From positions 20,765,285 to 20,829,284 of the forward strand of contig CM055106.1 in assembly GCA_029204225.1 (NCBI GenBank): a stretch of 64,000 bases of DNA, given 5' to 3'. Below are positions 1 through 64,000 of this stretch, piece by piece; the stretch's first letter is position 1; each line of letters opens with the position of its first letter. Under the pieces are notes generated by a model. It saw only the letters and a program-made list of their open reading frames with translations, was not told the origin of the DNA and ran no database searches. The position numbers and the translations under genes were made by a program. Origin of the DNA: Diphasiastrum complanatum (taxonomy: Eukaryota > Streptophyta > Lycopodiopsida > Lycopodiales > Lycopodiaceae).

Positions 1-700
1 TGACACTCGTTCCTTATTTATTTTTATAAAAAGAATATTCAGACTCCAATGCCAATTGCAACAAGCAAAATGAAAATTAGAATCAATTCTGACCTAAGTA
101 TAATGATCAAAATAAAAGGAATGAACAACATATAGCAAAACTTACTTATTCTCGTATGGAATCAAGTAGAATTTGGCCACAAGACTACAATCGATGAAAT
201 ATAAAGCCTTTTCAAAATTGGCCTCTTTTGCCTTCATAGCACCCATGAAAAATGGACTGACAACAAAAATGATTTCCTTCAAATCCATACTAATACTATG
301 TTGCAAAAACATTTGGCCGACTTCAACAATCACATCTGTGATTTCTGAACTTTTATCTTTTAGCTCTATACAAAATTTGGGACCTAAGCTATAGCTTCTA
401 TATGAATCTGGAAGGAAAAAGTCAAAATAATTTCTGAACAAATCAATTTTATTGCCTAAATAAGTCTCATATTGATTGTAATGGTTAGAATAAAAAAAAA
501 TTGATGGTATGGGAATCGTATGGAATTCTAACAAAAAGTTATGTACAGGTTTTGAGTCCGATGCCTCAATAATACTAATAGTTTTTCAGTATCTTATCAA
601 CCTTCTCTTGGGTTATCTCCACCTTCAGTGAAGAAACCTTCTAAGAAGATGGACAGATAACAGAAGGAGGAGATGGTGATTATGTTTCTAAATCAGAATA
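1..700 (-). pseudogene. Ulp1-type (C48-like) cysteine protease, segment A, partial
   Basis: A degenerate, edge-truncated protease gene homologous to the one at 31,811-33,098. Exon 1 runs from about 700 down to 146: a Ser/Pro-rich start (about 655-700), a lysine-rich stretch, then an open frame to a GTAAGT donor at 145. About 90 bases further, at 49-51 and 46-48, codons for His-Trp begin HWSLNILFIKIN, the catalytic-His motif of Ulp1/SENP proteases. The segment B copy has the same motif after an 84-base intron at the same codon, with the junction codon split 2+1 in both. The acceptor AG appears mutated to AA here, and a frameshift lies near 580. LGP(K/L) followed by an aromatic-rich stretch is shared with the B copy. 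The catalytic Cys exon would lie left of the window. Family knowledge: Ulp1-fold enzymes cleave SUMO-like conjugates, and viral relatives process structural proteins. Confidence 0.75.
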
Positions 701-727
701 TAATTTAAAGGATAGAAAGATCCGATG

Positions 728-1256
728 TCACTTTGCAAGGACTACCTTAGGAGGAAGAGAAGTAGCTGGCCTATGAGATCCAGTTTTCTTAGGAACAGCT
801 TGTTTCCTTTTTCTCCTTGAGGTAGTTGGCAAGTCAGATCTATCTAGAGATAGGTCTCTGGAGGTGCTGGTGTTATCCACATGAAGATTTAAATACCAGT
901 CTTGAAGTCGTTTGAGAATAACGAAATTTTTAGGCATGATGGTAACACGCTTACCATGCACTGTCAGAAGATAGAAATCCTCAAAGAACTGGGACAAAAA
1001 ATCTTTTGCAGCACCCTGTAAGGCCTGCATGGCTGTCATGGCAAAACGAACATCTAACCCAATTGACAAGGTGACATTTCTAACAGATCGGCTGAAAAGA
1101 GTTCTAGGAATCAACAATTCAGTTGATCTCTGGAGTTTTCTGATCTCCCTCCACCAGACTTGCTTCCTGCCACGTCCACAGCCAGTACTAGGGGGACACA
1201 GACACGGGAAGACTGTAGAGACGATAGCACGAGTAGTGGCCCTTTGTCCTAGCCAT
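728..1256 (-). pseudogene. Histone H3-like gene with C-terminal extension, segment A
   Basis: The first codons at 1,256 read MARTK, as in histone H3. One frameshift near codon 6 moves into a frame that is open to the TGA ending at 728. That frame carries the whole H3 core: REIRKLQRSTELLI (alphaN), then RSVRNVT, RF...A..ALQ.AAKDFL, FFED and H.KRVTIMPK before the final helix. The N-terminal tail is divergent, with Gly/Arg/Lys, and lacks the usual K9/K27 contexts. After the fold come about 50 extra residues ending in a basic, Ser/Thr-rich tail (SRRKRKQAVPKK), which canonical H3 and CENH3 lack. The loop 1 region is not longer than in H3, so a CENH3 assignment is not supported. The start faces the dyad-motif array that also precedes gene P on the other strand. 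It is about 176 codons against 136 for H3. Confidence 0.85.
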
Positions 1257-1371
1257 TATGGTTAGATATTAAAGAAGAATACAAAATTCTTTTGCGGGGG
1301 ATAAGACAAAAAAAAATTTGCAGAAGAAATGACACAAAAAAAAATTGCAAAAGAAATGAGGTTGAAAGTTT

Positions 1372-2557
1372 GAGTATCGGTTTCGATAAGCAACGAAAAA
1401 AGACGAACTGATATTCTGTGCTCAAAAGTGATATCAGAAATATCGCGGCATCGATCTCGAGCATGAGGGGCAATGGCAGATACTAGGAGGTTGTTGGACG
1501 CGCTTGAGATCGATATTCAGATGTAAAATATGAAAATTTGCTAGAAAAAATCTAAAATCCATGGAGGTATTTATAAAGAACATTTCACACATGTGACAAA
1601 CTGACACATGATGTGTGGCATTATTCTAGTGATCCACGTGACATTCTGTACAGTAATTATGTCTCATTGATGACAGTCACATGGGTATTTGCCACGTGCA
1701 CTAATTTAATAGAGTCACGTGGCATTCTGCACGTGAGAACTGTCACATCAATAATTTTATGTGCAAACAAATATTTTAAACGACACATGTCGATCTCAAT
1801 TCCTCTCATTTTTGTGTCTGATATCGATTTCAAGCGCAATTTTCAATCTCATTAGCCTCCATTGGTACCCCCGCACTTGAAATCAATATTACTTTCTGAG
1901 ATATCGCTCTCAAACATGAGTTTTCATTACAATGTTCTCTGGCCAATGCATCCGCGTTCCAAACCGATACGAGAAGCCTTTTTGACACGCTTGAGATCGA
2001 TATTGCAAAAAAAACCTATTGCATTGATAGATGAATTATTCGAAACATGTGGCGTCATGTCATTGGCCCACGTGTCTATTCGTACATATCATTATTAATC
2101 ATTGATGATGGCACGTGGGCAATGACACGTACACCAATTATATCGTGCCACCTGTCATTCCACATGTGTCAATTGTCGCATCAATCATGATCTGTACGAA
2201 TGAAATCAACTCAGCAAATCAGAAAATGACACCTGTCTTATTGATCAGATTCCACATGTGTTTGTAAAGTTCTCATTTTCGGCCCAGTTTTTCACGCAAA
2301 TTTTTTGATTTCAGTGCCTAATATCGATTTCAAGTGCACTTTTTTTACCTATTTACACTCCGCTTCTATCTCCGCACTTGGAACCAATATTGGTTTCTTG
2401 GATATCGCTCTCAAGCACGTGTTTTGCATCGGACTTTCTGTCTCCCGTATACTCTCGCTTGAAACTGATACTCGATCCTGTGATATCTATCTCGAGCGCA
2501 TAGTTTGTTGAGATTTGATTTTGTGTTCTATTTCAGATTGCTTGAGACCGATATCTA
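1372..2557. promoter_or_regulatory. Array of dyad motifs between the H3-like gene and gene P (segment A)
   Basis: About 14 copies of a half-site near GATATCGATTTCAAGCGCA occur in both orientations. Three pairs are head-to-head dyads with identical geometry, two 19-nt half-sites around a 9-nt centre: 1,872-1,890 / 1,900-1,918; 2,373-2,391 / 2,401-2,419; 2,454-2,472 / 2,482-2,500. Other half-sites: 1,373-1,391, 1,417-1,435, 1,447-1,465, 1,499-1,517, 1,820-1,838, 1,986-2,004, 2,320-2,338, 2,537-2,556. Short CACGTG-type words and a repeated ACATGTG/CACGTGGC pattern lie at 1,600-1,780 and 2,050-2,270. The tract separates two divergent genes, so a shared promoter or protein-binding array is the simplest reading; a replication or recombination role is also possible. 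Confidence 0.8.
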
Positions 2558-2613
2558 GTCCTTGATTTTATCAGTTTTTTCAGAATCTTTTTTTTTGTAT
2601 TCTCTTTGCTGAA

Positions 2614-4087
2614 ATGTCTAATTTTGATTACAGTCTGTTATCTTTTTTTCTTGAATTTGGTATAAGTGACAATATAGAGTATTTCAAGTCACATTTTTCT
2701 TCTTTTCTTTTTGTTCTTCCTTTTATTATAGAGGTACCTGGTGTGGAAGGATTTTTTGAAATTTATCTCAAATTTAAGTCTCTACTCAGTACCCCCTTAT
2801 TCAGATCTTAGAATAAGGACATGATTCATTATCAAGACTTGGTGGCACTCGACAGACATGCTTATAAAGCTAAGCTTGACATAATGTTTACCAAGTTGCA
2901 TAATGATTTCAAGTTTGTGGATGATTGTCAGCTACACAATAAAAAATATAGATTTATAGAGTTTCAGTCTGCATTTGTTTTTTTCCTTTTGTTAAAAAAT
3001 TCTGACGATTCAGATACTGCCCCTTCTACTTTTGAACCTGCTTCTTCCAATGGTACAAAATCTGACAAGTCCAAGCATGTAGATATAGAAACTTTTTTTT
3101 ATTGATACAAGTGTTAGTTTAGATGATTGTACAAATTTTGATCCTACTCGAAACAAGACATTGTTTATAGGCCCTAAAACTCCCACTACCCTTTCATCTT
3201 CTGATAAATCTCTAATCACATTGCCTACTTATAATATGGATAATAATTTTTTTTTGACACTATCGGATATATCGGATCTTTTTTATTTCACAGGGGCTGA
3301 GATTCTTTGCATTTTGAACAAAGAACTTCATGAATTTTCAGATATAATTGATTTTGATGCTGATGATTTTCTCCCTAGTGTTGATGATGGAAATAAAAAA
3401 AAAAATTATATAGGAAAAGATTGCTTGAAAATGGTTGTGGATGAAATGCACAAAAAAAAAAATGATCTATCTTCTGAAGAGGAGTTTCTCAGATTTCAAA
3501 GTCAGCTTGGTTTTCCAAAACCAACTGTCTATTCACTAACCATATTGACATTAAAAGGATGGAGAGACAATAATAAAAAAAGACAAAGCTGAATGCGTAA
3601 GTTTTGTATCTAAGTTATGTACTATTAGATCCGTTATGTCAAATTTTATACTGGAGCTTACTTTGGATTTTTTTTATTTCTAGAAAACAATTTTTCTTGA
3701 TGATTTTGCAATTTGTTGAGGAGGGCAAAAATCTTCTGTTGGAGAATTTTCAAGAAATTATGCACTGGGACATTATCTGAAGTTCTTCAAGAATAATGAG
3801 ATAATGTTGCCCATTCAAAATTTCATCGACATGGTAAAACAATGATTATGGCAATCAAGGCACTTTCTCATTTTCTTGGTGAAAACAATTTTAATAAGGT
3901 GCATAAAATAATTTTTGTAAAAAAAACTATTGCACATAAAATTTTAGGATATGGCCTAGTGAATTTCATGTTCAGATCATCTCATTTTGCATTGTATGCT
4001 GCCTACGTTGATCTGAGTAAGCATGAAAAATTGTTGCACGATTCTAAGTTGCAACTTTCATTAGAGAAAGTGTCAGAAGCAGAGTAG
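2614..4087 (+). pseudogene. Gene P, unknown conserved protein of the element (segment A copy)
   Basis: An unrecognised protein that aligns with the minus-strand copy at 28,635-29,816. The frame opens with ATG at 2,614, reads through one TAG at 2,809, and shifts once at a T-run near 3,095. It continues to a TGA at 3,590 just before a donor (GC|GTAAGT at 3,597). The acceptor TTTCTAG ends at 3,683, and coding texture with frame changes continues to 4,087. The best-conserved block is around 3,250-3,370: a gapless 29-residue match to the B copy with SD, D, EIL.I and EFSDIID in common. The upstream region is Phe-rich (SLLSFFLEF) and matches the B copy (KLLDFLN). No domain is recognised; the middle is acidic and low-complexity. 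The 3' end converges on gene Q. Confidence 0.7.
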
Positions 4088-5960
4088 ATATTGAAGAATT
4101 GTACTTCGTAAAAAATTTCATTTAATACACAAAATCTCTCTGTGTGTCTATTGCCTATTGACTTATATAAATTTGCATGTGTTTTGAAAAAAACTATAAT
4201 TCGTTGATTTTGTATTATGACGAATTTGGAATCTTTTGTAAAACCATTGGAAAAGTTGCAATATATAGCTGTTCTTTGTGCTAGTCCCACCATGTTGTGT
4301 GCTTTTATGAAATGCTGCTCTTGCTTGCCAATGAGATTTTTCCATTCCTTGTGAAGACTTCCACCATAAAAATAAAATACAAATCAGTAGCAACCAAATT
4401 CACTGGTTGTTTTTTGTATCATTTGTACATCAGTATTTGAAAATTTATCTTCTCTCAAGTATTTCACCATGTTGTCTAATTTTCTCCAAACTTCTACTTT
4501 GTGTACACGAGTAGATCCTTCTTCTTTGAAATCTTGAGTTGTCACTATTATCTCTTTTCAAACCGAATATTGAATCTTAATTTGTTTGCCAGAACAATTT
4601 GATAAAAATCTACGAGCTTTGGATCCTCTAATGCTTGGCTTGCATGGAATATTTCCTATTGTATTTTAACATGTAAGGCTGCTTTAGACAACACATCCTC
4701 TAATTTAGAGATAGCTTCCTTCACATATGTCTTTGGCTTAGAATTCCATGCAAACTATGTTGAAAGTGCCAATTCCAGGAATATTGAGTGGATCTCCATC
4801 CATGTGATTTTTTATGGTGGTAGGATATGACGTTCTATTAAATAACCATGAGAGAATGTCATGGTCTTCTTTCATCACCTATAAGAGAAACAAAAACTTG
4901 TTTTAGAATAATATTAACATAGAGAAGATTTCTCAAATGAAATTCATATTAGATTATCCCTATTGAATATATGAGAGAACTATCTGAAAGGCTGCCAACC
5001 ACCAAATATCATTTTTTTATTGAACATTGAAGTTGAGGCCTTTGGAGTCTTCTGAATTTGAAAGTATTCCATTCATGATCATAAGACCGACTCTCTCCAT
5101 TTTTTGTTCTTTTATAATTTCAGACTCATATAACTTGAGAACAACTATCAACTTGTTATTGACATTCTCATTTTGTAATACCATAAAAATTTATGATGAA
5201 TGTTAGTAACTGATTAATGTCAATAAATAAACTATTGGAATTGCTATATGCTAGACATTCCCCCTTTGAATAATACACTTCATTTATATGAGATGGATTA
5301 CCAACTATTGTCTGCATACCTTGGTTTAACATGTCTTTTTTTTTTTAAAGATGAAATGGTCGTGGAATTGGAAACTTTTTAATACTTACCTATGCAAATG
5401 CTTCATTTATCATCTTAAACATTGTTGCATATGCTTCTCTACTGATGCTAGAAAAATCACATGCCCCCTGAACCAATGTAGTGTCCAATATTTTTTCAAC
5501 TTCATTCATAATGTTATCAGTAACTGAAGTTCTAATCTTTTTCATTTTGTTATTGTTTAACATTGATTTCATAGATTTAGAAGTCAAAATAGAACCTAGT
5601 GAGTTTCCAATGGAAATTTCGTCGGCCAAATGGTCTTTAGCAACCAATGTTGATCTGCATTACAAACATAATGTTCATAAAACTGTCAATAGAGATTATC
5701 ATAATATTCACAGCAGCATAATAAACAAATCAATAGAAAGTTAAAATTAATAAATAATAGAACTAGTGATTATGATTGAATATAAAAGTTCAAGCAGTAT
5801 TAAACCAGTATAACTTACTTGAAAGCACTAATTTGTCTTTTTCAATAACCTCCTCTAGATGATAAATCACATATATCCTTGGTTACCAGTCTTTTCCTCT
5901 TGTTGTTTTCGACCTTTTTATTGAGCACATCCATATCATTAACAAGAGACAAATATGATA
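4003..5960 (-). pseudogene. Gene Q, unknown multi-exon gene (segment A)
   Basis: Four exon-like stretches follow one another on the minus strand with plausible splice sites. Exon a (about 5,960-5,819) is basic (KKVENNKRKR, NLS-like) and ends at a GTAAGT donor. Exon b (5,654-5,390) follows TGCAG, is open for 88 codons and ends in TAG directly before GTAAGT, which looks like a CAG changed by one base. Exon c (about 5,330-4,980) encodes a hydrophobic, helical stretch with WWLAAFQ, with one frameshift. Exon d (4,878-4,003) follows TTTCTCTTATAG and reads about 290 codons with several stops and shifts. The splice phase between a and b is consistent. No family is recognised, and no copy is seen in segment B. 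Confidence 0.5.
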
Positions 5961-5965
5961 ATTGA

Positions 5966-7876
5966 ATATTTATGAAAAAAAAGAAGATAAGTGCTTTATT
6001 TTGTAATTATGTTGTGTCAAACTTGTTCAGAATTTAGAAGTTTCATGAAATACATAGCGCACGAGCTGTCTCCTAGGATCTTAATTGGTTAATCAACAGA
6101 TCAGCAAGGGTTAATTTCCCGGTAATCCCAGTGCTCCATATATAACTATTGACTAGGATCTTCTTTCGCAAATAGTAGAGCTCGAATTATGTTTATCTCA
6201 AAGATATTCCTATCCATAGGGCTATGCAATAGTAGGAATTCCTTCTTGATCAAGCTTATTCTGGTCCGAGACCATGATGGATTATATGACACCTAGTTTC
6301 CAAGAAAATAAATGATTTGGGTAAGGATCTAAATGTCGTGTTATACTAGTATAATTGAATTCTTCACCTAGACATTTGAGATTTCTGAATCATTGGCAAT
6401 TAACTTGAGTAGTTGATTACTCCAAAATGAAGTTAATTGGTAAAACGATCAGTGTGATCTGGATTAGCCGAGAACTGATGGTTTTGAATTATATTGCTTG
6501 TAAGACGCATGATTAGTGAATCATTTCGATTCATCAGTTAAAATGGTGTGCATTGGATATACAATATTCTTGGTATAGAGTATTTCTTAGTTAAGGAAAA
6601 GACTCAACTCATTAGTGATTGTATCCCAAAGAGCTCAAATGGATAACGAATCATAATGAATCCAAGAATAACAATGGAATTGATATTCAGCAGGACTTTG
6701 GGTATCTAGATGTGATTCTAGATTGTAATCTATAGTTTTTGTAGTTAAAGATGATTGTCATTTTTGTATGCGTTCAGTCTTTAATTACCAGTGATTTATA
6801 GACCTTAAATCTTGCACTTCAGTTTAAGAATCCTGGTAGAAAGTATTCCTAAATCCAGTATTTTCTTAATGGAAAGATTTTGGAATGACTCTTACTTTTC
6901 CTGAGTTATGTTAGACATATACTCTGGTATCATGTAAATGATTAAGTATGATTTGAATTTCAGGAAATTATGATTGACGAATCATATGAATCTAAATGTT
7001 TATGGTTGACGAATCATAAATAAATACTTAATTATTGTCAGAGGATTATAAGGAATTGTAATGATTAATTCTTGATCTATTATTTGAGTAAGAATTCAAA
7101 TCAGTGTTTCGAATCTCTCTACTCTAGTATTTTATTTGAGAACCTATGGATCTCACAGATATTCTCACGAGATAAGTATTTGTGGAGAATTTAATTTTTC
7201 TAGTGGATGTTATTCTACTAATATTTATGGTCTACAAATGCTTGAGTACAGTCCTTCATTCGAATTGGATCTCCAGTTATCTTAGGAGACAAACAAGTCT
7301 ATTAAGATGAATAAATGTTATTTTTCTTGCATTTAGTGCTAGAAACAAGAGCATTTAACTCAAAAGAGTATCTGGGATACTCAGAGTTGAGTTTTAATCA
7401 TTATATATCTTAATGATTCTCCTAGAGATTCTAGCTAAATGAATTGTCATATTTTAGAATTTGGATTATAAGGATATTTGTACTTGGAAGCTTATGAATT
7501 ATCTGTCAGAGTTGTGGATAATTCCATACTGTAATTATAATTATTTTATTATTTCTTTAACTTTAGTCTTCTAAGTTACGTTATTTCACCCAGTGTTTCA
7601 TGTAAGAGTTTTACATGAATGTGAGGTTACTAACTTGTGATGAATGTAACCCAGATGGAAAATTTATCGCTTAGTGTACTTTTTCAAACCTTAGTTGTAC
7701 TCCAGTGTAGATATTATCACTTGGAATAGGATTATCTCTAGGTACTTGTTTGATGTGAAAGTTAGACTAAGGATAATGATTTTCTAGGTTGATATTTAAA
7801 GTTAAAAGAACTATTCCTATTATTCTTTCCTGTTTAGAGAGTTTCTAAGGATAGAAATAGTTTAAGGAGGGAAGAA
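5966..7876. other. No gene seen; AT-rich tract ending in a polypurine stretch
   Basis: No open frame above about 60 codons and no recognisable domain on either strand. Short words such as GACGAATCAT recur (6,975-7,015). The tract ends in TTTAAGGAGGGAAGAA (7,860-7,876), a typical polypurine tract next to an LTR start, so the right part is probably the untranslated 3' internal region of a decayed Ty3/gypsy-type element in plus orientation. The junction with segment A near 5,966-6,050 is not sharp. Confidence 0.4.
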
Positions 7877-8388
7877 TGTTATGTCCATGACCAGTAAGTA
7901 GGACTCAGTATACTCCTAGTCTTGGATACAAGGTACTCCAGTAAATCAAGTTGTTAATTATGCCACGTCATACTGGATGTGACCTGAAAGTAACTAATAT
8001 CCTTGTGAGGCCCAGAACACACTAAATGGAGTTTAGACAAGGTATGAGACAGTGTATGCATGTGTAGAGTTATCAATAGCAATTTTATGAATAGGTGGTC
8101 CATGCTTAGGACTCTATTCTAGATGAATCTATGTATAGGAAACTTAGGGCTATGCATGGCTATGTGCCCGGATGCTTACGGCTCTATAAGAAGAGGCCAA
8201 ACTCGCCGTACTTTGGATTGTGATCATGGATTCATTGCCAGGGTTTCACTCTACATTCATGTCTCTTGTTCCTTGGCTTGGGGGTGAAGCTTCTAGAGTT
8301 GATTGGTTGATTCTACTTGGTTGGGTTGTTCCTCCATAGTGTGTTTTCCATTGTGTGCTATCTTGTAAGCAGGATATTAGGGAGCTTC
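7877..8388 (+). mobile_element. Probable 3' LTR (Ty3/gypsy-like), right end uncertain
   Basis: It begins TGTTATGTCC directly after a polypurine tract, the usual arrangement for plant Ty3/gypsy 3' LTRs. A leader-like pattern with Gly-poor noncoding sequence follows. The right border is not proven: it lies between about 8,371 (…GTAAGCA) and 8,388, where minus-strand copia RT sequence begins. No second LTR of this family is in the window. Confidence 0.45.
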
Positions 8389-8389
8389 T

Positions 8390-9765
8390 CTAATACCTTA
8401 AGTGGAAAACCTTGTCCTCCTCACCATCCTTGATGAAGCCCTCAGATTGCAACATGTATATTTCCTCCTCCAAGTAGCCATTCAAGAAAGCATTGGTCAC
8501 ATTTATTTGATAGAGATTCCACTTGAGAAAAGTAGCAATACAAATGATCAATCTAATAGTTACAATCTTTGCTACAGGTGCAAAAGTTTCTTCATAATCT
8601 ATGCCTTTAGTTTGAAGAAACCCCTTAGAAACCAACCTAGATTTGTACTTACTTATAGATCCATCTTGATTGTACTTTAATTTATAGATCCATTTACATG
8701 CAAGTGGCTTCTTCCCATATGGAAGGTATACAAGATTCCAAGTTTGATTATCTATCAAAGCATCAAACTCTACTTGCATTGCATCTCTCCAAACTTGTGA
8801 TCTACTTGCATCTTCATAACATGATGGCTCTTCAAACATTGTGGTTAGAAAAGAGTAAGAGGTAGAAGGAGTTGTGTCTTCCCTTTGCTTCCCTTTCTCA
8901 AAGCATGTGAGCCTTGAAGGCTCGGCCTTGCTCCTTGTGGATCTTCTTGGCCCCTTTGGCACTTGATTTTGATCTTCCAAAAGATCATTTCCCCTTGTGC
9001 AATGTTGCCTTGATATTCACCCCCTTTTGCATTCTTCTTCTTATAACATTCGGAAGCAAAGTGTCCTTTCTTCCCACAAAAGAAACACTTAAGCTTGGCT
9101 TTGTTCTTTTGCTTCCCTTTGGAGGTAGATCCTCTATCATTTGCCTCGGCCTCCTTGCATTGGAACTTCTTGAAAGGATGAGTCTTCTTTTGCCTTTTGA
9201 TGATAATTTTGCTTTCTCATCACCCTTATGTAGTGACAAGGACCCCATTCTTGTTTTGAGGTGTAGAAGCCTACTCTCCTCGGCCACAGGAACATTATGC
9301 AATTTATCAATTCATGGAAGTTGGTCTTGAATAGCAAAAGATTGAACTAGATTATAGAACTCATCTCCTAATCCATTCAAAATTACTTGTACTAGTTCAT
9401 TGTCTTGGATCTTCTCTCCTATAGATCCCAATTCTTTGTTCAAAGATTTTATCCTTAGGACATAATCTTGTCCATTTTCTCCACTTCCCCTCATGATTTG
9501 CAAGAATAAATTTTTTTAGCATAAGCACTCTTGAAGTGTTATTGGATTCATAAATGTTCTTTACTGAATCCCAAGCCTCTTTTGATGAGGCACAAGAAGC
9601 CACCTCCTTCAAGAGGTCATTGCTTACATTCAACTTTAAGCAATGTAAGGCTAATCTAGCCCTCTTTTTGTATTTTAGTTGTTCTTGGGCAGCTTGAGGC
9701 TCATCCTCAACTCCTAAAACAATATAAAAAAGATCATGAATCACAAGTAGTGATTCCATCCTCAC
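8390..9765 (-). pseudogene. Ty1/copia remnant, gag joined to RT
   Basis: Minus-strand copia coding remains. From 9,765: the gag N-terminal domain (KYKKRARLALHCLKLNVSND, then KEAWDSVKNIYES), a frameshifted middle, and a CCHC zinc knuckle CFFCGKKGHFASEC at about 9,049-9,093. Protease, GAG-pre and integrase are absent: at about 8,985 gag abuts the start of reverse transcriptase (WIYKLKYNQDG, RLVSKGF, YEETFAPVAK, NAFLNGYLEEEIYM). The RT stops at 8,390, before YVDD. So this is an internally deleted, 3'-truncated copy with several frameshifts. Its gag is close in sequence to the copia gags at 22,395-22,814 and 61,005-61,421. Confidence 0.85.
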
Positions 9766-11300
9766 TTTCCAAATGGAATAGTTTGTGGATTCTCACTAGA
9801 TCCTAACAAGTATCCCCACCCGTTGATGACATTGTGAGTGAAAGCCTATGAGATTGCACAAAGATCTCTTGATAAAGAGTGATCTAAGATATTTCTAGCT
9901 TTCAAGAAGCTTCTAATTTCGGCCCAATCAACCTAGTTCAACTTGGATGATGGTAAAATAGATCTACTTCAAATATCCTAGCAAGTCACTCCTCAAAAAT
10001 ATTGATTCTAGTTCAATTTTGTTTGATATTTCTCACACACTTAATATCTGAACAAATCAGCCTTATAGATCTGATCTAATTCTTCAAAATGAATTGCATC
10101 AATCAAAACACTATTTGATCATTAGCATTCAATAGATTGAACCTAGATTTAGACAATGCATCAAAAACCTTGAATTTTGGACTAGTATGCACATTTTTGG
10201 GTCCAAAACACTAAAGGAAGTTAATTTGAAGGTTGACGTACGATTTTACACATGTGGACAGTACATCAGTAGCCCACAAATTGATCTTGACCAAAAATAT
10301 TGATGGTACCTCTCTCCTTTAACTCGCCCTCTCAAGTAAAGCTCAAAAACAACACCTTGTCAATGATTTCACTAGTTTCATTAATCATTAGATCACTCTT
10401 AGACTTGGATCTGACACCATGTCAATTTTTTGAGAAAAATGACAATTATGATTGTACTAGTCAATCATTAAGAGTTATTGATTGCTTAATCCAATGATCT
10501 ATCAAGTTCTAGGTGTTAGATCTTGATCTAGATGCATTAAACTATGATTTAAGCAAGAGCAATGGATCAAATGATTAAAATCTTAGAGGGGCGGGTGACC
10601 TCACACATGTGGAGGACAGTACTTGTATGGCCTATAAACAGAGAGTAAAGTACTCAAGCTTAGAAATGCATTTCAATTACAAAAACACAAGACAAATGTG
10701 GAAAATACAAGCAAAACTAGAAATTGCCAATGTCTCATCAACTTCTCATTGATTTGGTTGATCCCTTTAGAGATCAAGTACATCCACGATCTGTGGTCTA
10801 GCAAGCCTTCACACGTGTGAAGGGTGCCTCATCATCCGGATCCACCAATGGGAGCTATATGTGCTCATTTCCCAAAGTTGACTATTCTCTTTGGCTAGAA
10901 AACAAAAAGCTAGTCTTCCACATTTATAGGAATATTTTTTATAAAATAGGATCTAATGGAATCTTTCTATCTCATCATCTAGAAGCTTATCCACACGTGT
11001 GAATGGTATCTTGACATGTGTGAGTAATAACTCATTCACATGGAAGTCCAATCTATTTACATAAAGTTTGACCAATTTGACTAATTTCAAGATTCTATTC
11101 AAAGGTCAGATTCGCACTAGTGTAGGTCTAGCTAAAATCGATCTAACTTTATAGAATTAACTTATGTACATTCTTTCACATGTGGGAACAAACTTCACAC
11201 GTGTGAGATCCTATCAAGATCAAAATATCTTAAGATCTACAAAGTACATCAAGTTGGAGACAAAATCATCATTAGATCTAATAACTTTTTATCTTCTTAT
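9766..11300 (-). mobile_element. Copia leader, PBS and LTR region of the 8,390-9,765 element
   Basis: A degenerate minus-strand PBS (GGATCTGACACCA, 10,408-10,420; complement close to TGGTATCAGAGC) separates the leader from an LTR that starts near 10,421. The LTR matches the tract at 17,500-18,190, both carrying CACACGTGTG and an AGTACyTGTATGG motif. Exact CACACGTGTG palindromes lie at 10,810, 10,992 and 11,196. The outer LTR border is not resolved, and no protein-coding gene is supported here. Confidence 0.5.
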
Positions 11301-11712
11301 AGAAAACCTTTGTCCGGTTACTTGTTCTATCTCATGTTTGAGCAATTTCATGTGGATGTGTGCAGATTGTCAAGATATGGTAAAACTAGCTACATTGGTG
11401 AACATTGTTTTGATGTTGGATTTGTACTAGCATTCTTGGCTGGTTTTGCTAATGGAAATGAAGCTATTGGAGGTTTATTATGTCACTCATTCATGGCTAA
11501 GTCAAGGCTTGATGGCATCTTTTGGCAAGATGGAGATGGAAGCTCAATCATGGAGTATCATGGTGGATACATGGCAACAAAGGACAAAGGAGGAGGAGAC
11601 ATGCAAGCAAAAGTTGATCACTCACATTTATTTTTGTTTGCTGTATTTTTCCACAGAGAGTTCAGAGTTGGAATCATGGTGGAATCATTTCATTTACATT
11701 CTATTTGATTCT

Positions 11713-12103
11713 TCATGTTTTAGTCACATTTTTACATGTAAAATTGATGTAAGAAATAGTGAAGCATCCCAAGTGGACACTATTCTCTATATCAATTATG
11801 GTTGTTTCTATTTTGAGCATTACATGATCATTGAAAGGAGATCTATTCTTAGGAAGACGATCATTCTTATGATGGACCAAAGTTCTATGGTCAAAAACTA
11901 TGCTAGGAGCAAGCATGTTGTGGTGCAACAACATTTTGTGAGGGAGCAAGTCAATGCAAAGGAGGTGGAGCTTCAACATGTGTCTTCAAGGGAATGTGTA
12001 GCTGATATCTTCACCAAAGCATTGGGAAAAGACTTATTCATGAAGCATAGGACTTCACTTGGAGTGTTATCAAAGTCTATGCTAAAACTAGTTGAAGAGG
12101 GAG
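11713..12103 (+). pseudogene. Copia RNase H C-terminus
   Basis: Plus-strand frame ending in the conserved copia tail: ARSKHVVVQQHFVREQV, then ECVADIFTKAL and SLGVLSKSM, with the stop at the polypurine tract GAAGAGGGAG. Only the last third of RNase H is recognisable; the sequence upstream (11,310-11,710) is an open frame without copia motifs and is left unassigned. The orientation is opposite to the 8,390-9,765 remnant, so this is a different insertion. Confidence 0.75.
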
Positions 12104-12290
12104 TGTGAAAGATTCAACTAGTTTCATCACATTTTGCAATATTTTCATATTTGGCATATCGAGGCCAAAACTTGTTTTAGACTTAGAGGTTGACTTTTCA
12201 AAGTTCATTAGTCTAAATTTCATTTGAATTAACACTTTTTGAAAGTGTGGGAAAGTTAGAATGCGAGTTTGAGTAGATTCAATCTGAATA
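12104..12290 (+). mobile_element. 3' LTR fragment of the 11.7-12.1 kb copia
   Basis: TGTGAAAGATTCAACTAG starts immediately after the polypurine tract. The start resembles the other copia LTRs here (TGTGAAG/TGTGAGA). It is truncated near 12,290, where the minus-strand copia of 12,290-13,756 begins. Confidence 0.55.
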
Positions 12291-13756
12291 GTTGGGTACA
12301 TTGAACCTAGACCCAAAATTAGTAGGATTAGCATTTTGGAGAGAAAGCTTATCTGCAAGTAGGTGTACCTTCAGATGATATAAGTTCTCTTTTCTTCTGC
12401 CTTGAGCAATGAGTGTGCTGGTGTTGGCATCAATCACATTGCATGTTTCATTAGAAAACGTCACATGCATCCCTGCATCTGCTATTCTTGCTACAGAGAG
12501 CAAGTCTTGCTGCAAAGTTGGCACGAATAGAACATCTTCGAGTCGTCTATCTCTGCCGTTGGTTTTTAGCCAGAGTGAACCAATATCGTTCACTTGATGT
12601 CTGAACCCATCTCCAAGAACTATGAATCTTGAGGGATCTACACTTCTGAAATCAGACATGATTCATTTTGATGTCACGAAGTGCGAGGTGGCTCCCAAAT
12701 CCAGGATCACCTCATGCGTGTCAGACGTTGATGCTACACACACATCTTCATAGATGTAGGCGGTCGAACAATTTTTGTTTGTTCTTTCTTTGCCCATCTT
12801 CGAGCTCTCGGGCTCCTCGACATAGGAGAAACTATTATTGTTCTCCTGTCTGTTCTGTGGTGATCTGTTTCTTGGGTTCTGGCGGCAATCCATGGCTGTA
12901 TAAAACTTTTTATGGCAATGGATACACTCAATCTTGGGATTGAACTAGCAAGTATCTACTGTATGCCCATCTCTTCTGCATCTTGTGTAGGTCTTCTTGT
13001 CGACATCTTGTCGTTTTGACCTTCCTTTGGTCTTTCAGTTGCTTTTGCTGGTCCCCTCTACTTGTTGGTCATGATCCTGCCTCTGATTTGACTCCCTCTT
13101 AGGCTTGAGCTATTTCTTTGATTTTTCTTTGTTGCCGTAGAGTGCTTGGTCAGAACCATCTTTGTGATCAAGATTCTCTCTAGCCTCGACTTCCTCTCAA
13201 ATATCGACAATCGCCTTTTTGAGGTTCATGGTAGGATCTTTCGCAAGCAGGGTTCATGTCGTATGGAAAGATCTGGGCAATGCTCTCAACAGATATGTGA
13301 GCTGCTTCTCAGTTGATACTGTATTTTTTGCTCCTAAGTTGTGTAGTGATAGAAACAGACCATTCATCTTTCTCACGAAAGATGTGAGGTCTTTTCCATC
13401 CCACTGTAGATTCATCAACTGATCTTCCAGCATCATAATCTGACTTTTTGATTTAGTCTGAAATCTTGTGAGCAGTGTATCCCACATCTCCTTAGCTTTG
13501 GAGAGTGTAGCCAAGTCAAGTGTTAGGCTATCTTCGATGGAAGATGATAGCAAGGCTACTGCCTTGTCATTTTTCCCCTCCATTCATGTAGCTCCTTGCA
13601 TGTTGTCGTAGGCATTTCTTCTGTGCCATCCACCCAGAGGAAGAGTCCTTCTCCCTTGAGTATCAAAGATGTCTTAATTTTCTATGCTAGAAAGTTAGAT
13701 CCTGAAGAATTAAGTATAGTGCAGATCTTGTTATGCATGTTGCTGATTGAAGCCAT
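12290..13756 (-). pseudogene. Ty1/copia remnant: gag, zinc knuckle, protease, GAG-pre start
   Basis: The gag ATG (MASISNMHNK) is at 13,756. The gag frame carries KEMWDTLLTRFQTKSKSQ and LMNLQWDGKDLTSFV, typical of a copia lineage different from the LEASERL gags elsewhere in the window. Breaks include a TAG and a shift near 13,585. A CCHC knuckle (CRRDGHTVDTC, first Cys lost) lies at about 12,960-13,000. The protease motif is LDLGATSHFV, with the catalytic D-S/T-G changed to D-L-G. A GAG-pre-like frame (12,279-12,659) follows. RT and RNase H are missing. The 5' LTR at 13,903 is its own. Confidence 0.75.
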
Positions 13757-13887
13757 TGCTTCTTGAAGTCTATTTTTCTTATCGTTTGATTGATTGTCTG
13801 AATGCTTGGCCTCCTGGATCTACTAGCTTCTCGGCTATGTCAGAATATGACAAGGTGGCTTTGATACCACTGAAGAGAATCGAGTCA

Positions 13888-14700
13888 GCGCTCTGATACC
13901 ATTGTTGGGAGTCGAGCGGTGCTCCGATACGAATAATGAGAATTGTGAGAAGAAAATTTTCACGAAGACATTCGCGAATTCCTTTCAAGATTTGGATGGA
14001 GTTCAGATGCGTTCGCTGCGCACTACCAGTTGAAACGCTCCTACAATCCTCCAGAGGGTAGTCAGGTACTACTGATCTACGTTCATAAGATTAATATAGC
14101 ATTCGACTTCATTTCAACGGTGCGGAATTCAACAAGAAAACTCGGAGATATTAAAATAAACAACATAAGCATTCGACATTCAAGATCAAACACAAGCAAA
14201 AAGTAATCTATATTGATTTTCTCTGATTTCTTCAGAGCACTACATGCGAATCCACGCAGTGCGTTGGCGTGAGAGAAGCACGGTTTTCTCACAAGTATTA
14301 GTCTCATTTTACTAGCAGATGATCGGATCTTCTGATCCCAGACAGATATTGTCTTCTTGCACGCAGGCGGAGCTAATGTCTATTTTTCGTCTTGATTGCT
14401 TACTAGCATCAGACTACTTCTAGTTCTTCTTTCTTACTTGGTTACACACTATGTATTATATTGATGTATGTCAAGTGTTATTCAGTAAGTACAGTCTCTC
14501 TATGCAAATCTAAGATTAGAGTGATTAACCATCTACAACTAGCCAGAGAATTACAAGAGTGGCAGTTTAGCCATGACCTAGGGAATATCTGCTGACATCA
14601 TGCCATCAGGTCAGATCTCTGTACTTCTGGTACTTGCGTGATCCTTGGTAGTACTCCTTGGAGTGCGAGGACAAAACGGGGTTTGTGTCCATCATTGTTT
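13888..14700 (-). mobile_element. Copia PBS and 5' LTR; pol 3' tail upstream
   Basis: The complement of TGGTATCAGAGCGC (13,888-13,901) is followed by an LTR beginning at 13,903 (TGTTGGGAGTCGAG on the plus strand). The same LTR, in plus orientation, lies at about 20,028-20,735, including a conserved 70-codon open stretch (14,083-14,307) that is LTR sequence, not a separate gene. Homology with the 20 kb copy continues past the LTR into 14,600-14,752, which is the end of pol. So this LTR has internal sequence on both sides, as in tandem or recombined elements. Confidence 0.65.
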
Positions 14701-14752
14701 TCGTTTACCTCGTTCTTCTTTCTCTCGTTCGTCTTTCCATCATTGATTTCGA

Positions 14753-15463
14753 TGTAGCATAGGGGTCCGTCACTGGGAGCGGCAACCTCGCCTTCACCCG
14801 CATAGCAAGAAGAGAGAGGGAGAGGAGAGAGGGGAGAAAGAGAGTGGAGAGAGGGAGAGAGAGAACGCCTAGGTTGAGAAAGGCTTTGGGAGATTGAGTG
14901 CCTACCCAAAGCTATTCTATCCCAACGTAGGGAGAGAGGGAGAAGAGAGAGAGAGAGTAGAGAGAGAGAGAGAGAGATGGAGATGGAGAAACCAAGAGAG
15001 TTTTATTAGAATGAGAATGAAAGATGATACAATACAAAGGAAATGAACTCTCTCTTATAGATTTTAGAGGTGAGCCTCCTTCACTCTCATTGGCCACTTC
15101 ATTGGGGCAAGGATTCTAATCCAAGCCTTTAAAATAAACACAACTTAAATCTATTGGTGCTAAGAAAGCACAAGGGCACTCAAATGATTCATGTGAGTTT
15201 TAAGTTGAATCCTTTTAGCTTTTTTATTTGCAACTTGACTTAGGACCTCTAATGTCATTTTAGAGTTTTAAGCCCCTAGTCTCTTATTCCTAGGAATTAC
15301 TGGTGCAGGGTAGGGCTTATACATGCAGGAAGCCGGTGCCCTTGCACTTATTATTCTAACTGTACACTGTACTATGGCGGGGCCCACTAGGCAAGGCTTG
15401 GCCAACAGTATTTCAAGTGGTGGGATCCACTTGGTTATTATTGTGCAGGAAATATCCACAACA
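14753..15463 (-). repeat. LTR-like dispersed repeat, copy 1 (711 bp)
   Basis: Near-identical to 27,142-27,857. Read on the minus strand it starts TGTTGTGG and ends GCTACA, i.e. TG...CA bounds like an LTR. Inside are a GA-rich microsatellite (14,810-14,995) and a GGGGCCCACTAGGCAAGG-type segment. Flanks differ between the two copies exactly at these bounds. No 5-bp duplication was found, and no PBS or PPT adjoins it, so it is best called a solo-LTR-like repeat. Confidence 0.6.
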
Positions 15464-16624
15464 AGGTCCACGGCCCAAAGTAGTGTCGGTCCCTCGGCAC
15501 TAGACTGGAACTATCGTGAAAGGGCGTTGTTGTCGGTTCTTTTATTGCTGGGACATAGCTGCTTCAGAAAAAACGTGGATAGAATTCGCTTACGTAAAAC
15601 CTGAGGCTTTATTAGTGGATGATCAACAAGAACTGGGACTTGCCAGATTTTCAGTAATACCCATAAGGGTCTAGTGGCCATTCCGGATAACCTTGTTCAT
15701 TAACAATTGGGTAGTTGAGGCATTCCATCAGAGTATCCCAAGATAAAACTGGATCCTCATAGATTGGCACAACTGGTCCCAACATCATGGACTCCCCCAA
15801 ATTATAATGTGGATATGACATGATTGCTTGACTCCCTTGTCTGTCCAAGTATTCATGGTATGCCATAACCTGAAGACTTTCCTCAGCAATCAATATCAAA
15901 TATTTACGACAAGGCTTTGTCATTGTAGGTACTGGTGCTTGTTGTACTGGAGGCCTATTTGGGCTTGGATTTCCTGAATTTGGCCGTTGAAGAATGGATA
16001 TACCCGGATTTGGCATTGGTTTGGGCTGCTGCATTATGGAACAATGAGACTTTGGTTGAATCTTGCTCATTGAGGGACAATCATCAACTTTAGTCTTCCC
16101 TTGGTCATTGCACTTCCCTGTTGAAGACTGCGTGATGGCACTTTTCCTTGGATCTTGTGTTGAATTGCCATCAAGTTGCCTTGTTGACGCTAGTCCCCTT
16201 TGTACTTCATCACTAAGAATTCTTTGCAGTGATTGTGCCAAGAGACTTGGTAAAATCCGTTGGACTTCGTCGGATGCCAATTTCTTGACTTTCTTAGTTA
16301 CCATTGGCATGATGGATTCTACCATCTCTGTCTTATGTGATGGTTCTACTTGTTTGCCCGAGGGTTTTGAAAGGACAATCATCATCCATATGGTATATCG
16401 GCAATGCAGTGTGTGTAAGTCCTTTTCTTTAAGAATTTTAAAATTTCTCTGCAATCGTCCTCCTCAACTATGTAAAAGCATGGCTGATCATCGACATTTT
16501 TGGGGAGGTAGGTCTCTAATGGATCCTCCTCATTGGTCTCACCCCGTGCTAGTCTTTCCCTGTCCTTTTTTTCTACCTTCGCTTTTAAAATATGTCTTTT
16601 GAATTGCTCTGGAAGGACTTTGTT
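15464..16624 (-). pseudogene. Unrecognised coding stretch (about 270-350 codons)
   Basis: A minus-strand frame of 267 codons (16,454-15,651), preceded by another open stretch up to about 16,624. The upstream part is charged (Lys/Glu-rich, KNVDDQPCFYIVEEDDC). The main frame has an amphipathic repeat-like pair (DEVQRILPSLLAQSL, then SDEVQRGLAS), a Pro/Asn/Gln-rich middle and a Trp/Tyr-rich end (PEWPLDPYGYY). A one-base shift near 16,395 separates the two parts, or an intron does. It resembles no transposon protein known to me. A weak likeness to plant calmodulin-binding protein N-termini was considered but is not convincing. It may be a captured or decayed host gene. Confidence 0.4.
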
Positions 16625-16651
16625 TTTCTTATCTTCGAGGGACTGAAAAAG

Positions 16652-16815
16652 AAAAAACTATGCTTAGCATAGGAGTTAAAACATAAAAAGATAAAGAAGA
16701 AGCTATGCTTAGCATAGGAGACAAAACAGAAGGAGATAAAGAAAAAACTATGTTTAGCATATGAGATAAAACATAAAGAGATAAAGAAGAAGCTATGCTT
16801 AGCATGGGTGAAGTA
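16652..16815. repeat. Minisatellite with palindromic core (four units of about 49 bp)
   Basis: Four tandem units each contain CTATGCTTAGCATAGG or a close variant, a near-perfect palindrome, spaced by ARAACATAAAGAGATAAAGAAGAAG-like A-rich DNA. The apparent 87-codon minus-strand frame here is only the translation of the repeat. Confidence 0.75.
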
Positions 16816-16899
16816 AATACCATGTTTCTAAACAAAATAAAAAATGGACTTAAAGCTTCTTTCGGTTGTTCAAAGGATAGAGCCTTTGGCACTCTTTCA

Positions 16900-18190
16900 A
16901 AATCCTAACAGTTTAACCCTATCACAAGGGCTTCTTGAACTTTCATAAACAATTTATTTCTATATTTAAAAAAATGTAATTGTTAGAAATCCTTTTAAAT
17001 CTTGAGAATCATTCTATTTTAAAAAGTGACTTGAAAATAAATATTTAAATCATGAATATTACCTCTAAAATTATTTTCCCATTTATTCAAGGGAGAGTAG
17101 ACCATCTGCAACCCTAAAAAGAACACTTATTATTGTAAAAGATTTTAGATCCTTAAGATCCAATCTACTTGAATGATCTTTGGTTAGAGAAATACACTAC
17201 CAATTTCACCAATGTAGAGAAATTAGCATCTACACACAAAATGAGATGCAAACACCAATATAACTAGATCAAACTTGAATGAAATGAAAAAGTATTGTTG
17301 TTATTCGTACAAAACTAGCAAGCTACTGTATTTCACACATGTGAATCCAAAAATAACAAATATAGATCATTCTACACATAGAATTGCAAGCAATCACCAA
17401 GATAGTGCACCAATGGATAGTAGAACTCAAGAGAATCATGTATAAGCATGAAATGAGATAGAGAAGAGAGAAGATTGCTCTCTGTGAAATTTTAGAGAAA
17501 TAAAGACCAAGAATAGATCTAGATCAGATCCTCAAGGGTGTTGGAAGCCAGATTACATGATCTACTAATCAACCAATGATTAGATCTAGAATTAGATCAA
17601 TTTCCCATCAAAAATCTAGCAAGAACAACAAGCAAATGATTAAACTTGAGACCTACTGCCTTCACACGTGTGAAGAACAGTACCTGTATGGATTTACAAT
17701 AGAGAGTGAAGTACACAAGTGTTAGAAAGCAATAGAACCATAAAATTACAACACAAATATGAGAACACTCAAGATATGCCTCCAAAACCAAGATCTTGCC
17801 TCATTGATTTCTCAAAGTGGATCCATCATGGATTAAATACAAAAATCATCATACTCTCTCTCTAAGCCACTTCCAGCACGTGTGAGACAGGTCATAGTGC
17901 TTATCCATATCCACTTTGGCTAAGATTCCATTATTTTGCCACATCATCATTGGTGGCTAGTGTTGACCTTCTAGATTCCAACAATTAGGAGATAGGTCCT
18001 ACAATCTAGGAGATTTGACTTTTGACATGTATGAAAACTATATACAATGGATCTGAACTTTCTATATGATATTTCACACGTGGGAGACCACTCCTACCCA
18101 TGTGAAATATCATTTTCTACCACTAGAATGGTGCCAAGTGTCATAATACTACTAAACTAGTTTTTGGCCAATTTAGCCACTAGTTTCCAA
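16900..18190 (-). mobile_element. Decayed copia leader/LTR tract
   Basis: No gene. The stretch 17,500-18,190 resembles the LTR at 10,421-11,300 in the same orientation, with CACACGTGTG at 17,663 and AGCACGTGTGAG near 17,876. 16,900-17,500 is AT-rich with no recognisable feature. Confidence 0.4.
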
Positions 18191-18198
18191 ATTAGGTA

Positions 18199-19802
18199 TG
18201 GACGTTGGAGCCATTATCTCATAAGCGTAAGACTATCAAATGAAAATGGGTTTTCAAACTCAAATATGGACCAGACGAGAGTGTGACGAAATACAAGGAA
18301 AGACTGGTGGCGAAGGGTTTCTCTCAAAGATACGGTATTGCCTATTTAGAAACCTTCTCTCCTGTCATCAAACATTTGTTCCTACGACTGTTGTTCACAT
18401 ATGCAGCAGCTTATGACCTCAGGATCCACATTGTGGGCAATAAGACAACCTTCTTGCATGGTGAATTAGACAAAGAGGTCTACATGGATCAACCCCCAAT
18501 ATTTGTCTCAAATTCACTTCCTAACTATGTATGCATAATGCATAGAAGCATCTACGGAAGCAATCAGCCCGACAATGGTAGAAGAAGAAGGATCAGGCCC
18601 TGAAATCATTGGGATTCAAGCCTCTGTTGGCTGACTCCAATGTGTATGTCAGAGTTACAAATGGGCAGATCATCATAGTGGCTGTATATGTGGATGACAC
18701 TCTGATACTTTGCAGGAGTGAGCAGCTAATTGCTGAAGTAAAGATAGACATCTCAAAACATTTCGAGATAGTAGATCTGGAAGAAGCCAGGTATTACCTA
18801 GGCTTACAAATTGAAAGGGACTATGAGGAAGGCAAGTTATACCTTCACCAGTCCAGATACACCCAGAAGATCCTAGAGGATTTTGGGATGCTGAACTGCA
18901 AAGGAGCGAACACTCCAATGCTCGCAGAAACGATGCTAACAAATGACGACTATCCAAAGACTGAGGAAGAAAGAGAACAGATGCATCTCACTCCCTATAG
19001 AAGGCTGATAGGTTCACTGATGTACCTTGCAGACAACACACGTCTTGATATTGCTTATGCAATATTCAGGATGAGCCAATTTTGCACAAATCCAGGTTCA
19101 ACACATTGGAAGATTACGAAACGAATTTTGCAATATCTTCAAACGAGGGATTATGGCTTGTGTTATTGTCGTGGTGCAGGTCTCAAGATACTTTCCTACA
19201 GCGATGCCAACTGGGCATCTCTTAGGGACGACTGTAAAAACGTTTCAGGAGGATGCACCATCGCATCAGGAGCAGCAGTTCTCTGGTTCAGCAAGAAGCA
19301 GACCATTGTAGCCCAGTCATCCTACGAAGCAGAGTACGTAGCAGCAGCAAAGATGGCTAACAAAATAATTTGGCTAAGGCAGTTCCTGGACGAATTGGGC
19401 AAAACAAGAAACGAGCCACTGGTCTTGCAAATGGACAACACTTCTACAATACACCTCACAAAGGATCCCGTTTTCCATTCCAGGACGAAGCACATTGCGA
19501 TCAAGTATCACTTGATGAGGGATCTGATTGAGAAGAAGATGATGCAGACCACCTTCATTGGAACAAAAGATATAGTTGCTGACATCTTCACAAAGGCTCT
19601 AGACAAAGGACTCTTTGAGGGGCAAAGGAGCAGTCTCGGAATCATAAGGCTACCATGCTTTGAGAGGGAGCTGAAGAAACAAAGTGTTTATGAATACAAA
19701 GCCTTGCTAGCTTGCGGCCCCTCAATTGACGAACATGTTCGCAAAACTCGAATATCTAAAGACACAAAACACGAAGAGATTCGCAAACACGAAAGTCAAT
19801 GA
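18199..19802 (+). pseudogene. Ty1/copia RT-RNase H
   Basis: Plus-strand copia pol. The frame begins at 18,199 with WTLEPLS, has a TGA at 18,241, and continues KWVFKLKYG, RLVAKGFSQ, LHGELDKEVYMDQP. A shift near 18,600 leads into a 397-codon frame with the RT catalytic AVYVDDTLI, the YLGLQIERD block, TPYRRLIGSLMYL and the RNase H blocks SYSDANWASL, SSYEAEYVAA, MDNTSTIHL and KDIVADIFTKAL. GFSQ...FSPVIK is intact, but LHIVGNK replaces the usual LDVKTAFL, an odd change near an active-site Asp. Gag, protease and integrase are absent. The sequence differs clearly from the other copia lineages in the window. Confidence 0.85.
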
Positions 19803-20754
19803 AGACAAAGACCAACATGTTCGCAAACTCAAACATCTGAAGACGCAAAATACAAAGAATTTTGCAAATATGAACGATCCACGAACAAGATTCCCTTACG
19901 GTCCTATACGAGAGAAAGGCGAACGAGGTAAACGAAACCAACGATGAAAACGAAACCCATTTTGACCTCGCACTCCAAGGAGTACCACCAGAGTTCACGC
20001 AAGTACCAAAAGTATAGAGATCTGACCTGATGGCATGGCGTCAACAGATATTCCCTAGGTCATGGCTAAACTGCCACTCTTGTAATTCTCTAATTATTTG
20101 TAGATGGTTAATCACTCTAATCTTAGATTTGCATAGAGAGACTGAACTTATTGAATAACACTTGACATATATCAATAGGATACACAGTGTGTAACCAAGT
20201 AAGAAAGAAGAACTAGAAGTATTTTGATGCTAGTAAGCAATCAAGACGAAAAACAGACAGTAGCTCCACCTGCATGCGAGAAGACAATTTCTATCTAGGA
20301 TCAGAAGATCCGATCGTCCGCTAGTAAAGCAAGACTAATACTTGTGAGAGAACCGTGCTTCTCTCACGCCAACGCACTGTGTGGATTTGCATGCAGTGCC
20401 CTGAAGAAATCAGAGAATATCAATATAGATTATTTTTTGCTTGTATCTCATCTTGAATGTCGAATGCTTATGTTGTTTGTTTTAATATCTCTGAGTTTTC
20501 TTGTTGAATTCCACACCTTGGTTGAAATGAAGTTGAATGCTATATTAATTTTATGAACGTAGATCAATAGTACCTGACTACCCTCTGGAGGATTGTAGGA
20601 GTGTTTCAGCTGGAAGTGCGTAGTGAACGTCTCTGAACTCCATCCGAATCTCAAAAGAGATTCGCAAATGTCTTCGTGAAATTTTTCTTCTCACGATTCT
20701 CATCATTCGTATCGGAACACGCTCGACTCTCAACAGTGGTATCAGAGCGCTGAC
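19803..20754 (+). mobile_element. Copia LTR (about 20,028-20,735) followed by PBS
   Basis: Pol tail sequence (19,803-20,027) leads into an LTR homologous to 13,903-14,610 in the opposite orientation. It ends CTCAACA at 20,735, one base before TGGTATCAGAGCGC (20,737-20,750). An LTR preceded by the end of pol and followed by a PBS indicates a tandem or recombined arrangement. At about 20,755 it is cut by the minus-strand copia. The exact 5' border of the LTR is uncertain (TGACC at 20,023 or TGATGG at 20,028). Confidence 0.65.
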
Positions 20755-22814
20755 TCAATTCTCTTCATCAATAAAACTATTAAGTGCATACATAATGTTG
20801 CCAAAGACAACTTGCCTTGTTTGATCCATATGATTGAGCCTAGATGGCTCTATCTTGATACTCATGGTTCTTCTTGGAGTCCTCGGGTCTTGAGCTTGCT
20901 CCTCCACTTGACTTGACTTTAAACCATCAATGAATTGAATAAGGTGTTGATCCAAAGGTGCTTCTTCAAGTTAACAAATCTTCCACTCTTGAAAGATCAC
21001 ATTTCCACCATTGACAAATTCTTTGGTTGAAAACAAGTAGATTCTACAGTCTCTATTTGAAGAGCAAAACACTACCGTTATTCCTATTATTGAAATAGGA
21101 TAATCTTTGGTCCTTACATTGGAATGATCATGCACAAAGCATGTGGACACAAAGATTTTCAAACCAAATGATGTTTCATCTTTTATGACTCTATTCAAAC
21201 TATTACAAAAATAGTTATCCAATGAAATTGCTTTATCAACAACAAATGTAGATTTCAAATCATCCCATTTCATTGTCTTGTCATACAAAGTAATAAACAC
21301 CATGAATCTTAAAGGTAAGAAACAAGTCACCTCATGTCTACTACTACTTTCCAAAAAGTATTCAAAGATAGTAGACTCTCCAATGCTCACCACCCTTGCA
21401 AGATGCACACTTGAATGGACAATTTGCATGCAATTTGATGACTCAGCTATTATCATTGAGGACTTGCTTGGAACTCTCATGCTTTGAGGCTGATCCTCAA
21501 GATCTTCCTCCTTTTGATGCTCCTCCTCAATGCAAGCAAGATTACACTTTGCCAAGATCTCCTCTCGAGTGATCTCCTCTTTTGCCAAGCTCATTCTTTC
21601 AAAAGCAACATTTTCTTCCAACTTAAACAATCTTCCATTTTTAAATCCCTTTGCAATGCAAACATCATTCTTCAAGATGAAGAAAACACCATGCTTAAAG
21701 TGGACATGCATTTTGAGGATTCTAGACACAAAGAGATGGTGCCGACACCATCTATCCTACACTCTTCATCATTTGCAGTAAAGACAAACTTTTTAGCAGC
21801 ATTGAAAGAGTGTAAGGTTGAGAAAAAGTCCTTTTCACAAGACACGTGGGAGCTAGCCCCACTGCCGATCCACCAATTGTCTCTTGAATTGCTATTGCTT
21901 GTTGGTGAGGATGTAGATGCCATAAAGAATACATCTACTTCATCATCATCCTCCTCCTTTGCAAGGTTCCCTTGTTTGTCCTCCTCCACTTGTGGTGCTC
22001 TTAGTCTCTTGTAGCATTCAGATGCATAATGCCCCTTCTTTCCACAAAAGAAGCATTTTTGCTTTGACTTGTCCTTTGAGCTTGATGCATCATCCTCTTC
22101 TTTGGCCTCCTTTGGATGCTTCTTCTTTTCATTGGTCTTATTTTTTACCTTGAATGAGAAATTGGCTTTCTCATCACCATCTTGCAAAGACAAGGAACTC
22201 ATCCTAGATTTCGCATGGGAGCATCCTACACTCTTCAGCCACTAATACACTGTGAAGTTTTTCTATAGTTGGCAAAGTGTCTTGGATGGCAAAACTTTGG
22301 ACCAAATTTGCAAAGTCATCTCCTAGACCATTAAGAACAATTTGTACAAGCTCTCCATCATGAATCTTCTCTCCAATGGAAGCAAACTCCCTATTTAGAG
22401 ACTTGATTCTAAGTACATAATATGTGCACTCTCCTCACTTCTCCTCATGCTTTGCAAAATTTGATTTCTAAGCATAAGAACTCTAAAAGTGTTGCTAGAT
22501 TTATAGATTGATTTTAAAGACTCCCAAGCCTCTTTAGCACTAGTACATGTTGATACTTCTCTCAACAAGTCATTGCTCACATTCATCTTCACAGAATGAA
22601 GTGCAAGCCTAGATCTCTTCTTGTATCTAGCTAACTCCTGTGCACCTAGAGGTTCATCTTCATCTTTAATCAAGAACTCATGAAGGCCTTGGAGCACCAA
22701 AAGTGACTCCATCCTAACCTTCCAAATAACATAATTTGTAGAATTCAATCTCTCACTAGCTTCTAGAAGGTATGCTCCAACAGATCCCATCTTACTAGTG
22801 ACTTCTACAAACAA
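20755..22814 (-). pseudogene. Ty1/copia remnant: gag, protease, damaged integrase
   Basis: Gag starts at 22,814 region with LLEASERLNSTNYVIWKVRMES and KYKKRSRLALHSVKMNVSND. The zinc knuckle CFFCGKKGHYASECYK lies at about 22,015-22,065. The protease motif is WWIGSGASSHV, with the catalytic Asp replaced by Gly. Sequence at 21,729-20,971 is a patchy integrase: HSSVHLARVVSIGES corresponds to the first catalytic block (Asp lost), and a late integrase block (TKDYPISIIGIT...) follows, with the middle missing. A short integrase-RT linker (TPRRTMSIKIEPSRL) ends it at 20,755. RT and RNase H are absent. Gag is interrupted between 22,395 and 22,202. Confidence 0.8.
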
Positions 22815-23163
22815 GAAATAGATTTGATTGACTTTAAACTCACAAAGGTCTCACACTTGTAGTGTTTCACTCAAATTTGATTTCTAATCCAACAAATGGA
22901 CTTATAATCACAGTTCTATCACTCCCTCACAAAGCTGGAATGAAGATAAGATGAAGTGAAAACTACTTTCAAACAAATCTTGCCAAGAAATGGATTTGAT
23001 TATCTCTAGAAACTCACAAAGGTCTCTCTCTTGTAGTGTTTCACTCAAATTAGATTTCTAATCCAAAAAATGGACTTATAATCTCAGTTCTAGCACTCCC
23101 TCACAAAGTTGGAATGAAGATAAGATGATGTGAAGTCTACTTACAATCAAATCTTGCCAATTT
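22810..23163. repeat. Tandem duplication in a copia leader (two units of about 177 bp)
   Basis: Two direct copies, 22,810-22,987 and 22,988-23,163, share CTCACAAAGGTCTC, TTGTAGTGTTTCACTCAAAT, CACTCCCTCACAAAG and GGAATGAAGATAAGATGA with a few differences. They lie between the gag start and the PBS. Confidence 0.8.
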
Positions 23164-23537
23164 TGGCTATTTTTGGACAATAACATGACTAAATTTAGAG
23201 GACTTGATTTCAGCCTAGATTAATTAGATGTCATGACCCTATGTCAAATCTAATCAATGTCACACAATCTTGGTAGCTTATCCTAGGATTTCCACCAAAA
23301 ATTACATCAAAAGCTCACAAATTGAATTTCTTTGGATCAAATAAATGCCATGCATTAAATGCAGGTTCAGAGGTGCCCACACATGTGGACTATACGGATC
23401 TGGACCTCTACCAAATTTGGGATCAAATCTCCTCACCAAAATCAAGATTCTAGCTTGCCCTCTCAATACTAGTTTTTAGCACCAAAACTTGCTAAAAATG
23501 GATCTGCATTAGATCAATGGCTTATGCTCTTGTACTT

Positions 23538-24250
23538 GGCTCTGATACCATGTGAAAGTAATGTACTTTAGGACCATAAATGGACCTACAAAAGATCCAC
23601 AAGAGTGATTGGATGCTTTCTTAACAATCTATCAAAAAACTAGACACACAAAAGTTGATCTGGATTGGCAATTTGACAAACAACAAGCATTAACAATCAA
23701 AAGCATTGATCAACATTGAAATACGAGCCCACACGTGTGTACTACAGGCTGTAGTACTGCCTTCAACCTGATAAACAAGTACAAATTGATTTGGTTTCAT
23801 TTGGATCACAAAAACTCGATGTACATAGTGAACTAGCTTGAGATTGCCAATGAGCTCCAAAAATTTTCTATCTTCTCACTATGGAGAGAGGGAATACATA
23901 GGAAATTCGACTTCCTTCTTGAAGTTAGGTGGATTTCCAGCATGTAATAAGGAAGTTACCTCACTCTCCTTGACCTAAAATGAAACCCTAGCCTAGATCC
24001 TAGAGTTATGCTTGGTAGGTAGCTAGTTGGTCAAATTTGCACCTTAAACTTAGGTGTAGGTCCTATAAAGTAGGAATCACTACCAAAATGACATGACCAA
24101 CCCTATGGAATTGAACTAACCTACATTAGGAGTGGTTTCCATGTGGCATCTGGGCCTCACATGTGTGGAATCCACTTATGTACAAAATTTACATTATACT
24201 ACATGGTTTTTGAGCAAGCTAGATTTGCCAATTTTTGGCAATTCTTCACA
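23538..24250 (-). mobile_element. Copia PBS and 5' LTR (700 bp)
   Basis: The complement of TGGTATCAGAGCC (23,538-23,550) adjoins an LTR at 23,551-24,250 that starts TGTGAAAG and ends CTTCACA on the plus strand, so it has TG...CA bounds. It contains CACACGTGTG at 23,730 and CACATGTGTGG near 24,160. It belongs to the copia at 20,755-22,814. The 23,164-23,537 leader has no gene. Confidence 0.8.
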
Positions 24251-24379
24251 GTTATGATCCTCCATTGAGTTTGGTGACATGCAAGAGGATATAACCAAAG
24301 CTTCTACCTTGCCACTATTTGTTGAAGAAACTCATGATTTAGATGGATCAATCTGACATCCATCCATCTGTGAGCTCCT

Positions 24380-24600
24380 TGTTGGCTTGATTCTACTTTT
24401 GACTGTTGAACCGCTGGATCTTGCTATCGACGAACTTGTTGCTCTTTATTTTGTCCTTTTGATAAGCACAGATTCTTGATTGGACACCTGGTACTTGGAT
24501 GATCTCCAAAGCAGAAGGTACATTTTTCCTTTTCAAGAAACTTAATAGAGCGAGCATAAGCTTGCTGACAACTTGAAGTGCAAGGTAGCTAGTTGGTGAA
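24380..24600 (-). pseudogene. CCHC zinc-knuckle fragment of another retroelement
   Basis: A short minus-strand frame with KCTFCFGDHPSTRCP, a C-x2-C-x4-H-x4-C knuckle, followed by basic residues and a TAG. The knuckle is unlike the copia CFFCGKKGHYA type. The parent family cannot be assigned. Confidence 0.45.
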
Positions 24601-24639
24601 TTGCTTCAAGGTTTGCTCAATGACTCTAGTGTTCCAACC

Positions 24640-26790
24640 TCTTTTTTTTTTTTTTTTGTGGGAGATGGAGAAGAAGAAAAAGAGAAGAGAATCAGTAAAT
24701 GGTGGATCAGTATGGATGAGAATAGAGATAGAAATGGATTTTATCTAGCAGAGATGGAGATAGAAGATGAAATAGAGATGGGACAGAAGAATGATGGATG
24801 AATAGTGGTTGATGTGGAGGGAACTGATCGGCTTGATCTGAGGTTCATTCACTTGATTCAATCCAGGGATGTTGGATCTTGATGGATAATGTGATTGCAA
24901 CCTAGATTTGACAAGATCTGATCAGTTTCGGTTGGCTAATAGTGTGGCTTTAGCCCTTTTTCATGGGTTTTTTTTTTTTTTGAGATTTCTTCAGACCTGA
25001 GTGGATCGAACCCTCAAATTTCCTACAGTAGCTGTATCTTGACCATTTTTAAACAATGTGAGTTTTGCAAGAGTTCTCGATGGACAGATTTGTCAGGAGC
25101 TTGAAAAAAATCAGTTTTTTGGCACTTTTTGGCACTTTTTCTTAGATATTTGAAAATATAACCATTGGATCTTCACAAAAATTTTACAGTAGCCATATCT
25201 AGGTTATATCTATCTATAACACTTTTTTCGAAGGTTACTTCATTGCAAATTTCAGAAAATAATGGGAAAAGTGCATTTTTTTTTAGGTCTTTTTGCAAAA
25301 TTTTAAGATTTTCTGAGAATAAACCCTCTTTGACTGGTATACACTTGTATCTGAATCAGATTCACCTGCTCACCAAGCTGCAAGAGTTACTTCCCAAGAA
25401 AACTTAAAAAATCTTGAAAAAAGTGCATTTTTTTGGGGCAAAAATTTAAGATTTTTTGGTAACAAACCCTCTCAGACTGGTATGCACTTGTATCTAAGTC
25501 AGATTCACCTACTCACAATACTGCGAGAGTTACTTCCCAAGGAAACTCCATAAATCTTGGAAAAAGTGCATTTTTTTTGTAAAATTTTAAGATGTTCTAG
25601 GAACAAACCCTCACAGACTGGTATGCAATTGTATCTCAGTTAGATTCAGTTGCTAACCATGCTTCGAGAGCTACTTCCCAGGGAAACTCAAAAAAGCTTG
25701 AAAAAAGTGCATTTTTTGAGGGTTTTTTTGCAAAATTTTAAGATTTTCTGGGAACAAACCCTTGCAAACTAGTATGCACTTGTGTCTAAGTTGTTTTAAC
25801 CTGCTCACAAACCTTCAAGAGTTACTTCCCAAGGAAACTTAAAAAATCTTGAAAAAAGTGTATTTTTTTGGGGTTTTTTACAAACTTTTAGGATTTTCTG
25901 GGAAAATTCCCTTGCATATTGGTATGCACTTGTATCTTAGTCAGATTCAGCTGCTCACCAAGCTGTAAGAGTTACTTCCCTAGGAAACTCAAAAAATCTT
26001 GAAAAAAGTGCATTTTTTTGGGGTTTTTTTGGGCAAAATTCAGGATTTTCTGGGAACAAACCCTCACAGACTAGTATGCACTTGTATCTCAGTCAAATTC
26101 AGCTGCTCACCAAGCTGCAAGAGCTACTTCTTAAGGAAACTCAAAAAATCTTGAAAAAAGTGCATTTTTTTGGGATTTTTTGGCCAAATTTTGAGATTTT
26201 CTGGGAACTAATCTTTGCAGGCTGGTATGTGCTTGTATTTGAGTCAGATCCACTTGCCTACCAATCTACAAGAGTTACTTCCCTATAAAACTCAAGAATT
26301 TGTTGTTTGAGAAGGTTCTAGGCCACTTTTTGCTCTTGGGAACCTTCACAGGGGCACTTTTTTTTGGGATCTGACTCTCGCAGACTTGTCTGTGTCCTTG
26401 TCTCAGTGAGATGGAACTTTAGAGAGCTCTGAAAAGGTTACTTCCCAAGGAAACTCAAAAATGTATTGTCTGAGAAGGTTTTTAGCCATTTTTTGCTCTT
26501 GGGAACCTCACATGGACCCTTTTTTTTGGGATCTAACTCTCACAGACTTCTTTGTGTCCTTGTCTCAGTGAGATGGAACTTCAGAGAGCTCTACAAAGGT
26601 TAGTTTTGAATTTTGAAATTTTTTTTGATTTTTACAAAAGATTTTTGAATTTTTTGGGTTTTTCTCTTTTTCTTCAAAATCTATTGGGAAGTAACCTTCA
26701 CAGGCTTCTATGCAGGTCTGGGACAGTACCCTGGAGCTGCTGCCAATCATGCAAAGGTTAGTTCTTGCTGGTCTTTGAGAAATCAAAATC
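24640..26790 (+). repeat. Dispersed repeat E, copy 1, with about 150-bp tandem array
   Basis: The left part (24,760-24,990) matches 34,637-34,830. From about 25,160 a tandem array begins. The anchor gCAAAATTTTAAGATTTTCTG recurs at 25,295, 25,439, 25,579, 25,730, 25,880, 26,033 and 26,183, a period of 140-153 bp. Each unit carries ACTGGTATGCACTTGTATC and AGAGTTACTTCCCAAGGAAA. Two longer related units (about 170 bp) follow at 26,299-26,620. No protein-coding frame is supported. 26,790-27,141 contains poly-T and a GA-rich tract only. Confidence 0.7.
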
Positions 26791-27141
26791 TAATGGGATT
26801 TTGGCTCTCTTTTTCCCTCCAAAAACAGATTTTGAACTTTTTTTTTTTTTTTTTTCTGATTTTTATGGAATTTATGGATTAACAAAGGGATTGGGTGGTT
26901 GGATCTGATCCTCCTACCCCACAATCTCTCCCTACGGTGCAACCAAACAAAAAAATCACGAAAAAATGACAAAAACTAACACTACTCACACTATTCTACC
27001 TTTAAAATTTGATTTTTTGGTGACAATGAATGGTTAGAGAGAATAAAAGAGAGAGGGAGAGAGAGGAAGAGATTGAAAAAAATATGCAACAAAGCAAGTG
27101 TGTGGCGCTCCCCGGCAACAACGCCATTGTTGTGTCGTCGA

Positions 27142-27344
27142 TGTAGCATAGGGGTCCATCGTTGGGAGCACAACCTCGCCTTCACCTGCATAGCAAGAAG
27201 AGAGAAGGAGAGGAGAGAGAGGAGAAAGAGACTGGAGAGAGGGAGAGAGAGAATGCCTAGGTTGAGAAAGGCTTTGGGGGCTCAAGCGCCTACCCAAAGC
27301 TATTCTATCCCAACGTAGAGAGAGAGGGAGAAGAGAGAGGGAGA

Positions 27345-27375
<31 letters not shown>

Positions 27376-27857
27376 ATGGAGATGGAGAAACCAAGAGAGT
27401 TTTATTAGAATGAGAATAGAATATGATACAATATAAATGAAATGGCTCTTTCTTATAGATTTTAGAGGTGACCTCCTTCACTCTCATTGGCCACTTCATT
27501 GGGGCAAGGATTCTAATCCAAGCCTTTAAAAGAGACACAACTTAAATCTATTGGTGCTAAGAAAGCACAAGGGCACTCACATGATTCATGTGAGTTTTAA
27601 GTTGGACCCTTTTAGCTTTTTTATTTGCAACTTGACTTAGGACCTCTAATGTCATTTTAGAGTTTTAACCCCCTATTCTCTTATTCCTAGGAATTACAAC
27701 TTGCTACTTGTGTTGGGTTGGGCTTACACGCGCCAGCCCTCGCACTTATTACCCTACTTACAATGTATTGTGGCGGGGCCCATTAGTAAGGCTTGGCCAA
27801 CAATATTTTAAGTGGTGGGACCCACTTGTTTATTACTATGCAGAAACACCCACAACA
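27142..27857 (-). repeat. LTR-like dispersed repeat, copy 2 (716 bp)
   Basis: Second copy of the repeat at 14,753-15,463, same orientation and same TG...CA bounds. The GA microsatellite (27,200-27,385) differs in length. Outside these bounds the two copies share nothing but ATCGA. Confidence 0.6.
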
Positions 27858-27979
27858 ATGTTCAGGTGCATTGATTTTTGCTTTTGGAATTAGTTTTATA
27901 ATGGTTTTTTGTATTGGGTAGTCATGGAGGCAAGCGTGGTTGTAGCAGGTCCGTCAACAGAAGAACCTGTCATGTTACC

Positions 27980-28479
27980 TGAATTCGGATCCGAGGCATT
28001 TGAGTTGGGCTCTCCTGGATGCTAGTAAGCATGTCCAATTGGGGTATAGGCTTCAAACAAGAGGTGGATCTACATCGACATCTCAAGATGAAGAGGCCAT
28101 GTTCATCAAAGGCAAGTTCAAGGGAAAAAGCAAGGGCAAGTGGTCTAAAGGACAAGATCATAGTGAGTCTTCCTCTTTTGGTACATTGAAAGATAGGTCA
28201 AAGTTGAATTGCTTCTATTGTGGCATCAAAGGTCATTTTGCAAGTGATTGCTACAAGAAGAAGAGAGATCAAAGAGACAAGCAAGGTAATCTAACTCTTG
28301 ATGAGGATGGTGTTGATGCTCAAAACACAAATGATGATGTTTTTGTGATGTCTTCATGTTTGAGTTATATTGTTGGAGATATTGATCCATGGTGGATTGA
28401 TAGTGGAGCAAGCTCACACATGACTTTTCACAAAGAGTATTTCACTTCTTTGTGGCATATGGAGATGACAAGAGCATGA
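27980..28479 (+). pseudogene. Copia gag-protease fragment
   Basis: Plus-strand frame with a Lys/Gly-rich basic stretch, a zinc knuckle CFYCGIKGHFASDCYKKK and an intact protease motif PWWIDSGASSHMT. It begins mid-gag and stops after the protease at 28,479. It lies directly left of segment B and is closest to the gag-protease of the copia at 53,057-56,971. Confidence 0.8.
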
Positions 28480-28555
28480 CATTAGCCTAGGAAATATGGG
28501 CTCAAAATGGGCCCTTTAAGAAATTTCACTTTAGAGAGAGGTTATGAGAGAATGC

Positions 28556-28640
28556 GGACCGTTTTTCGAGCTTCCGCCTCGTCCGACATTTAACTTTTGG
28601 TCACTGTTTTTCGAGCTTCCGCCTCGCCCGACATTTAACT
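28556..28640. repeat. Direct repeat, two units of about 46 bp
   Basis: GTTTTTCGAGCTTCCGCCTC appears twice, each followed by GCCCGACATTTAACT or GTCCGACATTTAACT, 46 bp apart. The second unit overlaps the 3' end of gene P in segment B. Confidence 0.75.
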
Positions 28641-29816
28641 GGTACGGTTAACTTCAAACATTAGTTTGTTAAGCATGAGATGTAATAACTTCTCTGCATG
28701 CTCCTTGTAAAGGAGTCAAGAAAATAAATTTAGAATGATAGATAACAACACAAACTAAAATTTCAACACAATGTTTGAATAAAAAAACAATACAATATCA
28801 ATACCAATACCAATATAATATCTACTTACTAGATCATAATCATTGTATTCAACGACGTTTGTTCTGCTAATGTCATGTCCTCCAATGGCCTCTACATTGC
28901 CCGAGGGGATATACTGAGTCCTTGGAGGATATTTATTTCGGACTCCTCTGTAGGCAAAGTTTTTTCATAGGCTTTCGATTTTTCAATTATGGCCTCCAAT
29001 GCCTAATTGCTAGATTTCCAATTGCCATCCTTATCATAATCTTTCTTACTTTCAAAATCATTATATGTGTAATCAATAATGTCAGAAAATTCTGATAAAT
29101 GTTATGCAAAAATTGAGAGGATTTCATCCTCTCTCATATTCAAAACATCTTCTAAATCACTAAAAGAAATATAACTGTCATTATTTATAAAATAAACGAA
29201 AACACCGAGTAGAGTTAATAGATTAATGGGAGATGCAGATGGTGGAGAGTCAAAGAGGATTATAGAATGAGGGAGAGTTTTTTGATAATCGAAAGCCATA
29301 GATGCTTCATCTTCAACCCCTATATCAGTATCTACTACATCTACATCATCTGAAAAAGATGCAGAAGCTTCAATCATGGGAAGAACAAGAGATCCAACAA
29401 ACTCATCATCTGGAATTTCAACAGATATATAAAAGACAAACGCCATACTTTTGATTAGAAGATGACATTTTCTTTTGTAGATATCACAATATATATTTCT
29501 CTTAAAATGTTCATGCTAGCTAGTGTCCTTTCTATCATGTTTGTGCTTAGAGGATGGTTGGGAATGTACAAGGTCCTGAAAATGAACGTAACAAAAACTA
29601 TCTATATCCTTAACAGAAGTAGTAATAATTTGAGAAAAATTATCAAGAAGAGAAAGTAATTCATACGATTCTCCTCATAAACCAGCTTATCGATATCGAA
29701 AGGTGCAAAAAAAATAACAAAAAAATACTGTGATTTCTCTGATGGAATGTCACTGGCATTCAAAAAATCTAGAAGCTTGTTTTCTGAAGATGTTGATGAA
29801 CTAGCCTTATTAAACC
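28635..29816 (-). pseudogene. Gene P, unknown conserved protein (segment B copy)
   Basis: Homologue of 2,614-4,087. Coding texture begins near 29,816 just inside the motif array; no in-frame ATG remains. KLLDFLN corresponds to the LLSFFL start of copy A. A shift near 29,645 and stops follow, then a 115-codon frame (29,446-29,102) rich in Asp/Ser, one in-frame TAA, and the conserved block ending EFSDIIDY. The block matches copy A without gaps over 29 residues across the TAA. Further stops lie at about 28,985 and 28,880. A donor (GTAAGT) at 28,829 and acceptor at 28,704 bound a 126-base intron at the place where copy A has one; exon 2 ends in TAA at 28,635. Function unknown. Confidence 0.7.
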
Positions 29817-30712
29817 TGATATCGGTTCAACGGGCGTGAATGACTCCGGTTGGGGACATATGAACAAGGTGCACGTTGAATCAATATTCTATTGGTGAAG
29901 GTTAATATCGCTTCAAAGCACGTGAATAATTCCGTTCAAAAACTCTAGAACAAGACATGCGTTGATCCGATATTCTGTAGGAAGAGTCTAATATTGTTTT
30001 AGTGCGTGATAGTGATAAATTAAAAGGTCATAAAATAAAGACGTGTGTCGATCCGTTATTGCCAAAGAAAGCCAGAGAACAAAATGAAAAATGAGTTATG
30101 AAATAAATATCATGAAATCTCATTGAGTCAGGTGGTGCCCATATTAGTTAATCACAGCCATACATTTGTCAAAAATCAATTAAAGCCTGGGGCCTATATA
30201 TATCCACCAATCATAAAGATACAACATTGTACCTGCGCCACAATACCATAAAAGGTCAATCATTATTCTTTTCGAATCATCATTAGCCAGGACCCACTTG
30301 ACTAATTATAGCATTAATGGTTGTCACATTCCGTTCATCGGGATAAAAAAATGTTCACAAAGTGAATAATTACGAACGTTCTACCTATTTAAGGACAAAC
30401 AATATTTCAAAACAATTTGCAAACAAGGTTCATTCAGCACCTATTCAAAAGGCCGATCATTCAGAACATCTACAAGGGCTAGGGTGCGAGTTGGCTAGAT
30501 TTTCTGCAATGGTCACTTTGATATCAATTCAGCGCACCCAATTGAAGATAGATTAGTTAACATTTGGAAGGCGCACATCAAATCACTATTTGGACGGAAT
30601 AGGACACGCATTGATATCCCGCAATGGTTACCTTGATATCGGTTCAGCGCGCCCGATTGAAGATTGATTATTTTACATTTGAATGGTGCGAGTCGATTTG
30701 CTATTGGAGCGA
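29817..30712. promoter_or_regulatory. Dyad-motif array upstream of gene P (segment B)
   Basis: Half-sites near GATATCGGTTCAGCGCGCC occur in inverted pairs: 29,817-29,842; 29,870-29,891 with 29,903-29,927; 29,957-30,008 (pair); 30,041-30,063; 30,482-30,539 (pair); 30,570-30,598; 30,603-30,653 (pair); 30,684-30,712. Two pairs share a spacer core GCAATGGTyAC. The half-site is a diverged form of the segment A motif. The tract lies between the 3' end of the H3-like gene and the 5' end of P. 30,064-30,480 has no gene. Confidence 0.75.
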
Positions 30713-30847
30713 AAAAAAGATGTCGAAATCTGAGAAAATTATGAAGATAGTATATGAAAATTCGTTTGATATTTATGGCTTATCCTAGAATATCGTAGAC
30801 ATACATTTGTCAAGCAATCAATGGCAGTCTGATTTTCTTAAATGTCA

Positions 30848-31258
30848 TTAAATTTGTGGTTGTCCACTAATTATCTCATAATTATTATCATACGTGTCCG
30901 TAGCCTGAACAAGGGTGAGATCCTTCGGCATGATGGTCACCCTCTTGGCATGGACAGCTACAACAAGACTATTTGAAAAAAATTTCACCTGGAAATCCTC
31001 ATATGTAGTGTGTAGGGCTTCAACTGCTATCCATCTCACATCTACAAAGAGACTTCTTGTTACTTGTATGATGGATCTCTATCTGTGAGCTTTTGAAATC
31101 AGAAGATTATTGGTCTTCTGAAGCTTCCGGATATCCTTCAACCATGGCGGGTCTCGTGGTCTGCTCCTTGACCTAGGAGGAGGTGGTGGATTTTCTTGTC
31201 CTCCTTAAATAGGGATACCTCCAGGATAGATACGTGTAATTTGCTTCGTGCGAGCCAC
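30848..31258 (-). pseudogene. Histone H3-like gene, segment B
   Basis: A single continuous frame of 136 codons, the same length as canonical H3. The start is GTG at 31,256-31,258 instead of ATG, followed by ARTKQITR, then a Pro/Arg-rich tail (PPPPPRSRSRPRD). The histone fold follows: IRKLQKTNNLLI, RWIAVEALHTTYEDFQ, FFSN, VAVHAKRVTIMPKDLTL. Two in-frame stops break it, TAA at 31,205-31,207 (codon 18) and TAG at 31,079-31,081 (codon 60). Residues HAKRVTIMPKD match canonical H3 exactly, while most of the rest has diverged, so this is not a recent host H3 retrocopy. Its 5' end faces motif array 31,307-31,510, shared with the divergent Ulp1-type gene. No H4, H2A or H2B partner was found. Confidence 0.9.
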
Positions 31259-31306
31259 AAAGACCCAACGGACGCGTAGAGATCTCCCAAAAATAGATGC
31301 TAGATT

Positions 31307-31510
31307 GGGTGCGTCGAACCGATATTGAAATATATATTCTTTGATGAGCTACCAATAGTGGATGAGCGCGCGAGATTCAAGAAGAAAAGCTGATTAATTC
31401 TGACGGACGCACCGAACTGATATCGTAATCAATAGCGGATGGGCGCACATGAATAAAAAAGAGAAGCTAAGCAGTTTCTTCGAACGAGCTGAATTGATAC
31501 TTCATATGAG
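31307..31510. promoter_or_regulatory. Dyad motifs between H3-like and Ulp1-type genes (segment B)
   Basis: GGTGCGTCGAACCGATATT (from 31,308) with GGATGAGCGCGCGAG (to 31,373); GACGCACCGAACTGATATC with GGGCGCACATG (31,404-31,451); GAACGAGCTGAATTGATAC (31,481-31,500). These are the same half-sites as in 29,817-30,712, here in a divergent intergenic position. Confidence 0.7.
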
Positions 31511-31810
31511 TAGTAATGATCACAAATTGAAATAATTTTTTTTTAAGCATCGCGCAGGGCATTATATACTGCCATGATTCGTAATGATTGTCTTCGTGGT
31601 CTGGTGAATATTGAGGCCAAAGTACTTCAGACCAGTTCCGTCCTCTCCTCCAAAACAAGATGCAGAAAAGAAGAAATGGAAACACTCACAATTCAGGTAC
31701 AGAACAGGAGTGTTTAAAAAAAGAGGAGGTCTCTTGACTGTCCTAATAAAGCCAAAAAAATTTCAAAGTCGTTTCATCTGCAAGATATACTAACAACTAG
31801 ACAATCTCTT

Positions 31811-33098
31811 TTGAGGTCTCGTTCTCAGTCTCCTCCTAAGAATTTCTGTCCTCCTAAACATCTGTCTTCTTTTCTTCTCAAAAATCTTTCTCCTCTTAAA
31901 TCTCAGTCTCTTTCTTCTCTTTCAAAAGATTTTTCTCCTAATAAATCTCCTTCTCTAACATCTCAGTCTCCTAAATCTCAATCTCCTAAATCCTAGTCTC
32001 CTACTTTCTCCCATATTAGGCCCCCCCCTCCAACATCAGGAGTGGAGTTAGATGAGTTTGTAAATTTAAAAGTTGAAAAGATTTTAAATAACAATTTATT
32101 CTGTGGTTTATCTGTAACACTTTCTGCACCCCTTACACTTTCTTTTGTGAATTCTCCTCAATATGTATAGTATGACCAATTACTAAATACATATATTAAA
32201 GCTCTTGGTCCTCTATATAGTTTTAAGATGTCGAAGACTAATTTAGGTTTCCCCCTTAGTAAATTAGATATAGGTGAATAAGAAAGTAGGAATAATATGT
32301 TAGGCGACAATGTAGGAGGGGGGGGCATTCAATATTGGATGGAGTTTTTCCAGACCTCAATTTTTATAGATGTCGCATTGTTTCCTCTACAATTCATGGC
32401 TCTCTTTGATTTTATTGATTTTAAAAATCTACATGCTGATATGTTTCAATACGTCAGACTGAAGACTCTAAAACTCGTGCTCTCATACATAACTAAGTAA
32501 GTGTATGCTTTTCAGATTTAATTACATTGATTTTTTATTTTACAAGAATTCTCAAAATCATATTATTATTTTTATTACAGTGATCATTGGAGCTTAAATG
32601 TGTTATTCTTATATGTCAATGATGAGGGTGTGTGTAATCCAATTTGTTTAAAGATGAACTCTATTAATTACACACACCCACAAAATAACGAGGAGCCATA
32701 TGAAGAAAATACTAGAATTCTTTTCAATACCACGTGCAACAGCCTATACGAAGTTCAAAATGGTTGCAAAGGTAAATAAATTTTAATATCGGTTCGATGC
32801 ATGTCTCTAGTGTTTATAGTTTTTCATCTCATATTGTTCGTGTTGATCCAATATTTCATCAATACTTTTTAGATATTGATTCACACGAGCTTGTGGTCTT
32901 TGTTGATTTTAATATCATCTCGTGCGTGTTGATCTGATATTACATATAGTTAAAATTTTGTTACTAACTTTTGTAGATATTTAAAGACTACAGTCCTCCC
33001 AACAGGTTTATTCTATTAGCTGTGGTTGGTATATGGCATTCAATGCCAAATATTTTTTCAGTTGGTTTGTACTACATGAAAGCTTTCGAATCTGCTAG
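31811..33098 (+). pseudogene. Ulp1-type (C48-like) cysteine protease, segment B, three exons
   Basis: Exon 1 (to 32,496) is one frame from a Ser/Pro-rich start (SQSPPK-type repeats) broken by TAG at 31,994, TAG near 32,168 and TAA near 32,279. Intron 1 is 32,497-32,580 (GTAAGT...TTACAG). Exon 2 starts by completing Asn, then DHWSLNVLFLYVN with the catalytic His. PICLKMNSI stands where Ulp1 enzymes have LDS, so the catalytic Asp is Asn. Intron 2 is 32,772-32,976 and itself carries dyad motifs. Exon 3 keeps phase, has an in-frame TAA, then Q and SCGWYMAFNAKYF, the Gln and Cys-Gly of the active site. The TAG is at 33,098. The family deconjugates or processes SUMO-like modified proteins. An ATG start is not visible; coding texture may begin near 31,611. 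Confidence 0.8.
32790..32945. promoter_or_regulatory. Dyad motifs inside intron 2 of the Ulp1-type gene
   Basis: AATATCGGTTCGATGCATG (from 32,791), GTTCGTGTTGATCCAATATT (about 32,847-32,866), GATATTGATTCACACGAGC (about 32,874), and AATATCATCTCGTGCGTG paired with TTGATCTGATATT (about 32,921-32,945) match the half-site family of the intergenic arrays. Confidence 0.6.
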
Positions 33099-33718
33099 AA
33101 ATAATAATACGATGACAAAAAAAAAAAATGAAATGACATTGAGACCCATTTTTTTTGAATTTTTTAAATTTTTTAAAAAATATCCATATTTAAAATTCTT
33201 CAAATAAAGATATTATAATGTTAAAAAAATATTGTAGTGTATAAAAAAATTAATCAAGCTACAAAAATTTTGTTAATAGCTTTTTATTAATAGCTGCAAA
33301 TTATCTTATATGAAATAATACTACTATTCAAAATAAAATCATTAGACACCCAACCACTAAAATAACTATAAAAAAAAAATTCTTGTATCAAAAAAAATAT
33401 TTTTTAAATTATGACAAAAATTTTAATCAGTATTAAATCTTTACTTATATTTCAAATACCTATATGTGTTCATTGAATATTTAAACATTAAATGATTCTA
33501 AATAAAATTATTTCCAAAAACTTATTATAAAAATACAATGAAAAAAACCTGACAGTTCGTTGTAGTTTTAGTTTTGCTAATATTCAAATCATTAAAAAAT
33601 TACTAAATCTATATCTTTAATACGAACAAATTTAAAAATATTAAATTAATCAAAAAGATTTCATTACACAATATTTCAAGAAATATAAACGCAATTGTTT
33701 TTTAAAATAAAAGAGAAT
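33099..33718. other. Very AT-rich spacer, no gene
   Basis: Long A and T runs with no usable frame on either strand; this separates the convergent Ulp1-type and methyltransferase genes. It may hold their 3' untranslated ends. Confidence 0.6.
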
Positions 33719-34636
33719 TTATTCTTCTAAAAAATTATCAAGATCATTTGCGTTTTTCTCTTTTTCTTGAGGAGCCAATGTAGTGTCAACTGGCACCTCT
33801 TCCACAATTTTCTCGACAACTGTAACCACATTATAGTCCTGAACTAGGACATCAGCAAACTCTCATGTATCACTCACTTTCCCGCTAGCAGAAGGTTGGG
33901 GTTCCTTGGACAAGAGAATTACTGAGTTCTCATTATTCGAACTCTGTCCTACCTCAGCTAGTTCATTTGGCAAAATCGAAAGAGATTTAATTCTCATTTT
34001 TACAAAATCAACTAAATTAGAATCTAAATCTACTACAACACTATGCCTGTCAATCTGAATAGCACATGCGCTCATAGTGCCACTACTACTAAATAAGTCT
34101 AAAACCCAATCAATTGGATGAGAAAAAATATCAATTAAATGATTAATTAATTGTTGGCTTTTGGTAGGGACAAGCCACTAAACCCATCATTGGATTTTTA
34201 AGTTTTTTCATCACGGTTGGAGCCAAAACTTGTTAGTCCGGAGGTGTTGTAATGAAATATTGAACGCTTGCTATCCAAAGAATAATAACCAATGGTTATA
34301 TATTCTATTTCATTGCAAAGTTGCGCTCCTCCCAAGTTTCTGACATTGGGCTTGTACCTGACCAAAAACATTACAACTAAAATAAATAAAGAATTTCAAA
34401 TTGTTAAAGTTAACATTATTGTTTATACTAAATTTTAAATAAAACTTTGAATCAAAATATGAATAAATAATTCACGAACTTAAAGACTTACCACACAACA
34501 TTTTCTATTCTCGCGTTACAGAAAAGTTAATAAAGCTTTATGTATTGAAGCTGATTGCCAAGATGAATGAAAAATAACAACTTTCCATATAGGAGATGTT
34601 GTGATTTTGAGAAACCCTTGCATGAAACTATGGATT
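33719..34636 (-). pseudogene. DNA N6-adenine/N4-cytosine-type methyltransferase, segment B, 5'-truncated
   Basis: Exon 1 (34,636-34,492) carries VVIFHSSWQ and ends NARIENVVW. A 134-base intron (34,491-34,358; GTAAGT...GTCAG) splits the Trp codon. Exon 2 continues YKPN, NEIEYITIGYYS, then PTKSQQLINHLIDIFSHP and the SAM-binding motif I WVLDLFSSSGTM, followed by an acidic motif II position (VVVDLD). This order (motif I after the E-Y block and the P-T-K-L block) is that of the N6_N4_Mtase family (PF01555, beta-type circular order). Breaks: shifts near 34,510 and 34,190 and a TGA at about 33,861; an acidic tail ends at 33,719. The catalytic (D/S)PPY/W motif IV should lie upstream, but repeat E cuts the gene at 34,636, so base specificity cannot be read. 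FSGSGT has become FSSSGT. Such genes are rare in seed plants. Confidence 0.8.
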
Positions 34637-35690
34637 TCAGTGATAGAATAGAGATGGGACAGAAGAATGATGGATGGATAGTGGTTGATGTGGAGGGAAC
34701 TGATTGGCTTGATCTGAGGTTCATTCACTTGATTCGGTCCAGAGATGTTGGATCTTGATGGATAATGCGACTGCAACCTAGATTTGACAAGATCTGATCA
34801 GTTTCAGTTGGCTAATAGTGTGATTTTAGCCCTTTTTCTTGGTTTTTTTTTTCTTTAAGATTTATTTAGATATGAGTGAATATAACCTTCAAACTTCCTA
34901 GAGTAGATGTATCTGGACCATTTCTAGACAATGTGAGTTCTGCAAGGGTTCTTGATGGATAGATTTGTCAAGATCTAGAAAAAACTCAATTTTTGGCACT
35001 TTTTGGCACTTTTTCTTGGATATTTCAAACTATAACCATTGGATCTTTACAAAACTTTTATAATAGCCATATCTAGCTTAGATCTATCTATAAACTTCTT
35101 TGCAATTGTTACTTCCTAGCACATCTCAAAAAATCATGGAAAAAGTGCAATTTTTGGGGGGTTTTTTGCAAAATTTTAAGATTTTCTGGGAGAAGACCCT
35201 CCCAGACTGGTATGCACTTGTTTCTCAGTCAGATTCAGCTGCTCACCATGCTGTGAGAGCTACTTCCTAAGGAAACTCAAAAAATATTGAAAAAAATGCA
35301 TTTTGTTGGGGTTTTTTTGCAAAATTTTAGGATTTTCTAGTAACAAACCTTTGCAGACTGGTATGCACTTGTATCTCAGTCACATTCAGCTGCTCACCTA
35401 GCTGAGAGAGTTACTTCCCAAGGAAACTCAGAAAATCTTGAAAAAAGTGCATTTTTTTGGGTTTTTTTTTTCAAAAGTTTAGGATTTTCTGGGAACAAAC
35501 CCTCGCACACTGGTATTCACTTGTATCGCAGTCATATTTTTAGCTGCTCACCAAGCTGCAAGAGTTACTTCCCAAGGAAACTCAAGAAATATTGAAAAAA
35601 GTGCATTTTTTTGGGGTTTTTTGCAAAATTTTAAGATTTTCTGGAAACAAACACTTGTAGACTGGTATGAGCTTGTATCTAGGTCAGATT
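34637..35690 (+). repeat. Dispersed repeat E, copy 2
   Basis: Matches 24,760 onward, same orientation. The unit anchor recurs at about 35,168, 35,319, 35,472 and 35,623 (period about 151 bp), four units against seven in copy 1. Its left end truncates the methyltransferase; its right end abuts copia GAG-pre sequence near 35,691. Confidence 0.7.
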
Positions 35691-35826
35691 CACCTGGATG
35701 AAGCTTCCATAATCAAAAGTTCTATCTCTTCACAAGGTTCTTTTCATTCCCAAGCTTCAAAAGAATCTCATAAGTGTTGGCCAATTACTTGATGGTGGCC
35801 TTGATGTCAATTGCCATATTGACAAT
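35691..35826 (+). pseudogene. Copia GAG-pre fragment, left half of an interrupted element
   Basis: The frame VLFIPKLQKNLISVGQLLD...HIDN is a GAG-pre-integrase piece. Its next residues (CVIKKDGEIL) lie on the minus strand starting at 39,568. It ends in ACAAT (35,822-35,826), the target-site duplication of the copia inserted at 35,827. Confidence 0.8.
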
Positions 35827-37196
35827 TGACAAAATTTCCAGAATTCACACGTGTGGGGAATGTCCACAAGAGTGACTGATCTTAATTAAGCTTTGTGATT
35901 GGCACTATAAACTGGTTCTAGATTGATCTACAAAATCTAGTTCAGAAGAAATGGCTAATCCACAATCTAGCATGCTAATCAACAGAATATAATAGCAATG
36001 ATCAAAGAATGAAAAAATACAAGATTTCAATGTATGAGCATTAGCCTCAACACGAGTTAGAGAGAGAGAGCTAGAGAGAGAACAGACAATATTTGATTAG
36101 ATTCAAAATGACATGAGATAGCTGCAAAACTTTGGTTTTTACATTGTGTAGAGAGCTACACATATTTATGGAGATTGAGGTAGCTTGAGGTAGACCCATA
36201 TCTATCCATTTGTCATGCATGAAATTTTACCAACTTTCTACCAGTGTACTAGTTCTAACTAGAAATGTCCAAATCATCATGCATGTGTCCAATAAATTTT
36301 GTGCATGCCTTGCATGTCACTATGGATCACTTACAATTAATGCATGTGAGTTGCCACGAGTTTCTACAAGCATAATCATGTTAATTCTATGTCTACAAAC
36401 TATATGCAAGTTGCATTTATCAAACTAGACAATACATAACCATGTAGCTCGAGTTCTATGTAGGCCAAACTTGGCATTTTGCAATAATGAGCTACATACT
36501 TGCATGGTACAACATTTGTAGCAAGCCAAGAAATCAATATGGATTGTTTTTCAATTTTAACACTCCTCCTAAAAATGATCTATATTGATTTGAACATGGA
36601 TCTTGGTATAACTCCAAGGTTGGCTCTATGCTTGTTGAAGGAACTTTTGTTCAAAGGTTTGGTGAGCATATCTGCAATGCAAGATGATGTGTCGATGTGC
36701 TCCAATTTGATTTCACCTCCAATGAGCTTCTCTCTCACGAAGTGATGTGCAACTTCGATATGTTTGCTCCTTGCATGGAATATTGGGTTGTTGGCAAGGG
36801 CTTGAGCAGAAATGTTGTCACACATGATCATAGGTATATTTTCTTCCATAATTATCTTTAGCTCCACTAGTAACCTCTTGATCCAAAGCACTTTTTTTGT
36901 TGTTGTAGTGAGCGCCTTGTACTCAGCTTCACATGACGAGAGTGATACAGTATCTTGCTTTTTGGAAAGCCAAGATATCAAGTTTCCTCCAAGATATATG
37001 ACATAAGCACTTGTAGATTGCCGATTTGCTCTATCACTTGCAAATACGAGTCAGAATAACCAATAATAGAAAGATCTTCACTTTTATATAATAAACCAGA
37101 ATCAAAAGTTGAAGATGTATATCTAAGCACTCTCTTGGCCTTTTTCCAATGATAAATTGAAGGATTTTGCATAGCCTGGCTCAACTTATGAACACT
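35827..37196 (-). mobile_element. Copia 3' LTR (35,827-36,562) and RNase H (36,580-37,196)
   Basis: The LTR ends in the complement of TGTTAAAATTG at 36,562, directly after the polypurine tract TTTAGGAGGAG, and is 736 bp. The RNase H frame reads MISWLSKKQDTVSLSS, EAEYKALTTTTK, CDNISAQAL, ARSKHIEVAHHFVRE and CIADMLTKPL, broken by a shift near 36,980. It joins unrelated LTR sequence at about 37,196, inside SVHKLSQAMQ. This is the 3' part of the element whose 5' part lies inverted at 39,569-43,700. Confidence 0.8.
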
Positions 37197-38077
37197 AAAA
37201 AATTTTCCACGCGTGGGAACATCCTCCACACATGTGAGATTCACTTACAAACTTCTATCATAAAAAATACCAAGCTAGATTTTTGCCAATTTCTCACAAT
37301 TGACCTCCTAAGCTTGTTGGCTCATGCACTATAGATCACCTATTGATTGAAATCCAAGATCAATGACAAGATGTAAGGAAAAAAGTCCATTCTACATGTA
37401 TTCATTCATTACCAAAAGGTGTTTCACACGTGTAGAAGATTTCATGAAATAAAATAAGTAAATACAAGCTCCTCTCCTCAGGTAGAGAAAGAAAATACCA
37501 CTTTTGGGCTCATGTAGAGAGAGAAGGCTATACAAGCAAAATTGGCAAATCTCCAAATTGACTCAAAAAACTCATAGATCTCTCATACATTAATGAAGAG
37601 AATGAAAGTATATATAGAAACTCATGGAGATCCATGCTTGATTCTTATTGGACCCCTTAAACATAGCTTCTCCAACCCTATTGGATGTGTGATGCAACGA
37701 TTGGACCCTTCCAACACATCTCTCTCTTATGATTGGACCCTTTGACTTTTGCCAGCACATAGAGTGCATCACTCATCAAACCTAAACTTGACATGTGTAA
37801 GCAAACTAACTATCTCAAGTTACATCACAATTGAATTTTGGCCTAATCATGAAAAAACATGTGTACTTGACCATTTGACCTCTAAAGCCAAAATTGGCCC
37901 TATCACATAGTGACACCAAGATGCTTGACTAGCAATATTTATGATACCCCTAAAGTCAACATTATAAACTATTTCTAAGTATGTTACACATTTGGGAACA
38001 TGATCCACACATGTGAAATGTACTCAAAAACATAAAATCATAAAATAACCAAGATAGATTTTTGACAATTTTTCACA
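37197..38077 (-). mobile_element. Stacked copia LTR fragments
   Basis: An LTR runs down from 38,077 (TGTGAAAAATTGTC) to 37,299 and meets a second, truncated LTR (37,298-37,197, TGTGAGAAATTGGC) that matches the solo LTR at 58,981. Internal motifs at 37,310-37,450 also match 62,560-62,830. The upper LTR adjoins the 3' end of the minus-strand element at 38,100-39,563. Confidence 0.6.
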
Positions 38078-39563
38078 CCCTTAAGGTCAAGGAGTTTGTG
38101 AAACTTTTTTTGAGTAGATCCTTTGGTATGCATAAGAAGTGTAGATCAGTCAAGGTATATATCATAGCAACACCATCACCATATCCATGATAAGGTTTCT
38201 TTGGTATAAGTCATTTGCCAACATCTTTGAAGAGCTTTCCACAAATTTGCCACTATATCCATGAGCTTCCTCCATGGTTGATGATAATCTTTGATTTGAA
38301 AGTACCACTTGCATGAAGATGCTGCACCATGATGAAAATAAGAGGCTTCCATGCCTCATAAAGATCACAAAGATCATAGACATCAATATCATAAGTTGAG
38401 CAAAAGTGTTGATCATCAAGATTAAGCATTCTAGCTTCACTAGTCCGCATACTATGAACTATATCCATAATGGATCTAATCTTGAAATCAAATACAATCT
38501 TGGTATAATTGAGGCTAAACACTTTCTCAAGGATGTAAGTGTCCTTCAAGGATGATTCACTTAATCTCAAGAGAAGTTTACAAATTGTCTCAAACCATGT
38601 AAAAACATGATTTTTCAAACTATGAGTATCAAACTCATTCTTGCTCTTACAAGATCCAAGAGCATACTTTTGATGACACAATATCTTGATTTCAAAATTT
38701 TTTGTAGACATATCTAAGCCATAAATGACAAGAAATATGTCCATACAATAGGCATCATCCAAAACTAGAATTGCCTTACATGAATTTTGATATGTAGAAA
38801 TCTCAATAAAGCAAGATAGTACATCAAGGAATGGAAGAGAAGCATGAGACAATATGTTGAAGTGAATACCACCTGAAACTTGCATCTCTTTTCCATATAA
38901 GATGAGCCATAAAACTTGGCCATCCATCTTGAAGACCCCCTTGAAATCATATGTTGAGGAGGCTCCTCCTCAAACCTCAACCCCTTCACATCTTGATAAT
39001 CTTCAATAGATATGATTTGAGATGCTTCTTGAGATGCCTTGGTCTCAGCCCCTTCCAAGGTTGAATGTAGATCTTCATAAAATATGACTTCTTTACTCTC
39101 AATCACTTTTGAAATAGAGATCATAATGGCCTTATGGGCCTCCTTGGTGGATAAGCATCCAACCATGATCCATGAGCTTGGATAATTTATCCTCCTTGTT
39201 TCCAAGGTAATATGTGCAAAGCAAGAACCTCCAAAGACACTAAGGTGATCAACCTTAGGCTTCTTGAATAATACTTCATATGGTGTATTTCCTCCAAGAG
39301 CTCCATCACTTCTCAATGCTCCATCACTTCTTCAATGAGAATTTCATCTCAACATATGTTTTGATTTGTAGGAAATAATCATGCACCATACATTTTGAAG
39401 AGAGAAGATATAAACATGTGCATCTTGTGTGATCATCCTCCGTTGAAAGCTTGGATTCATAAGCAACATCAAGGGATTTTGCACTCTCTCTTGGATCCAA
39501 TTTGTAGATGCCTTCATATCTAGATCCATGTGCAAGGATCTCACCATCCTTCTTGATCACACA
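38078..39563 (-). pseudogene. Non-autonomous copia derivative, copy 1 (right half)
   Basis: From 39,563: CVIKKDGEILAHGSRYEGIYKLD (GAG-pre, first 20 residues CVIKKDGEILAHGSRYEGIY), a scrap of the integrase core, then the late integrase block HLSVFGGSCFAHI. The integrase active-site region is missing. After the integrase-RT linker (MISRGSSRWMA) a stretch of about 230 codons (38,930-38,162) stays mostly open and aligns with 58,035-58,767. It has QKYALG, seen at the end of copia RT, but no YVDD. It ends at an LTR at 38,077. The left half of this element is at 35,691-35,826. Confidence 0.65.
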
Positions 39564-39568
39564 ATTGT

Positions 39569-40367
39569 TGTTAAAATTGAAAAACAATCCATATTGATTT
39601 CTTGGCTTGCTACAAATGTTGTACCATGCAAGTACGTAGCTCATTAATGCAAAATGCCAAGTTTGGCCTACATAGAACTCGAGCTACATGGTTATGTATT
39701 GTCTAGTTTGATAAATGCAACTTGCATATAGTTTGTAGACATAGAATTAGCATGATTATGCTTGTAGAAACTCGTGGCAACTCACATGCATTAATTATAA
39801 GTGATCCATAGTGACATGCAAGACATGCACAAAGTTTATTGGACACATGCATGATGATTTGGACATTTCTAGTTAGAACTAGTACACTTGTAAAAAGTTG
39901 GTAGAATTTCATGCATGACAAGTGACAAATGTCACATAGACTCTAGATGTCACTTTAGATGTCAGTTTGGAATGGATAGATATGGTTCTACCTCAAGCTA
40001 CCTCAATCTCCGTAAATATGTGTAGCTCTCCACACAATGTAAAAACCAAAGTTTTGTAGCTATCTCATGTCATTTTGGATCTAAACAAATATTGCTTGTT
40101 ATCTCTCTAGCTCTCTCTCTCTAACTCGTGTTGAGGCTAATGCTCATACATTGAAATCTTGTATTTTTTCATTCTTTGACCATTGCTATTATTTTTTGTT
40201 GATTAGCATGCTAGATTGTGGATTAGCCATTTCTTCTGAACTAGATTTTGTAGATCAATCTAGAATCAAGTTATAGTGCCAATCACAAAGTTTAATTAAG
40301 ATCAGTCACTCTTGTGGACATTCCCCACATGTGTGAACTTTGGAAATTTTGTCATGGTATCAGAGCC
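39569..40367 (+). mobile_element. Copia 5' LTR (39,569-40,354) and PBS
   Basis: TGTTAAAATTG...TTTTGTCA, 786 bp, followed by TGGTATCAGAGCC at 40,355-40,367. It is very similar to the inverted LTR at 35,827-36,562 apart from an extra segment of about 50 bp. It is preceded by ATTGT (39,564-39,568), the reverse complement of the ACAAT next to the other LTR. Confidence 0.85.
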
Positions 40368-41098
40368 TCATTTATACAAGAAACTGAGAGCCAAATCGAG
40401 CAAAAAACCAGTTTTGCACTTTTTCTAACCTTTCTCTGAAGTGTATTTGGATCAAATCGGACTTGAACTAAATTTTTAGACATGAATTGAGGAAGTACGG
40501 TATATTGGAATTCCGCACGTGTGAAAATCAGAGTTTTTCAGTCCCTTTGTTCTCCTTACTTATAGATCCAAAGATAGCAGTCTTATAGCTTGATGGAAAG
40601 CATTTGATCTATACTTTTCATAGAAATTGAAACCAAATCAATCTGATGTGTCTAGCAAGAGTTATAAGCTCTTAAAGAGGATAGGAATAGGTCCAAAATC
40701 TGAGTGACAGCATTTTGATTTGATTCAATTATACTTTATTCTGAATCCATTGTTTTGAGCATCCAACACAAGAAACTGTGGATCAAGACTGAGTTTGAAG
40801 TATCTGAACACCATTTGAGCCTTCTGAACGTCAATAGTATTTTCTTTTGAAGCATTTCACAGGTGCCACAAGTAGGATTCAAACTAGCCAAAGTGTCTCA
40901 AAGCACTTTTTGTGTCTGATCTATATAACTTGTCTTGTTGAATATTTGAGATTCATCTCATATATAGTTGCAAGTGTTTCACATAGGAAGATAATTCAAC
41001 CTTGAAAATACCTATAGTGAAAGAGAGCAGCAACTCTAAGTCTGATAGGAACAAGCTCAAACATATTTCAATCCAATAACTAAGAAGTCTTCATTATA

Positions 41099-43700
41099 AT
41101 GGCATCTCAGGGAGGATATCTTCTAGAAGCCAGTGAAAGACTAAACACTTCTAGTTACTCAATTTGGAAGTTAAGAATGGAGTCTGTTTTGATTCTCCCG
41201 GACGTTATGGATATTGTGCTTGGATATTTATCACTATCACGCACTAAAGACCATCTATGAAACAAAGAATACTTCTAGAATACTCACTCTTAGGAATACT
41301 CACTCTTAGGATGCATGAGCACGCACTATGCCTCTAATTGCTTCAAGAAGAAAAACCAACTCAAGCGAGCTAATCTCTCCAAAGAGATTGAAGAAGATTC
41401 TGTTGCAAGTGATGGAGAAGGATCACTTATGGTGTCCAATTTTTCTTCATCACCTTTCAAGAAAGATGGAGCTTGGTACATATACAGTGGAGCCTCTTCA
41501 CGTATGTGTTGTTCAAAGGAGTCATTTGACTCAATCTTATCTTTCAAAGGACTCAAGAGATATATTTACACACTTAATGATCATGAGTGTCCAATAGAAG
41601 GAATTGGCAACATTCCATTGAAACTTGCTTCTTCAAAAGTTCTTGCACTTTCTAATGTTCTTCTCATTCAAAAACTTACAAAGAACTTAATTAGTATGGG
41701 AAAGTTGCTTGATAATGGTTGTGATGTAAAGTTAAACTGCAATACTTGTTTTATCAAGAGAAAAGATGAGATCCTTGCTGATGGAACTAGATGTGGTGGA
41801 ATTTTTAAGTTGAATTCTTATGAGAATGCAAACCTTTGTGAAGTTGTTTTGTTATCTAAGGAGGAGCTGTGGCATAGAAGGTTGGGACATCCTAACTTTA
41901 CATCTATGTCTTCTATGATTAAGAAGGAGAAGGCTATTGGTCTTCCAAAATCTCTTTCTAAAGATTTCAAGCCTTGTGAGGCTTGTGCCATTGCAAAGTC
42001 ACACAGAAAGCCATATCAGAAGTCTTTTATAAAGACTACTTATCCATTGGAACTCATACATTCAGATGTACATTTTTCCTCTTCTAAAAGTATTGGTGGT
42101 GCAACATGTTTTGTCACCTTTATTGATGACTTTACTAGATACACTTGGTTGTATCTAGTTTCTTCAAAGGCTATGGTTTTTTATCACTTCCTTATCTTTA
42201 AAGCTTATGTAGAAAAACAGTTTTCTTGCAAAGTTAAAGCTTTAAGATGTGATGGAGGAGGTGAATATATCTCCAACAAGTTTCATAATTATTGTGAAGG
42301 TGAAGGAATAAAGAGAGAATTTTCTTGTGTCTATTCTCCATCTCAAAATGGAGTAGCTAAGAGGAAAAACAGATCTTTATGTGAATGTGCTAAAGCAATT
42401 TGAGTAGCAGCTTCTTTGCCTATTGAATATTGGGGTGAAGCTATAAATTGTGCGAACTATCTCACAATGCTCTTGTTGGAAACACAACTTTTGAAGTCTT
42501 GTTTCAGAAGAAACCTACGGCAGATCACCTTAGAGTTTTTGGTTGTACTTGCTTTGTTAATATGCCCTTGGAAACAAGGAAAAGAGATGATCCTAATTCT
42601 GTTAAAGGGATCATGGTTGGATATGCATCCAACAAGAAAGCCTACAGGATCTATGTCCCCTCTACCTCAACTACAATTGAGAGTAGAGATGTGATATTCC
42701 ATGAAGATCAAAAATACATTCTTGAGAAGGCCGAGTTCAAAGATTCTCACAAAGATACTCCAATCATCTCCCTTGAAGATCATCATGGAGAGATGGGGCC
42801 GAGATTTGAGGAGGAGTCACCTCGAATTTTTTCACCAAGGAGATCTCAAAGAGAAAGATTCGAGCCTAGAAGGCTTACCTATTAAGATAGAGGAAAGCAA
42901 GTGGAAATCAACTCCACTAATTGTGTCTATTTTATTTCTCATGAGGAGCCGAAGGATGTATATGATGCTATCAACTCAAAGGAATGGTACCTTGCCATGA
43001 AGGAGGAATATGATGCTTTGATGGCCAATAATACTTGGAAGCTTGTGGGTCTTCCATCCAACAAGCATACCATTGGTTGCGAATGGGTTTTTTGAGTCAA
43101 GTATAATCAAGATGGCACAATCAACAAGTACAAGGCTAGGCTTTGTGCTAAAGGATTTGCTCAAGTATATGGACATAATTATGAGGAGACCTTTGCCCCA
43201 GTTGCAAAGATGGTGTCAATTAGAATCATAATTTCTCTTGCTTCTTTTTTCAATTGGAAAATTCTTCAACTAGATGTTTCTAATGCATTTCTAAATGGCT
43301 ATCTAGAAGAAGAGATCTATATGGATCAACCTATTGGGTTCATCCATGATGAGGAAAAAGTTTGCTTGCTCTTCAAAAGTTTATATGGATTAAAGCAGGC
43401 CCCAAGGTCATGGTATTATCGACTTAGCACCTTTCTTGAGTCACTAGGATTTAATCTTAGTAACTATGATCCTTCCTTATATGTCAAGTTTTTTGATAAA
43501 GATATTGTCATCCTTCTTATTTTTGTTGATGATATCATTCTGACAGGAAGTTGTATCAAGTTAGTTGAGGAAACCAAGATTGCACTTGGAAAAGAGTTCA
43601 AGATGCAAGATCTTGGAAAAATACACTATATTCTAGGATTAGAGATTGACTTTCTTAAAGATAAAGATTTCATATGTCAATCTAAGTATGCTCTTTCAAG
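41099..43700 (+). pseudogene. Ty1/copia polyprotein: gag, protease, integrase, RT
   Basis: The gag ATG is at 41,099 (GGYLLEASERLNTSSYSIWK); most of gag is deleted, joining to HYASNCFKKK (41,321). The protease motif is WYIYSGASSRM (Asp to Tyr). GAG-pre has LWHRRLGHPN and CEAC. Integrase has SDVH and RCDGGGEY, but QNGVAKRKNR has Lys at the catalytic Glu. A TGA follows at 42,401. The RT frame (42,901-43,728) has a TGA at 43,093, then NAFLNGYLEEEIYMDQP, IFVDDIILTG and YILGLEIDF. It breaks at QSKYAL (43,700), where a different gag begins. The RNase H of this element is probably the inverted piece at 36,580-37,196. The leader 40,368-41,098 has no gene. Confidence 0.85.
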
Positions 43701-44591
43701 AAGTACAAAAATACAAGAAGAGAGCTAGGATGGCTCTCCACTACATTAAGATGAATGTCTCTAATGAGATATTGAGGGAGATTGGTGATTGTTCTTCATC
43801 TAAGGAAGCTTGGGATTGTCTCAAGTCCATCTATGAGGCTAAGAACACCTCTAGGCTCCTCACTCTTAGAAATCAAATCTTTCAAAGTAGTCAAAAGAGT
43901 GATGAGAGTGCATCTAATTATGTTTTGAGAGTAAAGGATATTCATAGGGAGCTTGCATGTATTGGCGACTCAATCAATCAAAGTGAGCTAGTCCAAGTCA
44001 TTCTCAATGGCTTGAGAGATGAATATGACAACCTTGTCCAATCCTATGCCATTAAGGAGGAGCTACCAAGTTTGGAGGCCCTTCAAAGTGTGCTTAGAGT
44101 CTGAAGAATTAAGACAAGACTACAAACTCTTGAGGATGGACAAGCTATCACTCAATCATGATGATGGCAAAGTTCTATTCGCCAAGCACAAAGAGAGGAG
44201 TAAGAAACAACACTATCACTTCTCTAATGACAAAGCTAAAGACCAAGATGGAGAGGAGGAGGATACCTCTCATGCTTCTACTTCAAATGCCAAGAAGAAG
44301 AAGATCAAGTGCTTTTATTGTGGCAAGAAAGGCCATTATGCCACCAATTGCTTCAAGAAGAAGAATCAACTCAATCAAGCCAACATCACCAATGAGAAAG
44401 AAGACTATATTTCAACTAATGGAGAAGGCTCTCTTATTTTATCAAGCTTCTCCTCTTCCACCTTCAACAAGGATGACTCATGGTATATTGATAGTGGAGC
44501 ATCTTCACATATGTGTGGCTCCAAGCACTCTTTTTCATCTATTATGCCTTATGATGGAGTCAAGAAGACCATATACATTGTAGCCGAGTAG
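43701..44591 (+). pseudogene. Copia gag-protease fragment fused after RT
   Basis: KYKKRARMALHYIKMNVSNE, KEAWDCLKSIYEAKNTSR, then a shift near 44,100, the zinc knuckle CFYCGKKGHYATNCFKKK and protease SWYIDSGASSHMC (intact). It closely resembles the gag-protease at 60,116-61,421. It ends at 44,591 against LTR-like sequence. Confidence 0.8.
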
Positions 44592-45160
44592 CCACACACA
44601 AGAAGAATTAGTCTGTATAGAGCTATTTATAGTACTTGCTATACTTGGGGGCATGTCCCAAGTTTTTCGGTCGAATTTGGCCATATTGGGCCTGACCTTA
44701 GTTTGACAGGTGGTAGGCCAATTTTAGGACACCTGCCTTTTCATGCAGTTTGTGAATACTCTATATGTACAATGTTTCTTTGTAATCTATCAACTTTTGT
44801 TGTGCCATCTATGAGAGCTTGTGAGGAGTGACTATGGTGCCTAACAGAATTTCAACTTATATATCTTGCAAGCTATTAAAACTTGTCTTAATTGAAAAAA
44901 AATTGTAACTACAAAAGTTTGAAATGATCTTGGCACTCTTTTTGATCCAACACACTCCATGTTTCTTGCTGTATATGCAAAATCAAAGCTTTGTAATTAT
45001 GAACAAAATACTTTTTCAATAGATGTCTATTGAAATTGCAAATTTTGAATTGCAAAAGTTTGAAATAAGCTTGTCGCTCCTTTTGATCCAACACACTCCA
45101 TATTTTTTGAATTGCAAAAATTTATGTTGGCGCTCATTGTGATCCAATCTATTCAAAAAA
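44592..45160 (+). repeat. LTR-like fragment and a short tandem motif
   Basis: 44,690-44,865 matches the LTR that surrounds the solo LTR at 58,890-59,893 (GGCCA...CACCTG, ATATGTACAATrTTTCTT, GAGAGCTTGTGAGGAGT). At 44,910-44,958, 45,053-45,101 and 45,115-45,155 a unit CAAAAGTTTGAAAT...TTTTGATCCAACACACTCCAT occurs three times with decreasing likeness. No gene. Confidence 0.55.
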
Positions 45161-45999
45161 ATTTGGATAATATTTAGATCGATAAGACTGTTTTCCTTTG
45201 ATGTGAAAGCTATGAGTAGATGGAAAGAAACTTTGATGTGCAATACGATTTGCTTTTACATGAGAAGTCATGTTAGTTAATGGTAGAAAATATAATCTTG
45301 AAGTATGGACCCCACGCATTGCAGCTACCTAACTTCCAATTTACTACAAATGTTACTACTGAGGTCAAGTCATTGAAGTTGTACAGGCAGACCAAAAATT
45401 CGGTCGGAGTTTTAAAATTCGACGGTTTTCTCTCTCTTATGTGGCATTTCTTAGACAACCCTTTTGGGCCTTGGAACTCCTCTAATGTCTCCAAGGCATT
45501 CCATGTTGCTTTGTCTTTTTTAGCTTTGCTTTTGACTTGTCTTCATGTTATTTGACGATCTTCAACTCTCAGTTCAGCTGAATGAGTTTTTGGTTGATGA
45601 GAGTGTTCTTTGAATCTAAATATGCAATTCTCTTTTCCATAGATGTCTTTTGATCAAGCATAGTCTAAATCATTCATCCAAAATATGAATGGATTCCAAA
45701 GACTTCACTAGAATCTAATGGTACTATCGTGGTAGGAATAGTAGCAGCAGGAGGTCCAGATCCCATAGTTTGTCATGATTGGCCGTGAAGATTTTCCCGT
45801 GGATCTTCCTCTTCAAAGATATCTTCTTCTTCAAAACCATCTAGAACTTGTGCATCGAACTGCTTTGGTGATACAACCGCAGAAGTGACTCTTATGGTGT
45901 CGGGTGTCTGAACTGCTTGATCTGCTTGTTAGCCTTGCTGGAATGTTGGTACTAAATCAAGAGTTTTGAAGGTTTCTTGGAATTGATCGAATCCTATTC
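45161..45999. other. No supported gene
   Basis: A 91-codon plus-strand frame (45,280-45,555) has no recognisable motif and overlaps a 73-codon minus frame. 45,700-46,000 is probably the 3' part of the minus-strand gypsy-associated coding region to the right. Nothing firmer can be said. Confidence 0.3.
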
Positions 46000-46383
46000 C
46001 TGGGGTGTTGGGATTAAATGGTCTGGGGCTCAATGGCATCACAAAACGTTCATCTGGGTTGGAATCATCGATCATATCCATATTGAGTTGACGGTGACAT
46101 AGTTGAAGTTTTTGGGGGTGAGGCGGCTTGGGTAACTATGATTGGAGTGGTAGATCCAATTGTCACAGATGGCCCTTCTGAAGTATCAGAGGTGAGGATG
46201 GTTGAGTACGATGAGTGTAGTGAGGTGAGTGTAGTGCAGAGCGAGTTGCAATAGGGGGCACAGCTGACGGTGGTGGTTGAGTACGATGTCGAGACGTGGG
46301 AGGTGAGAGGGGTGCAACAATCTCGTTGCATACTATGCAATGACTTTGGGATGAGGATGCTTGGTGTGACGATTCAGCTGGTG

Positions 46384-46998
46384 CTAAGTCATATCTAGCA
46401 CAGAATCAACATCAAACTCCTGGACCTTGTTGACTAAGTACGAGGCAACCAAGGAAGACAAAAGAGAGCCAACATCGAACTGATGTTTGGTATTATTCTT
46501 TATAGATCTCTTCAGCTCTCCGAAGACCATCTTGAACCAATCATAAGGTTGCACGATCCTCTTATCTAACTCATAGTTAGAATCTACCAAGTGATGGAGA
46601 ATAGGCAAAGAGATCCTTTCCTTCCTTAGGTTCCCAACCATTAAGAAGTTTTTCAGAAGCTATGCGACAGCATGGAGGGTGGGATCTCAAATGGCCTCTA
46701 GCAAAGAACCATCATTCATGTGGTACTTACTGATGGTAGCATCAACAATTGGCTTAATAACTGACTTGGTCTATTTGTGGGATGGGGTTGGACGAGGCCC
46801 ACAAATGATATCTACGATAGCAAAGGTATACATATTTTGTGCACGCTCATGGATTTCCATTGCCGTTGGCAAAGGCTCAGTTAGGTTCATCCATGTTGCC
46901 ACTTTGCTTGTGCTAAGAAGTGACATGATGTCCGTTGAGGTTGGAACATCACGTAGAACAACAGAGCAGGCTGGAACACTAGTATCATTGGAAGACAT
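46384..46998 (-). pseudogene. Extra ORF downstream of a Ty3/gypsy integrase
   Basis: One frame of 205 codons from 46,998 to 46,384 carries three in-frame stops (near 46,772, 46,690 and 46,660). It reads like a helical protein with a conserved-looking PYDWFKMVFGELKRSIKNNT block. No domain is recognised. The position, downstream of the integrase and on the same strand, fits the additional ORFs known from Tat-lineage gypsy elements, but that is an inference from position only. Confidence 0.4.
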
Positions 46999-47968
46999 GA
47001 TGGCAAATAGATAAAAACTGCGAACGGAAGGCTTGAAAGTATATCAGAAGGCTTTGAAAAATTTTCAAAAAAGTTAGGTCATGGAAAAATTTTGCAAGAG
47101 CTTCGCTAGCACAAGTGAGAATCGAAATCAGCCCTTTTATAGGCTAATCTTTTGAGGGTCTATTAGACAAAGTACTAGTTTGGCTAATTAGTTCTGGACT
47201 GTTGGCTGATTCTGACGAATACTCAGACAGAGAAACTCAAGAGCACCTCTCACCTTAGACCAAGGAGGTCTCTAAGAAGACGAGACGAACGAAGACTGAG
47301 AGCCGAGTATGAGAGCCGAGGAGAGCATATGAGACTGGGAAGAATGGTGCAACATGGACAAAAACTTGTAGGCATGTTCAATATTGTAAAAATAGTTTCC
47401 AAAATTCTCGATGAAAGTTCTTGATCAATGGTGTAGCTCGGCAAAGGTTCTAAGGTCTAGCAAGGATTCAACTCTTGTCTAAGTGGATCCTTCGCCTAGT
47501 TACTACATTTAATAAAAAATTTCAGGATCTGAACCTCTGTCCAACCTCATTTTGACATTTTTGAATCCATCTGTCAGGTCGGCGAAGGTTCATAATGAGT
47601 GTAGCATGCTCGGTGAAGGTTCTCAAAGTGGCATATGTTTGAACTCTCGCCTAGCTTCAAAATATGTATGTAACCAACTCAGTATGAATTAGACGAATCT
47701 GAACTGGATGCATGATCTGGCAACTTGGTGAAGGTTCATAAGACTGTTTGTTCAAGATATGACTAACAAAGTGATTTTTTGAGCCATTTTTCATCAAAAA
47801 TTAACTCTTAAAAAATACTTATGACTTTTGTGACTTTTGCTCATCATTCTTAACTTTTATATTTTTTATTTTTAATACATTTTTTTCCAAGAAAAAGATT
47901 TAACAAGTAGTGAAAAACAACGAAAGTAAAAATAAGTAGATCTTTGATCACGTTGGTGGATTTGGCTG
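46999..47968 (-). other. Noncoding spacer of the gypsy remnant with iterated motif
   Basis: No gene. A motif near CTCGGTGAAGGTTC recurs at about 47,436, 47,578, 47,609 and 47,722, with related inverted forms (CCTTCGCCTAG near 47,486, TCTCGCCTAG near 47,645). Confidence 0.4.
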
Positions 47969-49075
47969 TCAAAACTTGCGCAGTCGGTTGCCATTCACTG
48001 AGGTGTCAAATCGTCTACCATCTAGGTATTCCAAAATAGCTGCTCCATACGACAATATCTCTTTTACTTTGTATGGTCCTTCACCTATAAATTTCAGTTT
48101 TTCTTTGATCAATTTGGTCTTATACATCAAAGCTAGATCTCCTTTCTTCATATTTTTCTTATGTAAATGACGATCATGCCATGCTTTGCGACGATCTTTT
48201 TTTGCTGCTAGTGCATGGACTGCCATCAATCTGGTTTCACAAAGTTTATGTAAAGCCTCATGACGCATTTGTAAAGATTTTGCATCATCCAACCGTTCTG
48301 TTGCTGCTATGCACAAGGATGGTACAAAACATTTGAACGACATAATGACATCTTGACCATAGACAAGTTGAAATGGTGTCTGATTCGTGCTAACTTTAAA
48401 AGTTATTCTAAATGCCCATTAGCTGCATGAAGTTTATGTTCCCAATCGGAATGACTTGCTTCAACTATTTTTGTCATAATATTGTAGAGAATCTTATTGG
48501 AAGATTCTGCTTGTCCATTACCCCTCGGATAATACAGAGTACTAAACCGATGAATAACAAAAAAGTCTTCCAACAGACACTTGATTGTTTCGTTGACAGA
48601 ATGTGTTCCACAACTGCTCATGATCTTGATAGGACATCCAAATCTAACAATGATACTGCTACAATCATTTATCTGGCTTCAGTACCTCTTTCCGCAGAAT
48701 GAATAGGACTAACATAGTCAAGTCCCCATTTTTCAGATGGTACTTGTGCCCAAACCGAACGTAAAGGCTCATACTTATGCTTATAGGGTGATGTGCTCGT
48801 TGACCATACATGCGAAAATGTCAACTAGTCTCTACATTTTATATGGGCTAAATCATAAGCCTTAATAGTTAACTTAACTGGTCTGAAAACAGCTAACTTA
48901 GTTAATTGATCCACAACAACCCAAATAGAATCATTTTGCCATTGGGACTTCGGAAGTCCAACTACAAAATCCATCGATAGGCTTTCCCATCTCTTATTAG
49001 AAATATTCAACGAATGCAACAAAGCACCAACCTTAAGGCGTTTAACCTTTGCTAGTTGATAGGGCTTGCATTTAA
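47969..49075 (-). pseudogene. Ty3/gypsy integrase, mosaic of two lineages
   Basis: 49,075-48,825: the end of the zinc-binding domain (CKPYQLAKVKR) and the core start WESLSMDFVVGLPKS, chromovirus-like. At about 48,740-48,640 a second core start appears, EKWGLDYVSPIHSA, of Tat/Athila style. 48,621-48,403: GTHSVNETIK, STLYYPRGNGQAESSNKIL (catalytic Glu present) and DWEHKL. 48,343-47,969: the C-terminal domain with GEGPYKV and NGNRLRKF. Stops and shifts separate the pieces. Two integrase cores on one strand mean that one element interrupts or recombined with another. Confidence 0.8.
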
Positions 49076-50005
49076 TCCATCATTTCAGAGATCAAGTCCA
49101 AAAGCCAAATAAATTTCATTGTTTTGATAGTCTAAATCTTATCCACAATTTTTTATAGATAATAGTGTTTTGTGGTACTAATGTAAAATATTTTCAGAAA
49201 TACAACAATTCAATCAACTAAAATCTCTAGGAAATCCATCAAGTTTCAGACAATTATAACTCAATCCAGAGTACTCAGTTACTCTAATAAGTTATTAGCC
49301 TCATTTCTAGCATCACATGCAAGAAATCAACAATCCATCTGAATCTCAATGAGAGGTGGATTATGTATTTCAAAATTATCTTTCATCATGTTCATGTCAA
49401 AAAAGCCAAATTATCCATTTTGCAATGACAAAAGCCCTAGTAGAATGTTATCTGCTCAACTCCTTCCTTAATAAGTAGAGATTCTATTAACTAGAAGCGA
49501 AGGATCTTGCTGGCATTTTTATTTCATATGTTTGAAGTGCAGTACACTTTAAGCTTTGTGCATGTGCATGAAATCTTTTATGAAATATTTACGTAAAATA
49601 ACATGTAAAGTAGATTGTCATTTGTGAAACCTATATGTGACACATTACAAAATCTTGGAGTCCCTAAAACTTTTCATTAATAGTTTACGGCTCATAAAAT
49701 GTCCATAAAGATTTTGGGATAGCACATTACACCTCATAAAAACTCAAAATTTATGGGGTATAAAATAAATTTCAGTTGTAATGTAAATTTCCAAGACAAT
49801 AATTTATGCTGAAGAAAAGTGTTTTTAATGATCTCAATAGACCAGAATTTGTCAAAAATTCAAAAATAACAACTACAAATAGCAAGAATCATTTGTGCTC
49901 ATTCATAGTTTCCAATCACTATAGAGTGGACTCAGTAGAGAAAGAAAAAAGCTTATCAGATAAGCCAAACAGCATATTAGCTTTTTTGATTTTGTATATG
50001 CAAGC
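49076..50005. other. No supported gene
   Basis: AT-rich sequence. An 89-codon plus frame (49,806-50,075) overlaps the fragment at 50,006 in another frame and has no motif of its own. Confidence 0.4.
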
Positions 50006-50290
50006 ATGTCTCTTTGTTGTAACAACTTCATTTGTCGGTGCATCTCATGGATTAAATGCAATATCTGCACCATAATCATCATCCTAGGCGTCGCTTCCCT
50101 GGCTATCTACATCAAGATCCACCCTAAGCTGCCATCATTTAGCGTACAAGCGGTTGCATCTCCACGCTGTCCATCCAGCCCATGCTTACTCCAACCAATG
50201 GAGGAGTAGGCAAATACTACGATGCCTTCGTGAACATGGACATTGTATTTGTGTTAGAAGTAGTAAATCCCAAGTGGAGATGGATTATCT
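50006..50290 (+). pseudogene. Fragment resembling an NDR1/HIN1-like (LEA_2) gene
   Basis: The frame begins MSLCCNNFICRC, then a hydrophobic segment (IIIILGVASLAIYI), followed by HPKLPSFSVQA. Cys-rich start, one membrane span and P-x-L-P-x-F-S-V is the N-terminal layout of plant NDR1/HIN1-like proteins. A shift near 50,155 leads to GKYYDAFVNMDIVFVLEVVNPKW, which fits the start of the LEA_2 domain (…NPN). It ends near 50,290, so only about 95 codons remain of roughly 210 usual. This is the only piece that looks like host coding sequence. The assignment is from motif pattern only. Confidence 0.45.
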
Positions 50291-51563
50291 AGGCTTTCCG
50301 ATTGCAACGGTGCTTGCGCCAGAATGATCTGTATTCGCGAGATTTAAATCTATCTTGCAAATTGTATTTTATCTCTACAAAATAACTGAATTGGCGAATT
50401 TGGTACCACTGCAGCACTCGAGAAGCACGAATCTCGCCAAACGCAATTGCGTCCGAATTGGGAGGTGAGAGGGTGAGGGTGTGTGAGAGAGAGAAAAATC
50501 ATATAGATATGTGAAAAGTTCATTTTTTATTTTTATTTTTTAATGATGATGTGAAATTTTATTGATGAAAAGAACTTTAAAATGGGTATTAGCTGGCCCT
50601 ATAAAGATTCTCCCAACTACATATGAAGTTTGATAATGTTAAAATCCTTTGTTGCATATAGTGGAAACTATAGCTTGTCCTCTCATCCAGCCATTATCAA
50701 TATGAAATTATGGAGTTTTTGGATAGAATTGAACAATTATCTTGAGTTGTAACTTTTGAAGATTCTCACGAGCACATGTTAACCTTGCTAATGTTCAGTT
50801 CTTTACATATTATGGAGTAAATAATGTGTGTTTAGAGGCACATTGGAGGGATATGATGATGGTAAGTTTTCTCATTGAGCTATGGCAATGCACAAGAGGT
50901 CAAAGCCATTATTTCGTAAAATATGCAAATAAACACACATTATTGAGCTTCATGTATGTTGAGAAAATTTTACTCAAAGTATGTTAGGTCCATGAACTTT
51001 GTTGGATGACATAATTTTGAAGTTTTATTGAACAGATTCTCATATTTCAAAGATTATATCCGTGAGGGCTTCGTATTACTATAGTTGAAAATCACTTCCG
51101 ATCAAACTTATATAAAAATCATGTCTTGACATTATGTCATAGGTAACTATGGTCTCAAAACACAATCACAACCATTGATTATATACAATGTGAGCTAACT
51201 CACATTATGTAAATTATGTCTTCTCATCTTAGTGAGCCACAATTAAGGCTTGAGGAGAGGACTTGATAATAATCTTAATAATTTGCAAAAGAGTGAACAA
51301 TATCCCATTCATAAACTCTAGCACATACATTTTACTTTGGTTTGTTTTGCCTTCATGGCCACATGTAGACAAAATGACATATCACAAATGGCTAGCATGG
51401 AAGGTGGGAGAATGCCCATATTGCATTAATGTGGGAGGCCATGCTAGAAACTATAAATGGCATAACTACCATGAGTACTGTATAAGTGCATGCACCTAGA
51501 CCATCAAGACAATAGTAAGGTTGATGAGTGCTTTCAAAAAGATGGCAATTCCAACCACAACTC
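50291..51563. other. No supported gene
   Basis: AT-rich sequence. A 78-codon plus frame (51,263-51,499) with several Cys and His (CPYCINVGGH) is not a recognisable zinc motif and is not called. Confidence 0.35.
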
Positions 51564-52258
51564 TGTTAAAAATTCACAATTCTAGCTTGACTAGTTTTGG
51601 TCATATGACTTGTAAATAGTTAGATGGTCATGATGTGGCTTGTCACACGTGCCAAATAGCATAGGATTCCATTCATAAGGATGCTCTCAAGTAGACCTAA
51701 GTGTTAGAACCTTTGGAATGAGTCCAAATTATGCTTAGATACAAGGGAGAAAAAATAGGAGCTATTTTTGGTAATTTTTGCATTGTTGAGGGATCTCCAA
51801 GATTCCAGCCCTAACTTGGTAGGGATGAAAGATCCACCAAAATTAGCATTAGGGATAGGTTTAGGGCTACTCATACCTGCCCAAAATCGTGATGGATCAT
51901 GTATATATAGGTGATGATATCTCACCAAAATCAATCAAGCAATTTCATGTTTTTTCTCTCATAATGGTGCAATTGCTCTCTATGTTCATAATTGTTTGAG
52001 TACTTGTGATTACTAATGATTATAGGATTGAATGTAGGTCTGGTGTACAGTACTCAGACTGTGGGAGGCCGTACTTTCACACGTGTGAAGCCTTCTTCAA
52101 GGATTTGGGCCATTTAGTGAGGTTCAAGCATAGATTTTTGATGGATTTTGATGGTTCAACTTGTGCTAATCTTATGAAATCATAATCTATTGTTTCCCTC
52201 ATCATTTCAAGTGTTTTAGGATCCTTATTTGCTGTAATTTTTACATGGTATCAGAGCC
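51564..52258 (+). mobile_element. 5' LTR (682 bp) and PBS of the best-preserved copia
   Basis: TGTTAAAAATTC (51,564) to TTTTTACA (52,245), then TGGTATCAGAGCC (52,246-52,258). The first 219 bp recur almost unchanged at 57,039-57,257. CACACGTGTG lies at 52,078. The five bases before it are AACTC; no right-hand duplication can be checked because the 3' LTR is truncated. Confidence 0.9.
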
Positions 52259-53056
52259 TAAAGGTTGAAATGAGCTAAATCCTTGGTTTTCATTCAATTT
52301 GATCACAATTTTTGATCTAAATCTTGTGTAGATTGGATCTTAGCATCTAGTATTGATTCTAGAACTCAAAGTGAGTCAAATACATTGGAGATTGGTGTTG
52401 TGTGACTTCATTTGCAGGTGTTTAGGTGTCTAAAACCAGAGGCAAAGTTGAATTCAATTCACATTACCAAGATAGCAAGTTTTGCTTGCTCCAAGCATTG
52501 ATTTCTAAGCGAGTTTTGGAGGTGATTTCATAGAGGAGGCTTTCTAGCATTCAAGGAGAGGGAAGATCAGAGTTTTGGGGACTCTTAAAGGCAGTTCTAA
52601 GGTGTAGTAGGCACCTCCTAAAGTGATTTAGGTTCAGTCCAACCATTGCTTGACTTATGCACCAAATTAGATCAATTTTTCATCAATTTTGATCATTTTT
52701 TGCTTGTGATTGGATAGTAGATTGTGTTGCATCCTCATTAAGTTCCATTTAGCTCCTTCACAAGTGATTTTGGAAGTATATTAGGTTGCTGAATTTCACT
52801 CTTGATCAGATCATTTGGAAGCTTTAATGTTCTTTATAGAAAGAGGGGCAATTCTACTAGTATTGTCTACTTTAATCAAGCAAGTGCATTGTTTCTAGTA
52901 TTCTATGATTTGATTTTGTTAGAGATCATTCTTAGATCTTTATAGGAAGTCTATTACTGATCTTTTCAGGTCCCTAAGAAGTGGGATAAGGTAGACCTTC
53001 AATCAAATCAATAGAAGTAACCTTCATTTGTGTCAAGTCCTTGATTAGGAGACTAG

Positions 53057-56000
53057 ATGGCATCTATAAATGCATATCTTTTGGATACTAATGAAAGGCT
53101 CAACAAAACTAACTATTCCATATGGAAAGTTAGAATGGAATCTATCATGATCATGCAAGATCTGATGGAAATTGTAAATGGTAAGGAGGGTGAACCTATT
53201 CATCCTCAAGAAAAAGCCAAATAAATCAAGAGGTGCAATGTTGCAATACATTGCATAATAATGAATGTTGCAAATGAACTCTTAAGAGAGGTAGGAGATT
53301 GCACTTCAGCTCAAGATGCTTGGGAGACTTTTCAAAAGGTCTATGAATCCAAGAACCAAACTAGAATGTTAGCTTTGAAGAATCAAATCTATAGAAGCTA
53401 TCAAAAGAAAGGAGAGAGTGCACATACTTTTGTCCTAAGAGTAAAGGAATTGAACAAAGAGCTAGCCTTTATAGGTGATCCTATCAAGGATGAAGAGCTT
53501 GTTCAACTCATATTGAATGGACTAAGCTTTGAATTTGACAATTTGGTTCAGGGATATGCAATTATGGGTAAGCTACCCATACTTGAAGAACTCCAAGGCA
53601 CACTCATGGCCGAGGAATCAAGAAGGAGCCAAATGCAAGAGAGGATGGATAGGCTTTCCATCCAAGGTGGAGATGACCAAGCTCTCTTCACCAAAGGCAA
53701 AGGCAAGTCCAAAGGCAAAGTATCAACATTTAAGAAGTCTACAAAGCTTGAGGATCAAGAAGGACCCTCAAAGGCATCTCCATCAACCACCAAAGTCAAG
53801 AAGGACAAATCAAAGGTGAAGTGCTACTATTGTAGCAAGATGGGGCATTATGCCTCGGAATGCTTCAAGAGGAAGCAAGATCAAAGCCAAGCCAACATGA
53901 GCAAAGAGGAGGAGGAGGAGAGTTCACATGAGGACTCTCTCATGATGTCCATATTTTCTTCAACAAGCTTCAAAGGAGAAGATCCTTGGTGGATTGACTC
54001 GGGTGCTAGTTCACACATGACTAGTAAGATGGAGTTTTTCTCTTCTCTCTTATCTTATGATGGACCTATAAAGTCTATCTATACAGCAAATGATGAAGCT
54101 TGTAAAATTGAAGGAGTTGGTAGAATTCCCCTTTGCTTAGGATCTTCCAAAAAGATCAACATAGAAGGTGTTTTGTACATTCCTACAATAACAAAGAATC
54201 TACTAAGTGTTGGCCAAATGGTAGACAATGGTTTCAATGTTGACTTTGCTTCAAATGAATGTTTCATCAAGAAAAAGGGTAAGATAGTGGCTAAGGGCAC
54301 TAGACTTGGCAAACTTTATAAGTTGGATGCATTTGTGGATACTAATGTTGTCATGTTGGCCGAGAAGAGCAAGATATCTACTTTTACTTTATGGCACAAA
54401 AGACTTGGACATGTCAACTCGGGTTCCATGGAGGCTATGATCAAGGAGGAGTATGCTTTAGGCCTACCAAGGTCTATTGGGAAGGAAGACAAGGTTTGTG
54501 AAGCTTGTGCCTTATCCAAGGCACATAAGAAGGTGTTTCCTAACTCCATCACAAAGTCATCTCATCCTCTTGAACTCATACACTCGGATGTGCACATTGC
54601 TAGCACCAAATCTAATGGAGGTTCATCCATGTTTTTAACCTTCATTGATGACTACTCAAGATATTGTTGGGTGTTATTACTTTCCTTCAAGTCTCAAGTA
54701 TTTGATACTTTTGTAAAGTTCAAGTTGTTTGTGGAAAAGCATCATAATCATAGCATCAAGATTCTTAGAAGTGACAATGGTGGAGAATTCATCTCCAATG
54801 AGTTCAAGGCCTTTTGTGAGGAGGAAGGGATCAAGAAAGAGACTTCTTGTCCTTACACTCCTCAACAAAATGGAGTTGCTAAAAGAAGGAATAGAACATT
54901 ATGTGAATGTTCTAAGGCTTTAAGATTAGATGCTTGTTTGCCCAAATCCTTTTGGGGTGAGTCTCTTGTATGTGCAAACTACTTGATGAATAGGGTGTCT
55001 TGCAAAGCAATTGAAGACAAAACTCCTTATGAGATGTTGTATGGAAAGAAACCCAATCTTAATCACTTGAAAGTTTTTGGGTGTATATGTTATGTGCATG
55101 TGCCATTGGAAACAAGAACCAAGGAGGATCCATCTTCCACAAGAGGGATCATGCTTGGATATGCAAGCTCAAGCAAGGGCTACAAAGTCTATCTCCCATC
55201 CTTAAACAAATTTGTTGTTTCAAGGGATGTCATCTTTGATGAACATCATATGCATATACTTGAAGAAGGCTCAAGTGCTCCAACAATCAAGAAGAAGATG
55301 GCCGAGGAGCAAGATCTTGGTTTTGAGGAGGAGCTCATGGAGGAGCAAGCACCAAACCCACCTATCACACCAAGGAGATCTTCAAGGGCAAAAGTGGAGC
55401 CATCAAGGCTCACATATCAAGGCAAAGGACAGCAAGTTGAGGGTATCTCATCCACTTATTATGCTTTATCTAGTTTTGAAGAACCATCTAATGTTGAAGA
55501 TGCATTGAACTCCAAAGAATGGTATAAAGCTATGTTGGATGAGTATGATGCCTTGATTGAGAATGAAACTTGGTTGCTTGTTGAGAGACCTCAAAGGAAT
55601 GTAATAGGATGCAAGTGGGTCTTCAAGCTTAAGTTGAATGAAAATGGGAGTGTTAACAAACATAAAGCAAGATTAGTTGCAAAAGGTTATGCTCAAGAGA
55701 GAGGGATAGACTATGAGGAAACTTTTGCACGTGTGGCCAAGATGGTCACAATAAGGCTAATCATTGCACTTGCATCACATTTTGGATGGATTCTATGTCA
55801 AATGGATGTCTCTAATGCTTTCTTGAATGGTTTTTTGGAAGAGGATATCTATATGGAGCAGCCACAAGGGTTCATCAAGCATGGTATGGAGAACAAAGTA
55901 TGCCATCTCCAAAGAAGCATCTATGGCTTGAAGCAAGCCTCGAGATCTTGGAATTCAAGACTACATTGCTATCTTATTTCACTTTCTTTTGTTCAAAGTG

Positions 56001-56971
56001 AATATGATCCCACTCTTTACATTAAGTTTGATGATGTTGTTATTTTACTTTTACTCATTTATGTAGATGACATCATCATTAGTGGAAATAGTGTTGATGG
56101 TATTGAAAAAATCAAGATAGATCTATCCTTAGAGTTCAAGATGGTAGATCTAGGGTGTCTTCACTTCATCTTAGGCATAGAAGTACTTAGAGGATCTGAT
56201 TTTATCTTTATAAGTCAAGTAAACTATGCTCAAAGTCTTTTGAAGAAGTTTAAGATGGAAGTATGCAAAAGTGTTGACACACCAATGGAGCAAGATGTAA
56301 AAGTGCCAAATGAAGATGATGAAAGATCCTTCATGGACATCACTTTGTTTAGGCAACTTATAGGCTCCTTAATGTGGATCACTATAACTAGACCAGATCT
56401 TAGCTTTAGTATATGTAGGTTGAGCCAATCCATGCAAAAGCCATTGAATATCCATTGGAAAAAGGCTAAGAGTATTCTAAGATACATCTCGGGTACATTG
56501 GATTTTGGGATTCTATATAGAGGAGATGTGATTAACCTTCATGCATTTAGTGATTCATATTTTGTAGGGGACAAGAGAGATAGGAAATCAACAAGTGCCT
56601 ATTCAACTTTCATAGGAGAAGGTGTGGTTTCATGGCTTTCAAAAAAGCAAGAAACTATATCTCTATCTTCAACCGAGGCCGAGTACAAAGCTTTGACAAC
56701 CACTACAAAGGAGGTACTTTGGATCAAGAGATTATTGGTGGAGCTAAAGATCATGGATTCAGAGGAGGCACCAATCATCTACAATGACAATATATCAGCC
56801 CAACACCTTGCATCTAACCCAATCTTCCATGCAAGATCTAAGCACATTGAGATATGCCATCACTTTGTGAGAGAAATGGTGCAAGCCAAGGAGATTGCTT
56901 TGGAGCATGTTCCAAGCAATGAATGTGTAGCTGATCTACTTACTAAACCACTTCAAAGACACCTTTTATGA
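53057..56971 (+). pseudogene. Ty1/copia polyprotein, nearly intact (1,305 codons)
   Basis: One frame from ATG 53,057 with a single TAA at codon 56 (53,222-53,224). Domains in order: gag (LDTNERLNKTNYSIWKVRME), zinc knuckle CYYCSKMGHYASECFKRK, protease PWWIDSGASSHMT, GAG-pre LWHKRLGH...CEAC, integrase with SDVH, SDNGGEF and, 36 residues later, Lys in QNGVAKRRNR at the catalytic Glu position. RT follows with YEETFARVAK (usual FAPVAK) and LIYVDDIIISG, then RNase H (STEAEYKAL, YNDNISAQ, HARSKHIE). The frame ends at QRHLL*; a one-base shift there removes the usual tail KFRSSLGVISKAM. The leader 52,259-53,056 has no gene. The element looks young, but this copy would lack integrase activity. Confidence 0.95.
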
Positions 56972-57027
56972 AGTTCAGATCATCACTTGGAGTGATTAGT
57001 AAAGCAATGATTGAACCAAGCTAGATA

Positions 57028-57257
57028 GTGAGGAGGAGTGTTAAAAATTCACAATTCTAGCTTGACTAGTTTTGGTCATATGACTTGTAAATAGTTAGAT
57101 GGTCATGATGTGGCTTGTCACACGTGCCAAATAGCATAGGATTCCATTCATAAGGATGATCTCAAGTAGACCTAAGTGTTAGAACCTTTGGAATGAGTCC
57201 AAATTATGCTTAGATACAAGGGAGAAAAAATAGGAGCTATTTTTGGTAGTTTTTGCA
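57028..57257 (+). mobile_element. PPT and truncated 3' LTR
   Basis: The polypurine tract GTGAGGAGGAG (57,028-57,038) is followed by 219 bp of LTR matching 51,564-51,782 with very few differences. It is cut at TTTTTGCA where a copia GAG-pre sequence starts (57,258). Confidence 0.9.
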
Positions 57258-58889
57258 GTAGGGATTATTCCCTTGAAGCTTGCATCTTCTATAAATCTCT
57301 TTCTCAACAATGTTCTTTTTGTCCCAAAGCTTACAAATAACATCTTAAGTGTTGGCCAACTTCTTGATAGTGGCTTTGATGTCAATTTCAATATTGACAA
57401 TTGTGTGATTAAGAAGGATGGTGAGATCCTTGCATATGGATCAAGATTTGAAGGCATCTACAAATTGGATCCAAGTGAGAGTGAAAACTCTCTTGATGTT
57501 TCTTATATGTCCAATATCTCAAAGGAGGATGATCACACAAGATGCACATATCTTCTCTCTTCAAGTATTATGGTGTATGATTATTTCTTATTATTCAAAG
57601 CATATGTTGAGAAGAAATTCTCATTGAAGATTAAAGCTTTGACAAGTTTTGGAGCTCTTGAAGGAATAGCACCATATATAGTTTTATTCAAGATGAAGCC
57701 TAAGGTTGATCACCTTAGTGAACTTGGTAGTGCTTGCTTTGCACATATTCCCTTGGAAACAAGAAGGAAAGATGATCCAAGCTCATGGATCATGATTGGA
57801 TACTCATCCATCAAGGAGGCCTTTAGTGTCTTTACACTCTCTATTTCAAAAGTGATTGTGAATAGAGATGTCATATTGCATGCATATTCAATCTTGGAAG
57901 TGGCCGAGATCAAGGCTTCTCAAGAAGCATCACAAGTTATCCTTTTTAAAGGTATTCAAGTTATGATGGGGCCAATGTGTGAGGAGGAGTTTCTTTTTCA
58001 TATGATTTCAAGAAGATCTTCAAGATGCATGGCTGAGTCTTTATGGCTCACCTTACATGGCAAAGAGGGGCATCTTTCATGTTGTATCTACTACAACACA
58101 TTCATATATGCTTCTCTTCCTTTGCTTGAAATGCTATCTTGCTTCATTGAATTTTTTGGATCTCAAAGTTCAAGAAAAGCTATACTAGTTTTGTATGATG
58201 CTTATGGTATGGACATGTTTCTTGTCATTATTGACTTAGATGTGTTTCCAATACTTTTTGAAAGCAAGATATTGTATTGTCAAAAGTATGCTCTTGGTTC
58301 TAGTAAGAACAAGATTGAGCTTGGTACTCACTTTTTTGAAAATCATGTTTTCACATGTTGAGGCAAATTGTAAACTCCTCTTGAGATTAAGTGAAGCGTC
58401 CAAAGTGGACACTTACATCCTTGAGAGAGTAACTAGCCTAAAAAAGATCAAGATAGTCTTTGATATCAAGATTAGATCCATCATGGATATAGTTCATTGT
58501 ATGTGGACTAGTCAAGCTAGAAAGCATAATCTTGATAATCATCATTGTTTCACATCTTATGATCTTGATCTCCATGATCCTTATGAGGCCTGGAAGCCTC
58601 AGATTTCTCTATTTATGGTGCATCCATCATGCAAGTGGAACTTTCAAAGCAAAGATCATCATCAAGCATGGAGGAAGCCCATGATCACAGTGACATATTG
58701 GTGGAGCACTCTTCAAAGGCATTGGCAAGAGACCTCTACCAAAGAGATCTTATCATGGATATGGTGAGGGTGCTGCTATGATGGATCCCTTGGCTGATCT
58801 TCACTTCTTATGCATACCAAAGGATCCACTCAAAAAGATTTACAAACTTCTCAAGTGATCTAGTACCTTTCCAAGCTATTTTTTGAGAA
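57258..58889 (+). pseudogene. Non-autonomous copia derivative, copy 2
   Basis: It begins inside GAG-pre (GIIPLKLASS, NNVLFVPKLTNNILSVGQ, CVIKKDGEILAYGSRFEG), retains a scrap of integrase (LLSSSIMVYDYFLLFKAYVE), loses the active-site region and resumes at the late integrase block. From about 58,035 to 58,767 the frame matches the segment at 38,930-38,162; a shift near 58,360 divides it. It keeps QKYALG but no RT catalytic motif and no RNase H. Both copies share the same deletion joints, so this is a transposed derivative family, not two independent decays. A PPT-like TTTTGAGAAGGAG ends it. Confidence 0.65.
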
Positions 58890-59906
58890 GGAGTAGGCCA
58901 GTTTAGTGACACCTGTTGAGCCCATGCAGTTTGGGGCTTTGCTATATGTACAATATTTCTTCATAATAGACTTAACTTTTTGTGAGAAATTGGCAAAAAT
59001 CTAGCTTGGTATTTTTTTATGATAGAAGTTTGTAAGTGAATCTCGCATGTGTGGAGGATGTTCCCACGTGTGGAGAATTGTAAAGTAAATCAAAATGTTT
59101 GATATAGAATTTCATAGTCAAGCATTTAGGTGTAGGATGTTGATAGGGTCAAATTTGGCATAGATGGCAAATTATCCATTTCCACTTGTAATGCCACTAT
59201 TGAGCCAAAATAGAGTAGGAGGCCAAACTTGTGCCAATTAGAGTGTAGACAAGTGTAATGCTTTTGTTTGATGAAGTTTAAGAGGTCCAATAGGATTTAG
59301 AGGTGGAACCATGTGTGGTCCAATAGGAATTTGAGGTGTGCTTGAATATAGTCCAATAGAATTTAGAGGTGCATAGATCAATGGTCCAATAGGATTAAGA
59401 GGTGGCAAAGTGTGATCCAATCATAGTTAAGCATAGTGGTAGCTCATGAATCTACTAGTATCATTGTACTCCTCATTTTGGATCTAATTGATTTTGAGAT
59501 TGAGTGGATTTTGAGTGTCATTGGATCTCTAGCTTTCTCTCTCTACCCGAGAGCTCATGATGATTTTATCTCTCTACTCGAAGAGAGCAGCTTGTTTTTA
59601 CTTAGAATATTTTTTGAATACTTCCCACACGTGTGAGTGAGAGTTGGAAGTGATTGAATGAATGTAGTAGTGTGTTTTTGCCATAGAATCAAAGATAGAT
59701 CTTGAATCTCAATCTAGTCTTGATCTTGGTGCATCTACACACCTTAGGAGATCACAAGTACATGTAGTGGACAATCCACACATGTGAAATTCAACACTTT
59801 TGTTGTGCCACCTTTGAGAGCTTGTGAGGAGTGGCTATGGTGATTGTGTGATGTGATCTGCATACTACACTAGATCCTAATAGAATTTCAACTTGGTATC
59901 AGAGCT
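58890..59906 (+). mobile_element. Copia LTR with PBS, split by a solo LTR
   Basis: The outer LTR (58,890-58,980 plus 59,797-59,893) is continuous in the copy at 44,690-44,865. It is followed by TGGTATCAGAGCT (59,894-59,906) and a leader to about 60,115. CTTTT occurs on both sides of the inner insertion. Confidence 0.7.
58981..59796 (+). mobile_element. Solo copia LTR (816 bp) with CTTTT target-site duplication
   Basis: TGTGAGAAATTGGC...AAATTCAACA, flanked by CTTTT at 58,976-58,980 and 59,797-59,801. It contains CACACGTGTG at 59,626. No internal element sequence remains, so the insertion has been reduced by LTR-LTR recombination. A truncated relative is at 37,197-37,298. The short GTCCAATAGGATTTAGAGG repeats at 59,285-59,405 are internal to it. 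Confidence 0.85.
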
Positions 59907-60115
59907 ACAGGGTGTTGCAGGTATGCAGAATTTGGTGGAGCTATGAGATAGCATCTTTCACTAGGAGAAATAGCACTCAAAGCATCTCAGGAGAGAGGAA
60001 TCCATACGGGGTATCGGTAGTTCGGATGGCAGGAGACAACAAAGTTCCTTCGGGGAAGATCAGAACGATCGTCGTAGGAGAATTCTTGGAAGAATTCTGA
60101 AAAATTGCTCAAAAA

Positions 60116-61421
60116 TGGTGTATTGCTTTGGAAATTGGCTGTGACAAAAAATTGGCCAGAACTTCTTCACAAACAATTGCCCAGCACTAATAAGATTTTT
60201 TGTTAACTTGGGAACAAAAAGTACATTAGACAGAGAAAGAACTTTTGATGAAGAAAGCTTTAAGGGAATGGTCCCTATGCCTTCAATAGCACACTCATGA
60301 TCATTTGCTGTGTAGATGGACTTCTTGGCTCCTTCATAAGGTGACATGGATGAAAAAGAATACTTGGAGTTACACATATGTGAGCAAGCTCCACTGTCGA
60401 TATACCACGAACCATCCTTCTTGAAAGGTGATGAAGAAAAACTCGAGACCATAAGAGATCCCTCTCCATCACTTGCATGAGCATCTTCCTTCTCTTCATT
60501 AGAAATGTTGGCTTGCTTAAATTGACTCTTCTTCTTGAAACAATTGTTGGCATAATGCCCCTTTTTGCCACAAAAGAAACACTTAATGTTTTTCTTCTTC
60601 TTCTTGGATGTGGAAGCTCGAGAGGACTCATCCTCATCTCCTTTCTCCTTGGAAATAAGATTGTTCTTGCTTGAAGAGGATTGGTGTTGATTCTTACTTC
60701 TTGTCTTGTGCTTGTCTTTGGTAAAGAGAGCTTTACCATCAATGTTGAGAGACAGTCTCTCCATTTTTAAGAGTTTATACTCTTGTCTTGATTCTTCATA
60801 AATGAGCACACTTTGGAGTGCTTCCAAACTTGGTAGTTCCTCCTTAATGGCATAACTCTGAACAAGGTTGTCATATTCCTCCTTTAACCCATTAAGTATG
60901 ACTTGAACAAGTTCATTTTGGTTGATGGAGTCTCCTATGCATGACAATTCTCTATGGAGGTCTTTAATTCTCATTACATAAGCTGAAGCACATTCATCAC
61001 TTCTCTATATACTTTGAAAAATTTGGTTTCTTAGTGTTAGAAGTCTAGAAGTATTTTGTGCCTCATAGATAGACTTGAGAGTATCCCACGCATCTTTGGC
61101 ATTAGTACAAGCACCAATCTCTCTTAAGATGTCATTTGAGACATTCATCTTAATATAATACAGAGCCATCCTGGCTCTCTTTTTGTACTTTGGAATTTCT
61201 TGAGGAATTTGTGGTTCTTCTTCAATGCCAAGTACAATATCCATCACATCTTGTAGTATTAAGACAGATTCCATTCTAACTTTCCAAATTGAGTAATTGG
61301 AGGTTGACAATCTTTCACTTGCTTCTAATAGAAAGACACCCATTGAAGTCATAAAGAATGATGGAAATAAAAAAAGATGGATGAAAGAATTGCTGATCTT
61401 CTCACTATAGGAACCAATCAA
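60116..61421 (-). pseudogene. Ty1/copia gag-protease-GAG-pre
   Basis: Gag from about 61,346 (MGVFLLEASERLSTSNYSIW) with KYKKRARMALYYIKMNVSND. It has one in-frame stop near 61,005, then MRIKDLHREL, zinc knuckle CFFCGKKGHYANNCFKKK (about 60,530-60,580), protease SWYIDSGACSHMC and IEGIGTIPLKLSSSKVLSLS. It turns into unrelated sequence after LTKNLISAGQL near 60,190. Integrase, RT and RNase H are absent. Very close to the gag-protease at 43,701-44,591. Confidence 0.8.
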
Positions 61422-62093
61422 GGGTACAAAATCAAATCTTGTGTAAGACTAAGCAAAAAACTGTGAGATAGATCTCACTAGCTTGACAATCTCTCTAAAA
61501 CAAGATTTGAATCATCAAAAAAGATGAAGTATGACAAAAGTTGTGGTTCTCTGAATGTCACACGTGTGAAATATTCCAAAAATGTCAAATTGACTCAAAT
61601 ACAATCTATTTGTATGAAACAATTTGTCTAGAACCTATAAATTTTGTCTAAATCACATATAGATGAGATTGTGCAACTTCTGGATGATTTTTGTGATCAT
61701 TCAAGCAATAAATGACATGTACACATGATTTGCCATAGGTCTAGGCGCCCTACCTATGACTCTTCAAAAGTTTATAGCTTCTAATTGGCTTATCCAACTG
61801 TCATGATTCAAATTGCATCAGAGTCTCACATTTCTAGCTTTCTAGTGGGCTAATTTGCAAGAAATTTGGATCTACAGTGACAGAGAACCACCAATCTGAA
61901 AATGGGCGGATTTCACACGTGCCAGTACCTGAAATTTTGTACAATACCTGATCTGGAACATTTAATGTGGTTTGAAGCTCTAAATCACCAAAAAATTGCA
62001 AACTAGCTAGAAAGTAGAATCTAGACAATTCCTAGTTTGAAATCTGATCAGATTTGCAAATTTTTTGATTAAATTTGCTTGTAAAACTTAGGT

Positions 62094-62879
62094 AGGCTCT
62101 GATACCATGCTGAATTCACAAGTGTGGGATGCCCTACACATTTATTTTTGATCTCCTAAGCCCAATAACACCATAAAGATTAGACTAGCATTGGTTGTCA
62201 ATAGGAAAGCTGATCATACAAGCAATATTATTGTGTTACAAGCAAGATCTGTCAACAAAACATAAGACTAAGCATCATAAATGCCTCTACTCGGGAAAAT
62301 AGCAAGTACAAAACTCGTGGAAAGAGAGAGAGCACAAAGAGCTTGTCTCCAAATTTGCATCATTTTCTCAATGAGAGTACATCACATATATATAGATCCA
62401 TGGACTCTCCTCCTATTTTGAGTTGAATTGGAGTTGTGGATCCACCTCTCAAGCTATCTAGATTTATCCAAGCCACCTCACTATGTCTAATTGTGCCACA
62501 TAGTCTTTTCATGCATTAAATGTGGCATGTAAAGTGCAAATGGCAATTCTTATGGTAGCTCGAGTTTCTACTTCTACCTACCTTAAATATTCTATTCTAA
62601 GATGGGTCTTTACTAAGCCAAAAGAGCTCGATTCATCTTTGGCATTTTTAGGACCCCTACTCACAACATTAGATAGATTTTTCAATATTTTGACAAAGTC
62701 TTTCACACGTGTGAAACACCTTTTGGTAATGAATGAATACATGTAGAATGGCCTTTTTTCCTTACATCTTATCATTGATCTTGGATTTCAATCAATAGAT
62801 GATCTATAGTGCATGAGCCAACAAGCTTAGGAGACCAATTTCACACATTAGGACAGTCCCACATGTGTGAATTTTCACA
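62094..62879 (-). mobile_element. Copia PBS and 5' LTR region
   Basis: The complement of TGGTATCAGAGCC (62,094-62,106) adjoins a TG...CA tract at 62,107-62,879 (TGCTGAATTC...TTTTCACA). CACACGTGTG lies at 62,704. The inner part (62,560-62,830) also matches 37,310-37,450 in the opposite sense, so the tract may be composite. The leader 61,422-62,093 has CACACGTGTG at 61,559 and no gene. Confidence 0.65.
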
Positions 62880-64000
62880 GAACTATCAGCAAAGTTTGAA
62901 ATAACAAATTATGCAATAGTGCAATATGATTTCTTAAAGAATCAAAATTTGCAAAGATAAAACATAAAAACATCTACAAGGCATTCTAGAAATTATAATC
63001 TAGATGGCTATAAATTTATCAAATCTCTTATGGATCCAAGACTCAAAGTATCAAAAGATATGACATTGTCTCTTGGTGGCATTGTCATGGATAACATATG
63101 CTGATCCATGACCTATGTGTACTATCTTGACAACGACACAATTTGTGAGTCATTCAGAACTGGCTCTTGATGTAAATTCTTGTGTGATGAAGCATGCTCT
63201 ACTTCTGATGAAATAGGCATGATCTCCTGGTTTGCCACATTTTATGGTCCTACATTGAAATGTTTGTATAGCTTGCCTATATACTTGGGTTGTTGATTTG
63301 GAAGTACAACACCATGAAGTACTTGTACTTGTTTTGTCTCTTCTGGCACATGATAGAAAAGCAATTGTCACTAGAGCATCATCATGTGGGAGATGTATGT
63401 TGACATAGAGTAATCATGAGCTAGAGAAAATTAATGGAGAAACAACTACTTGGAACTCACATAACTGTTGTGACTATACTCGGATAGAATAAAAAATGAT
63501 CCACTCTCTACTAGTAGGAGAAACAAAATGAAGTAGATAACTTTCAAGTATGTGCTCAAGAATCTCAAACTTTCCATTAATCATTAGAGGAGTTCTAAAT
63601 CCAAAAAAGACCCTTTGTAAATATTTTCTTTATATGTTTTCTCCAATTTTTCTTACACATGGACCACTCAAAATACTCAAATTTGAAATCTATGTAACAT
63701 AACTTTTTTAGTCCACATTAAAAATGGCATAACTTTCTAGTGGTAAGTCCAAATTCAGCAAAGTTTGGTGTGTTAGAAAGTGCTCGTCGAAGAGTGCCTT
63801 CCAATGATATGTTACATGACATACTTCTAAGCCACGATTAAAAAATTATGGCAAGTCAAATGTATTAGTTGAAAATATTGTTATAATATTTCAATAATAC
63901 AAAAGGGACGTTTGCACTAATTCTTATACGGCCTTTTGGAGCTCAAAACTCCCCTAATGATAAGAGTGATTGGACGTGTCCATGAGAGTTGGAATATATA
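62880..64000. other. Retroelement debris, no supported gene
   Basis: A 73-codon minus frame (63,371-63,150) with CRTIKCGKPGDHAYF may be a remnant of a zinc-binding gag or similar, but it is too short to call. The rest is AT-rich without a recognisable feature. Confidence 0.3.

What the first reader, a model, noticed from the sequence alone, without database searches (positions are those of the whole stretch)
28635..34636. A gene-rich element combining a histone H3-like gene, a Ulp1-type protease and a DNA methyltransferase, present twice
Segment B carries, within 6 kb, gene P, an H3-like gene, a spliced Ulp1-type protease and an N6/N4-type DNA methyltransferase. Segment A (1-5,960) carries Ulp1-type, H3-like, P and Q genes. 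P and Ulp1 align between the segments, with introns at matching sites. Host genes of these kinds are not clustered in plants, and no retroelement carries such a set. A mobile or viral element that brings its own histone, protease and DNA-modifying enzyme would be new for plant genomes. Large DNA viruses can encode all three classes, so an endogenised virus is a real alternative.
Basis: partly seen in the sequence, partly recalled or inferred. Interest (0 to 1): 0.95.

Follow-up and report, generated by a model that had tools for sequence, protein, structure and literature searches.

The report
Clubmoss element carrying a histone gene
Two decayed pieces of an unknown repeated element in a probably clubmoss genome carry a histone H3-like gene, a possible SUMO-type protease, in one piece part of a DNA methylase, and rows of a private paired DNA motif, which looks like a genetic parasite that carries its own chromatin tools.

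Summary
Segments A (1-~5960) and B (28635-34636) both hold a real but mutated H3-like gene and gene P. B also holds the motif-I half of an N6/N4 amino-methyltransferase. The protease rests on motifs only (HWSLN box, shared intron site, Gln...Cys-Gly box); Pfam does not recognise it, even cleanly spliced. P and H3 are homologous between A and B (0 of 300 shuffles). The one database relative of P, and the closest relative of the H3 tail, are from Diphasiastrum complanatum, a clubmoss.

New here: both segments carry a private 18-bp motif as inverted pairs 52-56 bp apart (5 in A, 8 in B; none elsewhere in the window or in shuffles), between divergent genes and in an intron. Halves do not co-vary as in an RNA stem. 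In A, H3 and protease look like one broken fusion gene; in B the H3 part is inverted.

Not found: element ends, a transposase, or viral relatives. B is truncated inside genes.

Best reading: fragments of one multi-gene mobile-element family that may use a VANC-like, sequence-specific anti-silencing system built on an H3-protease protein. Mobility and mechanism are inferred.

The parts
1..585 (-). Segment A protease (Ulp1-like by motif): exon 1 585-146, intron 145-56 (GTAAGT donor, acceptor reads CAA), exon 2 55-1 with WHWSLN; runs off the window edge
   Evidence: exon-junction match to B scores 69, 0 of 1000 shuffles as good; first exon alone not significant; no Pfam C48 hit
586..730 (-). A: Pro/Ser-rich linker between H3 tail and protease, in the H3 frame, broken by stops; supports one H3-protease gene
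   Evidence: Diphasiastrum P0003 aligns in frame across A's stop at 728-730; resemblance to B's 31997-32100 is by eye
731..1256 (-). A: H3-like gene with MARTK N-terminus (frameshift after it), histone fold, basic C-terminal tail RKRKQAVPKK
   Evidence: Pfam 1.3e-19; CENP-A/H3 in PDB 4e-19 to 3e-17 in the 60 rows shown; AF2 helices 29-44, 54-64, 73-102, 108-133
1418..2555 (.). A: array of inverted motif pairs (RATATYGNTYTCAAGYRC ... 53-56 bp ... reverse) between the H3 start codon (1256) and the P start codon (2614)
   Evidence: pairs 1447/1500, 1820/1873, 2320/2374, 2401/2455, 2482/2538
2614..4084 (+). A: gene P, broken (stop at 2809, frameshifts), with a likely intron at 3597-3683 (by eye)
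   Evidence: 68% over 97% of ORF 3089-3589 to P0001 of Diphasiastrum; tblastn 53% over 416 columns with stops
4387..5951 (-). A: gene Q, several short exons, tentative model; clearest ORF 5393-5659
   Evidence: only the 5393-5659 ORF was searched: no credible family hit, no viral relative
28895..29826 (-). B: gene P (ORF 29105-29515 and flanking pieces); its C-terminal part was not found towards the left border
   Evidence: two stretches 0 of 300 shuffles each; the N-terminal stretch is weaker, 13 of 300
29818..30705 (.). B: array of inverted motif pairs (RATATYRGWTCRACGCRC form), 53-bp register, between P and H3
   Evidence: pairs starting 29818, 29904, 29990, 30520, 30635; the third and fourth have one weak half (5 mismatches)
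30851..31258 (-). B: H3-like gene, GTG in place of ATG then ARTKQITR, two stops, short C-terminus
   Evidence: Pfam 7.3e-11; match to A 39 of 104 residues, codon-position differences 60/35/67
31309..31448 (.). B: motif half-sites and one pair between the divergent H3 and protease genes
   Evidence: pair 31354/31407, half-sites 31309 and 31431
31718..33095 (+). B: protease gene: basic and Ser/Pro-rich start, exon to 32496, intron 32497-32580, exon 32581-32771 with NDHWSLNVLF, third exon with SQQVYSISCGWY
   Evidence: identification by motif only (no Pfam hit); stops upstream, frame of the third exon uncertain
32785..32941 (.). B: two motif pairs inside the second protease intron
   Evidence: 32785/32838 and 32872/32924 (the latter with one weak half, 6 mismatches)
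33722..34623 (-). B: beta-class N6/N4 amino-methyltransferase; motif X and I half is clear (33866-34177), N-terminal half eroded and cut at the right border; TSPIW near 34590 may be a remnant of catalytic motif IV
   Evidence: Pfam N6_N4_Mtase 3.3e-8; RsrI/MboIIA in PDB 0.004-0.006; CcrM NCBIfam 1.2e-6, far below its cut-off; motif names recalled, motif IV by eye, no family hit for that piece

Best explanation
Segments A and B are broken fragments of one family of multi-gene mobile (or formerly mobile) elements, probably of Lycopodiaceae. Shown: shared P and H3 genes, shared gene order, shared protease intron site, and private inverted motif pairs with a fixed 52-56 bp register. Inferred: an element protein (P, or the H3-protease product) binds the motif pairs in the element's own divergent promoters and introns. 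There the H3-like domain and the SUMO-type protease replace or undo silenced chromatin, and the amino-methyltransferase may mark element DNA. In effect it would be a sequence-specific anti-silencing system like the VANC proteins of Arabidopsis VANDAL transposons, but with a histone domain.
For: P and H3 homology between A and B (0 of 300 shuffles each), with fewest changes at second codon positions: H3 60/35/67 (p 0.005), P 76/44/72 (p 0.009). Same protease intron site and donor. 13 inverted motif pairs at 52-56 bp (5 A, 8 B) with distances 40-70 bp allowed; none in the other 52 kb, none in 100 shuffles of each segment. Both halves changed alike in 4 of 90 positions (5.0 expected) in A and 3 of 144 (9.3 expected) in B, so a DNA site fits better than an RNA stem. 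Arrays lie in noncoding stretches, including an intron, as for VANC targets (PMC5735166, passages). Some VANC genes carry a Ulp1 domain (PMC13317346, passages). Clubmoss relatives lie on a 36-kb and a 64-Mb contig.
Against: No transposase, integrase, terminal repeats or target duplication seen. P and Q have no known domain, and the AF2 model of P failed (pLDDT 30). No experiment links any protein to the motif. The protease is not recognised by Pfam. The methylase is seen in B only, Q in A only. The motifs were defined from these same sequences, so the counts are post hoc (the fixed distance was not part of the definition), and four of the 13 pairs have one weak half with 4-6 mismatches. Three other generic motif forms gave few or no sites in A (0, 2, 0), so A and B forms differ. 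VANC sites are same-orientation tandem motifs, not inverted pairs.
Confidence: 0.4

Rival explanations
1. Endogenised fragments of an unknown large DNA virus of lycophytes. H3-like, adenain/Ulp1-type protease and amino-methyltransferase would be packaging, maturation and restriction-type genes, and the motif pairs promoter or replication-origin sites.
For: The gene classes occur in large DNA viruses (recalled). Private repeated promoter-type motifs and divergent or convergent genes fit a virus-like layout. P and the methylase have no cellular relatives outside clubmosses in the word-limited searches made. One unnamed viral protein matches the H3 model (E 0.008, probability 1.00), as would any H3-like protein.
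Against: No relative in viral contigs in five scans or in phage records for the methylase. No capsid, polymerase or packaging gene among the pieces scanned. Spliceosomal-type intron at a matching site. The H3 has the ARTK N-terminus of cellular H3 (compare P0004 and P0006).
Confidence: 0.2
2. A multi-gene DNA transposon of a known superfamily (MULE/VANDAL-like, hAT, CACTA) that captured a host H3 gene and a Ulp1 domain; the transposase lies outside these fragments.
For: Plant MULEs with Ulp1 (KIU) are known (passages), and fungal hAT elements that captured histone H3 are known (PMC6710886, abstract). B is truncated and A runs off the window, so a transposase could be missing.
Against: No transposase domain in the pieces scanned (of Q one exon only). 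The H3 is far from solved H3 proteins (37-45% in the Foldseek rows shown) yet shows constraint, so it looks like an old working part and not a recent passive capture. No ends seen.
Confidence: 0.25
3. Decayed duplicates of an ordinary host gene cluster (an H3 variant, a SUMO protease, a methylase) that happen to lie in a repeat-rich region.
For: Genes of these classes exist in plants (recalled). All copies here are broken. One H3-tail relative is on a 64-Mb contig of Diphasiastrum.
Against: P found one relative among 222 word-sharing candidates and the methylase none at E<=0.01 among 37. A and B share order but their proteins are about 30-40% alike, with no significant DNA match (best E 0.085). 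Private motif arrays occur in both. Host genes would not be expected to share such arrays.
Confidence: 0.12

Closest known systems
VANDAL transposons with VANC anti-silencing proteins, including Ulp1-bearing KIU forms (Arabidopsis MULEs)
   Same: Clusters of short, element-private motifs in noncoding stretches and introns; a Ulp1-type domain in some; motif and protein differ between subfamilies (passages)
   Different: VANC motifs lie in the same orientation in tandem repeats, here inverted pairs at 52-56 bp; no MULE transposase seen here; the review read does not contain the words histone or methyltransferase
hAT elements that captured histone H3 in Dothideomycete fungi
   Same: A mobile element with an H3 coding sequence (abstract)
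   Different: There a host housekeeping H3 sequence, amplified and inactivated by RIP; here a divergent H3 conserved as protein between distant copies, with other genes
CENH3 / CENP-A and other H3 variants
   Same: Histone fold; top PDB matches are CENP-A
   Different: Long basic C-terminal tail and probable fusion to a protease; A lacks the two extra loop residues of CENP-A in that alignment; located in a repeated element
N4CMT of bdelloid rotifers
   Same: A bacterial-type N6_N4 methylase resident in a eukaryote, tied to transposon chromatin (passages)
   Different: N4CMT is a host gene fused to a chromodomain that helps silence transposons; here the enzyme is in the element, broken, and without close relatives

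Membership tests
VANDAL/MULE transposon | MULE-type transposase | tested here: inconclusive
   No transposase domain in scanned A/B pieces, but both fragments are incomplete and only one Q exon was scanned
VANDAL/MULE transposon | Dense private motif arrays in noncoding regions bound by an element protein | tested here: inconclusive
   Arrays present; binding not testable here; orientation differs from VANC sites
Ulp1/C48 protease | His-(Asp)-Gln-Cys catalytic layout (recalled) | tested here: inconclusive
   HWSLN and SQQVYSISCGW boxes in B in order; the Asp position reads Asn by eye; no Pfam hit
Histone H3 | H3 histone fold and ARTK N-terminus | tested here: met
   Pfam 1.3e-19 and 7.3e-11; PDB H3/CENP-A; N-termini; AF2 and Foldseek H3, best E 3.6e-5 (TM-scores low, 0.31-0.56)
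Beta-class N6/N4 amino-methyltransferase | Motif IV (S/D-PP-Y/W) followed by X and I (recalled) | tested here: inconclusive
   X and I clear; motif IV only a possible TSPIW remnant; first Gly of motif I reads Ser
Endogenous large DNA virus | Capsid, DNA polymerase or packaging ATPase and viral relatives | tested here: not met
   None in the fragments scanned; five viral scans empty; fragments are incomplete
DNA transposon (any) | Terminal inverted repeats and target-site duplication | tested here: inconclusive
   No 10-base inverted repeat and only A-rich 9-base direct repeats at B borders; borders cut genes; shorter duplications not tested

The most novel reading that the evidence does not exclude
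A selfish element that builds its own chromatin: an element-encoded H3-protease fusion is assembled on the element's 71-bp dyad-symmetric sites (two 18-bp half-sites in a 53-bp register, close to five helical turns). Those promoters would then carry a self-made nucleosome-like or tetrasome-like particle that resists host SUMO-dependent silencing, with a bacterial-type methylase marking self DNA.
Probability: 0.1. Interest if true: 0.97.

Novelty: new variant of a known kind. Interest (0 to 1): 0.8.

Why it matters
Transposons that fight silencing with their own DNA-binding proteins are known from few systems (recalled; VANC is the one read here). An element that carries a constrained histone H3 of its own, joined to a deSUMOylation-type protease and tied to a private dyad code, would show a parasite acting on the nucleosome itself. 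It would give clubmosses, a neglected lineage, a testable system for element-specific chromatin.

Tried and rejected
RNA hairpins: disfavoured because paired halves do not co-vary and Rfam has no match at gathering scores in the window. Against this, four of five A pairs fold better than shuffles (z -2.9 to -3.3, the fifth -1.6), as any inverted repeat would; the eight B pairs run from z -2.2 to +1.4. LTR reading of the 24754-26300 / 34630-35696 repeats as borders of B: rejected because they are about 75-85% alike with internal tandem repeats of about 150 bp, and B's right border falls inside the methylase gene. Resemblance of the B motif to a tRNA B box: noticed by eye, not tested. AF2 of P failed (pLDDT 30), so no fold search was run on it. 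AF2 of the H3 worked moderately (67.9). P has no PDB hit at E<=10. Q exon: weak hits (isopentenyl phosphate kinase 0.0027, far below cut-off; Ty5 Gag 0.049 and NDX homeobox 0.066; PHROG 0.06) were taken as chance. Protease, cleanly spliced: only a Macro-domain hit at 0.24 in A and nothing in B. Papers: the rows listed by the ten searches (one search listed 10 of 170 papers, 10 of 14) showed no report of this element; that library lacks most subscription journals. Seen of papers: PMC5735166 passages; PMC10398659 abstract and outline; PMC13317346 passages; PMC6710886 abstract and outline; PMC6117577 passages; PMC8885841 passages; the rest listings only.
Full report
Where it comes from. The window is plant-like DNA rich in Copia pieces (ORFs, recognised by eye). 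Gene P of segment A has exactly one relative at E<=10 among 222 word-sharing candidates: hypothetical protein O6H91_Y509900 of Diphasiastrum complanatum, 68% identical over 97% of the searched ORF. The H3-like ORF of A has 11 hits among 54 candidates; one is O6H91_10G071800 of the same species, 70% identical over the basic C-terminal tail, and the others are H3-type proteins. The window is therefore probably from a clubmoss (Lycopodiaceae). Its own genome could not be searched.

What is in the segments. A, left to right: protease (-), H3 (-), motif array, P (+), Q (-). B: P (-), motif array, H3 (-), motif half-sites and a pair, protease (+) with two motif pairs in its second intron, methylase (-). 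Turned round, both have the order P - H3 - protease, but H3 points the other way in B. Inverting a block made of part of the array and H3 turns one layout into the other. H3 is certain: Pfam 1.3e-19 in A and 7.3e-11 in B. CENP-A and H3 head the PDB list, and the model has the H3 helices (Foldseek best E 3.6e-5, TM-scores only 0.31-0.56). Both keep the H3 N-terminus, MARTK in A before a frameshift and ARTKQITR in B after a GTG. P is homologous between A and B in two of three stretches tested at 0 of 300 shuffles; the third, the N-terminus, is weaker (13 of 300).

Broken genes, past constraint. All genes seen have stops or frameshifts, so neither copy is active. Yet differences between A and B by codon position are 60/35/67 in H3 (104 codons) and 76/44/72 in P (124 codons); second positions change least (p 0.005 and 0.009). 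In the other comparisons (P N-terminus 16/12/20, P middle 47/42/51, protease first exon 12/8/15) the positions do not differ significantly, and the protease first exon shows no significant A-B match on its own (197 of 300 shuffles as good). The pattern points to protein-level constraint on H3 and P while the lineages diverged.

The protease. The A-B match sits at the exon junction: LIPYENNWHWSLNILFIKINKERV against VLSYITNDHWSLNVLFLYVNDEGV (24 columns), score 69, 0 of 1000 shuffles. The intron is at the same codon and phase with a GTAAGT donor in both; A's acceptor reads CAA. B has SQQVYSISCGWYMAFNAKYF downstream. These fit the Ulp1/adenain His...Gln...Cys layout (recalled). No Pfam (and 87 with clean splices), NCBIfam or PDB hit supports it, so 'Ulp1-like' is a motif reading, not shown.

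H3 joined to protease. In A the frame of H3 continues past its first stop (728-730) with residues that match the clubmoss protein P0003 (KXHRIFLSF against KRPRVFLSS and on to the Pro-rich stretch). The next stretch, CPSSXKVSSLKVEITQEKVDKILKN, lines up by eye without gaps with B's RPPPPTSGVELDEFVNLKVEKILNN at the start of its protease. The simplest reading is one gene, H3 - basic tail - linker - protease, in the A type. This is inference from three partial sequences.

The methylase. ORF 33866-34177 matches N6_N4_Mtase over motifs X and I (3.3e-8), RsrI and MboIIA in the PDB (0.004-0.006), and phage and CcrM-type DNA methylases. Of 37 word-sharing candidates in the protein collection none reached E 0.01, and phage records gave none at 0.001. 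The N-terminal half is eroded and ends at B's right border.

The motif pairs. With a core pattern (RATATCGRTTCAANGC, 3 mismatches) A has 6 sites, B 12, the other 52 kb 0; 60 shuffles average 0.75 and 0.60 (maxima 3 and 4). Three other forms gave A/B/rest 0/2/0, 2/9/2 and 0/7/0, so A needs its own form. The full 18-base forms with up to 4 mismatches also hit the rest of the window 28 (A form) and 2 (B form) times, so single weak sites mean little. Pairs are decisive. Allowing any distance from 40 to 70 and at most 6 (A form) or 7 (B form) mismatches in the two halves together, 5 inverted pairs in A lie at 53, 53, 54, 54, 56, and 8 in B at 53 (seven) and 52. One A pair and three B pairs have one weak half (4, 5, 5 and 6 mismatches). 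A ninth B hit, at 49, has 7 mismatches in one half and is a lone half-site. None falls in the rest of the window and none in 100 shuffles per segment. A and B motif forms differ, but the register is the same. Co-variation speaks against an RNA stem, though most A pairs fold well, as inverted repeats do. Closest neighbouring pairs repeat at 81 bp in A and 86-87 bp in B, so arrays probably grew by tandem duplication, as reported for VANC targets (passages).

Borders. B begins where a Copia gag fragment ends and stops inside the methylase. No inverted repeat of 10 bases joins its edges, and the only direct repeats of 9 bases are two A-rich ones; shorter duplications were not tested. A's right end lies before Gypsy-like sequence (by eye); its left end is outside the window. 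Element ends and a mobility gene therefore remain unknown.

How it most likely works. Shown: two related gene sets, past constraint on H3 and P, private paired sites in divergent promoters and an intron. Inferred: a self-encoded protein binds the pairs; H3 and protease act on element chromatin; the whole counters host silencing. The nearest parallel read here is VANC. The viral rival has no positive support in these collections, apart from one unnamed viral protein that matches the H3 model weakly.

Noticed in passing
window 53225-56968 (+): A 1248-residue uninterrupted Copia-type polyprotein ORF, so a young Copia element lies beside old decayed ones.
   Followed up: no
window 25230-26300 and 35100-35696: Two arrays of ~150-bp tandem repeats, about 75-85% alike, part of a longer repeated unit whose shared stretch begins at about 24754 and 34630, the latter close to B's right border.
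   Followed up: partly
window 7866-7890: Polypurine tract followed by TGTTATG, like the 3' end of a Gypsy element (by eye), to the right of segment A.
   Followed up: no
window 28560-28640: A ~35-bp sequence (TTTTTCGAGCTTCCGCCTCG.CCGACATTTAACT) present twice at B's left border, not obviously Copia-like.
   Followed up: no
window 5393-5659 (-): Gene Q exon of unknown family; Q and P converge tail to tail.
   Followed up: partly
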